Assembly: GCA_021845685.1 (NCBI GenBank)
Contig: JAJZVN010000015.1
Coordinates: forward strand, 1-48,744
DNA: 48,744 nucleotides
Source of the DNA: a bacterium
GTDB lineage: Bacteria; SZUA-79; Acidulodesulfobacterales; Acidulodesulfobacteraceae
Direction: 5' to 3'
Positions 1 to 48,744 of this stretch are shown here, one piece after another; positions within the stretch are counted from its first letter, which is position 1, and every line of letters begins with the position of its first letter. The position numbers and the translations under genes were made by a program. A model generated the notes under the pieces. It was given only the letters and a program-made list of their open reading frames with translations. It had not been told where the DNA came from and made no database searches.

Positions 1-143
1 CCATAATTAACAGCAGCATATTGATATTATTATATTTATGGGGACAATAAAAATGTCTATGGGGACTACAAAATAAAAAATAAAATGCAACAATATCAAT
101 AAGTTATAATTTTATAATAATAAAAACTATGAAATTGAGTTAA
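1..143. repeat. Miniature AT-rich repeat, family 1, copy 1 (left end cut by window)
   Basis: This stretch can be aligned by eye, with many differences, to 2863-3016. Both contain a run like ATTAACA(A/G)CA(A/G)CATATT near the left, then a TATTTAT(T/G)(A/G)GG block, a TAAAATG(C/T)AA block, an AAGTTATA/GAGTTATA block, and a right end resembling TGAA(A/G)TT(G/T)(A/G)GTTAA. The left terminus lies outside the window or has been lost. No open frame of note is inside. It is probably a decayed non-autonomous element. Confidence 0.5.
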
Positions 144-387
144 GTATATTCATATCTAATAGTTATACCTCATAGTAAAATAATAAATTGAGGTCTATAA
201 TTACAATTTATAATCATAATAAAACAAATATAGTTTAAAATTTTATTTTTAATTTATACTTTTATCTGATAAAATATAAATTATATAAATAAAATAAAAT
301 TATATAAAATTATATAAATAAAATAATATATACATATTGCATTGCATCGTAAATTTATAAAAAATAACCCCAAAAAAGGTAGATAAA
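144..387. other. AT-rich spacer upstream of first rubredoxin
   Basis: Almost pure A/T. No gene or convincing promoter was identified. It would have to hold the promoter for the rubredoxin that starts at 388. Confidence 0.4.
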
Positions 388-603
388 TTGAATAAAAATA
401 GCAATGAAAGCAATGAAAATGATAAAAAAAATGATACTAAATATATCTGTCAGGCATGTCCTTATATTTACGACGAGAAAAAAGGCGATCCTGAAGGAGG
501 AATTCCTCCGGGAACTCCTTTTGAAGAAATTCCCGATGATTGGGTTTGCCCTATCTGCTTTGTTGATAAAACCCATTTTAAATTATTAAAAAACAATAAA
601 TAA
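388..603 (+). CDS. Divergent rubredoxin (TTG start)
   Basis: Small one-iron electron carrier of the rubredoxin family, 71 aa. It has an 18-residue Asn/Lys/Asp-rich N-terminal tail followed by the rubredoxin fold. The four iron ligands are present as CQAC (C21, C24) and CPIC (C54, C57), with the family core [19 protein letters not shown]. The Gly that normally follows each Cys pair is replaced, by Pro at 25 and Phe at 58. No in-frame ATG precedes the first Cys pair, so TTG at 388 is the start, with a weak AAAGGT upstream. A canonical rubredoxin follows at 810, so this looks like a diverged tandem paralogue. Partner and redox role are unknown; rubredoxins commonly serve rubrerythrin, superoxide reductase or oxidoreductases. 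Confidence 0.85.
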
Positions 604-686
604 TTATAATAGCTATATAATATAATATTATGAACGATCATGATTTTAATAAACATATTCTGTATTAAAAAATAGTAAACTGTCAT

Positions 687-707
687 CGTGCTCCGTGCTC
701 CGTGCTC
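687..707. repeat. Three tandem copies of CGTGCTC
   Basis: A 7-bp unit, CGTGCTC, is repeated three times without interruption between the two rubredoxin genes. It stands out because it is GC-rich within an almost pure A/T spacer. Function unknown. Confidence 0.8.
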
Positions 708-809
708 ATAGATAAAGATAAGGTCTTAAAGTTATAAAAAATTAAAAATAAATAAAAATTAAACTAACTTTTATTAACTCTTAATTAAATTAAATGGAGA
801 ATTTAAATA

Positions 810-968
810 ATGGATAAATATCAGTGCGAAGTTTGCGGATATATTTATGACCCTGAAAATGGAGACAGCATAGGCGGAATTCCTCCGGAAACTCCTTTTG
901 AAGAAATTCCCGATGATTGGGTTTGCCCCATATGCGGTGCCGACAAAACACATTTTGTCAAATTATAA
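810..968 (+). CDS. Rubredoxin
   Basis: Canonical 52-aa rubredoxin, cytoplasmic one-iron electron carrier. Translation begins [18 protein letters not shown] and contains the two ligand pairs C6-x2-C9-G and C39-P-x-C42-G, with the usual aromatic positions Y11, Y13 and W37. Its length matches the family (about 52-54 aa). The ATG at 810 follows a GGAGA at 795-799. The stop at 966-968 is only 2 nt before the ATG of the deoxyhypusine-synthase-like gene, so the two are probably translationally coupled. The core [20 protein letters not shown] is shared with the upstream divergent rubredoxin, which supports a local duplication. Confidence 0.95.
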
Positions 969-970
969 AA

Positions 971-1909
971 ATGCATATAAATCCTATAGATAATAAAAAT
1001 ATAAAAACTTATTTCCTTAAAGACCGTCCGTCTAAGGTAAGTATAGAGTCTTTTTCTAAAAGATTTAACAAAGGAGGTTCTTTTTCTGATTTTATCAAAA
1101 TACTTCCTGATTATTTAGCCGCGAAAGATATTAATGAACTTTCCGAAGAAATAATAAAACGCCACAGAAAAGGCTCTTTAATTGCTATAGGTATGGGTGC
1201 GCATGTTATAAAAGTAGGTCTTGCTCCAATTTTAATCCATTTAATGGAAATTGGCTTAATAAACAGCATTGCTTTAAACGGAGCAGGCATAATACATGAT
1301 TTTGAGATAAGTTATAGCGGAAAAACATCCGAGGATGTGTCGGCAGAGATAGACAACGGACTTTTCGGAATGGCAAAAGATACCGCTGAATTACTTAACG
1401 GCGCTATTAGCAAAGGAGCTGCCGAAAACAAAGGAATAGGCGAAAGTATAGGGAAGTTTATTTATAACTCCGACTTTAAAAATAAAAATTTAAGTATTAT
1501 AGCCAAAGCTTACGAACTTAATATACCCGTTACGGTTCATGTAACAATCGGAGCGGATATTATACATATGCACCCTTCGGTAGACGGCGAAGCAATCGGA
1601 AAATCAAGTCTTATAGATTTTAAGAAATTTACAGGGATTGTTTCTAAACTTGAAGGGGGCGTATATATCAATATCGGATCGGCTGTAACTATGCCTGAAA
1701 TATTTCTTAAAGCAATAACGCTTTCGAGAAATTTAGGATTTACAATAGATAATATTGTCACGGCTAATATGGATTTTATTCAACATTACAGACCAAATGT
1801 AAATGTGCTCAGAAGACCTACTCAAAAAGGAGGAAGATTTTTTGCGCTTACTGGACATCATGAAATCATGCTGCCTTTATTATATTCAATGCTGATTGAC
1901 AAATTTTAA
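971..1909 (+). CDS. Deoxyhypusine synthase family protein
   Basis: 312-aa member of the deoxyhypusine synthase (DHS) fold, which in eukaryotes and archaea uses NAD and spermidine to modify a lysine of eIF5A/aIF5A. Bacterial members lack that target and several act on polyamines (homospermidine-synthase-like) or are uncharacterised. Visible family signatures are ALNGAGIIHDFEISYSGKTS (101-120), HMHPSVDGEAIGKSS (199-213), with K211 falling by eye at the catalytic-lysine position, and GSAVTMPEIFLKA. A longer frame opens at 917, but that start lies inside the rubredoxin gene; the ATG at 971, 2 nt after the rubredoxin stop, gives the usual N-terminus. Substrate cannot be deduced. The rubredoxin coupling is the most informative context. 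Confidence 0.85.
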   Translation: MHINPIDNKNIKTYFLKDRPSKVSIESFSKRFNKGGSFSDFIKILPDYLAAKDINELSEEIIKRHRKGSLIAIGMGAHVIKVGLAPILIHLMEIGLINSIALNGAGIIHDFEISYSGKTSEDVSAEIDNGLFGMAKDTAELLNGAISKGAAENKGIGESIGKFIYNSDFKNKNLSIIAKAYELNIPVTVHVTIGADIIHMHPSVDGEAIGKSSLIDFKKFTGIVSKLEGGVYINIGSAVTMPEIFLKAITLSRNLGFTIDNIVTANMDFIQHYRPNVNVLRRPTQKGGRFFALTGHHEIMLPLLYSMLIDKF

Positions 1910-2051
1910 TATTTATATTTTAATATATATATTAAAATATAAATTAAAATATATAATAAATTTTATTTTTTATATTATGCTAATTTTATCGCAAAATTAA
2001 ACTTATATCTTAATATCTTAAATTAAAAATTAAATTAAAAAGGTGCGGACA
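1910..2051. other. AT-rich spacer
   Basis: Contains a near-palindromic A/T stretch just after the stop (ATATTTATATTTTAAT...ATATATTAAAATATA), possibly a weak terminator hairpin. No gene seen. Confidence 0.3.
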
Positions 2052-2855
2052 ATGAAACATTATGATAATTTTGAAAATAAATTCATAGATTTAATGCCAA
2101 AAATCAGCCAATCAGATTGTAATTGTAATACATATTATTTGCCGTATACTTATACTAATTCTATAAAAAGTATTTTTAAAAATAAAAATATATCATTAAT
2201 ATATACTATATTTATTATAGTTTGTTTGCTATTTTTTATAAATATTTCAAAAGCGTCTGCTTATACCCGCGCTAATTTAACTCAAACTTCAATTAAACAT
2301 ATTGTTAACAATCAGAGAGTTCAAGGTAACCCTGACGCAAATATAACTATAGTTCTTTATTCAGATTATCAGTGTCCATGGTGCAGAAAATTTGAAGAAT
2401 TAGATTTGCCGTATTTAATTAAAAATTATGTCAAAACAGGTAAAATATATTTGCTTTACAGAGATTTTCCTTTAACTTTAATACACAAGTATGCTTTTAA
2501 AGCAGCTGAATATGCCGATTGTTCAGCTCTTCAAGGTTCTACGAATAATAACAAGTATCTTAAAATAAGAAGTATTTTATTTAAGTATCAATCCGAATGG
2601 AGCGCTATCGGAGATATTTATTATTTTTTGCAAAAAAATGATAAAGGAATATTAAATATGAAAAAAGAGCAATCTTGCGTAAAGCATAATCTGACTAATA
2701 ATTTAATTAGACAAAATATGCGGAAAGGAACTATGCTCGGAATTACAGGTACTCCTACATTATTTATATATAACGGTTTAAAATTAGTAAAAACTATAAG
2801 AGGATTTATGCCTTTTAGCAAATTAAATAAAATATTGCAAAAAATAGCAGGGTAA
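2052..2855 (+). CDS. Membrane-anchored DsbA/thioredoxin-like disulfide oxidoreductase
   Basis: 267-aa protein. An N-terminal cytoplasmic stretch of about 45 aa is followed by one hydrophobic segment (about 48-66, ending in ISKASA, which could also be a signal-peptidase site), then an extracytoplasmic thioredoxin-fold domain. The active site is YSDYQCPWC with redox cysteines C108 and C111. The cis-proline loop is present as GTPTLFIYNG near the C-terminus. The CPWC and DSBA/Thioredoxin_4 layout suggests thiol-disulfide exchange in the periplasm. A GTG at 2043 would add three residues, but AGGTG at 2041-2045 fits as the ribosome-binding site for ATG 2052. Partner is unknown; no DsbB/DsbD homologue is nearby. 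Confidence 0.85.
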   Translation: MKHYDNFENKFIDLMPKISQSDCNCNTYYLPYTYTNSIKSIFKNKNISLIYTIFIIVCLLFFINISKASAYTRANLTQTSIKHIVNNQRVQGNPDANITIVLYSDYQCPWCRKFEELDLPYLIKNYVKTGKIYLLYRDFPLTLIHKYAFKAAEYADCSALQGSTNNNKYLKIRSILFKYQSEWSAIGDIYYFLQKNDKGILNMKKEQSCVKHNLTNNLIRQNMRKGTMLGITGTPTLFIYNGLKLVKTIRGFMPFSKLNKILQKIAG

Positions 2856-2862
2856 TAAGCGC

Positions 2863-3016
2863 TAACCCAACTTCACAATAATTAACAACAACATATTAAT
2901 ATTGCTATATTTATTAGGGAATAAAATTTTTGCGGGTCAATAAAATAAATAATAAAATGTAATAAAATTATTAATGAGTTATATTTTTTAATAATAAATG
3001 CGGTGAAGTTTGGTTA
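2863..3016. mobile_element. Miniature inverted-repeat element, family 1, copy 2 (about 154 bp)
   Basis: Left end TAACCCAACTTCAC (2863-2876) and right end GTGAAGTTTGGTTA (3003-3016) are inverted repeats, 14 bp with one mismatch. The interior is A/T-rich and non-coding, and it resembles positions 1-143. Termini carrying TA suggest TA-type insertion, but a target duplication cannot be proven from this single copy. Confidence 0.6.
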
Positions 3017-3023
3017 ACATTTA

Positions 3024-3054
3024 TACTATAACTATAACTATAAACTATAACTGC
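3024..3054. repeat. Short tandem ACTATA/ACTATAA repeats
   Basis: Five ACTATA(A) units in tandem directly after the miniature element. Simple-sequence tract with no evident function. Confidence 0.5.
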
Positions 3055-3088
3055 AATTTAGTGAACCATAAACAATTCATGATAATAT

Positions 3089-3904
3089 TTAAATATTTGC
3101 GGTTATATAAATTTTTTTATTTTTTGAATTATCCGGGATAATTTTATAATTTTCTATTATTTTTCCTACAAATATTTCTGTTTCATCTAATGCTCTCTTA
3201 CAATTTATTCCTTTAGTCAAAAGAGCTGCCATCATCGCGGAAAAAGCGCAGCCAGTTCCATGAATCTGCTTATCTAAACTAATACGCTTTTTTTTATATA
3301 TAATAAATTCATTATTATCATTTAAAAATAAATCGATTATTTCATCATTTGCCGTATTTGCTATATTTATTAGATGGGAACCCTTTATTATTACATTTTT
3401 AATCTTATTATATTTTTTTTTAATTGTAATAGCGGCTTCTTTCATAGAATTAATATCTTCAATCTTATAACCTGAAATCAGTTCCGCTTCGCTTATATTA
3501 GGGGTGATGGCGGTTGCTGTATTTAATAATGGTTTTAAAAAATTTATATCAATATTATTTCCTAATCTAATTCCTGAAGTAGATATTAATACCGGGTCTA
3601 ATATAACATTTTTAATATTATATTTTATGATATAATCGGCTAAAATAATACTTTGGCGTTCACTACCTATTAACCCTATTTTGACGGAATCAATCTTGAA
3701 ATAATCAAATATCGCTTTAAGTTCATAATCAAAAAAATCCTCCTGAACAGGCATAATTTTATATACATCGTCAGGATTTTGAGCGGTAAGCACAGTTATT
3801 GCGGACAAACCCATTATACCTAATTTTGAAAAAATTTTTACATCAGAAGTAATTCCGGCGGCGCTTGAGCCGTCGTAGCCTGCGACAGATAAAATTTTCT
3901 TCAT
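3089..3904 (-). CDS. thiD: Hydroxymethylpyrimidine/phosphomethylpyrimidine kinase ThiD
   Basis: 271-aa ribokinase-fold kinase of thiamine biosynthesis that phosphorylates HMP and HMP-P with ATP to HMP-PP for thiamine phosphate synthase. Family features are N-terminal SVAGYDGSSAAG (6-17; usually SVAGSDSSGGAG), DPV at 103-105, TPNISEAELI at 134-143 and the anion-hole/catalytic motif HGTGCAFSA at 215-223. Length is normal. No thiE/thiC is adjacent and no TPP riboswitch was recognised upstream. The gene lies 15 nt downstream of polX in the same direction, so the two probably share a transcript. Confidence 0.9.
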   Translation of the reverse strand: MKKILSVAGYDGSSAAGITSDVKIFSKLGIMGLSAITVLTAQNPDDVYKIMPVQEDFFDYELKAIFDYFKIDSVKIGLIGSERQSIILADYIIKYNIKNVILDPVLISTSGIRLGNNIDINFLKPLLNTATAITPNISEAELISGYKIEDINSMKEAAITIKKKYNKIKNVIIKGSHLINIANTANDEIIDLFLNDNNEFIIYKKKRISLDKQIHGTGCAFSAMMAALLTKGINCKRALDETEIFVGKIIENYKIIPDNSKNKKIYITANI

Positions 3905-3919
3905 TTTGCTTGTTTTATT

Positions 3920-5776
3920 TTAGATAATTTTAAGCTTATATTCTCTTATTTTTTTTAACATGATCAAAACTTCTTTTATATAATATGTATTTAAAACATT
4001 TTTTTTTGTCGTCCATCCTTTTCTTGCAGCATTAACTCCATACTCAATAAAATCAAGACCTGCTTTATTGTGGGCGTCAGGATTTATTGACAGCATTACC
4101 GACTTAGAAATTGCTTCTTTAATATAACGCCAGTCAATATCAAGTCTTTTCGGATTTGCATTAAGTTCAATTATAGTCTTATATTTGCTTAAAGCATCTA
4201 AAACAGCAGAAACATCTACTTCATATCCCTTCCTTTCAAGAATGAGTCTTCCCGTCAAATGTCCTATCATAGTTGTATAAGGATTTTTGATTGCTTTTAT
4301 TATTCTTCCCGTCATTTCTCCCTTAGACATATTAAAATGAGAATGAACGGAAGCTATAACAAAATCAAGCTTAGAAAGCACCGAGTCACCATAATCAAGA
4401 TTTCCGTTTTCTAAAATATCCGATTCGATGCCTTTTAATATTGTAATTTTTCCTTTGTATTGTTCATTAAGCCTATCAATGTATTCGATCTCGGAATTTA
4501 ATTCATCGGCGCTAAGCCCGCCGGCATAATGCGCAGATATGGAATGGTCGCTTATGCCTATATATTTAAAATTTTTTTCTAAAGCTGCCTCTACCATTCC
4601 CTCTAAACTTTCTTTCCCATCGGTATAAGTAGTATGAACATGAAATACACCCTGAATATCTTTAATGTCTATTAATTCAGGTATATTTTGTTTTAGAGCC
4701 TCTTCTATCTCGCCTGTGCCTTCCCTTAGTTCAGGAGGGATAAACTGCATATTAAAAATATTATAAAATTCCTTTTCGCTTTTTACTATAATTTTATTTT
4801 CGTTTAAATTTAAATTGGTTTGATTTTCGTTGTTTTCATTCCTGTCATTATTGTTCAGGTTATTTTTGGTTAAGCCGTCAGCATTTGAATCGCTATTTAA
4901 GTTATTTAATAAGTATATGCCGTATTCATTTATTTTATAACCGTGTCTTTTCTCAAGAGTCCTCAATTCTTCATTGTGAAGTTTTGAACCTGTAAAATGG
5001 TGCAGCGCATATATATAGTCTTCAGGCGGCACTATTCTTAAATCAACACGCATTCCGTTTTTAAGCATAACGCTAACTTTTGTCTCTCCCCGAGATTCTA
5101 TGTGCGCTATTTTGTCGTATTTAATGAAAACTTCCCCGATTATTTGAGGCTTTTGCGATGCGGCTAAGATATCTATATCCCCTGCCGTTTCTAATTTTCG
5201 CCTTAATGAACCTGCTATTTCAATATTTGAAATAGATCTATTTACTTTATTTAGTAAATAAGCGACTATTAAATCCGCTTCCTGGCGTGCTTTAAAATAT
5301 AAAAACCTTTCTTTGTATGTATTATATTCTTTTATAGATTCAAATAAATTGCTAACTGTTTTTTCTCCAAAACCGTCTAATTGCGAAAGTTTATTGTTTT
5401 CCAATGCATCTTTTAAATCCACCGCATTTTTAATTCCTAATTTTTCGTATAAAATTTTAGCTTTTTTTGGACCTAATCCTCTTAATTTTAACAATTCAAA
5501 AATGCCGACAGGAATTGATTTTTTAAGTTCGTCATAATAAGACAGATGCCCTGTTTTAATTAACTCTTCTATTTTAGAGGCAAGATCTTTGCCTATGCCG
5601 TGAATTTCCGTTAATTCACCTTTAGAAGCAATATCTTCAATATTACCAGGCAATTGACTAATAACCCGCGACGCATTGGAGTATGCTCTTATTTTAAAAA
5701 TATTTTCATTTTTAATTTCAAGCAATTCAGCAATTTCTTCAAATATTTCAGCAATTTCTTCTTTGGTTATACTCAC
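3920..5776 (-). CDS. polX: Family X DNA polymerase with PHP domain (PolX)
   Basis: 618-aa bacterial/archaeal PolX, a gap-filling DNA repair polymerase with a C-terminal PHP 3'-5' exonuclease domain. Domains in order: helix-hairpin-helix region (about 1-150, with HGIGKDLASKIEEL and RGLGPKKAKIL), polymerase palm with GSLRRKLETAGDIDIL (189-204; metal ligands D200 and D202) and VDLRIV (D245), then PHP with HVHTTYTDG (379-387), SDHS (409-412), SVHSH (476-480) and NPDAHN (565-570). All expected metal residues seem present. An Asn/Asp-rich insertion of about 35 residues (292-328) separates the two catalytic halves and is not part of either domain. The protein is otherwise slightly longer than usual (about 570-580 aa). 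Confidence 0.95.
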   Translation of the reverse strand: MSITKEEIAEIFEEIAELLEIKNENIFKIRAYSNASRVISQLPGNIEDIASKGELTEIHGIGKDLASKIEELIKTGHLSYYDELKKSIPVGIFELLKLRGLGPKKAKILYEKLGIKNAVDLKDALENNKLSQLDGFGEKTVSNLFESIKEYNTYKERFLYFKARQEADLIVAYLLNKVNRSISNIEIAGSLRRKLETAGDIDILAASQKPQIIGEVFIKYDKIAHIESRGETKVSVMLKNGMRVDLRIVPPEDYIYALHHFTGSKLHNEELRTLEKRHGYKINEYGIYLLNNLNSDSNADGLTKNNLNNNDRNENNENQTNLNLNENKIIVKSEKEFYNIFNMQFIPPELREGTGEIEEALKQNIPELIDIKDIQGVFHVHTTYTDGKESLEGMVEAALEKNFKYIGISDHSISAHYAGGLSADELNSEIEYIDRLNEQYKGKITILKGIESDILENGNLDYGDSVLSKLDFVIASVHSHFNMSKGEMTGRIIKAIKNPYTTMIGHLTGRLILERKGYEVDVSAVLDALSKYKTIIELNANPKRLDIDWRYIKEAISKSVMLSINPDAHNKAGLDFIEYGVNAARKGWTTKKNVLNTYYIKEVLIMLKKIREYKLKII

Positions 5777-5845
5777 AAAAACACCTTATTTTATTCCCAA
5801 AATTGCCGGTATAAATTGTTAAATATACTGCAATGCATTAAATAA

Positions 5846-6007
5846 CGCTGGATGACCGCTTTGCTCTCGGCTTATAGCCTCGTGAAGTTTCCTTCGGAAC
5901 TTTCTTGCTTTCGCAGGAATGACACCTATCGGGTGAAACGATAAATCCTTTCAAAAGCTATTCCCGCTTGCGCGGTAATCCAGAATAAAATTTCTATCGG
6001 TAATTTT
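5846..6007. repeat. Miniature palindromic repeat, family 2, diverged copy A
   Basis: The right part shares the core CAGGAATGACACCTATCGGGTGAAA and the terminus TTTCTATCGGTAATTTTG with the copy at 48325-48488. It contains GGAATGAC and GGTAATCC palindrome arms. The left part has a different sequence, including an AAGTTTCC/GGAACTT hairpin, so this copy is rearranged or truncated. It sits between the divergent polX and yggT genes. The left boundary is approximate. Confidence 0.55.
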
Positions 6008-6192
6008 GGGTTATTATACTTTTATTATATTATATGGTATAATTCATTATAAAAACAATGAAATAAATAAACTTTTAATACTTTAATGTATTGATTTATA
6101 AGATTTTTAATAAATTTAATTTTTTATTTTTAATATTATCGGCATAATTTTCACGGTTTAAAAATAAATAAATAGATTAATGGGGCGAATTT

Positions 6193-6504
6193 ATGGGATT
6201 TCCAATAAGTTTGGTTTTTTTTATTTTTAATATTATCAGCATAATTCTGACGGTTTATATGTGGATAATAATTATAAAAGCTTTAGTATCGTGGGTTAAT
6301 CCCGATCCGTATAACCCGATTATAAGATTTCTTGATGATGTGACAGAACCTGTTCTTAGAAAAGTAAGAGCGATAATTCCGATTGGCAATATTGGAATAG
6401 ATTTATCGCCTATAATTGTTATTTTTGCTATTTACATATTGCAAATGCTTTTTGCCTACTTAGAAAATGATATAGTAAGCTATTTAATTAGCTTAAAGAT
6501 GTAA
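6193..6504 (+). CDS. yggT: YggT family membrane protein
   Basis: 103-aa small integral membrane protein of the YggT (Ycf19-like) family. Two hydrophobic segments flank the characteristic loop (S)WVNPDPYNPIIRFLDDVTEPVLRKVRAIIP at about 34-64. The second segment starts at IGIDLSPIIVIFAIYILQ. A GGGGCGA at 6182-6188 precedes the ATG at 6193. In many bacteria yggT precedes divIVA in a division or cell-envelope cluster, as here. The exact biochemical role is not established. Confidence 0.9.
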   Translation: MGFPISLVFFIFNIISIILTVYMWIIIIKALVSWVNPDPYNPIIRFLDDVTEPVLRKVRAIIPIGNIGIDLSPIIVIFAIYILQMLFAYLENDIVSYLISLKM

Positions 6505-6663
6505 ATTTTATATAATTTTTTAAACAATATCAATATATAATATATATAATATATATATAAATTATTTATTGCAATCTTGCATTAGAAAATGTTTTAGATA
6601 TTTTAATGCTGAATTAAAATATTTATAAAAATAATAAATTATTAAATTAGGAGTATTTTATAT

Positions 6664-7530
6664 ATGGAACTTTCTCCGTTAGAAATTAAATCTCAAAAAT
6701 TTCCTCGTAAATTAAAAGGCTATGATGTAACAGAAGTTGACAATTTTTTAGAACTCATCGCTAAAGATCTAGAAAAGCTTTATGGCGAATTTTACAATCT
6801 TAAAGAGGATATTGTAAAAAAAAATCAAGAAATTAAAGAATTCAAAGAAAAAGATAAAATGATAAGCGACGCCGTATTAATGGTGAGATCAATAGGCGAT
6901 GAAATTAAAATTGCCGCCAGGAGCGAAGCTGAATCGATAAAAAATAATGCAATTATGGAGGCAAAAAGGATTACCGATGAAGCATATGCTAAATATTCTG
7001 AAATATATTTAAGCGCAAATGAACTTTTAAATAAAAGGGTTTTAATATTAAATTCTATGAAAAATCTTCTTTCAACAAATATTGACCTTGTTAATTTAGA
7101 AGAATCAAAAAAGCTTGAATTATCCTTATCTGCTAAAGACAAAAACATAATAGACAATCTTGCAGATGCATTAAAAACCGATAAAGCCAATAAAAATAAA
7201 TCTACGGGCAATAATGAGAAAAATTCTGATTACAATAAAACAAACGACCAAAAAAATATTAACGATAACGATGAAAACAATGCTGATAATGATGATAAAG
7301 TTTTATACAAAAATAATTCTGCCGCCCCTAACAATCAGACAGAAAAAATAGATAGCAATTTATCTCAAGAAGAACATACGGCAATAAATGAAGAAGAGCA
7401 TAAAAAAATTGAAGATTACTATAACGATAAAGACAAAAATGATATTTCAGGCTCAGAAAAAGGACCTTACGGCAAAGATGATGAAGAACTTGAAAAATTA
7501 TTAGGCGATGTAAATAAATTTACATTTTAA
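6664..7530 (+). CDS. divIVA: DivIVA domain protein
   Basis: 288-aa DivIVA-family protein. The N-terminal membrane-curvature-binding signature LSPLEIKSQKFPRKLKGYDV...EVDNFLE (3-30) is followed by a long predicted coiled coil (about 30-165). From about residue 170 the tail is a low-complexity Asn/Asp/Lys/Glu-rich linker ending in DDEELEKLLGDVNKFTF. DivIVA proteins mark negatively curved membranes at poles and septa and recruit division or envelope machinery. Ribosome-binding site AGGAG at 6649-6653. It lies about 160 nt downstream of yggT, the common arrangement. The acidic C-terminal tail is the unusual part and could be an interaction peptide. Confidence 0.9.
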   Translation: MELSPLEIKSQKFPRKLKGYDVTEVDNFLELIAKDLEKLYGEFYNLKEDIVKKNQEIKEFKEKDKMISDAVLMVRSIGDEIKIAARSEAESIKNNAIMEAKRITDEAYAKYSEIYLSANELLNKRVLILNSMKNLLSTNIDLVNLEESKKLELSLSAKDKNIIDNLADALKTDKANKNKSTGNNEKNSDYNKTNDQKNINDNDENNADNDDKVLYKNNSAAPNNQTEKIDSNLSQEEHTAINEEEHKKIEDYYNDKDKNDISGSEKGPYGKDDEELEKLLGDVNKFTF

Positions 7531-7551
7531 TTACATTTTTATTAATATTTA

Positions 7552-7681
7552 GAGACCCGTTCAAAATTCTGCGTCAATCCTGTATAATTAAATTATAATT
7601 AATTAAAAGGAGATTGACGCAATGAAACAGACATATCAAGAAATCTCAAACTGTACACAAAAATTTGATTTTAATTATTGA
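7552..7681 (+). mobile_element. Insertion-sequence end relic with micro-ORF
   Basis: The sequence beginning GAGACCCGTTCAAAATTCTG at 7552 matches, with few changes, the reverse complement of 21620-21653, as expected for IS termini. Inside is a 10-bp perfect inverted repeat TGCGTCAATC (7570-7579) / GATTGACGCA (7612-7621) enclosing an AAAAGGAG ribosome-binding site. An ATG at 7622 opens a 19-codon frame (MKQTYQEISNCTQKFDFNY, stop 7679-7681). This is likely the start of a transposase cut short by deletion. The IS256 group is my best guess from the end sequence, at low confidence. Confidence 0.5.
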
Positions 7682-7683
7682 AC

Positions 7684-8862
7684 TTACCTGTCTAACTCTA
7701 TACATTCTTCTGACCCATCCGGCAATCCTGTTTCCTCCGATAAGCACGGCGCTTTAAATAAATAACCGTGCCATATTCCGGGCAGAGTTTTTAAAGTAAC
7801 TACAGCCCAGAATATCGCAAGCATTACAACAAAAATAGCTCCGGCAACCCTGAAAAGCTCAAGATTAGTTAATCTGTACAGGGTAATAGTAGCGGCGGTA
7901 TAAACGCCCAAAGGAAATGTAAATCCCCACCATCCCATATTAAAAGGTAAACCTTCTTTCATATATTTAAATGTCATAGATATTGCCATTATAAGCCACC
8001 AAAAACCAAATCCCCAGATAACCAACCCTCCTATAGGTCCAATAGCATGAGCAGCTTTAGCATACACAAAAAGTTTAGTTCCAATAAAAGCGCTGGGAGC
8101 GTCATTCCCTAAAAGAAGTATGCCTAAACTGCCTGTCCCGATAGGTCCTAGCGTAATCCATGTTGAAACAGCCATATCTTTATGGGGAAGTTTGTGCCAT
8201 GCAAGACGCAAAAATAAAATGACAAGAATGCCGAATGCCAGCGGAACCGAAAAAGCCCATAAAGCATAACCGAGAATAATAACATGCCTGCCTAAGTCGG
8301 CAGACACATGTTGAGCAAGAAATCCCGCCGACGCGGCGGCAACCTCGGCAGGCACAATCGGCAGCAGCCAAATTGCAGTCATATCTTCTATACTATGTTT
8401 TTGATTTGTAAACATATAAAAAGGAACTAATATGCCTACTATTATTGAAATAAAAGCGTCAAACCACCATAAGTTTAAAGCAAGGGTTACGCCTTTAGGA
8501 GAGTCAAAAATTAAAAAACCGTTTATTATAGTGGCAAGCCCCATGGGTATTGCGCCAAGAAACATAGATTGAATAGGATGACTTAATAATCTTTTGGCAG
8601 AATTAAAATAAAATATAAACCTGCTTATAAAAAGAATGCTAAAAATTATAAAAAGAATAATATTAATTATCCATAAACTTTCGGCAATAATATAAAGTCC
8701 CTTAAACGGATAAGGGAATGCGGCAAGCATAAGCGACAAAATGCCCGTTCCCATATTCATAGCAAACCAATTCGGGGTGAATTGTTTTATAAGATCAGCT
8801 GGATGGTTTATCTGCTTTAAAGGACGTATATTATCAACTAATGAGTTAAATGTTTTTTCCAT
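7684..8862 (-). CDS. TDT family transporter (TehA/Mae1/SLAC1-like)
   Basis: 392-aa integral membrane protein of the tellurite-resistance/dicarboxylate transporter (TDT) fold, with about ten hydrophobic segments. Typical signatures are WFAMNMGTGILSLML (about 32-46), HPIQSMFLGAIPMGLATIING, the central segment of buried Pro/Ala helices (LLPIVPAEVAAASAGFLAQH) and GWWGFTFPLGVYTAATITLYRL. Members transport C4-dicarboxylates, sulfite, nitrate or chloride, and substrate cannot be told from sequence alone. It stands as a single gene between divIVA (convergent) and dnaB (same strand, about 100 nt away). Its codon use is somewhat more GC-rich than neighbouring genes. Confidence 0.85.
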   Translation of the reverse strand: MEKTFNSLVDNIRPLKQINHPADLIKQFTPNWFAMNMGTGILSLMLAAFPYPFKGLYIIAESLWIINIILFIIFSILFISRFIFYFNSAKRLLSHPIQSMFLGAIPMGLATIINGFLIFDSPKGVTLALNLWWFDAFISIIVGILVPFYMFTNQKHSIEDMTAIWLLPIVPAEVAAASAGFLAQHVSADLGRHVIILGYALWAFSVPLAFGILVILFLRLAWHKLPHKDMAVSTWITLGPIGTGSLGILLLGNDAPSAFIGTKLFVYAKAAHAIGPIGGLVIWGFGFWWLIMAISMTFKYMKEGLPFNMGWWGFTFPLGVYTAATITLYRLTNLELFRVAGAIFVVMLAIFWAVVTLKTLPGIWHGYLFKAPCLSEETGLPDGSEECIELDR

Positions 8863-8965
8863 ATTTTTAATTTTTTAATTTAATGTTTATTTATATATTT
8901 ATTTTTAATATATATTTCGGGTAAAATAAAAACCGCTATTTTTATTTACTTTAAAAAAATAAATT

Positions 8966-10462
8966 TTAGAAATTTTCTGAAACTTCGTTAGAGGGGTTTT
9001 CAAAAGAGGTAATCCTGTCAACATAGGTTAGATTTACTATTCCTGTAGGACCGTTTCTTTGCTTTCCTATTATTATTTCGGCAACGCCTTTTTTATCGGT
9101 ATCTTTTTTATATACATCTTCGCGATAAATAAATAATATAACATCTGCATCCTGTTCTATCGCTCCCGACTCTCTTAAATCAGCAAGCTGAGGTCTTCTG
9201 TCAGAACGGGATTCAACCAACCTGTTTAATTGGGATAATGCAATTATAGGTATTTTGAGTTCTTTCGCAAGAGCTTTCATGGAACGGGAAATATCTGCTA
9301 TTGCCTGTTCTCTTGATTCAATATGAGAAGGAGCTTTCATAAGCTGAAGATAGTCAACTACGACAAGACCGATATTTTTTTCTATTTTTAACCGTCGAGT
9401 TTTTGCCCGTAATTCCATAACGGAGATACCGGCGCTATCGTCAATATAAATAGGGACATTTTCTAGAACGGTCATAGCGCGCTGAAGACTTTCGATATCC
9501 GGATTGTGAAGTTTTCCGCGCCTTAGCTGCGAAGAGTCTATTCTGGAAACCTGAGAAATAAGTCTTGTTACCAGCTGTTCTTTTGACATTTCAAGAGAAA
9601 AAAAAGCCATGGGAATTTTAAATCCTGCCGACACATTCTTTGCAATAGATAAAGCAAAAGCAGTTTTACCCATAGAAGGTCTTCCTGCAATTATAATCAA
9701 ATCGGCAGGCTGAAATCCGTTTGTCATAATATCTAATTCCCTAAAACCGCTATGAACGCCGCTTATATCTTTATCGTCAGTTTTTGAAGTTAATTTCTTA
9801 AAATAATCAAGAACTAATGGATACATCTCATAATATGATTTTGTCGTATTTTTTTCGGTGACGTCAAATACTGTTTTCTCGGTAAAATCAAGAACATCTT
9901 CTAATAAATCTTTTTGTTCATAACATTTTCTCTGAATTTTATGCGCAGCGCTTATTAAGCGTCTCAATATTGATTTTTCTTTAACAATTTTAGCATACTG
10001 GTCAACATTTAACAAGCCGGCGGGTAATTCCATAAGACCCGTTAAGTATTCAGCCCAATCAAAAGACGATAAATCTTGAGATTGCATATCAATCGCATCA
10101 GGATGTAAATTGTTAAAACTAAGCTTATTTTTTTGATTTTTATTTAAAGATGAGCTTCGCTGAAATTCGTTTCCGTTTAGCAAACCTCCCGATAAAATAT
10201 TATTAAGCGTTACAATGTCAATAGGTTCGCCTTTTTCTGTTAATAGCGTAATTGCTTTAAAGACTTTATAATTTACAATATCGTAAAAATCTTCGGGGGC
10301 AACTAATTGAATGGCAGAGTTTACCTGTGAATTGTCAATTATTATTGAAGATATTAAAGCACGTTCGGCATCTATTGATCTTGGAGGCAAAAGTAACCCG
10401 ATAGAATCTGAATTACCTGATCCTCCCATATTATTATAGTCAATTGAGGCTTTTTTTCTCAT
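8966..10462 (-). CDS. dnaB: Replicative DNA helicase DnaB
   Basis: 498-aa hexameric 5'-3' helicase of the replication fork. The N-terminal DnaB domain begins around PPRSIDAERALISSI (26-40). The RecA-like C-terminal domain has Walker A GRPSMGKT (260-267), FFSLEMSKEQL (287-297), Walker B VVDYLQLM, and SQLNR...SDRRPQLADLRESGAIEQDADV. A Ser/Asn/Gln-rich insertion of about 45 residues (91-136) interrupts the N-terminal domain where most DnaB proteins have a short loop, making it longer than usual (about 450-470 aa). No intein is seen at the Walker A site. It is the last gene of the rpsF-rpsR-DUF2232-rplI-dnaB run. Confidence 0.95.
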   Translation of the reverse strand: MRKKASIDYNNMGGSGNSDSIGLLLPPRSIDAERALISSIIIDNSQVNSAIQLVAPEDFYDIVNYKVFKAITLLTEKGEPIDIVTLNNILSGGLLNGNEFQRSSSLNKNQKNKLSFNNLHPDAIDMQSQDLSSFDWAEYLTGLMELPAGLLNVDQYAKIVKEKSILRRLISAAHKIQRKCYEQKDLLEDVLDFTEKTVFDVTEKNTTKSYYEMYPLVLDYFKKLTSKTDDKDISGVHSGFRELDIMTNGFQPADLIIIAGRPSMGKTAFALSIAKNVSAGFKIPMAFFSLEMSKEQLVTRLISQVSRIDSSQLRRGKLHNPDIESLQRAMTVLENVPIYIDDSAGISVMELRAKTRRLKIEKNIGLVVVDYLQLMKAPSHIESREQAIADISRSMKALAKELKIPIIALSQLNRLVESRSDRRPQLADLRESGAIEQDADVILFIYREDVYKKDTDKKGVAEIIIGKQRNGPTGIVNLTYVDRITSFENPSNEVSENF

Positions 10463-10512
10463 TTATTAAATAAAATAAAAAATATAAAATAAATAAAACT
10501 TCTATAATTAAA

Positions 10513-10959
10513 TTAAACTTCAGGAATAACATTCACATGAAGTTCGGCAATTACTTCCGAGTGGAGTTTAATTTTCACGGTATGCATTCCTATATCTTTA
10601 ATAGGATCGCCAAGCATAATCATTTTTCTGTCAATGTTGATATCAAGCTCCATTAACTTTTCTGTAATATCCATTGAGGTTATAGAACCGAACATTTTTT
10701 CGTATTCCCCAACTTTAGCAGGAATAGAAACAGACAATTCTTCCAATTTTTTCTTAAGTTCATCAAAACTGGAAATTAATTTTTGTTTTCTTTTTTCAAT
10801 TATTTTTTTTTCATGTTCTACTAATCTAATATTTGTTTTTGAAGCAGGTATGGCGAGATTTTTAGGCAAAAGGTAATTCCTTCCGTAACCGTCTGCCACA
10901 ATAACCGTATCCCCCATATTGCCAAGATTTTCCACATTTTCTTTAAGAATTATTTTCAC
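10513..10959 (-). CDS. rplI: 50S ribosomal protein L9
   Basis: 148-aa L9 (bL9), which binds 23S rRNA domain V near the L1 stalk. N-domain: KIILKENVENLGNMGDTVIVADGYGRNYLLPKNLA; then the long connecting helix and the C-terminal domain. The open frame extends upstream to a TTG at 10977, but a strong Shine-Dalgarno AGGAGG lies inside that extension, just ahead of the GTG at 10957-10959. The GTG start gives MKIILKENV, the family N-terminus, and the usual length of about 148 aa. Confidence 0.95.
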   Translation of the reverse strand: MKIILKENVENLGNMGDTVIVADGYGRNYLLPKNLAIPASKTNIRLVEHEKKIIEKRKQKLISSFDELKKKLEELSVSIPAKVGEYEKMFGSITSMDITEKLMELDINIDRKMIMLGDPIKDIGMHTVKIKLHSEVIAELHVNVIPEV

Positions 10960-11004
10960 AGCTTTTTCCTCCTGCAATTATATTTTTAATTAAATTTTTT
11001 TAAT

Positions 11005-11997
11005 TTATTTTATATTTATACTATTAACTTTTCTGAAATCAAACCATTCATCAAATATTCCAAGCATCACAATAAATATTAAAAAGGGGTTGCCAAATAA
11101 AAAGATAATCGCATACGCAAAAAATCTCAAAATTTTATTTACATTATTCTTTTTAAAATAAAAAGCCAATATAGTTAAGCCCTGAACGAAAAAAACCGAT
11201 GCTAAAACAATAATTATATTGTAGCCTATAAATTTATACAGCCCGTTAGCAAATATTATAATAACTAAACCAATAACTAAACCTACAATTAAAAAATCCG
11301 ATGCTTTCCAATTTAATAAGTTTTCATCGTTTCTAAAAAAACTATTATTATCTTTATCTTTTGTAATTCTGTTTTTTAACATAATAAAAGAAAACCATAA
11401 AGAAAACCATAAAAAAATTATCAGAATTGATGGAGCAAGCAAAAACATATCCTTGAGCATTACAATTAATTCCGGTTTAAATTTATTTATTAACGCATCC
11501 GATATGCCCATTTGCTTATAAATATTTATTATTTTAACTAATATTATTCCAGCATATTTATTTAAATAATAGCTTAAATTAGAAAATAAATATATATTGC
11601 CATAATAAATATAAACAGTAAAAAATAAAAATACTAAAGAAAAAATACTTAATACGGAAAAAGAAACAGCTTTAGCTAAACTTAATTTTTTATTATATAA
11701 ATAGGAAAATACATAAGGGATAGCAATAAATATTAAAATAACGGATAATATTTCAATACTTCTATTATAATCTATATAATTATATACAGACATAATTCCT
11801 GCAAAACATACTATGGCAATAGGAAGTATTGAAGAGCCTTTATAATTTTTAAAATACCAGATAATAATAAAACTAAAAACTAAATAAAAAAAAGGGTTTG
11901 CAAAACAATAATAACCGGCTGCCAAACAGTCGGTTATTAAAAGATATAATAAAAAAGTAATTAAAAAAATTGATAAAAATTTCTTAAATTTATACAT
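11005..11997 (-). CDS. DUF2232 (YybS-like) membrane protein
   Basis: 330-aa polytopic membrane protein with about eight hydrophobic segments. Its position between rpsR and rplI, and its C-terminal region ([16 protein letters not shown]...[25 protein letters not shown]), match DUF2232 proteins, which occupy this slot in many deltaproteobacteria and Firmicutes. The start overlaps the end of rpsR by 8 nt, implying coupled translation. The function of the family is unknown; the ECF-transporter S-component-like fold suggested for relatives is only a family inference. Confidence 0.8.
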
Positions 11998-12268
11998 TTA
12001 AAGAAATATAAGGCATTATAGCAATATTCCTTGATGCCTTTATAGCTTTTGCAATTTTTCTTTGATGATAAGCACAATTGCCGGTTACTCTTCTAGGCAT
12101 AATTTTGCCTTTTTCGGTTACAAAATTTCTTAAAAGACGGGTATCTTTATAATCAATTTTCAAAACTTTATCCGCACAAAATCTGCAAGATTTTTTTCTT
12201 GTAAATGGTCTATGGGCAAAATTTGCAGCGGGTCTATTGGCGGATGTTCTTTCAAATTTTTTAAACAT
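11990..12268 (-). CDS. rpsR: 30S ribosomal protein S18
   Basis: 92-aa S18 (bS18), which heterodimerises with S6 on the platform of the 30S subunit. The core [52 protein letters not shown] is typical. CRFC at 33-36 with a later NCAYH is consistent with a zinc-binding (C+) S18. The 28-residue N-terminal extension ([20 protein letters not shown]) is basic. It overlaps rpsF by 8 nt and DUF2232 by 8 nt. Confidence 0.95.
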
Positions 12269-12623
12269 TAACGGCTTCCTCCTTTGAAGACTCTAAATCA
12301 TTTGTGAATAATACAGTTTGATATCTCAGGCAATCTTCTATATTTCTCAAATTTCTTTCTAATTCTGCTACAACATTGCTTTTAGCTAAAAAATGAATAA
12401 CAACGTAACGGCCTTTACTTATTTTTTTAATTTCGTACGAAAGCTTTCTTAATCCCCAATCACTTATGCTTATAATCTCGGCATTTTCTTTAACAATAAT
12501 TCCTTTAATTTTTTCTATAAATTGATTATATTGCGAATCATCTAAATCAGGATTAATTATTATAACAGTTTCATATTTTCTTGGAAAATTATGATTAATA
12601 TCCGAAAATATATTATTCTTCAA
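12261..12623 (-). CDS. rpsF: 30S ribosomal protein S6
   Basis: 120-aa S6 (bS6). Recognisable core: [13 protein letters not shown] at 17-29, then [32 protein letters not shown] and the C-terminal [14 protein letters not shown]. It is the first gene of the leftward ribosomal operon. A ribosome-binding site is present as AGGAG just upstream of the ATG. A GC-rich hairpin at 12685-12716, 62 nt upstream, is positioned as an autoregulatory leader (see that entry). Confidence 0.95.
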
Positions 12624-12684
12624 AATTCCTCCTACATTTTTATTTGTTATTATTTTTGTTATATAATTTATTTACATTGTCTTT

Positions 12685-12716
12685 GGAGGGTTCAAGGTAG
12701 GTGCCCCCTTGCCTCC
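12685..12716 (-). promoter_or_regulatory. Candidate S6:S18 ribosomal-protein leader hairpin
   Basis: In the 5' untranslated region of rpsF, the minus strand can form GGAGG-CAAGG (stem), loop GGGCACCTA, CCTTG, a 3-nt AAC bulge, then CCTCC. This is ten G/C-rich pairs in a neighbourhood that is almost pure A/T. rpsF leaders in many bacteria carry a hairpin with a C-rich bulge bound by the S6:S18 dimer, and the location fits. I cannot confirm the consensus residues without a covariance model. Confidence 0.55.
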
Positions 12717-12719
12717 TTT

Positions 12720-13159
12720 AATTATTAAGTTTAATTATTTAATTTAACTATTTAAAATTTAAAATTATTTAATTAAATAGTTAATCAAGTTACTTTTATT
12801 ATATGTGTATATATAAGTTATTTATTTATTTATTTATATTTATTTATATATATTTATATATTTAATTTATTTATATTTATATTTATTTATATAATTAATT
12901 TATTTATATATATTTATTTATATAATTAATTTATTTATATATATTTATTTATATAATTAATTTATTTATATATATTTATATTCATTTATGTTTATTTATA
13001 TTTATATATAACTATATATATTATAGTTACCTATTTTAAATATTATTGCAAAATATTATTGCATAAGAAAGATATTATAAACGCACATATAAAAATTTGC
13101 AATAATTTTTTTATATTATTTTAATTTCATTTAAATTTAAAAATCTTAATTTTTTGCAA
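12720..13159. repeat. A/T-only spacer with a 31-bp periodic tandem repeat
   Basis: Between the rpsF leader and the radical SAM gene, the DNA consists of TTTA/TATA words. A 31-bp period is exact over at least 12901-12985 (starts at 12901, 12932 and 12963), with degenerate partial copies to the left from about 12840. The units are not separated by unique spacers, so this is a minisatellite and not a CRISPR. No coding frame. Confidence 0.7.
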
Positions 13160-14590
13160 CTAACTTTTTACAACTACTAAGGGCAGCGTATAAGTAGAAG
13201 GCGTCGAAATAGATTTCATAGATTTTTTTAATTTAATCATATGGTCTAAAGACATTTTACCCATCATTATATATTTTATAACAAATAATACATCATTTGC
13301 TCTCAAATTTAATTTTTTATATGATGTTTTATAAAGATTTGAAAATTCTTTAAAAAATTCAGTCGTCGGCAAAAGAGTGTCTAACACCGGATGAAACAAG
13401 TCATAATAAGAATAATCGGTAATAGTCAACTTATTTTTTAGTTCGTTAAATAGTTTAGTTCCCGGAAGAGGCGTAAGGACAGAAAAAACAGGCACGCTAA
13501 TCTTAAGTCTTTTGACAAAATTCATCAATTTCTCAAAATCAATTTTTGAAAAACTCGGCGACACTATAAAAGAAGCAGTAACTGCAACATCATGCTTCTT
13601 TGCAATATAATAAGCTTTCTCATTCATTTCCGATGAGTTATCCTTATGAATATCGTTTAATGTTTCGTCGTCTACGCTTTCAAACCCTATGAAAATATTA
13701 GAAAGACCTACCTCCTTCCATTGCTTTATGAGTTCAGGATGCTTAACTATAGTATCGCTTCTTGCCTGAATAGTATAAAGCTTCTTTATCTTTGCTTTTT
13801 TTACAAGCTCGCCGATAATTTTCGCCCTTTTGACATCGCTAAAAAAATTGTCGTCCGTCACCAAAATATAATCTTCTTTTATAGATTTTAATTCAGCAAC
13901 GACTCTTTCAGGCGATTTAGACCTGTATGTTCCTCTATAAAAATTCCATACACTGCAAAAATCGCATTTAAAAGGACAGCCTCGGGCTGTTTCAATGCAG
14001 GCTAAAGACGTTCTTATTCCAAGATAATATTTTTTTCTGTATTCTGCCGTTAAATGTCTAGCAAAAAAAGGGGCTTCGCTAATATTTTTTATTAAACTCC
14101 TTGGTTTAGTTTTAAGTTGTTCCCCGCTGTTATTATCGTAATAAGCCAGACCGTCAATCTTTGAAAGAGGTATTTTAGCCTCGTATGCTCTTAAAAGTTC
14201 AACAACTGTTACTTCACCTTCACCTATAATAATTGCATCAATTTCTTTTATGTTAAAATCAATGTGGTAAACAGATACGTGATGTCCGCCGACAAAAACA
14301 AATTTGGCTCCATAATCATTTTTAACTCTCTTTGCAAGTTCAAGAACCCTGTATACATCAGGAGTAAAGGAGCATGAAAAACCGTAAGCATCCGGCTTAA
14401 ATTCTTTTATAGCATTGTCTAAATATTTATCGGGATCTTTTCCTACCGCTCTTAAATCAACTATCCTGACATTATGTTTGTCATTTAAGAGGCTTCCGCC
14501 GATGGCTTCTAACCCTGTGGGCTCAATCAAAGCAACATTGTTCAAACCAACCGTGCTTTTATTGTCCGGCTGAATAAGTAATACTTTCAT
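13160..14590 (-). CDS. B12-binding radical SAM protein, HpnR-like (candidate hopanoid C-3 methylase)
   Basis: 476-aa enzyme with an N-terminal cobalamin-binding (Rossmann-like) domain (about 1-140, with VFVGGHHVSVYH and IIGEGE) and a radical SAM domain carrying the iron-sulfur ligands C205-x3-C209-x2-C212 in TARGCPFKCDFCSVW. Sequence such as SPERVVAELKSIKEDYILVTDDNFF, YTIQARSDTIVKHPELI and FSVLTPLPGTKLFNEL resembles, as I recall it, the HpnR branch that methylates hopanoid ring A at C-3. This attribution is by memory, and a generic B12 radical SAM methylase is the fallback. No hopanoid genes (shc, hpnH) are nearby. It is transcribed alone. Confidence 0.75.
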   Translation of the reverse strand: MKVLLIQPDNKSTVGLNNVALIEPTGLEAIGGSLLNDKHNVRIVDLRAVGKDPDKYLDNAIKEFKPDAYGFSCSFTPDVYRVLELAKRVKNDYGAKFVFVGGHHVSVYHIDFNIKEIDAIIIGEGEVTVVELLRAYEAKIPLSKIDGLAYYDNNSGEQLKTKPRSLIKNISEAPFFARHLTAEYRKKYYLGIRTSLACIETARGCPFKCDFCSVWNFYRGTYRSKSPERVVAELKSIKEDYILVTDDNFFSDVKRAKIIGELVKKAKIKKLYTIQARSDTIVKHPELIKQWKEVGLSNIFIGFESVDDETLNDIHKDNSSEMNEKAYYIAKKHDVAVTASFIVSPSFSKIDFEKLMNFVKRLKISVPVFSVLTPLPGTKLFNELKNKLTITDYSYYDLFHPVLDTLLPTTEFFKEFSNLYKTSYKKLNLRANDVLFVIKYIMMGKMSLDHMIKLKKSMKSISTPSTYTLPLVVVKS

Positions 14591-14794
14591 AATTAATGTC
14601 CTTATATAATATATATTTTTATTTTATTTCTATCTTATTATCGTTATTATATTTCTATTGTATTTATCTGTATTTATTATTTTATTATTATTTTAAATTA
14701 TTATATTTGTATATAACGGCAAAATTATATAAATATTTATTATCCATTATTATTTAAATAAAATAAATTAAATCATGATATATTTAATTCATCA
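14591..14794. other. AT-rich spacer
   Basis: A/T-rich sequence between the radical SAM start and the TnpB relic. It presumably holds the promoter of the radical SAM gene. Nothing specific was recognised. Confidence 0.3.
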
Positions 14795-15235
14795 TAGTGA
14801 AGCACCCACTACCTTATGATAGGGGCTTCTTGGTTCAACGACAAGATACTTTTTAGGAGCAAATTATGAATAATACATTTACTCGGTCATCCATAGAGCT
14901 TGTTTCCCCAAGCGTCAGTTCGGGCACTTCCTGCCCTACTACGCAATGTTTTCTTTTCTTTAGGTCTGGTTTCCATAAGAGCGGTAGTATTATTTATAAC
15001 TTGACCGCCAAAACACTACTAAAATACATCCAGACTATTTTGGGAACTTATTTTACGGGAACGCCCATAGACTCATTCCCAACCGCATATAAGTTGTCAA
15101 AGAACAAAGGTTTTTCAACCTGTAAGGATATTATATCATGAATAAAAATAAAAATAAAACAAGTAAATTGCCTATGTATCCCCGCCCTTTCGGACTGGGA
15201 ATTATATCGGCAATGTTAGTTAAATATATCATATA
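14795..15235 (-). pseudogene. Decayed IS200/IS605-type TnpB element: C-terminal remnant, candidate omegaRNA and right end
   Basis: Read on the minus strand, a frame ends ...LMETRPKEKKTLRSRAG SARTDAWGNKLYG-stop at about 14892, resembling degenerate TnpB C-termini. It is followed by GC-rich stem-forming sequence (GGGCAGGAAGTGCCC, GCTTGGGGAAACAAGC). The terminus GAAGCCCC..GTGGGTGCTTCAC at 14797-14829 is typical of IS605/IS1341-type right ends. The upstream part of the gene has stops in all frames, so no nuclease is made. The region is visibly richer in G+C than its surroundings, consistent with a foreign origin. Left boundary is not determined. Confidence 0.6.
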
Positions 15236-15487
15236 AATATAAATTAAAAAAGATTTAAAAATAAAAAATATCCAAATTTTATTAACTCTCCTTAACAATA
15301 CAATATGTCAACAGGACTTGCAAAATATTGTTTAAATATATTAATTTAAACTTTTGTATTTTTTTGTATCAATATTATTTAAAATCGTTATATAATTATT
15401 TAAATATATAAAGTCTAAAAAATAAAAATATTACACAGTAAAATAAATTCATTATAATCATCGTTAAATAATAATAATAAATTATAG
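15236..15487. other. AT-rich spacer upstream of Nramp gene
   Basis: Low-complexity A/T sequence. It must contain the promoter for the transporter at 15488, but no clear boxes stand out. Confidence 0.3.
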
Positions 15488-16876
15488 ATGAATAAATATC
15501 AGCCTGAAAAAAATAATTATAAAAAAGATATTCAACCATCTGCAACTGATAATTTAGAAAAACATACATTAAATAATAACAGCATAAAAAAACGCGGACA
15601 TAAAAGAAATAGGGACGGGAAAAATAAAAATTATAGAGACAAATTTAAAAGAATTACATATAGAGGCCTGCATTTCTTTAAAGTATTAGGTCCGGGTTTC
15701 ATTGTTATGATTGCTGATATGGATGCAGGGTCTGTCACTACTGCAGGAGTTTCAGGCGCCAAATGGGGCTATAAATTAATTTTAATGCAAATAATACTTA
15801 TTCCTTTTTTATATCTCATTCAATCAATGACTTCTCGGCTCGGATGTGTAACCAGAAAAGGCCACGGGGAACTGATAAGAGAATATTACGGTTCAAAATG
15901 GGCTGCTTTTGCTACCATTACTTTATTTATTACCGTATTTGCCGCTTTGCTCACAGAATTTTCAGGAATAGCGGCAAGCGGAGAAATTTTTAACATTCCT
16001 AAAATATATTCTATAGGATTTAGCGCTTTAATTTTATTACTTGTTGTTTTTACAGGCAGCTATAAAAAAGCGGAAAATATCGCTATTATTTTTGCATTGT
16101 CGGGCTTTGTTTTTATTCCTGCCGCAATTTTCGCTCATCCTAATTTGCATCAATTAGTATTTAACGGCTTAATAGGTTCCCAGCCGATATTTAACAAAAA
16201 TTATGCCTTTTTGATAGCAGCCAACGCAGGCGCCGTAATAATGCCATGGATGATATATTATCAGCAAAGTGCTACCGTTGATAAAAATTTATGCAAGAAA
16301 GATGTTAAATTGGCGGAGACTGACACTTTAGTGGGAAGTATCATGACTCAGCTTCTTATGATTGCGGTTATAGTAATGACTGCGGCTACGCTTTATAAAA
16401 ATCATATAGTTCCTTCATCTGCTAAAGCGATAGGGCAATCGCTTATTCCTCTTGCAGGAAAATATGCGGGTCTTCTTTTTGCAATCGGATTATATAGTTC
16501 AAGTGTTCTTGCCGCATTTGTCGTATCTATAGCTTTCGCATGGGCAGCCGGTGAAACATGGGGATTTAAACATAGTTTAAATCATAAATTTAAAGAATCA
16601 AAAATTTTTCATTTGTTATATATGGCGTTAATTATTATGGCTGCGTTAATAGTGCTTGCTCCCAATATACCTTTAGTTACTCTGATGGTTGACGTTGAAG
16701 CATTTAACGGCTTTACTCTTCCGATTGTTCTTGTATTTTTAATAATACTTGCAGGAAATAAAAAAATTCTTGGCGAATATACTTATTCAAAAGCAAAATT
16801 AGCTACAGTAGCATTAGTGGGTATAGCAATGGTTGCGTTAGGAATAGTTGCTGTTCTCCCTCAAAATTGGCTTTAA
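15488..16876 (+). CDS. Divergent Nramp (SLC11-like) divalent metal transporter
   Basis: 462-aa integral membrane protein with about eleven hydrophobic segments and the Nramp fold, preceded by an unusual 55-residue highly charged Lys/Asn N-terminal tail. The first transmembrane motif reads GPGFIVMIADMDAGS: DAGS replaces the metal-binding DPGN of classical Mn/Fe Nramps. The TM6 signature reads AVIMPWMIYYQQ, with Trp in place of the His of MPH, while the Met is kept. Such replacements occur in non-canonical Nramp clades, so the substrate (Mn, Fe, Mg or other) should not be assumed. It stands as a single gene, convergent with the ROK kinase gene. Confidence 0.85.
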   Translation: MNKYQPEKNNYKKDIQPSATDNLEKHTLNNNSIKKRGHKRNRDGKNKNYRDKFKRITYRGLHFFKVLGPGFIVMIADMDAGSVTTAGVSGAKWGYKLILMQIILIPFLYLIQSMTSRLGCVTRKGHGELIREYYGSKWAAFATITLFITVFAALLTEFSGIAASGEIFNIPKIYSIGFSALILLLVVFTGSYKKAENIAIIFALSGFVFIPAAIFAHPNLHQLVFNGLIGSQPIFNKNYAFLIAANAGAVIMPWMIYYQQSATVDKNLCKKDVKLAETDTLVGSIMTQLLMIAVIVMTAATLYKNHIVPSSAKAIGQSLIPLAGKYAGLLFAIGLYSSSVLAAFVVSIAFAWAAGETWGFKHSLNHKFKESKIFHLLYMALIIMAALIVLAPNIPLVTLMVDVEAFNGFTLPIVLVFLIILAGNKKILGEYTYSKAKLATVALVGIAMVALGIVAVLPQNWL

Positions 16877-16952
16877 TTATTATAAGTTATCAGCACTAAA
16901 TAACTACTATATAACTATTTTGCGCAATCATAATCTCAATCATAATAATGAT

Positions 16953-17114
16953 TTAAATCACCGTTAGAAATTATTAAAACTGATTCAGCATATGATAAAT
17001 ACTGGATTCCCGTTTTAGCGGGAATGACACCAAACAGGTTAAGATTTAAACCTTCGCAAAGTCATTCCTGCGTTGGCAGGAATCCATAAAAAGAAATTTC
17101 TAACGGTGATTTAA
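16953..17114. mobile_element. 162-bp miniature inverted-repeat element, family 2, copy B
   Basis: Perfect 18-bp terminal inverted repeats (TTAAATCACCGTTAGAAA at 16953-16970 and its complement at 17097-17114). The interior contains two further palindromes, GGATTCCCG..CGGGAATGAC and GTCATTCCTG..CAGGAATCC, which also pair with each other, so the element folds back along most of its length. Copy C at 20016-20177 has exactly the same length and termini. It lies between convergent genes, where it could serve as a bidirectional terminator. Non-coding. Confidence 0.85.
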
Positions 17115-17231
17115 GGTAATATATTATTCAAAACATATATTTAAATAACTTTATTTAATTATTTAAATTCTTACTATTTAATTTAATTAAATTAAATTTA
17201 ATTAAACATAAATTAAACTAAATTAACTTGA

Positions 17232-18290
17232 CTAAATCATCGATTTTGCAATCATAGCTGCGCCTATCAATCCTGCTGATTCGCCAAATTTTGATTTTAC
17301 TATTTTCAAAGAATTTACCGCGGCATTTAATGCTCTTTTTCTTATTTCTTTCTCTGCTATGTCTACTAACTCGGGTATACCGTCAACAACTCCTCCGCCA
17401 AGCACAACCATACACGGATTTAATAAATTCACCGCGCTTATAACGCCATCGGCGATGTAAAGAGCTATTTCATAAACAAGTTTTTTAGCCGTTTCATCTT
17501 TTAAAATAAAAGCTTCGCTAACTGATTTAGATGAAATATTGTCTATGCCGCCTTTTGATAATTCTATTATTTTTTTATATTTTTCAGAATTATGAATTGC
17601 TTTTTCTTTTGTCATTTCCGCAATACCCCATCCTCCCGCATATGCTTCAAAGCATCCGTTATTTCCGCAATGACATTTTCTTCCGCCGGACACTATTGTT
17701 ATATGCCCAATTTCTCCCGCAGAACCGCTGCACCCGTCAATCAATTTATTATTTATAATTAGACCTGAACCAATCCCCGTTCCTATAAAAATGCATATTA
17801 AATTCTTAATACCCCGCCCTGCCCCTAATTTCCATTCGGCATAAGCAATTGTTTTCACATCGTTGTCAATAAAAACAGGAGTATTAAACGAATTTTCAAG
17901 TTCTTCTTTTATATGAACATTTTTCCAATTAAGATTAGGGGAATAAGTAATAATACCTTTTTCTTTTTCTATTTGCCCCGCAGCCGAAATTCCGATTGCT
18001 TTTATATTTATATTATTTAAACCTAAATTATTATCGCCGTTATTATTATCATTATAATTTTTAACATTCTTAAATTCAATTTTACTTTTTGCCAACATTT
18101 GATTGATAAATTTTTTAATATGTAAAATAGCGGCATCTGCGGACTTATCTATAGGAAATAAATTAAAACTTAATAGTTTGCCTTTTTTATCGACTATACC
18201 AAATCTTATATTAGTTCCCCCAATGTCAATCCCTAAATATTTATCATTTCCAGGATTATATTTATTGTTTATTTTATTATTATTTATCAT
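17232..18290 (-). CDS. ROK family sugar kinase (glucokinase-like)
   Basis: 352-aa cytoplasmic ATP-dependent sugar kinase of the ROK family. Phosphate-binding DIGGTN at 22-27, FIDNDVKTIAYAEW, the ATP site IFIGTGIGSGLIINN, the zinc-type motif GGRKCHCGNNGCFEAYAGG and the adenosine motif VVLGGGV are all present. This layout is most often glucokinase or N-acetylmannosamine kinase. An Asn-rich insertion (about 72-95) follows the first lobe, and the first 18 residues are low-complexity. The start lies in a 43-bp tandem duplication shared with the end of the upstream propeller gene region. The gene is 45 nt downstream of the propeller gene, in the same direction. Confidence 0.85.
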   Translation of the reverse strand: MINNNKINNKYNPGNDKYLGIDIGGTNIRFGIVDKKGKLLSFNLFPIDKSADAAILHIKKFINQMLAKSKIEFKNVKNYNDNNNGDNNLGLNNINIKAIGISAAGQIEKEKGIITYSPNLNWKNVHIKEELENSFNTPVFIDNDVKTIAYAEWKLGAGRGIKNLICIFIGTGIGSGLIINNKLIDGCSGSAGEIGHITIVSGGRKCHCGNNGCFEAYAGGWGIAEMTKEKAIHNSEKYKKIIELSKGGIDNISSKSVSEAFILKDETAKKLVYEIALYIADGVISAVNLLNPCMVVLGGGVVDGIPELVDIAEKEIRKRALNAAVNSLKIVKSKFGESAGLIGAAMIAKSMI

Positions 18291-18323
18291 TTCCAGGATT
18301 ATATTTATTGTTTATTTTATATT
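18241..18323. repeat. 43-bp tandem duplication at the ROK kinase start
   Basis: The stretch beginning TTATCATTTCCAGGATTATA at 18241 recurs at 18284 with period 43 bp and near-identity for about 38 bp. The inner copy encodes the kinase N-terminus; the outer copy lies just upstream of its ATG. Because 43 is not a multiple of three, the duplication changes the frame and may have created the present start. Confidence 0.85.
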
Positions 18324-18335
18324 TATGGATATATT

Positions 18336-19697
18336 TTATAATGCTGAAAGCGGAATGGCATTAACCCATCCAAAATTAGTTCCAATTATCATAGTTTTCC
18401 CGATAATAACTGCATCTTGAGGTCCGTATCCGCCGTTATGGGCATTATATTTACTTATTATATTTCCGTTATTTTTATTTAAAACAAATATAGTTCCATT
18501 TCCTGTCGGAAAATAAACTTTATATCCTAATATTACAGGGGCTGCTTTCATTCTTATAAGTTTTTTGCTCCATAATATATATCCGGTTTTTAAGTTTATT
18601 GCATAACCTTTTTTTGTAACAGGGCTTCCTGTGTAAATTATACCTCTATGAATCATTGGAACGGCATCTTTATTTCTAGGAGGAATCTTACCTGAACCTA
18701 AAATTGTCGACCATATAATTTTACCGTTATGCACATTAACCCCTAATTCTTCACTGCGTGAAGTGCCTGAAGTTAACCCTGGCAATTCAATTTGCGCAAC
18801 TACTATACCGCTTTTAGATATAGCCGGTGAACCATCGCCCATACTTGAAGAAAAAACATGAGCAGGTTTTAATTTCCATATTATTTTACCGGTATTTGCA
18901 TTTACGGCATATAAATAATTAGGATGAGTACCTCCTATTATTATTATATTTTTATATCTTGCGGCAGAAGACATACTCACAAATGACCTGATATAGGTTT
19001 TCCATAATAATTTTCCGGTACTTGCATTTAATCCGTAAATATGACCGTCACCATTACCGAATATAAGTTCATTATTGTAGTATACAGGGGTTGGCATATC
19101 CTCGCCTTTTGTATGATATTCCCATATAAGTTTTCCTGTTCTTGCGTTTAATGCATAATATGCGCTAATATCAACGCCTCTTATGACATGCGAATGATGT
19201 ATTGCAAATTTTATTGCATGGGAATAGGCAAACACAGAATTACCTGCTCCAATATAAACTATGCCGTTATCAATAATCGGGGTTCCCATAAGCTGGTTTA
19301 AAGCATTAAATTGCCATACAGGTTTTCCTGTTTTGACATTTAAAGCATAGAGATAACCATTATCGCTCGGAACATATACTATGCCGTTAGCAACAGATGC
19401 GCCGATAGGAATACCAAGCAAATCCCGAACCGTCGTAACATTAATGTATCTTTTTTTAATAGCACGTATTGACATATTACTCGGTATAGCTCCCGGAACC
19501 CCGACTGTCCAATAAACATTTAAATTGCTGCCATTTTCATAAACAGGATTATGGTCGGAATTCATAGCATACATTGTCCAGTTGGCAGGATAAGCACCTG
19601 CAAAAGATTTATACGGCATTATAAATGCTATACTTATAAACATTAATGCTAATATAGAAGATATTCGCAAAAACGACAAATTAATTTTTGATTTCAT
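18336..19697 (-). CDS. Secreted PQQ-type beta-propeller protein
   Basis: 453-aa exported protein. Signal peptide at 1-34 with a cleavage site near SFAGA. The mature protein is a chain of PQQ-like propeller blades, visible as recurring Y-x-LN-x2-TGK-x2-W units: YALNVKTGKPVWQF, YALNARTGKLIWEY, YGLNASTGKLLWKT, YAVNANTGKIIWKL, VNVHNGKIIWS and YAINLKTGYILWS. There is no Cys and no PQQ-dehydrogenase catalytic motif, so a structural or BamB-like scaffold role, or a cofactor-free periplasmic protein, is more likely than an alcohol dehydrogenase. It has no lipobox. It appears to be first in a two-gene unit with the ROK kinase. Confidence 0.8.
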   Translation of the reverse strand: MKSKINLSFLRISSILALMFISIAFIMPYKSFAGAYPANWTMYAMNSDHNPVYENGSNLNVYWTVGVPGAIPSNMSIRAIKKRYINVTTVRDLLGIPIGASVANGIVYVPSDNGYLYALNVKTGKPVWQFNALNQLMGTPIIDNGIVYIGAGNSVFAYSHAIKFAIHHSHVIRGVDISAYYALNARTGKLIWEYHTKGEDMPTPVYYNNELIFGNGDGHIYGLNASTGKLLWKTYIRSFVSMSSAARYKNIIIIGGTHPNYLYAVNANTGKIIWKLKPAHVFSSSMGDGSPAISKSGIVVAQIELPGLTSGTSRSEELGVNVHNGKIIWSTILGSGKIPPRNKDAVPMIHRGIIYTGSPVTKKGYAINLKTGYILWSKKLIRMKAAPVILGYKVYFPTGNGTIFVLNKNNGNIISKYNAHNGGYGPQDAVIIGKTMIIGTNFGWVNAIPLSAL

Positions 19698-20015
19698 CCT
19701 AATTTCAATGCCTCCATTTTTAATTTAGAATTAATATTAAAATATAATTAAAAAATTAATTATATTTTAATATTATTATATTGACTTATTTTATAAAAAA
19801 ATCGTTTAATTAATTAATAAGTTAATCGCGATAGTTATTTTATTGTTCTTCTAATCTAATAATTATAACACATCTGAAGTTTTTTTATACTTCTATTATT
19901 ATACTTCTATTAAAAGATAATAGAAGTATAATATATTATATTATATTATATTATATAATCTATTTAACCATTTGCAATAGAACTTTGAAATAATTACAGA
20001 AATATTATTATTACC
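19698..20015. other. AT-rich spacer with a perfect 12-bp hairpin
   Basis: Contains ATACTTCTATTA (19901-19912) and its exact complement TAATAGAAGTAT (19918-19929) around a 5-nt loop. A further direct copy of TATACTTCTATTA lies immediately upstream. No T-run follows on either strand. No gene is seen. The promoter of the propeller gene should lie near 19700-19800. Confidence 0.5.
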
Positions 20016-20177
20016 TTAAATCACCGTTAGAAACTATTAGAATTGCTTCAACATATTATAAAAACTGGTCCCTGCTTTCTCTGGAATGACACCTGTTTGG
20101 TGAAAAGTCTAATTATAGCAAAGAGTCATTCCTGTATACGCAGGAATCCAGAAAAGAAATTTCTAACGGTGATTTAA
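20016..20177. mobile_element. 162-bp miniature inverted-repeat element, family 2, copy C
   Basis: Same perfect 18-bp terminal inverted repeats and exact 162-bp length as copy B (20016-20033 and 20160-20177). The interior retains GGAATGACACCTGTTTGGTGAAAA and the GTCATTCCTG/CAGGAATCC palindrome but differs at scattered sites. Its right end abuts the stop codon of the flavoprotein gene within about 10 nt, so it could act as its terminator. Confidence 0.85.
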
Positions 20178-20187
20178 CGTATTATAA

Positions 20188-21582
20188 TTATAACAATTTC
20201 CTTGCAGCTTTAGCTATTCCTTCGCTGCATGTAGGATGCTGGTTAGGTAGGCTTGCCAATGTATGAACGTCCAAAGAATTTTGTATAGCAGTGACTAATT
20301 CGCCTATTAAAAGTTCTGCATCTATCCCTACAACCCATGCTCCGATAATCTTCATTGTTTTGGCATCGAAAAATTCTCTTATTTCGCCGTTTAGTTCGTT
20401 ATATATTTGAGCTTTAGAATCAACAATAAAATCATATGAAGTTTCTAATATGTCAATGCCCATAGATGTAGCTTTTGAAGGCAATATTCCTGCATAAGCG
20501 GCTTTAGGAAAAGTAAATACGGTAGTAGGAACAGCATTGAAATTCATATAGTCAATTGGGGTATTGCCCGCAAAAATATTATTGGCACAAACTAATGATT
20601 GTCTTTCGGCAGAATGAAAAAGCATCTGAACTCCATTAACATCTCCTGAGGCGTATATATGGGGAATATTTGTTTGAATTGAATTTTTAATTTTTATTAT
20701 GCCTTTCGCATCTAACTCAATTCCAATCTTTTCAATTCCTTCAGGCGTTACTGGTTTTCTTCCTGTTCCCATAAGAACAAGTTCCGCATTTATTGTCTTT
20801 AATTTCCCGTCTTTTATATATGAAACTTTATAATCCGTGCTTTCATTAGATTTTTCAACTTTCTTAATCTCAGTTTCAAATTCTAATTTAATTTTAGGAT
20901 CTAATAAATTTTGAAGCAATAAAGCAAATCTTTCTTCTATAGCAGTCAGTATTCTTTTGCTTCTTTGAATAATAGTAACATTAACGCCTAATTCACTAAA
21001 AAATGATGCTGTTTCAACGCCTATGTATCCTGCCCCTAAAATAGCGACAGATTTTGGAAGGGTTTTAATCTTTGTGTTAAAAATATACAAGTCTGTGCTG
21101 GTAATACAATACTCTGCGCCATCTATCGGAAGAATAGAGGGTTCCGCACCGCTTGCTATAATTATGTTCTTTGCATTATAAATTTTTTCTCCATTTTCAG
21201 TTGTAACTTTAACTATGTGTTCATCAATAAAGGACGCAACTCCCTTTAAGAGTTTTAAATTTTTTTTAGCTTCTTCAAGTTCTTTTGCATGCTGTTCGTA
21301 TCGAAATTTTTGAACATTATCTTTAAATTCTATAATTTTTGAATAATCAAATCCTATATTATCTCCTTTTAAACCAAAATATTCACGTTTTTTTGCAAGT
21401 CTATATATTTCTATAGCTTCCCTGATGGTTTTTGAAGGAACACAACCTTGTTCTAAACAATTGCCGCTCATAATGCCTTTGGTATCAACCATAACAGCTT
21501 GTTTTCCTGCTTTTGCAAGTCTAAATGCTGCAGGATAACCGCCGCCGCCAGCGCCAATAGTTAATAAATCAACCTGCTCCAT
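20188..21582 (-). CDS. Pyridine nucleotide-disulfide oxidoreductase (dihydrolipoamide dehydrogenase-like)
   Basis: 464-aa FAD-dependent class I disulfide reductase. N-terminal FAD site LLTIGAGGGGYPAAFRLA (6-23), redox-active C42-x4-C47 in GNCLEQGCVPSK, NAD-binding AILGAGYIGVETA, second FAD site IYASGDVNG and the C-terminal catalytic dyad region LPNQHPTCSE (His-Pro). Length and motifs match dihydrolipoamide dehydrogenase, but the gene stands without 2-oxoacid dehydrogenase or glycine-cleavage partners. A mercuric-reductase-like or other NAD(P)H-disulfide function remains possible. It lies downstream of ubiE with an IS-end relic in the gap. Confidence 0.85.
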   Translation of the reverse strand: MEQVDLLTIGAGGGGYPAAFRLAKAGKQAVMVDTKGIMSGNCLEQGCVPSKTIREAIEIYRLAKKREYFGLKGDNIGFDYSKIIEFKDNVQKFRYEQHAKELEEAKKNLKLLKGVASFIDEHIVKVTTENGEKIYNAKNIIIASGAEPSILPIDGAEYCITSTDLYIFNTKIKTLPKSVAILGAGYIGVETASFFSELGVNVTIIQRSKRILTAIEERFALLLQNLLDPKIKLEFETEIKKVEKSNESTDYKVSYIKDGKLKTINAELVLMGTGRKPVTPEGIEKIGIELDAKGIIKIKNSIQTNIPHIYASGDVNGVQMLFHSAERQSLVCANNIFAGNTPIDYMNFNAVPTTVFTFPKAAYAGILPSKATSMGIDILETSYDFIVDSKAQIYNELNGEIREFFDAKTMKIIGAWVVGIDAELLIGELVTAIQNSLDVHTLASLPNQHPTCSEGIAKAARKLL

Positions 21583-21619
21583 TTTTTAACCCCCTATGTT
21601 AAATAGTTATATATATTTA

Positions 21620-21653
21620 ATACGCAAATTGATGCAAAATTTTGAACGGTCTC
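21620..21653 (-). mobile_element. IS-end relic matching 7552-7585
   Basis: The minus strand reads GAGACCGTTCAAAATTTTGC and continues ATCAATTTGCGTAT, matching the sequence at 7552-7585 with a one-base gap and a handful of substitutions. This is best explained by a shared insertion-sequence terminus left by an excised or decayed copy. It lies between ubiE and the flavoprotein gene. Confidence 0.5.
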
Positions 21654-21658
21654 CTTTT

Positions 21659-22363
21659 TTAATTTTTTTCAGCGGTTAATAAAAAAGTTACATAAGGACA
21701 AAGTTTAACAACTTTTATATTTTTAAAACCTTTGTTTTTTATTATGTTTATTAATCTTTGCTCGTCAAACGAATGTATGCTGTTAATTAGAAATGAATAA
21801 GCATCTTTATCTACTAAAGAATCTTCTAAAATCATAATTTTGGCATATAAATTAAAAAACAATTTAGAAAACTTGCCTTTTGGATTTGACATATCCATAA
21901 GTATAATCTTTGCGCCTTTTTTTAATACTCTCTTTGCCTCTTGAACGAATTTTTCTAAATCGTCAAAATCTCTTAACGCAAATGAGCTTGTAAGTATATC
22001 AAAACTGTCGGAAGGGAAATCTATTGCCAGAGCATCACCTACTTTAAAATGTATAGGCAAATTCATTTTTTTTGCTTTATTTATGGCTATATTAAGCATA
22101 TCGTTGTTTGAATCAATAGCATATACATCTATACTTTTATCTTGTTTTTTTTTAACGGAAGCATGTTTAATTTCTATTGCAAGGTCTCCTGTTCCAGAAG
22201 CGACATCAAGCAATTTATAACTTTTATAACTCTTTAAACCTTTTATAGTTTCCTTTACCGCTTTCTTTCTCCAAAAAATATCTATATTGCAGCTTAAAAT
22301 ATGATCCATAAAATCATATTTTTTATATATTCTTGAAAACATCTCATTTATCTTTTCACTCAT
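21659..22363 (-). CDS. ubiE: Demethylmenaquinone/ubiquinone methyltransferase UbiE/MenG
   Basis: 234-aa SAM-dependent methyltransferase that methylates the ring of demethylmenaquinone (or the ubiquinone precursor) at the end of quinone synthesis. Family features are MFSRIYKKYDFMDHILS at the N-terminus, SAM motif I LLDVASGTGDLAIEI, SNNDMLNIA, the conserved TSSFALRDFDDLEKFVQEAKRVLKKG and LMDMSNPKG. Given the anaerobic flavour of the window, menaquinone is the likelier product. No other men or ubi genes are in the window. Confidence 0.9.
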   Translation of the reverse strand: MSEKINEMFSRIYKKYDFMDHILSCNIDIFWRKKAVKETIKGLKSYKSYKLLDVASGTGDLAIEIKHASVKKKQDKSIDVYAIDSNNDMLNIAINKAKKMNLPIHFKVGDALAIDFPSDSFDILTSSFALRDFDDLEKFVQEAKRVLKKGAKIILMDMSNPKGKFSKLFFNLYAKIMILEDSLVDKDAYSFLINSIHSFDEQRLINIIKNKGFKNIKVVKLCPYVTFLLTAEKN

Positions 22364-22413
22364 TATAATACCGCACCAATTTGTCGATACATTTTTTTTA
22401 TTTAAAATTATTT

Positions 22414-22582
22414 CTATCTTTTAGCGGACTCCAAAAGTTTATCAATATCCGAAATAACCCTATCTACTAAACGAAGTAATTTTTTTCTCTCTTCCTTAAT
22501 ATAATTATAATAGTTAAAAATAGTTTTATTTTTAATATGAGTTTTATTGAATAAATAAATCAGATATCTTTAATATCTTTAA
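22414..22582 (-). pseudogene. Start-less ORF fragment, helical and charged
   Basis: The minus strand carries about 50 open codons ending ...NYIKEERKKLLRLVDRVISDIDKLLESAKR-stop. There is no ATG/GTG/TTG with a ribosome-binding site; an in-frame stop precedes it. The composition is more protein-like (amphipathic helix) than the surrounding A/T spacer. It may be the tail of a gene lost when the neighbouring island rearranged. Confidence 0.35.
22549..22571. repeat. GAATAAATAAATCAGATATCTTT motif, copy 1
   Basis: One of four copies of this motif (others at 25668, 27211 and 27247), each next to an accessory-island gene end. The core is the palindrome AGATATCT. Confidence 0.7.
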
Positions 22583-22605
22583 TTTTTAATTTAGATATCT
22601 TTAAT

Positions 22606-24012
22606 TTATTTAATTTCTTTAATTGAAGAAATCAATTTTTCTCCTTCAAATAATAAAATCTTATCTTTCCTTGCCATATCCGTCATTTTCTCGGTAAAGC
22701 CGCTTTTGCTGAATAAACAGTAATATTCTTTCCTATTTTTATTTTTTCCGCCCCATGCAACCATTTTAGATTTGCGTTTTAAGTTCTCGATTATATCGAC
22801 GCCAACGGGCTTATTGCTCCATTTAACCTCGCCGAAAAGTATAGAATCTATTTCCCTGTTTATAGCAATAAAATCTATTTCTTCATTATTATCCCACCAT
22901 CTGCCTATAAACCGAAAGGGAAAAAACAGTTCCGTTCTTTTGGATATTATCTGCATAGCTATGCGTTCATATAAAAACGAAAGATATATAGGCAGGTCTT
23001 TTTTTATTGCCTCAAGAACGGGGTCTATGCTACCTAACTCCAGTTCGCTTCTTTTCGGAAATATAAATTTGAAAAAAAACTGAAAGAATTCATCCGTAAT
23101 GCGATAAAGCCCTTTTCTGCTTTTAAGCGGCATTTCTTCGGTTACAGGAAGTTCTCTTTCGACTATTCTTAAGTCCGATAAAACGGAAAGATATTTATTT
23201 GCCGTAGGCTGATTTATGCCGGTTGAATTGACGATTTCGGAAAGTTTTCTTTTGCCGAGGGCAATGGCCTGAAGGAGGGCAAAATAGTATCTGGGTTCTC
23301 TTAATTCTTCCCTTAGTATGAACTCTGCTTCGTCGTATAATACCCTGCCTTTTTTCAATACACATTCCGTTAAATTATCGTCAAATTTTTTATCATTATC
23401 AAATTGCAGCCAGTAAGCGGGTATTCCGCCTGCTACGCCGTAGTGCATTAATCTATCCTCAAAAGGCTTATCTTTTCTGAAACTGCTCACGGAATCGAAT
23501 GGCATGGGTTCTACAAGCCATTGTCCGGTTCTTCTTCCGTAAAGAGGTGCTTTATAGCCCAAAACTTCGGTTTCCATCATAGATATGCTTGAGCCGAGAA
23601 TTATAAGATATATACTGCTTTTAGACCAGTATTCATCCCATGCCATCTGAAACAGGCTTGAGATTGCCGGATTGGATTGGATCAGATAAGGGAATTCGTC
23701 TATGGCTAATACAAATTTTTTGCCTTTTTCTTTTATATATTTAAAACTTTCTTCCCATTCCCCAAAACCTCTTGTTTCAAGAAGAGGTTCGTTAAAAAAT
23801 TTTCCGATGGAAAGTGAAAACTTTTTTAACTGGTCTTTATTGCTTGTATTCTCGGAAAAAAAATATATGCTTGGCTTATTTTTAATAAACTGCTTAACTA
23901 ATTCCGTTTTGCCGACCCGTCTTTTCCCCCATAAAACTATTAATTGGGGTTTGTTTTCAAGCCATTTTTCTTCAAGAAACGATAATTCTTCTTTTCTATT
24001 TATAAATGCCAT
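22606..24012 (-). CDS. ATPase_2/DUF234 AAA-type ATPase
   Basis: 468-aa protein with an N-terminal AAA-type NTPase: MAFINRKEELSFLEE, Walker A GKRRVGKT (29-36), Walker B VLAIDEFPYL (101-110). It continues through a winged-helix region (STGINQPTANKYLSVLSDLRIVERELPVTE) to a C-terminal DUF234-like domain with EIDFIAINREIDSILFGEVKW, a PD-(D/E)xK-nuclease-like pattern. Such proteins are common in archaea and AT-rich anaerobes as singletons of unknown function, often in mobile or defence regions. The open frame extends to 24087, but the ATG at 24012 gives the family N-terminus (MxFINRxEEL). It is divergent from the second ATPase at 24321. Confidence 0.85.
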   Translation of the reverse strand: MAFINRKEELSFLEEKWLENKPQLIVLWGKRRVGKTELVKQFIKNKPSIYFFSENTSNKDQLKKFSLSIGKFFNEPLLETRGFGEWEESFKYIKEKGKKFVLAIDEFPYLIQSNPAISSLFQMAWDEYWSKSSIYLIILGSSISMMETEVLGYKAPLYGRRTGQWLVEPMPFDSVSSFRKDKPFEDRLMHYGVAGGIPAYWLQFDNDKKFDDNLTECVLKKGRVLYDEAEFILREELREPRYYFALLQAIALGKRKLSEIVNSTGINQPTANKYLSVLSDLRIVERELPVTEEMPLKSRKGLYRITDEFFQFFFKFIFPKRSELELGSIDPVLEAIKKDLPIYLSFLYERIAMQIISKRTELFFPFRFIGRWWDNNEEIDFIAINREIDSILFGEVKWSNKPVGVDIIENLKRKSKMVAWGGKNKNRKEYYCLFSKSGFTEKMTDMARKDKILLFEGEKLISSIKEIK

Positions 24013-24237
24013 AAATTTAATATTAATATTAATATACTCATAAGTATTATACTTTAGAGTATATAAATAAATATACCTCAATATCAATAATAATTCAAGT
24101 ACATTATAACCCCCAAATCCCGATTTAGAAAATATTTTTTAACGCAATCGACAAACCGGCGTATATAATAATTCCAAACCTTCCTCTATGGTCTTAGAAA
24201 TTTGTCGTAATAATGTAAATATTGCAATAATTATTTG
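24013..24237. other. Spacer between divergent ATPase genes
   Basis: No gene is recognised. A short minus-strand open stretch (about 24120-24210) encodes ...RQISKTIEEGLELL..., too short and start-less to call. The right end leads into the palindromic promoter. Confidence 0.3.
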
Positions 24238-24285
24238 TCCTTGACATAAGGATAAATAATTATTATAATATCCTTATGTCAAGGA
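24226..24285 (+). promoter_or_regulatory. Consensus sigma70 promoter embedded in a compound palindrome (candidate operator)
   Basis: TTGACA at 24241-24246 and TATAAT at 24264-24269 are separated by exactly 17 bp, a perfect consensus promoter pointing at the ATPase gene at 24321. The -35 box lies inside TCCTTGACATAAGGATA (24238-24254), whose perfect 17-bp inverted copy is at 24269-24285, starting at the last base of the -10 box. A second, overlapping inverted repeat pairs 24226-24240 with 24250-24264 (15 bp, one mismatch). Each 15-bp box TCCTT-GACAT-AAGGA is itself dyad-like. A dimeric repressor site is the natural reading. Confidence 0.75.
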
Positions 24286-24320
24286 TGCTATTTTATATTG
24301 GAGATTTAAACTTTTAACCA

Positions 24321-25643
24321 ATGCGCCTTAAACTAAAAATTATGGATAAAAATACATTAAAAGAAATTATCGTATCAAATGAAGAATTCATAACTAAAAA
24401 CATAAAAAATATTATAAAAAGGGAACGCCTTTACTTTCCGGAAAAAATTAATAAAACGGTTATCTTTTACGGCGTAAGAAGAAGCGGAAAAACATTTATT
24501 TTATACGATATATTTAAAAAATATAATAAAAAAGCCGGCAACTGTCTTTATATCGATTTCGAAGACGAACGCCTTGGCGATTTTAATTCAAACGATTTCG
24601 AAAAAATAAAAGAAGCCTTTTTTGAGCTAAAACCGGAATTGGCGGGTAAAGAAATCTGTTTTTTATTAGATGAAATTCAAAATATAGACGGCTGGGAGAA
24701 ATTTTGCAGAAGAGCGACGGAAAGGGGAAATATAAAATTATTTGTCAGCGGTTCATCATCTAAAATTATGCCTTTAGAAATAAATACCGAACTAAGGGGA
24801 AGGTCGTGGAGCATAGAAATTTTTCCTTTGTCTTTCAAAGAATATCTGCATATAAAAAAAATAGATTTAAAGGGGAGGACGCTGTCATTATATGGAAATA
24901 AAAAATATTTAGTTAAAAAACACTTTTCGGATTATTTAAAATGGGGAGGGTTTCCGGAAATCGCCTATCTTGAATCGGATTTTGAAAAGACAAAATTACT
25001 CAAAGAGTATATGAGCGCCATGTTTTTCAGAGATATAGTCGAAAGATACAAAATTTCGAACATATCTCTTTTAGAATTGTTGATTGACAAGATTTTTTCT
25101 TCTTTTTCAACTAAATTTTCGGTAACGCAAATATACAAACAATACAAGGATAAAATCCCTTTTTCAAAAGATACCCTATTTAAATATTATAAATATCTTT
25201 TGGACAGTATGCTCATATTTGAAATAAAACTCTTTTCCGAGTCAAGCTACAAAAGGCATAGAAACCCTTCAAAAATTTACGTTATAGATACGGGCATGTG
25301 CAAACGGGTTACATCTTCGGATTCCGGAAGATTGCTTGAAAATATCGTATTTATTGAACTAAAAAGAAGATATAGCGAAATTTTTTATTTCGAACAGGAA
25401 AAAGAATGCGATTTCATAATAAAAACCGATAACCTTGACAATAAATTTTTAGCTCTGCAGGTAACATTGGAACTTAACGAAACAAACAGGGAAAGGGAAA
25501 CGAACGGCCTTATCAAAGCTTGTAAATATCTAAAGCTAAAAGAAGGATTGATTATTACCGCGGATGAAGAAAAAGATATAGTAGTAGATAATATTAACAT
25601 AAAGATTATTCCTGCATGGAAATGGTTGATTGCTAATTTGTAA
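24321..25643 (+). CDS. AAA_14/DUF4143 ATPase
   Basis: 440-aa protein of the AAA_14 plus DUF4143 architecture. Walker A GVRRSGKT (51-58), Walker B ICFLLDEIQNIDGWE (112-126), FVSGSSSKIM (sensor-like, 141-150), then EIFPLSFKEYL. The C-terminal DUF4143 region, which includes a winged-helix segment (SVTQIYKQYKDKIPFSKDTLFKYYKYLLDS), ends in a nuclease-like stretch FIELKRRYSEIFYFEQEKECDFII. The role is unknown; the family is widespread, singleton and often transferred. ATG 24321 follows an in-frame stop and is the earliest start; ATG 24342 is an alternative. A 128-bp piece of this gene is repeated at 27082-27209. Confidence 0.9.
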   Translation: MRLKLKIMDKNTLKEIIVSNEEFITKNIKNIIKRERLYFPEKINKTVIFYGVRRSGKTFILYDIFKKYNKKAGNCLYIDFEDERLGDFNSNDFEKIKEAFFELKPELAGKEICFLLDEIQNIDGWEKFCRRATERGNIKLFVSGSSSKIMPLEINTELRGRSWSIEIFPLSFKEYLHIKKIDLKGRTLSLYGNKKYLVKKHFSDYLKWGGFPEIAYLESDFEKTKLLKEYMSAMFFRDIVERYKISNISLLELLIDKIFSSFSTKFSVTQIYKQYKDKIPFSKDTLFKYYKYLLDSMLIFEIKLFSESSYKRHRNPSKIYVIDTGMCKRVTSSDSGRLLENIVFIELKRRYSEIFYFEQEKECDFIIKTDNLDNKFLALQVTLELNETNRERETNGLIKACKYLKLKEGLIITADEEKDIVVDNINIKIIPAWKWLIANL

Positions 25644-25667
25644 AGTTTATTTTATATTTGTTTAGAG

Positions 25668-25700
25668 AATAAATAAATAAATAAATCAGATATCTTTTCC
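25668..25700. repeat. GAATAAAT...CAGATATCTTT motif, copy 2
   Basis: Same motif as at 22549 with two extra AAAT units, located 25 nt after the DUF4143 ATPase stop. It shares ...CAGATATCTTTTCC with copy 4. Confidence 0.7.
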
Positions 25701-25986
25701 TTTTAAAATTACATACTAAACGGTTAGTATAGTAATTATTAATTATATAACTTATAAAAGTTATGTCAAGCAAATTTTAAACAGCAAATTTTAAAACTAT
25801 TTTATTTATTATTTTATACAATAACTTAAGCTAATACAGATAAAATAGAATAATTGTAATTTGTTTATATTAAAAATTTTCAATTATATATTACTTATGA
25901 TATGATACAATAATGATATTAATTTGATGTTGTAAAAATTATGAATGCGTGAATATATGTAATGAATCTATAGAATATATAAATAT
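25701..25986. other. AT-rich spacer upstream of mntA
   Basis: No gene seen. Includes TACTAAACGGTTAGTA (25713-25728), a palindrome with 7-bp arms around a 2-nt centre that could be an operator. The promoter of mntA-hepT should lie in this spacer. Confidence 0.4.
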
Positions 25987-26442
25987 ATGGACAAAAAACA
26001 AAAAAATATTAAATTGATAAAGCATTTAGAAGATTTTTTTAGGAAAAATGCGCAAAAATTTAACATTGAAATGGCATTTTTGTTTGGTTCTCAGGCAAGC
26101 GGTTTTCCGATGGAAGATTCGGATATAGATATTGGAATAGTTTTTAATAATAATAAATTCTCTAACGATGATATCTTTTCAAAAATAACGGATATTTCGC
26201 TTGAAATATCAGAAATGGGCAATTCCGATATAAACATAATTCCTGTTTATTATGATTTTAGAAAACCGCTGCTATACTATAATGTGATTGTTTTGGGTAA
26301 GCCTCTGTATATCGGAAATTTTAATAGATATATTTCATTAAAAAATGAGGCTATTTTTCAAATGGAAGATTTCAGTATTTTTGGAGAAAAATGGATGATA
26401 GAAATTGCAAAAAACAAATTAAAGGAAATCAAAAATGCCTGA
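25987..26442 (+). CDS. mntA: MntA-type nucleotidyltransferase antitoxin
   Basis: 151-aa minimal nucleotidyltransferase. The hallmark GSx10DxD is exact: G34-S35 ... D46-I-D48 in FLFGSQASGF PMEDSDIDIG. In characterised MntA-HepT (MNT-HEPN) systems this enzyme transfers AMP units onto a tyrosine of the HepT toxin and neutralises it. It overlaps the hepT gene by 8 nt, the usual antitoxin-toxin coupling. The start ATG has no clear ribosome-binding site. The C-terminal part (ISLKNEAIFQMEDFSIFGEKWMIEIAKNKL) is helical. Confidence 0.9.
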   Translation: MDKKQKNIKLIKHLEDFFRKNAQKFNIEMAFLFGSQASGFPMEDSDIDIGIVFNNNKFSNDDIFSKITDISLEISEMGNSDINIIPVYYDFRKPLLYYNVIVLGKPLYIGNFNRYISLKNEAIFQMEDFSIFGEKWMIEIAKNKLKEIKNA

Positions 26443-26863
26443 GTTTACATATGCAAAGGGTAGAATTATAGAAACATTGAATTTTATCCTTGAAGAAATA
26501 AAAGAATTTGAAACCGATTATGAAAATAAAACATGGGTAGATTATCAAAAAGATAAGAAATTACAGAAATTAATAGATAGAACAGTGGAAAATATCCTTA
26601 CGGCATTTATTGAATTATGCGGCACCGTAATTACTCAGGAAGGAATTTCTGCCGAGAATTATGCGGATGCCGTTAAAAAATGCTCTAAAATATTCGGTTT
26701 TGAAGAGGAAGAGCAAAATGCATTATCAAAATTGGCTATTCAAAGAAACAGGCTTGCTCATCGTTATATGGATTTTCGCTGGCAGGCAATAAAAACATTC
26801 ATAGAACAAAAAAAATCAGTTTTAAGATTGTTAAGTAAAATTATCATACGAGAAGAAGAATAA
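26435..26863 (+). CDS. hepT: HepT-type HEPN ribonuclease toxin
   Basis: 142-aa all-helical HEPN-domain protein (DUF86/HepT family). The catalytic motif Rx4HxY is intact: R104-NRLA-H109-R-Y111. HepT toxins cleave RNA (tRNA or mRNA, depending on the system), and the Tyr is the residue AMPylated by MntA in characterised systems. The gene overlaps mntA by 8 nt. An intact toxin with intact antitoxin suggests a live module. Confidence 0.9.
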   Translation: MPEFTYAKGRIIETLNFILEEIKEFETDYENKTWVDYQKDKKLQKLIDRTVENILTAFIELCGTVITQEGISAENYADAVKKCSKIFGFEEEEQNALSKLAIQRNRLAHRYMDFRWQAIKTFIEQKKSVLRLLSKIIIREEE

Positions 26864-26882
26864 ACCATATCGTGTCCAAAAA

Positions 26883-27053
26883 TGAAAGCTTTTATGCCGA
26901 TTTTTCAGTAAAAATCTTGCAGAAGATATATCTTCAACGATTTTATTTATATTATTTTTATTTTTTGCAGCTTCTATTTCTCCAAAAGGCGATAAACCTG
27001 TATCGGCGATTGACAAAAAATATCCGCTTAAAGTAAGAGCAAACGCAAATTAG
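26883..27053 (+). pseudogene. Gene fragment of unknown origin
   Basis: A start-less open stretch reads ...KNLAEDISST, a hydrophobic run ILFILFLFFAAS, then ISPKGDKPVSAIDKKYPLKVRANAN-stop. It looks like the debris of a small exported or membrane protein. The opposite strand also has an open frame (26831-27016) with no recognisable domain. Neither is convincing as a functional gene. Confidence 0.3.
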
Positions 27054-27081
27054 CCGTGATAGAAGCGCCTAATCTTTCAAA

Positions 27082-27209
27082 CTAAATTTTCGATAACGCA
27101 AATATACAAACAATACAAGGATAAAATCCCTTTTTCAAAAGATACCCTATTTAAATATTATAAATATCTTTTGGACAGTATGCTCATATTTGAAATAAAA
27201 CTCTTTTCC
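27082..27209 (+). pseudogene. 128-bp fragment of the DUF4143 ATPase gene
   Basis: Nearly identical to 25111-25238 of the intact ATPase gene (for example CTAAATTTTCG(G/A)TAACGCAA, then unbroken identity through AAACTCTTTTCC). The copy is internal and lacks both gene ends. It joins directly, at 27210, to two copies of the GAATAAATAAATCAGATATC motif. It is evidence of a recent duplication or recombination event in the island. Confidence 0.9.
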
Positions 27210-27210
27210 A

Positions 27211-27272
27211 GAATAAATAAATCAGATATCTTTTTCTATTGCCTCAGAATAAATAAATCAGATATCTTTTCC
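27211..27272. repeat. GAATAAATAAATCAGATATCTTT motif, copies 3 and 4 in tandem
   Basis: Two copies, 27211-27235 and 27247-27272, separated by CTATTGCCTCA. This linker, with the preceding T-run, resembles a piece of the DUF234 ATPase gene around 23000 (TTTTTATTGCCTCAAG), hinting that both ATPase genes contributed fragments here. Confidence 0.75.
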
Positions 27273-27280
27273 TTCTTTTC

Positions 27281-27685
27281 CTAATGTTCATTGTTACTGG
27301 ATTTATGTATAAATTTTTGTTTAAATGAATCTATGCCTTCAACCGCCACCGTAGCAATTAAAAGATAAAAAACAATAATTGCAAAACCGTTAGCAAGTCT
27401 TTCGTTTCCCGCCAGATCAATAATCATGGCTATAAACAGCATTAAAACCGCTCCTAAAGAATACGGAGCCGACAGCCTTGTTTTAAAAAATTCTATCTTG
27501 TTAAAATATTTTTCTCTTAAAATATAGCGCACCCATAATTCGTATAAAATAACAACAATTAATCCAAGCCATTGAAAACCGAAACCTATTTGACCGTGAA
27601 CAATTCTGAATATTAAATCCACTGCGAATATAAAACCTATTATATGCAGTATAATAAAAACAATATTGTTTAATATATTTTTCAT
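27281..27685 (-). CDS. Small four-helix membrane protein, unknown
   Basis: 134-aa integral membrane protein with four hydrophobic segments (about 5-30, 36-53, 72-92, 97-115) and short charged tails. No family recognised. It is the last gene of the leftward polysaccharide locus, 16 nt downstream of the basic 855-aa protein, so co-transcription is likely. Its codon use resembles the locus, not the accessory island to its left. Confidence 0.7.
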   Translation of the reverse strand: MKNILNNIVFIILHIIGFIFAVDLIFRIVHGQIGFGFQWLGLIVVILYELWVRYILREKYFNKIEFFKTRLSAPYSLGAVLMLFIAMIIDLAGNERLANGFAIIVFYLLIATVAVEGIDSFKQKFIHKSSNNEH

Positions 27686-27701
27686 TTTATTTTTATGTAA
27701 T

Positions 27702-30269
27702 TCATTTTTGCTTAATTTTCTTTCCTGGTTTAATCTTATTTGTTTTATTTAAATTTGATTTTTTTGCATAGTTAATTTTATTGTGTTTAATTTTTTCTAA
27801 AGATGCTATTTTAATTTTAAAAATTTCGTTTGGTACTTTAGCTATATTATAGTTGCCTTGCTTAAGATAAATTTTGTGCGAAATAAAACTGCCGCCGTTT
27901 TTAAAAATTTCATCAATTGTTTTTAAGGACAACGCATAATTTTTTAAATATATTTTTTTATTATTCAATTTGAATAAGGGGTCATTTTTTATAATATTGT
28001 CAAGCGAAGGTGTTTGCGTTATTGTATAATGTATTAAATAAATGTTTTTGTTTATTTGAAAATTATAGCTATAAGGTATTGTTATTTGCTTTTGTTTAAA
28101 ACTGATAATAATTTTATTGACATTTTTCAAGTTAATGTTTTTTAAATTAAGTACAAAAAAAAGATTATTGTTCAGTAAATAATATTCAACGGGAACTTTA
28201 ATTTTTTGGGTTTTATTAAAATTAACAAACAGGCATTGTAATTTTTTAAAGTTTTTCGCCAATTTTTCATTATATCCGCCGTTAATATAAAATCTGATTA
28301 AACCGTAACGCACTTTGCTTATATTAATATTTATAAAATTCAAAATAAATCTTCTTGTGTTATATGTTGTAATATTAGTGATGGGATAAAAAGAATCGTC
28401 TACAAGCCCTGAACTTATTTGCTTAATTTTTTTATTTTTCTTTACGATATTAATTATTTCTTGGTTTTTTAAAGTTATTGAAGTAAACAATGGTTTTTTT
28501 AAAAAACCTGAGGGGTTTAAATTAAAAGAGTTTATAAGTTTTAACTGATTTTTATAATTAAATTTGTTTTCAATTAAATTAAAAAAATTTATTTTATTTT
28601 CTTTGTTTAAATGCGGGCTTTTCGAAAAACTTAAAAATTTAGGATATTTCATAGGAAGGCTTTCGTAGTAAAAATATCCGCTAATTTTATTTATTTTTTT
28701 GTCAAAGACAAAAATCCTTAAACCTTTTAATATGGGATAACGTTTATAATAATGTCTGCCGTGCCAGTAATCGCCGTTATTTCCTCTAATTATAAAAGAC
28801 TTATGCGGATTGTTTGTGCCAATATTATATTTTTTTAATATTTTCTTTAAAATACGTTTATTTGTAGTCCAGTATCTATAAAGCTTTAATTTATTAAAAT
28901 GAACGGATATATAAGTTGTTTTATTGTAATAAGACGTATTTCCATTGAATTCTTTTCTTGTTTTTATTCTAACGCCTTTTGAAGGAACAGGGATTAATAT
29001 ATTTTTATAAAAATGCCTCGGTTTGTTAAAATACGACAGTAAAGGACTGAAAAAGTTTTGTTCTGTTAAATATTTTTTATAAATAAATCTGTAAAAATGC
29101 CTCACTATTTTATTTTTAATACTGCCTATATGTTTTATTTTAGTATTATAATCAGCGAAAAATATTTCATTTAATATATTATGAATTAACGCTTGTTTTA
29201 TTTTTTTTTCGGAAACAAACATTCCGCTTTTTTTAGACCGCTTTATTTCTTTTTTAAGTATTTTGTTAAACAACCTGCTTTTTTTGGTAAAGCGGATGAA
29301 ATATCTTTTATACACAAATCTTTCAAATACCTTTTTTAAAGGCAGGTAGTTTGGATATATCAAATCTAATTTGGTAAATTTAACGGAACCTTTTATTTTT
29401 TTATATTTTTTTACGATAAAATAAATTTTAATAATATTAGCATCTCTCCAGTGCTTAATTTTTTTGTTTTTAAGTATGCCGTAAAGATTTATTAAACCCT
29501 TGCTTGACAAATTAAACCGTCTGGAAAAATAAACTTTGTGTTTAATCTTATATTTAATATACGCTTTTACGTATTTTACTTTGCCTTTTATAGTAAATTG
29601 CGGATAAAGATATAAAAATTTAGTCAGGCTAACTTCGGGCTTTTTCTTATTCGGGTTCTTAGTTAGTTCAATGTATCCGTTATTCCTAAATTCTCCAAAT
29701 ACGGTATAATTTCTAAGCACGTTTTTTACGGGAATGTTAACCGGAGTGTAAATAATTCTATCAGGCAAATCAGGATTGGAAAAAGAAACATAAAACAGGA
29801 TAAAGGGAGAGCTTCCTTTTCCGGTAATCTTAGCTCTGAAGATTAAATGACGGTATCTGTCTTTTTTAAATTTGGCTATATTTTTTTTATTTAGTAAAAT
29901 TTTAGACTTATAGGCGTATAAATAATGATGTACGGTTAAATCTTGGAGCGCCCGCAGGTTTTTAGTTTTTTTAGTTTCGGCAAGTATTCGTCTTTTATGA
30001 AAGTAAACAGTTTTTGGCTTAATGTAAACCGCAAGCCTGTAATAACCCGTTTTTTTTATATGAATTATTTTAGATACAACATGATTTTGAATTACGACAT
30101 GGTGAATCGTTAAAATTTTATAAACCCTGTAAAGAAGAAACAGGACAATAATAATAGCAAGCCATTTAGCGATTTTAAGTTTATGCCGCCATAAGTTTAA
30201 GCCCGCTTTAAACAGCGCTGAGAATATCGCCTTTATATCCGAAATTATTTTTTTGTCTATATTATTCAT
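27702..30269 (-). CDS. Large, very basic single-pass membrane protein, unknown
   Basis: 855-aa protein I do not recognise. One N-terminal transmembrane helix (about 33-50, IAKWLAIIIVLFLLYRVYKI) follows a Lys-rich cytoplasmic start, so the bulk is probably extracytoplasmic. It is dominated by Lys, Ile, Tyr, Phe and Asn with few Asp/Glu, implying a strongly alkaline pI. No Cys-rich, catalytic or repeat motif is obvious. The pattern of alternating hydrophobic residues suggests beta-rich domains. It lies between a YfhO-like membrane protein and a small membrane protein, so a role in glycan assembly or binding of acidic polysaccharide is inference only. Confidence 0.75.
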   Translation of the reverse strand: MNNIDKKIISDIKAIFSALFKAGLNLWRHKLKIAKWLAIIIVLFLLYRVYKILTIHHVVIQNHVVSKIIHIKKTGYYRLAVYIKPKTVYFHKRRILAETKKTKNLRALQDLTVHHYLYAYKSKILLNKKNIAKFKKDRYRHLIFRAKITGKGSSPFILFYVSFSNPDLPDRIIYTPVNIPVKNVLRNYTVFGEFRNNGYIELTKNPNKKKPEVSLTKFLYLYPQFTIKGKVKYVKAYIKYKIKHKVYFSRRFNLSSKGLINLYGILKNKKIKHWRDANIIKIYFIVKKYKKIKGSVKFTKLDLIYPNYLPLKKVFERFVYKRYFIRFTKKSRLFNKILKKEIKRSKKSGMFVSEKKIKQALIHNILNEIFFADYNTKIKHIGSIKNKIVRHFYRFIYKKYLTEQNFFSPLLSYFNKPRHFYKNILIPVPSKGVRIKTRKEFNGNTSYYNKTTYISVHFNKLKLYRYWTTNKRILKKILKKYNIGTNNPHKSFIIRGNNGDYWHGRHYYKRYPILKGLRIFVFDKKINKISGYFYYESLPMKYPKFLSFSKSPHLNKENKINFFNLIENKFNYKNQLKLINSFNLNPSGFLKKPLFTSITLKNQEIINIVKKNKKIKQISSGLVDDSFYPITNITTYNTRRFILNFININISKVRYGLIRFYINGGYNEKLAKNFKKLQCLFVNFNKTQKIKVPVEYYLLNNNLFFVLNLKNINLKNVNKIIISFKQKQITIPYSYNFQINKNIYLIHYTITQTPSLDNIIKNDPLFKLNNKKIYLKNYALSLKTIDEIFKNGGSFISHKIYLKQGNYNIAKVPNEIFKIKIASLEKIKHNKINYAKKSNLNKTNKIKPGKKIKQK

Positions 30270-30370
30270 AATTGATTTTATAAACCGTATATCGTATTTG
30301 TGTATTGTATATGTATTTGTATCTGTATATCTTATACTTTAACAAGTAGTATTTAAAGACTAAAATAAAT

Positions 30371-33151
30371 TTAAATGTCATTATTATTTTTTATATCGTT
30401 TATATTGTTTGTATCAGCTACATCGTTATTATTTGTATCTTTTTTATTTTTTCTTTTTTTAATGGCGTCGTAAATTAAATAGGCTACGATAATAAACAGC
30501 GACGAACCTGAAATAATCAAACCGATATATAACAATCTCTGAGGCCAATAATCAATTATCAGTTCAAAATCGACCGTGCCGTTTTTGTTAACTTTGTAAT
30601 ACCGCGGACCCAGCTTTTTAATATAATCAAGATTAATCCACCATGAATTTGCATAACCGTTAGCAACAAAGTGATATTTTGCGGGCAGTGGTTTTTCAAA
30701 TAAAGTCTGAAGAATGTGCCCATCGGAAATATTATTGTTTTGTATGGTTCCGTTTATGTCTTTGGAAATAAATTTATTGCCTAAAAATGCAATGTTTTTA
30801 TCAGCATTGGTCTGTTTTACTATATTATTATTTGTTCTATTGAAATTATCTCTTGAATAATCAACGCCTACCCCTTTCGGATAAACCTGCGGGTAAACAT
30901 CCCAGCCTTTCAAATACATTAAATTAAAAATAAGAGGAAAGCTTGTCTTTGCATTATGAATTATAACCGCGTATTTTGATGGATTAATTTCTTTAAATTC
31001 AATAGTCGGAGCGGTAATTTTTTTTACGGTCTCCGATATTTTCAGCGTTTTATCAGAAGCTGGAATATTCAATATTTTATTGGTTATTGAATATTGTTTT
31101 GAATATTTATCGGCAATATTGTTTAATTCATTGTTTTTTATTCTTTCGGAATGCCTGTTTTGAGAAAATAACTTCGCAAATACGGCGGTTCTAACTTTAA
31201 AACTATTTTGCATCGTAATCGGCACCATATAATTGTCTAAATCATGCAATTTTAGCTCATGATTTACAAACATTACCCTCTTAGGCGTCCATACTTTAAA
31301 TATGAAATATTTATCGGATAGCTTATATATATCAAGTTTGCCGAATTTTCTTGCTAATATTAAACCTTTTGAGGAGTTTAGTAGGGAGCGCAATTTCGGT
31401 TTTGAGATATATTTTAAATAAGAACCATAGTTAGCATAAGCACTTGCACCAATGATATTTGTTTTTGATAGTATTATATCGTTTTGCAATATAACATACC
31501 TTGCTGAAAACATGCCCAAAAAGTTTTTTAAATCAGGATATTCGTAATTTTGCAATAAAATTAGCAAGGCGTCTTGTGGATAACTACTATCAACAACTCT
31601 TACAATGCTATGGCCATATAACAAATAAAATGGCATTCCCCCAAGATAACCAAAATGCCAATTAAAATTTATATTAGGATAAAAAAGCGGCAAAGATAAT
31701 ATGTTATAATTAATTTTAGTTTTACCAAAGAAGTTTTTTGTCTTGTTGTAATAATTTGGAACTTTTACCATGTAAGAAAGTTTTTTATCTTTATAATTTG
31801 TATATCCTTTCAACATATTGTTAGACCACATAGGAAAAACATATATTAAGCAAGAAATAAGCATTATAAAAGATAAACCAATCATACTGGTTTTATTCCC
31901 TATTTTATGTTCAATATATTTATAGATTATACCTGCGCCGCTACCAAATAAGATTGCGGAAGATACAACTACTATAATAAGAAAAGAAATATTTTGGTAA
32001 AACAAAAAATGTAACGGCAAATGTTCTAATAACCAAATTTTAATATTCCTAAAAGGATGTTCATAACCTACACTAAGATAAATACCCATTAAATATAATA
32101 ATATAAACATAAAATATTTCTTAGGATTTTTTATCATAGGTATTAATAAAATAAAGGTAATAAAAAACCCTATTATAATAAAAAATGGATCAAAATAAAC
32201 TTTCTCCCATATTAAATGAGAAAACTTGTAAATCCAATTACCCTCAAGAAATGATACATTCCTAAAATAAGATAAAAGATTTTGTGCATTAGAAAATGGA
32301 TTTATCTGGGCATATACATGAAAAAAACTAATAAAAATCTTTTTGGCATTTGAATATGCGTTATTACCGAATGCAAATGTAAGAAATGGGACAATCCACC
32401 AAATATTTATAAATAAAATTATAAAAAACATCCTTGATAAATAATTTAAATCTTCTTTTAAGTGGGAAATATTATCAACTTTTAAAATCTTATAAAAAAG
32501 AAAAAATAAAACAAGCCAAATTATTTGAAAAAAAACTTGAAAAATAGCTAAAAACATTACACATAAAGAAATGAACAAAGCAATAATTAAAAGATAAATT
32601 AATTTCTTAGTTTTTAATCCTTTTATAAAATAAAAAAGGATTAAACTGGTAAATAACAACAAAAAAAGAGTGCCGCTGCCCGTATAAAGAAATAATAAAT
32701 TAAATATTATAATAAAATTGAAAACATAAAAAATAGCTGAAATACAAGCAATAACTTTTTTATTTTCATCATCTTCAAATAATTCTAAAATAAATAAATA
32801 GAAATAAAGCATTGCAAAAAATACAATTAAACCATAAAAAACTATTTGTGAATATTGATAATTCTGGCCAACAATATAAAAAATAAAAGAAAAAATTAAA
32901 GCAAATGGGTAAAACATGAAATGTATAAATTGTAAGCCTAAATTATTTGAGGATATTAAATATGGGGTGTTCTTTAATATATAAATAGGATTATAAAATA
33001 TCCACCATAATCCTGAATGACCTTTAGCATAAAATGTTCCATTTTTATTATAAAGCCATAAGAAGGGAACAAAAGATAAAATGATAAAAACAAGTAGCGG
33101 AAATTTATGGTAGTTTAATCTATTTGCAATTTTGTGTATAAACTTAAACAT
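30371..33151 (-). CDS. YfhO-like polytopic membrane protein (putative glycosyltransferase)
   Basis: 926-aa protein. Residues 1 to about 440 hold roughly a dozen transmembrane helices with an early loop NGTFYAKGHSGLWWIFYNPIY. A long extracytoplasmic domain (about 460-870) carries low-complexity Asn-rich stretches. One C-terminal helix (about 872-895) and a Lys/Asn/Asp-rich tail follow. The topology resembles YfhO/GT-C-type membrane glycosyltransferases, which use polyprenyl-phosphate sugars outside the membrane; no unambiguous catalytic motif was identified. Context in a polysaccharide locus supports a glycan function. Confidence 0.6.
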   Translation of the reverse strand: MFKFIHKIANRLNYHKFPLLVFIILSFVPFLWLYNKNGTFYAKGHSGLWWIFYNPIYILKNTPYLISSNNLGLQFIHFMFYPFALIFSFIFYIVGQNYQYSQIVFYGLIVFFAMLYFYLFILELFEDDENKKVIACISAIFYVFNFIIIFNLLFLYTGSGTLFLLLFTSLILFYFIKGLKTKKLIYLLIIALFISLCVMFLAIFQVFFQIIWLVLFFLFYKILKVDNISHLKEDLNYLSRMFFIILFINIWWIVPFLTFAFGNNAYSNAKKIFISFFHVYAQINPFSNAQNLLSYFRNVSFLEGNWIYKFSHLIWEKVYFDPFFIIIGFFITFILLIPMIKNPKKYFMFILLYLMGIYLSVGYEHPFRNIKIWLLEHLPLHFLFYQNISFLIIVVVSSAILFGSGAGIIYKYIEHKIGNKTSMIGLSFIMLISCLIYVFPMWSNNMLKGYTNYKDKKLSYMVKVPNYYNKTKNFFGKTKINYNILSLPLFYPNINFNWHFGYLGGMPFYLLYGHSIVRVVDSSYPQDALLILLQNYEYPDLKNFLGMFSARYVILQNDIILSKTNIIGASAYANYGSYLKYISKPKLRSLLNSSKGLILARKFGKLDIYKLSDKYFIFKVWTPKRVMFVNHELKLHDLDNYMVPITMQNSFKVRTAVFAKLFSQNRHSERIKNNELNNIADKYSKQYSITNKILNIPASDKTLKISETVKKITAPTIEFKEINPSKYAVIIHNAKTSFPLIFNLMYLKGWDVYPQVYPKGVGVDYSRDNFNRTNNNIVKQTNADKNIAFLGNKFISKDINGTIQNNNISDGHILQTLFEKPLPAKYHFVANGYANSWWINLDYIKKLGPRYYKVNKNGTVDFELIIDYWPQRLLYIGLIISGSSLFIIVAYLIYDAIKKRKNKKDTNNNDVADTNNINDIKNNNDI

Positions 33152-33193
33152 ATTTGTTGTTATATAACCGCTAGCATTAATATTGTATTGTAA

Positions 33194-34333
33194 TTATATA
33201 AGCCCCATTATTGATAATTCTTCCTTGGCGCTATTAGATATATCATACCTTCTTACCATCTCTAACCCTAATTTTGAATAATGGGCTAATAATTTTTCGT
33301 CATTTAATAATTTAACAATTTTATCTGCAAATTGGGCAATATTTAGAAGTTCAATGTAAGTAATTGAATTTCCGTATATTTCTTTATAAACATCTAAATT
33401 ATAGGCTACAACATGTGTGCCAAGAGCCATTGCTTCAGCAATAGATAAGCCAAACCCTTCTTCATGACTAGGAAACACAAATAATTTGCTTGATTGGATA
33501 ATAGAGTATACCTCGTCATTATTTTTTGCATAACCAAGCATGTCAATATTATTTTCAAGATTTTTAGCTTTTATTAGTTTAATCAGTTTGTTTATAATTT
33601 CCGTATCTCCCGAACCCATAATTGCAAGCTTGGCATTATTTATTTCCTTGTAAACCAAACTCCAAATTTCTATAAGATCGTATATTCCTTTAGATTCTAC
33701 CAATCTGCCAACAAATACCGCATCATAATTAGTGCAACCTTTATATTTTTTATTTTGAATATTATTTAGATTAATACCTGGATAGATTATTTCAATTTTC
33801 TTCCCATCGAATCCTTTTTTAATTAAATATTCTTTGACATCTTTATTTATCACTATGATTTTATCCGTTAATAATTTAATTAAAAAAAAACTTAAATTTT
33901 GTGCGAGGAATGAGATTTTTCTATTGGTTGGTATTATGTGATATATTTTTTGTATCCATATAACCTTTTTATTACATAATTTATAAAAGAATGCAGGTAA
34001 TACATCAGGTAAAAAATCTGATGTACCGTATAAAAAATCGCCTGATCTTAATTTAATTTTAAGGAATAACGCCTTTATACCTCTAAAAAGATAAGTAGAA
34101 ATTATATTTTTAAAATATTTTCTTTTGTCTATAATAATGAAATTTAAACTATCGCAATATTCTAAGGCAAGCTTCTTACCTAACCATGAAGTGATGACGG
34201 TTATTTCAGCATATTGATCAAGATATTTACAAAGTTCTAAAAAAATAACATCACCGCCGCCCTTCCCAGAAGTATAGGCATTCATAAAAGCGAGTATTTT
34301 TTTATTTGATTGTTTATTTTTATTATTTAACAT
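33194..34333 (-). CDS. Glycosyltransferase family 4
   Basis: 379-aa GT-B fold glycosyltransferase. The N-terminal lobe begins FMNAYTSGKGGGDVIFLEL. The nucleotide-sugar lobe has AVFVGRLVESKGIYDLIEIW, LAIMGSGD and the signature FPSHEEGFGLSIAEAMALGTHVVAYN with the paired glutamates of GT4. It would transfer a sugar from a nucleotide donor to a lipid-linked glycan in the cytoplasm. It overlaps the downstream end of the methyltransferase gene by 7 nt. Confidence 0.9.
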   Translation of the reverse strand: MLNNKNKQSNKKILAFMNAYTSGKGGGDVIFLELCKYLDQYAEITVITSWLGKKLALEYCDSLNFIIIDKRKYFKNIISTYLFRGIKALFLKIKLRSGDFLYGTSDFLPDVLPAFFYKLCNKKVIWIQKIYHIIPTNRKISFLAQNLSFFLIKLLTDKIIVINKDVKEYLIKKGFDGKKIEIIYPGINLNNIQNKKYKGCTNYDAVFVGRLVESKGIYDLIEIWSLVYKEINNAKLAIMGSGDTEIINKLIKLIKAKNLENNIDMLGYAKNNDEVYSIIQSSKLFVFPSHEEGFGLSIAEAMALGTHVVAYNLDVYKEIYGNSITYIELLNIAQFADKIVKLLNDEKLLAHYSKLGLEMVRRYDISNSAKEELSIMGLI

Positions 34334-35031
34334 AAATATTTTTTATTTCTCACCGCATATAATTCAAAAGCATAAAAAGGTAGATAATAAGTAAATAATC
34401 TACTAACACCCGCTATAATTGTCCAAAAAACTACCGGTTTTCTAATCCAAATTATTTCATTATTATTTTTGTTTTTCTGTTCACTATATAAAATTTTTAG
34501 ACCGGCTGATCCGTATACTTTAAATCCTAAACTTTTTAATTCTTTTACATCAAAACCGCATAAATGGTTTTGTAAAATATTGGAATCATATTCATTTTGG
34601 GGTAAATATCCATTAGGAGTTGTAAGTATAACCTTATTTTTTGCCCATCTATTTGCTCTATCTATTAAATTTAATGCATCATTTTTATCAAGATGTTCAA
34701 TAATTTCTATCATAATAACAGCATCAAAAGAATCTTCTGCAAAATTAACATCTATCAGATTTTCATTGATATACTTTGAATGTATTTTTTTTGACTTTGA
34801 TGCCTCCAAAGAAGGTTTAAATGCTTCAACTCCCACGCTATATTCAATAGATTTACAGTATTGTATCGGCGAGTCTTTACCGCATCCTAAGTCCAAAGCA
34901 GATTTGCAATCTTTCAAATCTCTTTTTAAATTATATACCGTGGTATGAAATATTTTCTCCAAAAATTTATTATGATATAAAAAAGAATACAATTTATTCC
35001 GTAATTTGCCATTAGCATTCAATTTTGACAT
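34327..35031 (-). CDS. Class I SAM-dependent methyltransferase
   Basis: 234-aa methyltransferase (Methyltransf_11-like). SAM motif I is ALDLGCGKDSP (41-51), followed by VGVEAFKPSLEAS, DAVIMIEIIEHLDKNDAL and ILTTPNGYL. It is likely to methylate a sugar or glycan intermediate of the locus. Residues near the C-terminus are hydrophobic (FWTIIAGVSRLFTYYLPFYAF), suggesting membrane association. It overlaps both neighbours (20 nt with the GT2 upstream, 7 nt with the GT4 downstream). Confidence 0.85.
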   Translation of the reverse strand: MSKLNANGKLRNKLYSFLYHNKFLEKIFHTTVYNLKRDLKDCKSALDLGCGKDSPIQYCKSIEYSVGVEAFKPSLEASKSKKIHSKYINENLIDVNFAEDSFDAVIMIEIIEHLDKNDALNLIDRANRWAKNKVILTTPNGYLPQNEYDSNILQNHLCGFDVKELKSLGFKVYGSAGLKILYSEQKNKNNNEIIWIRKPVVFWTIIAGVSRLFTYYLPFYAFELYAVRNKKYLC

Positions 35032-36055
35032 TTTTCATACCTTTTGCAAGAATGTTATTTTTATAATAGCTTATTATTTTAATTAATAATCGTTTGGGCA
35101 TAAATAAAGAACCTAAGGTGTATACCCAAAATCTTATAGAAATTAAATTTTTAGGTCTATATCTTATATAAAGTAATATTTCTCTATAATAATATTTTGC
35201 TTGCCCAAAATTCTTAATCTGCAAAATACCTTCAATTTTTTTAGATGAATAATCGATTAATAGTTTTCTTAAGTTATCATATTTTTTATTATTTAAAATA
35301 TGATTAAACATATCAACCCAAGATTTCAAAGGAGAAACTTTATAAATTGAGGAGACATGGATGCATTGAGAACCTTCAGTTCTGACGGCAATAATGTAAT
35401 CGTTTAAATATACTGCTTTATATTTTGTTAATATACTTAAAAAGGGATAAATATGGGATACAAAAACATCTTTATGGAATGGCATATCGATATAATTTTT
35501 GCGGTATGCAAGTCCTGAAAGCTGGCCCAGGGAATCGAGCAAATGACAAACATCATTTTCATCGGCTATATTTATTATATCAAATGGCTTGTTGCTCAAA
35601 GGTCTAGCGCTATGTCTAATTCCATGATTGAAATCATTTCCGTCAAACTGGTAATATGCCCTGCTCAAAACTCCGATTTCTTCGCCAATTTTAAAAGCGT
35701 TATAGGTTTTTAACAAAGCATCTTTTGCAAGTATGTCATCCTGAGCCATTAGATATACAATATCGCTGTCCTTTGAAGATAATAAACGGAGCTTTTCTAA
35801 ATTAGAAGGATAACCCAAGTTGGCTTCATTTTTAAATAGTTTTATCCTGTTATCTTTAATATCTTTTATTTTATCAATTGTATTATCTGTTGAGTTATCA
35901 TCTGAAACAATTAATTCAAAATTAGAATAAGATTGTTTTAAAATGCTTTCTATCGCCTGTTTTACCCATTTTGAACCATTATAAGTGGGCATTAAAATAC
36001 TAAATTTTAGATCCTCCTTTGAAATTACAATTTCAGAGTCAATTAAATTAGACAT
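35012..36055 (-). CDS. Glycosyltransferase family 2
   Basis: 347-aa GT-A fold transferase. Canonical start FSILMPTYNGSKWVKQAIESILKQSYSNFELIVSDDNSTDNT with the nucleotide-binding Asp pair, then YLMAQDDIL as the DxD-type metal site. A strong ribosome-binding site (AGGAGGAAGGGAG) precedes the ATG at 36055. Donor and acceptor are unknown. Confidence 0.9.
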   Translation of the reverse strand: MSNLIDSEIVISKEDLKFSILMPTYNGSKWVKQAIESILKQSYSNFELIVSDDNSTDNTIDKIKDIKDNRIKLFKNEANLGYPSNLEKLRLLSSKDSDIVYLMAQDDILAKDALLKTYNAFKIGEEIGVLSRAYYQFDGNDFNHGIRHSARPLSNKPFDIINIADENDVCHLLDSLGQLSGLAYRKNYIDMPFHKDVFVSHIYPFLSILTKYKAVYLNDYIIAVRTEGSQCIHVSSIYKVSPLKSWVDMFNHILNNKKYDNLRKLLIDYSSKKIEGILQIKNFGQAKYYYREILLYIRYRPKNLISIRFWVYTLGSLFMPKRLLIKIISYYKNNILAKGMKNVKIEC

Positions 36056-36111
36056 ATGGCTCCCTTCCTCCTATTTTTATCGCAAATAAATAATATATTA
36101 AAACACCTTTT

Positions 36112-37365
36112 TTACTCAAGAAAATATCTTAAATCATACAGGGGTTTATTTTTTATTAATATTTCATTTTCTTTAAATTCCGCCCAATTAGTGATAAGTA
36201 TGCTAACATCAACTATTTTTATTAATTCTTTTAAGCTTTCCGCATATCTTATAGGAATACCATAACTAATTTCAAAATTCTTATTTGCAAGCGGGTCATA
36301 AGCTATTATATTTTTATAGCCATTGTTTAACAGTATGTTTATAATATCAGAAGCCGGGGATTGTCTAACATCATCGGAATCTGGCTTAAAAGAAAGTCCT
36401 AAAATTCCAATATTTTGCTCCTTTGAAATTTTATTTATCAACTCATTTATCAAATAGGCTTTTATACTTTCATTTATTTCTATATTTTGTTTTAAAATTT
36501 TAGGGATAAAACCTTTCTTTTTAGAAATTTGATATATAGCTTTTGTGTCTTTTGGTAAACAATACCCTCCATAACCACAACCCGGATAAACGTATGATGC
36601 CATTTTAGCCGGATTCCCCGACCACCTTGCGTCTTTATGCAGAATCTTAAAAGCCGATGGAATATCGATATCGCCAATTGTTTTGGCAATAACCGACATT
36701 TCGTTTGAAAAACTAATCAGGGTTGAAAGTAAAGTATTAGAAAGATATTTTATAAATTCTGCAGTATTATAATTAACAAAATATATTTCTGAACCAAAAA
36801 CATTATAAATATTTTTTAATGCTTCGGCGCTTAAATCATCTTCAACTCCAACCACAATTCTGTCCGGATTTATAAAATCACTCCAGGCATAGCTTTCCCT
36901 CAGAAATTCAGGGTTATTAGCTAAGCCTATAGCTTCCCCTACTATAAGCCCCCTACACCGTAATAAAGGCTTTATGATTTCAGAAGTTGTAGAAGGAGGA
37001 ACAGTTGATTTTATGACTAAAGTTTTAAATCCATCTTTTTTAATATTATTCAAAGTATCTTCAATTGCCCGCAATAAATAAGTAAGGTCTGAACTTCCAT
37101 TATTGTTTTCAGGCGTTCCGACACAATAAAATATAATGTCTGCCTCATTAACTGCTTCATCTATGGATTCAGAAATAAAAAACTTTTTATTTAAATGTCT
37201 ATTTAAAACTTCTTCAAGACCGGGCTCGTGAAAGGGAATTTTATAATTACTAATCCCATTGCGTTTATTTTTATCAATGTCAAATCCTTTTACTATAAAT
37301 CCTTTTTCACTAAAACCCAAAGCAGTAGTTAATCCGACAAATCCCAATCCAATAACCGCAATCAT
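36112..37365 (-). CDS. UDP-glucose/nucleotide-sugar 6-dehydrogenase
   Basis: 417-aa NAD-dependent enzyme that oxidises the C6 hydroxyl of a nucleotide sugar, most likely UDP-glucose to UDP-glucuronate. N-terminal GLGFVGLTTALGF (6-18), central STVPPSTT and EFLRE, and the catalytic cysteine C269 in PGCGYGGYCLPKD. The C-terminal UDP-binding domain contains GLSFKPDSDDVRQSP. Its ATG overlaps the stop of the UDP-glucuronate-decarboxylase-like gene by 4 nt, so the pair probably forms a UDP-glucose to UDP-glucuronate to UDP-xylose route. Confidence 0.9.
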   Translation of the reverse strand: MIAVIGLGFVGLTTALGFSEKGFIVKGFDIDKNKRNGISNYKIPFHEPGLEEVLNRHLNKKFFISESIDEAVNEADIIFYCVGTPENNNGSSDLTYLLRAIEDTLNNIKKDGFKTLVIKSTVPPSTTSEIIKPLLRCRGLIVGEAIGLANNPEFLRESYAWSDFINPDRIVVGVEDDLSAEALKNIYNVFGSEIYFVNYNTAEFIKYLSNTLLSTLISFSNEMSVIAKTIGDIDIPSAFKILHKDARWSGNPAKMASYVYPGCGYGGYCLPKDTKAIYQISKKKGFIPKILKQNIEINESIKAYLINELINKISKEQNIGILGLSFKPDSDDVRQSPASDIINILLNNGYKNIIAYDPLANKNFEISYGIPIRYAESLKELIKIVDVSILITNWAEFKENEILIKNKPLYDLRYFLE

Positions 37366-38447
37366 ATTATATTAGAACCTCCTTCCTTCAAAAAAATCAT
37401 AAATCTTTCAACGCCTTCTTCTATTAATATGTCAGGATTGTAATTTAGAATTTTTTTAGCTTTATCAATTTTAGGACATCTCCTATTCGGGTTATCCGTT
37501 AAATAATCTTTATCAGCATGTTTTTTATAAATTATTTCAATATCGTTGTTAAAAATTTCCTTAGCTTTTTTTTTATATATAACTGCCAATTCATTTATTG
37601 AAATTTCCGGGTTATCAATGCCTATATTAAAATAATCGTATTGACCATATAAAAGTATTTTTAAATAACCCGTAATTGCATCGGCAACATATGAAAAAGT
37701 TCTGGTTGGAGTTCCATCGGAAAAAACTTCAATATTTCTGCCTTGATAGGCAGATTTTGCAAAATCTGCCACAACTCTTTTATCATCTATACTCATTCCA
37801 GGTCCATAATTATTAAATGGTCTTGCAACACCCACAGGTAAGTTGTATTGTTTTGAATAAAGCGTACACATGGTTTCGCCAAATCTTTTTGCTTCGTCAT
37901 AACAAGCTCTCGGGCCTGTGCAGGATGTAAAACCCCTATATTCTTCGTCGGTGGGAATATTATTAATATCGGGATCGCCATAAATTTCACTACTTGAAAA
38001 AAACAAAAGCCCTTTCAACTTTTTATCTTTATAAAACTCTAATAAATTTCTAAGTCCCCAGGCATTTGCCTCCAAAGTTTGTACCGGATATTTTCTGTAA
38101 AAAACAGGGGAAGCTATCGACGCCATATGGATAGCCATGCTTACTTTTCCTGTATTCTCAATATTCTCAATTTTATCGTTAATGATATCAAATTTATATA
38201 AATTGACTTTATTGCTGTTTGATAACTCGTCAATCCATCTCGGTTTTCCAAAAATAAAATTATCAAGACCGATAATTTGTTTTATACCAAATTCCTGTTT
38301 ATAACGGGTTAAAAATTGCATAAAATAATATCCTAAAAAACCGGCACATCCGGTTATTAAAATAGTTGAGTTTTGTAATTTTTCTTTTTCTTGATCGCTT
38401 AATTTATTATAAATATGGACTAAATCTTTTGCTAGAATTTGATTCAT
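37362..38447 (-). CDS. NAD-dependent epimerase/dehydratase (UDP-glucuronate decarboxylase-like)
   Basis: 361-aa extended short-chain dehydrogenase. Cofactor loop TGCAGFLG (32-39), SSSEIYG (151-157) and the catalytic Y183-DEA-K187 within GPRACYDEAKRFGE, a context like UDP-xylose synthase. RPFNNYGPGM and SDGTPTRTFSYVADA are also family-typical. Following the overlapping UDP-glucose dehydrogenase it would make UDP-xylose. A dehydratase of another nucleotide sugar (for instance the CDP-glucose arising from RfbF) is the alternative. Confidence 0.8.
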   Translation of the reverse strand: MNQILAKDLVHIYNKLSDQEKEKLQNSTILITGCAGFLGYYFMQFLTRYKQEFGIKQIIGLDNFIFGKPRWIDELSNSNKVNLYKFDIINDKIENIENTGKVSMAIHMASIASPVFYRKYPVQTLEANAWGLRNLLEFYKDKKLKGLLFFSSSEIYGDPDINNIPTDEEYRGFTSCTGPRACYDEAKRFGETMCTLYSKQYNLPVGVARPFNNYGPGMSIDDKRVVADFAKSAYQGRNIEVFSDGTPTRTFSYVADAITGYLKILLYGQYDYFNIGIDNPEISINELAVIYKKKAKEIFNNDIEIIYKKHADKDYLTDNPNRRCPKIDKAKKILNYNPDILIEEGVERFMIFLKEGGSNII

Positions 38448-38505
38448 GATTATTTTCTATATGGTTAATTTTAAAATATTTATGATTATCCTTTTAGTTA
38501 TTATT

Positions 38506-39453
38506 TCAGTTATCATTTAAAAACTTATATTTAAAATATACAAGTCCAACGATAACTTTTAAAAAATACATATACAATGTTAAAATAGGATGTCTCACTA
38601 ATCCTTTCCATTTGCCATTCTCTGTGAAAACTCCTAAATATCTATAAAAAACTCCCAATTGCTTTTTAACAATATAATCGTTTTTGCCCCATTTATTAAT
38701 ATATTTATCAAAATCTTTGATATAATATGACTTTTTATTTATGTAATTTGATAATTTAAAGTTGCTCTCATTATGGAATATTACATTATTATATCTGCCA
38801 TATAAATCTTTATAAGCAATGCCATTTGAAATTAAAAATTTTTCAATTTCTTTTGGTAGTATATTTTTTATATTGGCAGAAGCCGGATTTTTAAAACTGT
38901 CGACAAGTTTAAGTTTCCCCAAATTTGAAATTTTTCTATCAAAATCCCAATCATCTGGCCCTGTCATATTTTCATCAAAACCGTTTACCTTTAAGCAAGT
39001 TTCTTTTTTAAAAAACCTTATAGCGTCTATCGGAGTCGCATTGTAAAAAGACCTTTCAAATCTTCTAACCCTTGACCATAATCTTTTGCCTAAAATTATT
39101 TCTTCTATATACAATCCAAGAACCGAAGAATCAATTTTCACTTCATTAACACAAGATTCCACAACAAATGGAGCTAAAATCATATCGGCATCAATATATA
39201 AAATGAATTCCCCGTTACTGACGCTTACGCCATAATTTCTTTTAACTGATCTTTCAGGCCCTTTATCATAAATCAAATCAGTATATTTTTTTGCAATTTC
39301 TTTTGTTCTATCACTAGAATCATCAACCAAGATAATTTCGATATTTTTATAAGATTGATTTTTTATGCTTTTTAAACAGCGCTCAATATTTTTTTCTTCG
39401 TTTCTTGTATTAACCATGACTGAAACTAAAGGCAGTGACATTTTTGTATCCAT
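38506..39453 (-). CDS. Glycosyltransferase family 2
   Basis: 315-aa GT-A fold transferase: LVSVMVNTRNEEKNIERCLKSIKNQSYKNIEIILVDDSSDRT at the start, FILYIDADMI as the DxD site, and DDWDF further on. The C-terminal part has a hydrophobic segment (PILTLYMYFLKVIVGLVYFKY), suggesting membrane attachment. A locus-internal enzyme with unknown donor. Confidence 0.9.
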   Translation of the reverse strand: MDTKMSLPLVSVMVNTRNEEKNIERCLKSIKNQSYKNIEIILVDDSSDRTKEIAKKYTDLIYDKGPERSVKRNYGVSVSNGEFILYIDADMILAPFVVESCVNEVKIDSSVLGLYIEEIILGKRLWSRVRRFERSFYNATPIDAIRFFKKETCLKVNGFDENMTGPDDWDFDRKISNLGKLKLVDSFKNPASANIKNILPKEIEKFLISNGIAYKDLYGRYNNVIFHNESNFKLSNYINKKSYYIKDFDKYINKWGKNDYIVKKQLGVFYRYLGVFTENGKWKGLVRHPILTLYMYFLKVIVGLVYFKYKFLNDN

Positions 39454-39501
39454 TATTTATTAAATTAATTTAAGTCTTTTAATATTAGCTTTTATATTAA
39501 T

Positions 39502-40716
39502 TTAATTATTTATTGTTACCTGTGGTATAGCCGTAACAAACTTTGCATTCCACTTTTTAATATATAACAATTGACTGATAATTTCACTCTTTATATTCCA
39601 TGGAATAATGATTACAAAATCTGGTTTTTCTTTTAAAAGCGCATCTTCGGAGACTATTGGAATATGGCTGCCAGGCAAAAATTTATTCTGTTTATGCGGA
39701 TTTCTATCTACAATAAACGAGATTAAATCTTTTTTGATTCCGCAGTAGTTTAATAAGGTAGTTCCCTTTGCCGCAGCTCCATAAGCTGCTACTTTCATCC
39801 CATCTTTTTTGGCTTCCAATAAAAATATTAATAATTCATATTTAATTTTATCAACTTTAACTTGAAAATTTTTATATCCGTCAAGTTTGTCTAAATTAAT
39901 AGCTATTTCTTTTTCTAATATTTTTTTTACATGTTCGGAATGTTTTTTATTCATTTCTGAATGGGCTGCGTAAATTCTCAGACTACCGCCATGCGTAGGC
40001 AATTCATCTACGTCAAAAATATTTAGTCCGTGCGCTTTAAATATTTGCATTGTCGTAAAAAGCGATAGATATGAAAAATGTTCATGGTATATGGTATCGA
40101 ACTGACTTTGTTCTATTAGATTTAATAGGTGCTGAAATTCCATAGTTATGGTACCTGTTGGCTTAAGCGCTTTTTTTAGACCTTTAACAAAATCATTAAT
40201 ATTTGGTACGTGGGCCAATACATTATTGCCAAGAATTAAATCTGCTTTAGGCAAATTATTTGCCAACTTTTCTGTAAAAAAATCTTCAATGACATCAATA
40301 CCTTTACTTTTAGCCACAGCCGCTGTGTTTTTTGTCGGCTCCACTCCAAAACACGGAATACCTTGAAGTTTAAAATATTGAAGCAAATAACCATCATTGC
40401 TTGCAATCTCTATTACCTGTGATTTATTATTTAATCCAAGTTTTTCAATCATCATCTCTGTATAGTTTTTTGCATGCTCCAGCCAGCTATTAGAATATGA
40501 ACTAAAATAAGCATAGTTTTCATTAAAAATTTCATTATTTTTTTTATATTCGTCAATTTGTACTAAAAAACATTTATCACACACAAAAAGTTTAAGCGGA
40601 TAGAAGATCTCAGGTTCATTTAATTGTTCCGCTGATAAATAAGAGTTTGACGGCGGTGAACTAACAAGATCAATAAATTCATGGTTTAATTTGTTTCCGC
40701 AAAATCTGCAATTCAT
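39502..40716 (-). CDS. Nucleotide-sugar C-methyltransferase-like protein
   Basis: 404-aa SAM methyltransferase with the three-part architecture of sugar C-methyltransferases. A zinc-binding N-terminus (C3-x2-C6 and C49-x2-C52), a central Rossmann domain with IEIASNDGYLLQYF and a HGGSLRIYAAH motif, and the C-terminal domain AAYGAAAKGTTLLNYCG. These enzymes add methyl branches to 4-keto sugars. The adjacent rfbF suggests a CDP-activated deoxysugar as substrate. Confidence 0.85.
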   Translation of the reverse strand: MNCRFCGNKLNHEFIDLVSSPPSNSYLSAEQLNEPEIFYPLKLFVCDKCFLVQIDEYKKNNEIFNENYAYFSSYSNSWLEHAKNYTEMMIEKLGLNNKSQVIEIASNDGYLLQYFKLQGIPCFGVEPTKNTAAVAKSKGIDVIEDFFTEKLANNLPKADLILGNNVLAHVPNINDFVKGLKKALKPTGTITMEFQHLLNLIEQSQFDTIYHEHFSYLSLFTTMQIFKAHGLNIFDVDELPTHGGSLRIYAAHSEMNKKHSEHVKKILEKEIAINLDKLDGYKNFQVKVDKIKYELLIFLLEAKKDGMKVAAYGAAAKGTTLLNYCGIKKDLISFIVDRNPHKQNKFLPGSHIPIVSEDALLKEKPDFVIIIPWNIKSEIISQLLYIKKWNAKFVTAIPQVTINN

Positions 40717-40737
40717 ATATTAACTCCTCTAAAAATA

Positions 40738-41517
40738 TTAATCATTCCAAACTTTCCACGGAGCTTCGCCGCTTTCCCATAATTGATTTAGTTGCACTTT
40801 ATCTCGCAAAGTATCCATGGGTTTCCAAAATCCCGTATGTTTATAAGCATAAAGTTCTCCATCTTTTGATAAATTTATCAATGATGATCTTTCAAATATA
40901 ATGCCATCGTCTTTTGGAATATAATCAAATACTTTTGACTCGCATACAAAAAATCCACCATTGATCCAGTTATTATCACCTTTTGGTTTTTCTAAAAAAT
41001 AACTCACTTTATTATTGTTTTCCACGTTTAACATACCAAATCTTCCTTCAGGCTGAACAGATGTTACGGTTATTGCTCTTCCATGCAACTTATGAAACTT
41101 AACTAATTTATTAATATTTATATCTGAAACTCCATCACCATATGTAAGCATAAAAGATTCATTTCCTATAAAATTCTGTGCTCTTTTAATTCTTCCTCCT
41201 GTCATAGTATTAATGCCTGTATCAATAAGTGTTATCTTCCATGGTTCGCTTGAATTATTATGCACTTCCATTTCATTATGTTTAATATCTATTGTTATAT
41301 CGCTTTGGTGTAAAAAATAATTTGCAAAATATTCTTTTATATAATAACCTTTGTATCCAAGTAAAATAACAAAATCGTTAAAACCATAAAAAGAGTATAT
41401 TTTCATAATATGCCATAAAATTGGTTTGCCGCCAATTTCGAGCATAGGCTTAGGTCTTATATCTGTCTCTTCACTTAACCTTGTTCCATATCCGCCGGCA
41501 AGTATAACTACCTTCAA
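40738..41517 (-). CDS. rfbF: Glucose-1-phosphate cytidylyltransferase
   Basis: 259-aa nucleotidyltransferase that makes CDP-glucose, the first step of CDP-dideoxyhexose synthesis. Pyrophosphorylase signature VVILAGGYGTRLSEETDIRPKPMLEIGGKPILWHIM (3-38), FMLTYGDGVSDIN, INGGFFVCESKVFDY and the C-terminal GFWKPMDTLRDK. It lies 21 nt upstream of the C-methyltransferase gene. The usual partner, CDP-glucose 4,6-dehydratase (RfbG), is not adjacent. Confidence 0.95.
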   Translation of the reverse strand: MKVVILAGGYGTRLSEETDIRPKPMLEIGGKPILWHIMKIYSFYGFNDFVILLGYKGYYIKEYFANYFLHQSDITIDIKHNEMEVHNNSSEPWKITLIDTGINTMTGGRIKRAQNFIGNESFMLTYGDGVSDININKLVKFHKLHGRAITVTSVQPEGRFGMLNVENNNKVSYFLEKPKGDNNWINGGFFVCESKVFDYIPKDDGIIFERSSLINLSKDGELYAYKHTGFWKPMDTLRDKVQLNQLWESGEAPWKVWND

Positions 41518-41649
41518 AAAATTTACCCCTTATAATAAATTGATAATTAATACTTAAAATTGCTAATTTGCCTTAAAATTAGTCTCTAATCTTCGCATGT
41601 TATTTTATTAAGTTTACACAAGGGTAATTCCTATTATCATAAATAAATT

Positions 41650-43155
41650 TTATCCCTTGAAATCCATAAAATGAGCCATAACTTTCTTTCCTGCCCTGAA
41701 CATAAACTTTAAATCGTCCATGTTTCTAACCGAAATTATTTTTCTTGCTATAAATGCGGGATTCAATGCCGAGGTATACAATTCCTGCGTAAACTTCAGC
41801 ACTTCGCCGCTGCCCACAGGGCTTTTCCAGACAGATTCCTTCATATCGTATCTGTCCCAGTCCTCGGTTAAAAGCCAGCCGTTTTTTTTGGCCTCTTCAA
41901 ACATCGGAGTCCCAGGATACGGAACAACAATTGTTGCCTGAAGTGTGTCAATGTAGCCTTTTTTAAACAAATATTTTGCAAATTCAATAGTTTTAACCGC
42001 ATCATCTTTAGTTTCCCAGGGATAACCCACCATAGTCGTAATATGAGGCTCAAGCCCTGCTTTCTTTGCGGATTTCACAGTTTCTTCAATCTGTTCAATT
42101 TTTATCCCTTTATCTAACCTGTCCAAAGTTGATTGAGTCATAGATTCAAGACCTATTAAAACAAATCTGAAATTTGCTTTTTTTAAAAGCTGCCACTCTG
42201 CATCGTTTAAAGCTCCAACTCTCATATTGCAGCCCATTACGACTTTTTTATTATAACCTCTTTCAATATGGCTTAAAGCAAAATCTTTTAACCATTTTCC
42301 GCGAGGAAAACATCCGCTGTCGTCAAATATTTCTTTAACCTTTAAATCATTTATAAGATAGCTTATTTCGTCTAAATATCTTTTTACGGATAGCGTTCTG
42401 AATGTTTTTGCAGGATAAAGCGTAGTCCATGAACAAAATTTACATTTTCCCCACCAGCAATCCCGTCCCGTCATCATATAGGTGCCCGGGGTAAATTTAA
42501 AATTGCCGTTTTTATATGCGTAAAGTTTCCAGTTAGTTAGATTTCTATCTATAAACGGCAGTAAGTTTAAATCGTTTTCTTCTATGTTTGCTTTGCCTGT
42601 ATTTTTAATTTCATTATTTAAGCGGTAATAAACGCCTTTCGGCAAATTAACTTTTTGATTTGAAGACAACTCCGGTTTGTTAGCATTGTCAAGGCTTTTA
42701 CATAAACCGAGTAAAGAAAAATCATAATCTCCGCCAGTTATAATAAAATCGGCATCTGAATTTAGCAAAGATTCTTCTGGAAGCGCAGTAACATGGTCAC
42801 CCATTAAAACAACGGCTGGCTCAAATTTACCATCGTAAGTTTTTTTAAAGTTTTCTTTTATATCATTAATTATTTTCCAATGTCTTTTTACGACCGGCGT
42901 TTTTGTTTCTATCGCTATAACGTTCGGTTTTTCTTTTATAATCCTATCAAGCCAGTCATTATATAAAAGTCCTTCGGCTATACCGTCGTCCCAGAACACG
43001 TCAAATCCGCTTTTGTTTAAAATGGTTGCCGCATATGCCGGAACTACCGGGTAAATATAAGTCGGATCCTTAAACCACTGAAACTGCCGGTTCTGAGAAA
43101 GCAGCGCAATGCCTTTTTCCGATTCCAAAGGTGGATACGATATCGATATTTTCAT
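41650..43155 (-). CDS. B12-binding radical SAM protein in the polysaccharide locus
   Basis: 501-aa protein with an N-terminal cobalamin-binding-like domain (about 1-150; VVLMGDHVTALPEESL, FIITGGDYDFSL) and a radical SAM domain. The iron-sulfur cysteines are C233, C238 and C241 in RDCWWGKCKFCSW, a CX4CX2C spacing in place of the common CX3CX2C. Later landmarks are FVLIGLESMTQSTLDRLDKG and ATIVVPYPGTPMFEEAKKNGW. A substrate within the locus, such as a sugar or lipid carrier methylated at an unactivated carbon, is inferred from context only. Confidence 0.8.
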   Translation of the reverse strand: MKISISYPPLESEKGIALLSQNRQFQWFKDPTYIYPVVPAYAATILNKSGFDVFWDDGIAEGLLYNDWLDRIIKEKPNVIAIETKTPVVKRHWKIINDIKENFKKTYDGKFEPAVVLMGDHVTALPEESLLNSDADFIITGGDYDFSLLGLCKSLDNANKPELSSNQKVNLPKGVYYRLNNEIKNTGKANIEENDLNLLPFIDRNLTNWKLYAYKNGNFKFTPGTYMMTGRDCWWGKCKFCSWTTLYPAKTFRTLSVKRYLDEISYLINDLKVKEIFDDSGCFPRGKWLKDFALSHIERGYNKKVVMGCNMRVGALNDAEWQLLKKANFRFVLIGLESMTQSTLDRLDKGIKIEQIEETVKSAKKAGLEPHITTMVGYPWETKDDAVKTIEFAKYLFKKGYIDTLQATIVVPYPGTPMFEEAKKNGWLLTEDWDRYDMKESVWKSPVGSGEVLKFTQELYTSALNPAFIARKIISVRNMDDLKFMFRAGKKVMAHFMDFKG

Positions 43156-43234
43156 AATCTATAATAATTATATTAATATTTAATTAATTTATAACAGCTT
43201 TTTTAAATTTTTTTAAATTTTCAGCAATAAATCA

Positions 43235-44312
43235 TTATTTTCTTAATTTACTCTTTAAATCCTTCAAAATGAAAAAACCGTAAAAAAATCTTATGCCATA
43301 CCATATATGCGTTAAAAAAATGTAATAAACGGAAAAAAGCGAGACTTTAAAATTTTTAACTTTTTTATTAATATCAAAAAATGCGTAGCATAAAGCTAAA
43401 ATATATATTAACAAGCCGACGGAAAAAGGCAATAATGAATTTTTGTCGGTAATTGCAAACATTAAAAATAAAATAAAATAAAAAACTAAAAATGTGGGGA
43501 AAAAATAATAAAGTTTAAAAGAATTTTTAGGATATTTTTTTGCGAAATATCCCCTGTGAAGACCGTAATTTCCTATCTGTCTTAAGTGTTTTAAAAGACC
43601 AGACCTTCTATGATGATAAACTACAACATTTGGAGCGTAAAAAATTTTTTCTCCTTCATTAATGACATCTAAACACAACTTGGTGTCTTCACCTGGCCAA
43701 TATTCGGAATTAAAACCTTTAACTTTGTTAAACACATTCTTTTTAATCAGTAAATTAACGCTCGGCCAATCGTCAACCTCTTTAATTGAGCCCATCGGAC
43801 AATATCTTTCAGGATTTCCTCCGCCTAATTTGCTAAGAAATACTCCCCCCCGAGACTTTTTGCCAGAATCCGTCATTTTTCGGAGTTATAGCTGGACCGC
43901 CTATAGCTCCGACATTTTCATCGTTAAAATACGGCAGAGCATTTGTCAGCCACATTTTATCGGGATATGCGTCATCGTCAATAAAAGCTAAAATATTGCC
44001 TTTAGAATATTTAGCGCCTATATCTCTTTTTTTTGCAGGGCTAATCTTCCCCGTTGGTATTATAGTTGTGTTCGGATAATTAAGTTCAAGTTTGCTGTCA
44101 GGCAAAATAATAACCTCAAAATTCTTAAAATCCATTTTAAATGTATAGTCTAAAGTTTCCAAAAGATAATCGTTCATATCCTGCAGCGGTATTATTATTG
44201 AAACAAAATAATAGCAGGCGGACAATATTTTAGATTCAGAAATATTGCCGTTATTATTAATGATATGGTCTCTAATATTATTATCGTTATTGTTGTATTT
44301 GACGGTGTTCAT
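43235..44312 (-). pseudogene. Glycosyltransferase family 2 split by a frameshift in a G7 tract
   Basis: Two overlapping frames make one GT2. The N-terminal half (44312 to 43833) has VSIIIPLQDMNDYLLETL, AFIDDDAYPDKMW and ends ...FWQKVSGG then SIS-stop. The C-terminal half (in the other frame, to 43235) resumes GGVFLSKLGGGNPERYCPMG, with the acceptor motif YWPGEDTKLCLDV and three hydrophobic segments. The break is exactly at seven Cs (seven Gs on the coding strand), 43845-43851; six Gs would restore a continuous frame of about 358 aa. It could be a phase-variable gene, a recent mutation, programmed slippage or a sequencing error. Confidence 0.85.
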
Positions 44313-44324
44313 TCTATAATATTT

Positions 44325-45641
44325 TTATATTTCGCGTTTTTTAAAAATAGGCATTATATGTATCTTTTTTAAAAAAATAAGTATATCATCATAAAAAATA
44401 TTTATCAATGATATAAACGCAAGTAAATATCCCGTGGCCATTACACAAAATATAACCGATACCATTGTTTGATGGAACAAGCTTATTAAAACAACCTCAA
44501 ATATCGCGAATAAAAACATTAAAAATACAAGTAAATATTTCTGCACGGCCATATAATAATTAACCATTATGCTTAAAATAGCGAAAGAAAACATGCTTAG
44601 ACCATAGAGACTTAATAAAGGAGATGCCTTTAAATATTTACTTCCCATAAGAGTGGATATTATAAAATTGGGAAAAAGGATATAAAAAATTTCACCGAAA
44701 AAACATAATAAAGTAGTGATGATAATAGTTTTAAATAAAATCCTTTTCGTTTTATCATTTAAAGCATGCGCATGCGATACTTCGGGAAACATTACGACCG
44801 CAAAACTGGCGGGCAGATATAATATAATTTTTCCGAGTAAAGCACTTACCGCGTATATACCTGCTTCTTTTGATGAAAAAAAATGCTTTACCATAATTAA
44901 ATCTATATTTGTAAAAAAAGTGTAAAAAAACAAGGAAAAAAGCACAAGCAAGAAATATTTAATCGTTAAAACATTTTCCGAAACCTCGCCGTTATTTTTA
45001 TTAATGGTCTGTTTTGAGGTAATTTTTTTAAAATAATTATAAATAAAGATAACAGCTATTAATGATATGGCAATCTGGGCAATAAAAGTTGAAAGAAGAG
45101 CGCCCGCTATATTCAAACCCAGCAATACCAGAACAACGGCGATAACAAACTTGCACGCGGACGACAGACTTCCTGTAAGTCCGTAGATGCCGTACATTTT
45201 TGTTCCCTGAAGTATGCCCATTAATAATGAGAAAAAAAAACTTATCAATAATATAACGCCCAATATAGCATAATATAAAAAAACATTTATCTTCATGAAA
45301 TCCATTAAATACGGGATAAAAATAAAATAAACGGTAAGAACGGTTAGTCCAAAAAAAAGAACCTTTAAGGATATGTTTTTAATAAATTTTTTAACTTCGT
45401 TAAATTTAGATATTGCCAGATTATGAGATATATTTTTTGCGGCTATTATAGTTATAGTGCCGGCGGGAACCGAGATTATCAAAAGGATTGAAAATAATGA
45501 ATTTAATATGCCGTATTCGGATACCGTTAATAAACGGCCCATTGCGATTTGAAATAGATAATTGAAAAAATTAGCCGACATGGAAAAGATGAAGATATAA
45601 ATTCCATTTTTGAACAAACTGTCGTTTAATATATTTTTCAT
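44325..45641 (-). CDS. Oligosaccharide flippase (Wzx/MATE-like)
   Basis: 438-aa integral membrane protein with about twelve hydrophobic helices, typical of MOP-superfamily flippases that move lipid-linked oligosaccharides across the inner membrane. Recognisable features are LLTVSEYGILNSLFSILLIISVPAGTI near the start and DLIMVKHFFSSKEAGIYAVSALLGKIILYLPASFAVVMFPEVSHAHA in the centre. Codon and residue bias fit the locus. Its position among glycosyltransferases supports a repeat-unit flippase. Confidence 0.85.
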   Translation of the reverse strand: MKNILNDSLFKNGIYIFIFSMSANFFNYLFQIAMGRLLTVSEYGILNSLFSILLIISVPAGTITIIAAKNISHNLAISKFNEVKKFIKNISLKVLFFGLTVLTVYFIFIPYLMDFMKINVFLYYAILGVILLISFFFSLLMGILQGTKMYGIYGLTGSLSSACKFVIAVVLVLLGLNIAGALLSTFIAQIAISLIAVIFIYNYFKKITSKQTINKNNGEVSENVLTIKYFLLVLFSLFFYTFFTNIDLIMVKHFFSSKEAGIYAVSALLGKIILYLPASFAVVMFPEVSHAHALNDKTKRILFKTIIITTLLCFFGEIFYILFPNFIISTLMGSKYLKASPLLSLYGLSMFSFAILSIMVNYYMAVQKYLLVFLMFLFAIFEVVLISLFHQTMVSVIFCVMATGYLLAFISLINIFYDDILIFLKKIHIMPIFKKREI

Positions 45642-45819
45642 TTATAATAAAAGCGCCATAATATAACAATCAAATAATAAAAAAGATTAAAATATTATAA
45701 TTATTTGTTATTTCTGTATAATTAAGTATAATTTAATGTAGTTTTTTAATAAAGTATTTTAAATGAAAGCAAAAATTTAAATATATTAAATATAAATAAA
45801 TTATAATAATGAATATATT
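45642..45819. other. AT-rich spacer
   Basis: No gene or clear hairpin. Possible promoter region for the flippase and downstream genes. Confidence 0.3.
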
Positions 45820-46560
45820 TTAGTTATAATAACTTAATATTTTCATACGATAAAAAATAGCAATCGTGTCCACCCCGACATCTATAATATCTTTAATTTT
45901 TATTCTCCCCCATGGCGTATTTCGTGAAAAAATAACATCAATTGGCACTTCAACTATTTTAAATCCTTTTTGAGCCGCAACTGCAAGAATTTCGACATCA
46001 AATGCATATTTTTTACATAATACTTTAGGAAAAATATTTTCTAATACCCTTCTTTGAAATACTTTTATGCCGGCTTGCGTATCTGTAACATTTAAATTGA
46101 ATAAAAACTTAATCATGAAGTAGTAGCCTAAACTTAATATCGTCCTTTGAAATGTATATTTTACATTTGAATCTTTATGTCTTTTTGAACCTACTGCGAT
46201 ATCGGCGTTATTATCCCTCATACTCTTAAGCAATCTGCCGACTTGAAAAGGGTTTATTTCGAGGTCGCTATCTAAAAATACGATTATATTACCTGTACAA
46301 TTTTCAAAACCATTTTTTAACGCAAATCCTTTACCGGCGTTATGTATATTGGAAACTAATTTAATTTCATTATGTTCTTTTGCCGCTTTCAACACCATAT
46401 CTTTTGTGTTATCGGTGCTCCCGTCGTCAATTAATATGATTTCAAAAGGAAATCTAAACTTTTTAAATATTTTATAAGCGTAAATTAAATTTTGATATAT
46501 TTTTTCGCCTTCGTTATAGGCCGGCATCAATATAGATATTTTACCTTTATATAATTTCAT
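45820..46560 (-). CDS. Polyprenyl-phosphate glycosyltransferase (dolichol-phosphate mannose synthase-like, GT2)
   Basis: 246-aa GT2 of the DPM1 type: ISILMPAYNEGEKIYQNL, FEIILIDDGSTDNT, NAGKGFALKNGF, VFLDSDLEINPFQVGRLL as the DxD site, IAVGSKRH, and TDTQAGIKVFQRRVL with the conserved QxGxK/F region. Such enzymes load a sugar onto a polyprenyl phosphate, which GT-C enzymes then use outside the membrane; the polytopic DUF2079 and YfhO-like proteins of this locus are possible users. Confidence 0.9.
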   Translation of the reverse strand: MKLYKGKISILMPAYNEGEKIYQNLIYAYKIFKKFRFPFEIILIDDGSTDNTKDMVLKAAKEHNEIKLVSNIHNAGKGFALKNGFENCTGNIIVFLDSDLEINPFQVGRLLKSMRDNNADIAVGSKRHKDSNVKYTFQRTILSLGYYFMIKFLFNLNVTDTQAGIKVFQRRVLENIFPKVLCKKYAFDVEILAVAAQKGFKIVEVPIDVIFSRNTPWGRIKIKDIIDVGVDTIAIFYRMKILSYYN

Positions 46561-46701
46561 TGCTGAATGTTGGCGGTATGGGCATTTGTTATTTAGTTTT
46601 TATTTGTAAAATAACTTTTTACAGTATTGTATTATATATATTAATAAAATAAATCAATGAGCGTTGTCAAGTTTTTTTTACATCAGGCAAATCTTTTAAA
46701 A

Positions 46702-48261
46702 TCAAAATATTTTTCTTTTAAGAATAACGCTGCATTGATTATAATAAATTATTTTAAATTTTTTCCGCTTAATAATACTATTTATATTTTTAATTAATTC
46801 TTTATTGTTGTTATGATATATTTGCTGCTGAACACAGGTTGATGCAATTATATATTTTACGCTTTTATTCATTTGCGGCAGCAGATATATCTTTTTCGCC
46901 GTGAAATCCCACGGATATGCATATTCATTGACGGAAATTATAGAATTGTAAGGTATCTTTTTTAATGCGGATTCATAACTGTAGCCGTAACTATTATCAT
47001 TGCCTGTAATTTTTTTATCCAGGGTATAAATTTTAAGGTTAAAGATGTTATCATCTTTGTTGTAATTTAACTGAGAATAATTCTGAATTATATATGGTAT
47101 TACAATAAGCATAACTAATAATGTAATATTAAAAATTTTTATGCCCAATAAAAAATTATCATTGCTATTTATCTTTTTATTATGTAACTTACGTAAATTT
47201 AGTAAATTATTTAATTTATGTAAAAAATTTTGTTTAATATTTTTTATTCCGTATATGCTTGCCAAAACAAAAAACGGAATTATATAAAACGAATACTGCA
47301 ACACAAATTCCGACTGAAACGAATAATTAACTAAATAGTTCACCATTAGCGCGGGAATGACTACCAACAAATACTTTCCTGCAAATAAAGGAAGAAAGAT
47401 TAAAGATAATAAAAGAAATAAAATAAATTTAAAATACAAATGAATATTGTTATAAAGCGGTATAAATACGGATTTAAAAAAACCTGCGAGATTAAACTGC
47501 AATAAATCCTTTATACCGTAATCGAGAACAGGATATCTTACCCGACCCATATAAGTTCCGCCGTTCGTTATAAGCGCACTATACGCATCATAATTTATAT
47601 GAGGCAAAATAATAAAAATTGCGGACAGTCCATAAGCTAAAGAGATAGCGGCTAATATATAAGTATGTTTATTTTTATAATCCAACAATACCATAAACAC
47701 ACATACGCCTATCGCATAAACAAAAGAATCTATCTTGGTAATTAAAATTAGAAATGAGAATAAATAAAGTAAAAAATATTTTTTGTTTTTTGCAAAATAT
47801 AATGCAAAAGATATGAACGGAACATAAAATACCGAAACATGAAAGTCAAACATATTTCCAGCATGCAATTGCGGATTCAAAAGCAGAAGCAACGGAGCAA
47901 GATAAGCTCCTTTATTTCCGATTATTTCTTTATATAGCCAGTAAAAAGGAAAAGCGCTTATTCCGATTAAAAAAGATTGTAGGATTAATAAAAATGAAAC
48001 ATGCGGGATTATTTTATATATAAAACCAAGAAAAAAATACAACGGTTCCATATAACCGCTTCCGTAAAGTATATGAGTTCCATACTGTGTAAAATGTCCA
48101 TGAGCAATACGATAAATTACATGCATTTCCACCCCTAAATCAAAAAAAGACGAGTGAAAAGTTTTATATCTTAATATTGTGGCTATTGAGAATATAACGG
48201 TATAAATTATAGAAAACACTAAAGGCGTGTAATTTTCTTTTATTTTTTTTAATAAAGGCAT
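46702..48261 (-). CDS. DUF2079 polytopic membrane protein
   Basis: 519-aa integral membrane protein with about ten hydrophobic segments. The early motif TFHSSFFDLGVEMHVIYRIAHGHF matches the DUF2079 signature FDLGxxxQ, and the C-terminal soluble part has SVNEYAYPWDFTAKKIYLLPQ. DUF2079 proteins have a GT-C/mannosyltransferase-like topology but no confirmed activity. It is upstream of the polyprenyl-phosphate glycosyltransferase gene, which could provide its donor. Confidence 0.8.
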   Translation of the reverse strand: MPLLKKIKENYTPLVFSIIYTVIFSIATILRYKTFHSSFFDLGVEMHVIYRIAHGHFTQYGTHILYGSGYMEPLYFFLGFIYKIIPHVSFLLILQSFLIGISAFPFYWLYKEIIGNKGAYLAPLLLLLNPQLHAGNMFDFHVSVFYVPFISFALYFAKNKKYFLLYLFSFLILITKIDSFVYAIGVCVFMVLLDYKNKHTYILAAISLAYGLSAIFIILPHINYDAYSALITNGGTYMGRVRYPVLDYGIKDLLQFNLAGFFKSVFIPLYNNIHLYFKFILFLLLSLIFLPLFAGKYLLVVIPALMVNYLVNYSFQSEFVLQYSFYIIPFFVLASIYGIKNIKQNFLHKLNNLLNLRKLHNKKINSNDNFLLGIKIFNITLLVMLIVIPYIIQNYSQLNYNKDDNIFNLKIYTLDKKITGNDNSYGYSYESALKKIPYNSIISVNEYAYPWDFTAKKIYLLPQMNKSVKYIIASTCVQQQIYHNNNKELIKNINSIIKRKKFKIIYYNQCSVILKRKIF

Positions 48262-48324
48262 TATTTATTATTTATCGATATAAGTTTTCAGTATATTCAG
48301 TATATTTAAATTATAGGTAAATCT

Positions 48325-48488
48325 CAAAATTGCAGATAGAGATTTTTAAAATTGCTTCAAAGTATTATCAATTCTGGATTACAGCTTTCGCGGGAATGAC
48401 ACCCCCGTTGGGTGAAAACTTAAAAATCTACAAAGTTATTCCAGCTAAAGCGGAAATACAAAAAAATAATTTTCTATTGGCAATTTTG
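48325..48488. repeat. Miniature palindromic repeat, family 2 subfamily, copy D (about 164 bp)
   Basis: Termini CAAAATTGCAGATAGAGA (left) and TTTCTATTGGCAATTTTG (right) are imperfect inverted repeats. The interior has GGGAATGACACCCCCGTTGGGTGAAAAC and ATTCCAGCTAAAGCGGAAAT arms. Its length and core match copies A to C, but its ends form a separate subfamily with copy A. It is upstream of DUF2079. Confidence 0.7.
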
Positions 48489-48599
48489 GGTAAATTTAGT
48501 GATTTTTTTTATTTTTTTATAATTTTTAATATGTTTTAAATTTTAACATATTAAAATTATTACCAAAAACATAAATTTAAGTGAACTATTTCTGTTTCT

Positions 48600-48744
48600 T
48601 TAAGTAAATGCAATTTGCAAAATCAGTTCTTTGATTCTGTCCGCAAGCATATCTACCGAACAATCCCAATTGTAACAATTGTTTTTTATATTTTTCATGT
48701 TTGGCTTAATATTATTTTTGTATTCAAATTCATTAATCGCTTTA
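48600..48744 (-). CDS. C-terminal end of a gene (glycosyltransferase-like), truncated by the window edge
   Basis: The minus strand is open from the window edge to a TAA at 48600-48602, giving 47 residues ending in NCYNWDCSVDMLADRIKELILQIAFT. The pattern NWD-x-SVDMLADRIKEL is reminiscent of the C-termini of GT4 glycosyltransferases. Most of the gene lies beyond the window, so the assignment is weak. Direction and location match the polysaccharide locus. Confidence 0.5.
   Translation of the reverse strand, partial: KAINEFEYKNNIKPNMKNIKNNCYNWDCSVDMLADRIKELILQIAFT

Follow-up and report, generated by a model that had tools for sequence, protein, structure and literature searches.

In the window (the whole stretch of DNA that was analysed, 48,744 nucleotides), positions 24238-24285 are best read as a two-operator autoregulatory promoter of a PDC-S01-type ATPase gene, at which the encoded protein would bind two boxes and repress its own transcription; we put the probability of this reading at about 0.7. 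The reading rests on sequence evidence of five kinds: the paired layout of the boxes, their spacing, their family-exclusive link in 60 genomes, their covariation with a predicted recognition helix, and the lack of a conserved partner gene.

The exact consensus promoter TTGACA-17-TATAAT, read directly from the sequence at 24241-24269, is of the sigma-70 type, with -35 and -10 hexamers about 17 bp apart upstream of a gene. As the earlier note had described, it overlaps a perfect 17-bp inverted repeat within 24238-24285 (arms 24238-24254 and 24269-24285, gap 14 nt). The features of the promoter region are as follows.

24219..24271, no strand: longer imperfect palindrome (88%) with the left box at its centre (from the sequence)
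24238..24252, + strand: putative left operator box TCCTTGACATAAGGA, overlapping the -35 element (from the sequence; the paired-box layout recurs before homologues)
24241..24246, + strand: -35 element TTGACA (exact consensus)
24264..24269, + strand: -10 element TATAAT, 17 bp after the -35 element (exact consensus)
24271..24285, + strand: putative right operator box TCCTTATGTCAAGGA, over the predicted transcription start (from the sequence; the 33-bp spacing is the single peak among homologues)

Each 17-bp arm contains its own TCCTT-N5-AAGGA dyad (24238-24252 and 24271-24285). TCCTTATGTCAAGGA is the reverse complement of TCCTTGACATAAGGA, and the boxes are opposed, 15 bp each and 33 bp apart. The opposed TCCTT-type boxes of the earlier note are thus present, but what it called nested palindromes is more aptly seen as a pair of equal operators separated by some three turns of the helix. 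Transcription is predicted to start at about 24276, within the right box. The longer imperfect palindrome is probably an incidental AT-rich flank; by eye, it was not conserved as a feature in homologues.

Block shuffles of the window gave perfect inverted repeats of 14 bp at most, compared with 17 bp at the promoter, and the exact 17-spaced promoter occurs once in the window against 0.04 expected. Rarity of the consensus promoter, on which the earlier note had placed weight, was rejected as the finding: the 3.04-Mb genome holds 37 exact consensus promoters with spacings of 16-18 (reversed-pattern control, 9). The promoter by itself is therefore ordinary, and the boxes are the real signal. No second copy of the box was found anywhere in its own genome at 0-1 mismatches, and a wider regulon in this genome was rejected. 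A box found nowhere else had been named among the grounds for refutation; this holds within the genome, where it counts against a regulon, but the box recurs upstream of homologues elsewhere.

The gene behind this promoter and the part of it that would read the boxes are the following.

24342..25643, + strand: PDC-S01-type ATPase gene (AAA_14, winged helix and DUF4143), 433 aa
25167..25205, + strand: predicted recognition-helix codons (residues 276-288, Asp277 included; from the structure and from covariation with the box word)

Alignment favours ATG 24342 as the start, with an upstream ATG at 24321 as a possible alternative. In line with the suspected association with defence, the ATPase is a clear member of the defence-candidate family PDC-S01 of PADLOC (AAA_14-DUF4143), with a full-length profile match (PDLC04787, E 2e-96, residues 23-431) and with Pfam AAA_14 and DUF4143 both above cut-offs. 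PDC-S01 is reported to be the fourth most common (putative) defence gene across prokaryotes; an ATPase fused to a PD-(D/E)XK domain has also been described, and most PDCs, PDC-S01 included, await experimental validation (PMC12988326). In the literature searched, we found no description of PDC-S01 regulation and nothing of relevance on DUF4143, COG1373, or DUF234; matches in the M. maripaludis and Haloferax literature were false, as they concern DUF2341/DUF2342.

An AlphaFold model built from 86 family sequences (mean pLDDT 94) predicts an AAA+ core, a winged helix (residues 241-297), and a nuclease-like C-terminal domain, the domain names being our own from secondary structure plus Pfam. The winged helix, predicted with high confidence (pLDDT 94), comprises helices 241-253 and 261-268, the recognition helix 276-288, and the wing 292-297. 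A sequence search revealed no close relative among solved structures. The nearest solved folds are archaeal Orc1/Cdc6 on origin DNA (2qby) and SSO1545 (2fna), at 13-14% identity and with low TM-scores of 0.30 and 0.44 by query. Both combine AAA+ with a winged helix, as the ATPase does; in contrast to them, the ATPase has an extra nuclease-like C-terminal domain, and, unlike the case of Orc1/Cdc6, the boxes here lie at a promoter and not at an origin.

No repressor gene is adjacent, in agreement with the earlier note; the flanks hold an ATPase_2/DUF234 protein, an MntA/HepT-like pair, ubiE, and an unnamed protein. The divergent neighbour (22606-24087, minus strand; ATG start 24012) has ATPase_2 and DUF234 and corresponds to PDC-S27. 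Two ATACT-N4-AGTAT dyads (24034-24047 and 24049-24062), 15 bp apart and just upstream of the PDC-S27 gene, are possibly its own operator. A direct repeat, (G/A)AATAAATAAATCAGATATCTTT, occurs at 22549-22580, 25675-25706, 27211-27242, and 27247-27278 and sets the ATPase pair apart from the toxin-antitoxin-like pair (25987-26863; MntA/HepT-like, type VII, below NCBIfam cut-offs). Near-copies of the repeat with 1 mismatch are present on six further contigs of the genome, in some cases about 1 kb from each other (control pattern, 0), a spacing that appears cassette-like. Abutting the repeat, 27075-27209 duplicates the ATPase gene fragment 25104-25238 (98%), which we read as a rearrangement scar. 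A second exact consensus promoter with a palindromic spacer, TTGACATAACTTTTATAAGTTATATAAT (25742-25769, minus strand), is directed back into the repeat, antisense to the ATPase gene. Synteny with close relatives ends at about 27300, with 88% identity to the relative G001 rightward and a differing gene order, which places the cargo block at a rearrangement point. No perfect inverted repeat in the window is longer than the one at 19732-19775 (20-bp arms, 4-nt gap), which follows the gene at 18336-19697 and is probably a terminator.

The pair is also present upstream of orthologues from the same class. In a first set of 30 genomes, the pattern TCCTTN5AAGGA-N14..22-TCCTTN5AAGGA occurs at 4 sites, each before one of the four closest orthologues and each with 18 bp between the boxes. 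A second set of 30 genomes holding homologues has the TCCTT pair (at most 2 mismatches) at 11 loci, 11/11 before family members; two of these genes, initially unrecognised, proved to be family members on translation. When both searches were joined (4 loci from the first set and 11 from the second), all 15 TCCTT-type pairs found in the 60 genomes (about 135 Mb) fronted family members. Named genomes were also scanned and yielded 80 ATPase homologues from many bacterial phyla plus archaea, and the boxes are kept by homologues in many phyla and archaea with identities up to 63%. ATPases 58-63% identical occur in an unclassified bacterial MAG, Atribacteria, Planctomycetota, Elusimicrobia, and a Micrarchaeota MAG, single MAG assignments being liable to err; such close copies in distant phyla indicate wide horizontal transfer of the ATPase gene. 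Apart from further family members, no conserved neighbour gene was found beside the homologues, and no regulator.

The layout was also scored without any given word, as two equal dyads (arm-7) with a threshold of 25 of 28. Scores of at least 25 were reached by 26 of 87 upstream regions, against 0/83 downstream regions and 0/870 dinucleotide shuffles. No boxes were found behind the homologue genes. Across spacings of 20-45 bp there was a single peak at 33 bp, or at 34 bp with a 6-bp loop, the latter peak being small. Where several boxes are present they stand in the 33-bp register (five in L146, three in L143), with one exception at 32 bp (L122). The same layout is built from other box words in other homologues, including TCCAT (Nanoarchaeota, L131), GACTT (L148), TGGTT (Woesearchaeota, L152), TTCAT (L165), and GTCAT (L129); by this comparison, the architecture is more conserved than the box word. 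In bacterial members, the left box holds the -35 element, the spacer ends with the -10 element, and the right box covers the start region. The ATG of the gene itself lies inside the right box in L063, L064, L076, and the Calditerrivibrio plasmid pCALNI01, for which leaderless transcripts are thus predicted. Archaeal members have, by eye, a TATA-like stretch between the boxes. It counts against autoregulation that a clear pair is present in only about 30-45% of homologues and that many homologues, in Bacteroidota especially, have a single box or none. In a second set of relatives from Bacteroidota, only a minority had the pair (mainly L219, L211, and L212).

Among 409 alignment columns of 104 non-redundant homologues, residue 277, the second of the predicted recognition helix, ranked first by mutual information with TCCTT-box presence. 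Asp occupies this position in 26 of 30 box-bearing homologues versus 11 of 74 others. A tree that left out the columns of the winged helix has 16 changes in box presence, and in 11 independent pairs Asp277 moves with the box 6.2 times and opposite to it 0.2 times (median p 0.03), a modestly significant association that no other column among those listed reached. A strict rule equating Asp277 with TCCTT was rejected: single TCCTT boxes occur in a Bacteroidota clade whose residue 277 is Asn, and some Asp277 members carry other words or no box. This looseness and the modest significance on the tree weigh against autoregulation. Taken with the winged helix, the persistence of the link to the gene across domains of life, and the lack of another candidate, the covariation at residue 277 nevertheless supports the ATPase as its own regulator.

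Two features of autoregulation are present: paired repeats over the gene's own promoter, and a predicted winged helix (residues 241-297) encoded by the same gene. Since the box is unique in the genome, no regulator is a conserved neighbour, and the operator accompanies the ATPase gene across phyla, the simplest candidate repressor is the ATPase itself. The earlier view of a strong, repressed promoter stands insofar as the dyads cover the -35 element and the start, but its separate, missing repressor is unsupported. We infer protein binding at the boxes, repression as the sign of regulation, cooperativity, and the inducing event in the following form. The winged helix of the ATPase would contact both TCCTT-N5-AAGGA boxes, probably with one dimer on each box and cooperation between the two dimers over some three turns of the helix; a distance of 33 bp would put the boxes on the same face of the DNA. 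The strong promoter would yield ATPase until its level suffices to fill both boxes, and the occupied boxes would then cover the -35 element and the start site and block RNA polymerase, so that a potentially costly or toxic nuclease-ATPase stays at a low, preset amount. A circuit that limits itself in this way would suit such a gene when it is spread horizontally. The promoter would be released if the protein were lost or became engaged elsewhere (e.g., on invading DNA). Repression is preferred over activation because the boxes cover the -35 element and the start, and activation may operate in its place.

Control by a separate, widely conserved host repressor would resemble the WYL-domain proteins BrxR and CapW at other defence systems, and defence loci are often under such DNA-binding regulators (PMC9122601, PMC9122589). 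The likeness lies in defence genes being controlled by a DNA-binding protein; however, BrxR and CapW are encoded by separate regulator genes, and there is none beside the ATPase here, which argues against WYL control. Phage contigs that have the pair without the ATPase gene (see below) favour a host repressor and count against autoregulation. We nevertheless consider a host repressor distinctly unlikely, given that no regulator is conserved beside the homologues, that the pair is restricted to upstream regions of family members in 60 genomes, that the box word varies with the ATPase's own recognition helix, and that a single host regulator common to bacteria and archaea is implausible.

The likeness of the AAA+ winged-helix fold to Cdc6/Orc1, the nuclease-like C-terminal domain, the wide horizontal spread of the gene, and the arrays of up to five boxes (L146) would also suit sites for DNA processing (an Orc1/Cdc6-like origin, the end of a mobile gene, or a nuclease target) whose overlap with the promoter is secondary. 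Such a role is very unlikely in our judgement, because the downstream end lacks boxes, the -35, -10, and start lie at fixed positions relative to the boxes, and the ATPase genes lie on varied chromosomal and plasmid contigs with no conserved replication genes nearby. That the dyads are RNA hairpins or terminators, or chance palindromes of AT-rich intergenic DNA, is scarcely credible: the region is AT-rich with several palindromes, and the window has longer inverted repeats at other places (19732), but the predicted start lies downstream of the left box, and both the exact spacing and the link to the gene are seen again in different phyla, as against 0/870 shuffles.

For self-repression by the ATPase, the nearest described case in mode of action is AbiE. 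There the winged-helix antitoxin AbiEi exerts negative autoregulation on its own defence locus by way of inverted repeats, and in S. agalactiae it binds the repeats with positive cooperativity (PMC7319586). AbiEi acts as an antitoxin and has a toxin gene next to it, whereas the locus here has a single AAA+ nuclease-like gene with its own presumed DNA-binding domain, and the boxes, in a further difference from AbiE, are 33-34 bp apart.

A search of IMG/VR for the two boxes with 5-35 bp between them (31 spacings) matched 18 viral contigs, 15 of them (L252-L266) at exactly 18 bp and three at other spacings. These amount to about 8-9 distinct sequences by our grouping, as one phage group supplies six. 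A control word gave 15 viral matches, 0 at the 18-bp spacing, and the 6-bp-loop pair showed no spacing peak in viruses. No family ATPase was found near the phage pairs, and the ATPase profile matched none of the phage records searched, several of which are fragments and make this a weak negative. The pair in L253 (11578-11625) fills the intergenic gap between tRNA-Ile and a 131-aa ORF, another lies at 8415-8462 in L262, and some are inside open frames, such as a primase-like gene in L266 (6892-6939). These unexpected phage pairs may serve as decoys, as phage promoters that the host protein reads, or as sites of a phage regulator of like specificity. A more specific version, in which PDC-S01 reads its own operator in defence and phages copied the pair as decoys that sequester or misdirect the protein, or as promoters wired to it, is speculative and unlikely; if true, one of the commonest candidate defence genes would be the subject of an arms race fought at the level of the operator. 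The phage boxes make the decoy or counter-defence hypothesis directly testable.

These results suggest that a two-site switch travels with the PDC-S01 family and that the protein turns off its own gene there. The paired operator is what is added to the known PDC-S01, and it is probably a new regulatory layer for a widespread candidate defence family. With operator and repressor in one unit, the gene could pass from one phylum or domain to another with its regulation already in place, which would explain how a single gene crosses between bacteria and archaea and is still regulated. The predicted self-operator would be the first testable DNA ligand of PDC-S01 and the first handle on its control, and Asp277 is a candidate specificity position open to mutation. 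Self-repression may also be a reason why cloned PDC-S01 could look silent.

Follow-up and report, generated by a model that had tools for sequence, protein, structure and literature searches.

A conserved gene trio with an AftD-type GT-C candidate at the constant 3′ end of exchangeable surface-polysaccharide loci in the Acidulodesulfobacterales

The window analyzed here (48,744 nucleotides; positions 1 to 48,744 of contig JAJZVN010000015.1, assembly GCA_021845685.1) derives from an uncultured member of the Acidulodesulfobacteraceae. Acid mine drainage is the setting from which Candidatus Acidulodesulfobacterales was described (PMC6776010), and the MAG Candidatus Acididesulfobacter diazotrophicus AP1 was returned by the genome scan as a close relative. 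As an earlier, sequence-only reading of this DNA had noted, three contiguous and codirectional open reading frames, encoding proteins of 926, 855 and 134 amino acids, end a polysaccharide locus (Table 1). The intergenic gaps within this trio are 101 and 16 bases, and the number of hydrophobic stretches is about 12 in the 926-aa protein, one in the 855-aa protein and four in the 134-aa protein. No meaningful match to any of the three was found among Pfam and NCBIfam models, and searches of the PDB with family profiles built from them (A1, A2 and A3) returned nothing significant. Elsewhere in the window, two small adjoining genes on the forward strand (25987-26863) resemble a nucleotidyltransferase and a HEPN-type partner and, judged by eye, are possibly a toxin-antitoxin pair.

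Table 1. Coordinates of the module and of the polysaccharide locus in the window
Feature	Position	Strand	Basis or remark
134-aa protein, four transmembrane segments	27281..27685	-	ORF
855-aa lysine-rich protein, single N-terminal transmembrane segment	27702..30269	-	ORF; proposed polysaccharide-binding subunit
926-aa membrane protein, putative AftD-type GT-C	30371..33151	-	ORF and profile homologues
Parts of the 926-aa protein	residues 1-590; about 600-905		variable GT-C half; conserved C-terminal domain and last transmembrane segment
Variable middle of the locus	33194..41517	-	glycosyltransferases, methyltransferases, glucose-1-phosphate cytidylyltransferase, SDR, nucleotide-sugar dehydrogenase
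Radical SAM protein	41650..43155	-	constant 5′ block
GT2 with C-terminal transmembrane segments	43235..44312	-	constant 5′ block; two frames in the window
Wzx-type flippase	44325..45641	-	PF01943; constant 5′ block
GT2, polyprenyl-phosphate sugar synthase-like (DPMS, ArnC, GtrB-like)	45820..46560	-	constant 5′ block
DUF2079 membrane protein, GT-C candidate	46702..48261	-	Pfam match (PF09852); obligate co-occurring fourth member

A surface-polysaccharide locus with a swappable middle has the trio as its constant 3′ end. Within the constant 5′ block, the synthase-like GT2 matches proteins of known structure by sequence only (DPMS 5mlz, 2.7e-15; ArnC, 4.1e-15; sll0501, 9.7e-14), so that the components of multi-component transmembrane glycosylation encoded here include this GT2, assigned by sequence, and the PF01943 flippase. 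The second GT2 of this block occupies two overlapping frames in the window (43833-44312 and 43235-43876), and relatives have one intact ORF of 327-357 aa in its place; the break is a mutation or an assembly error. Between the window and two loci, L069 and L029 (G012), the polysaccharide proteins encoded at 35012-41517 are about 95-100% identical across two genera, whereas the constant genes that flank this segment are much less alike, which points to a recent cassette exchange. Across the nine loci described below, the proteins with at least four transmembrane segments encoded between the constant ends are limited to the flippase, the AftD-like protein, the 134-aa protein and the DUF2079 protein, so that no Wzy or ABC exporter was seen there, and these multi-spanning proteins likewise include no Wza/ABC-type exporter.

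The gene order 926-aa, basic and 134-aa protein was found at nine loci, spread over 8 of the 30 Acidulodesulfobacterales-group genomes examined for the phylum (the window, L008 in the same genome, and one locus each in G001, G002, G003, G004, G009, G012 and G022). This recurrence shows that the arrangement is not a chance observation, and it strongly bears out the earlier expectation that the trio is kept as a unit. At the G022 locus an epimerase gene lies between the 926-aa and basic genes. The basic and 134-aa genes share 4-11 bases in six loci and are separated by 3-16 bases in the other three. In the window's genome, a further polysaccharide locus is built on the same design (L008 and L009, G000:C101), and its basic protein has diverged to about 37% identity with the window copy. 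Among 386 sampled genomes, the 134-aa family was detected in 8, all of this phylum, with no full-length member outside it in that sample, and no basic protein was found on plasmids.

The sequence-only reading described a unit of three proteins; their linkage stands, but a fourth member had been left unconnected. The protein encoded at 46702-48261 scores 120.7 bits against the DUF2079 model (cut-off 28.2), and the nine DUF2079 copies fall in precisely those 8 of 30 genomes that encode the basic protein, an overlap with a chance of 1 in 5.85 million by naive counting that leaves shared ancestry uncorrected. In five loci the DUF2079 gene begins 3 bases past the 134-aa gene, and its position in the window and G002 is at the end of the locus opposite the trio. 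The DUF2079 protein has an invariant Asp and an invariant Glu (D41 and E45) in the early loop that corresponds to the first extracytoplasmic loop of the AftD-like protein, and comparison with the AftD-like profile gave no convincing link between the two families. DUF2079 is named in no paper of the literature searched.

The 926-aa protein had been called YfhO-like, a label that does not survive comparison with family models, as neither the window protein nor its remote homologues match YfhO (PF09586). Profile A1 of this family finds homologues in other phyla, among them proteins at L094 and L093 (E = 1.7e-50 and 1.6e-47), and these score 46.1 and 31.6 bits, respectively, against the GT-C_AftD model PF11847 (cut-off 26). 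Because these homologues from another phylum match PF11847 above its cut-off, the window protein is better called a putative AftD-type GT-C, although it matches no Pfam family itself, PF11847 included, at E 0.1 or better. AftD sequences were also the sole PDB matches of a wider profile (A6), at a weak E of 0.06. Homologues across phyla have in common a C-terminal domain with the motifs NPTKY, GWKAY and NGYANGWW, and this domain is also found in single-transmembrane proteins in which a GT-C half was not detected (L096:9176-10534, L094:96-887 and L107:1477-2955). In the first extracytoplasmic loop, after the first transmembrane segment, an acidic residue is expected; this position is Asp in six of the nine loci and His in the window, L008 and L029. 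Since His replaces this residue, the window copy might be inactive. An AlphaFold2 model built from a two-sequence alignment had a mean pLDDT of 31 and is no evidence of fold.

The 926-aa gene is a mosaic of two parts with different histories that meet near residue 590. In comparison with L023, the transmembrane half has a dS of 0.89 and a dN of 0.31, whereas the C-terminal third has a dS of 0.24-0.54 and a dN of 0.02-0.04, close to the dS of its neighbors (0.23 for the basic gene, 0.36 for the 134-aa gene). The order is reversed in comparison with the paralogue L008, with a dS of 0.52 for the transmembrane half, 1.07-1.57 for the C-terminal third and 1.95 for the basic gene. The C-terminal third therefore evolves as one block with the basic and 134-aa genes. 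The transmembrane half does not always track the genes upstream of it, as in L024 and L029 the upstream genes are close to those of the window, yet this half is 50% identical.

The 855-aa protein was described in the earlier reading as strongly basic, single-pass and of no recognisable family, and each of these properties is confirmed: its pI is 10.33, its net charge at pH 7 is about +147, its sole hydrophobic stretch lies near residues 29-55, and it has no Pfam, NCBIfam or significant PDB profile match. As judged from these searches, it represents an extremely lysine-rich family that is genuinely new to Pfam and NCBIfam. Among 148 ORFs of at least 300 aa, the copies of this protein take the top nine places in basicity, with 12.9-17.3 net charges per 100 aa compared with 7.1 for the next ORF and a median of 2.9. 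Because the positive charge is kept between clades in which these proteins are 36-40% identical, and because acidic residues are scarce in all nine, their composition argues for an electrostatic role. No homology to the AftD-like family and no internal repeats were detected in the basic protein, and an AlphaFold2 model from a two-sequence alignment (mean pLDDT 32) gives no evidence of fold.

Remote AftD-like loci offer a possible explanation for the pairing of the basic and 134-aa proteins. In L092, L094 and L095, which belong to three other phyla as judged from genome lists, the AftD-like gene is followed directly by a gene for one membrane protein (263-487 aa), the C-terminus of which is homologous to the 134-aa protein (to its C-terminal half). 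When the ORFs of five loci were searched with the 134-aa profile, these three neighbors were the top matches, and a profile-profile comparison of the 134-aa family with the remote partners gave a probability of 89.5% (E = 2e-6), compared with 0.5% or less for unrelated membrane families and a reversed profile used as negative controls. A related partner also adjoins a gene for the AftD-type C-terminal domain in G398 (L107), and AftD-like loci that have no such partner are L093 and L096. The partner in L092 and L095 comprises an N-terminal transmembrane segment, a soluble part and C-terminal transmembrane segments, a layout equal to the basic and 134-aa proteins joined. Given the homology at the C-terminus of the single remote partner, an accessory subunit that is one protein elsewhere may here be divided between the 855-aa and 134-aa proteins. 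No similarity was detected between the basic protein and the soluble parts of the remote partners, so the grounds for this proposal are gene position, topology and the match of the 134-aa protein. In one remote phylum the accessory membrane protein is tandemly duplicated (L098 and L099, G386:C42:70141-72248). A GtrA-type flippase label was considered for the 134-aa protein and rejected, as no such Pfam or NCBIfam model matches it.

In this setting, the most probable role of the module is to add or join sugars outside the cytoplasm. At about even confidence, we propose that the trio and DUF2079 constitute a glycosyl-transfer machine on the outer face of the cytoplasmic membrane, in which the basic protein holds the acceptor. 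In such a machine, the DPM1/GtrB-like GT2 (45820-46560) would charge polyprenyl phosphate, and the Wzx-type flippase (44325-45641) would carry the resulting lipid-linked sugar or oligosaccharide across the membrane as the presumptive donor. The AftD-type GT-C, DUF2079 or both would then transfer sugar onto a growing or finished polysaccharide, with the division of labour between them, the donor and the product being inferred. The 855-aa protein would use its N-terminal helix as an anchor, with its bulk in the periplasm, and would keep the acceptor chain near the GT-C, while the 134-aa protein, as the membrane part of the accessory subunit, may dock to the C-terminal domain and last helix of the GT-C. 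According to a proposal in a review, certain GT-Cs depend on a separate partner for acceptor binding (PMC8035078), and the carbohydrate-binding modules of EmbC, AftD and GT136 bind acceptor (PMC11127046).

A different role for the trio was suggested in the sequence-only reading, namely a novel export or anchoring unit for an acidic polysaccharide. Its premise of a conserved unit stands, and the extreme conserved positive charge of the basic protein, the position of the trio at the end of polysaccharide loci and the lack of a Wza/ABC-type exporter among the multi-spanning proteins of the nine loci would all suit a basic protein that binds the finished polymer by charge, with the membrane proteins as its platform, and that either leads the polymer through the periplasm or retains it at the cell surface. 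We nevertheless consider either version unlikely, since the large partner is a homologue of GT-Cs and no transporter, and each locus already has its own Wzx-type flippase, a combination that fits sugar transfer outside the cytoplasm better. The link to UDP-glucuronate is also weak, as the nucleotide-sugar dehydrogenase of the window is not conserved with the trio: a close homologue lies inside three of the nine loci and a distant one (about 33% identity) beside two more, which does not support a specific tie to glucuronate. In addition, glucuronate would be partly protonated at the pH of acid mines.

Two further possibilities keep glycosyl transfer in the locus and differ in which component acts, or on what. 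The presence of Wzx, the lack of a Wzy candidate in any of the nine loci and the existence of two GT-C-type candidates per locus are also what would be seen if the AftD-like GT-C or DUF2079 moved a lipid-linked oligosaccharide en bloc to a protein or lipid, possibly to the lysine-rich protein itself; with no match to an oligosaccharyltransferase family, and with the prospect that Wzy is encoded outside the nine loci, we regard such protein glycosylation or ligation as improbable. It is similarly very doubtful that the AftD-like protein is a catalytically dead scaffold in a structural complex that leaves DUF2079 as the only working enzyme. The His found for the first-loop Asp in three of nine loci, the window included, and the retention of D41 and E45 by DUF2079 are consistent with this, but the Asp is kept in 6 of 9 loci with an otherwise identical module, and the transmembrane half is mosaic and diverging, as expected of an enzyme that determines specificity.

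The proposed glycosyl-transfer machine has partial precedents in other bacteria. The GT-C membrane half of mycobacterial AftD (PF11847; PDB 6w98, 6wbx) is homologous to the 926-aa protein via intermediates, and AftD is one polypeptide that contains 11 N-terminal transmembrane segments, carbohydrate-binding modules and five more C-terminal transmembrane segments (PMC8698533). In this different bacterial group, by contrast, the GT-C, a soluble protein with one transmembrane segment and a four-spanning protein are encoded by separate genes, and the soluble subunit belongs to a new lysine-rich family in which no carbohydrate-binding module was detected; the likeness of the C-terminal segments of AftD to the 134-aa protein is one of layout and not demonstrated homology. 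The CsbB/GtcA/YfhO and GtrA/GtrB/Gtr systems likewise encode a synthase-like GT2, a flippase and a GT-C together (PMC8035078), but here the flippase is of the Wzx type, no GtrA model matches the 134-aa protein, and the constant components extend to a basic subunit and to DUF2079 as a second GT-C candidate. The three-component GT136 pentofuranose system of Citrobacter youngae, which has a MATE-family flippase and a GT-C with a C-terminal polysaccharide-binding domain (PMC11127046), resembles the present locus in placing a flippase and a GT-C within a polysaccharide locus. It differs in that the window locus, where the donor maker is DPMS/GtrB-like, yielded no PRPP-dependent synthase, and in that the accessory subunit here is a separate protein.

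A fuller version of the proposal, which we put forward only tentatively and think unlikely, is a Wzy-independent machine for polysaccharide assembly. In it, a split AftD-type GT-C with a lysine-rich clamp of more than 100 net positive charges would cooperate with DUF2079 to polymerise or decorate the surface glycan, and recombination within the gene for the GT-C would swap specificity and leave the accessory subunits constant.

In this module, a GT-C would be served by dedicated accessory subunits with genes of their own, a concrete example of an arrangement that has been proposed in a review (PMC8035078) and seldom tied to genes. DUF2079 gains a consistent genetic partner. In addition, these loci reveal serotype-like cassette exchange, with a boundary between histories inside a putative glycosyltransferase gene, in uncultured bacteria of acid mines.
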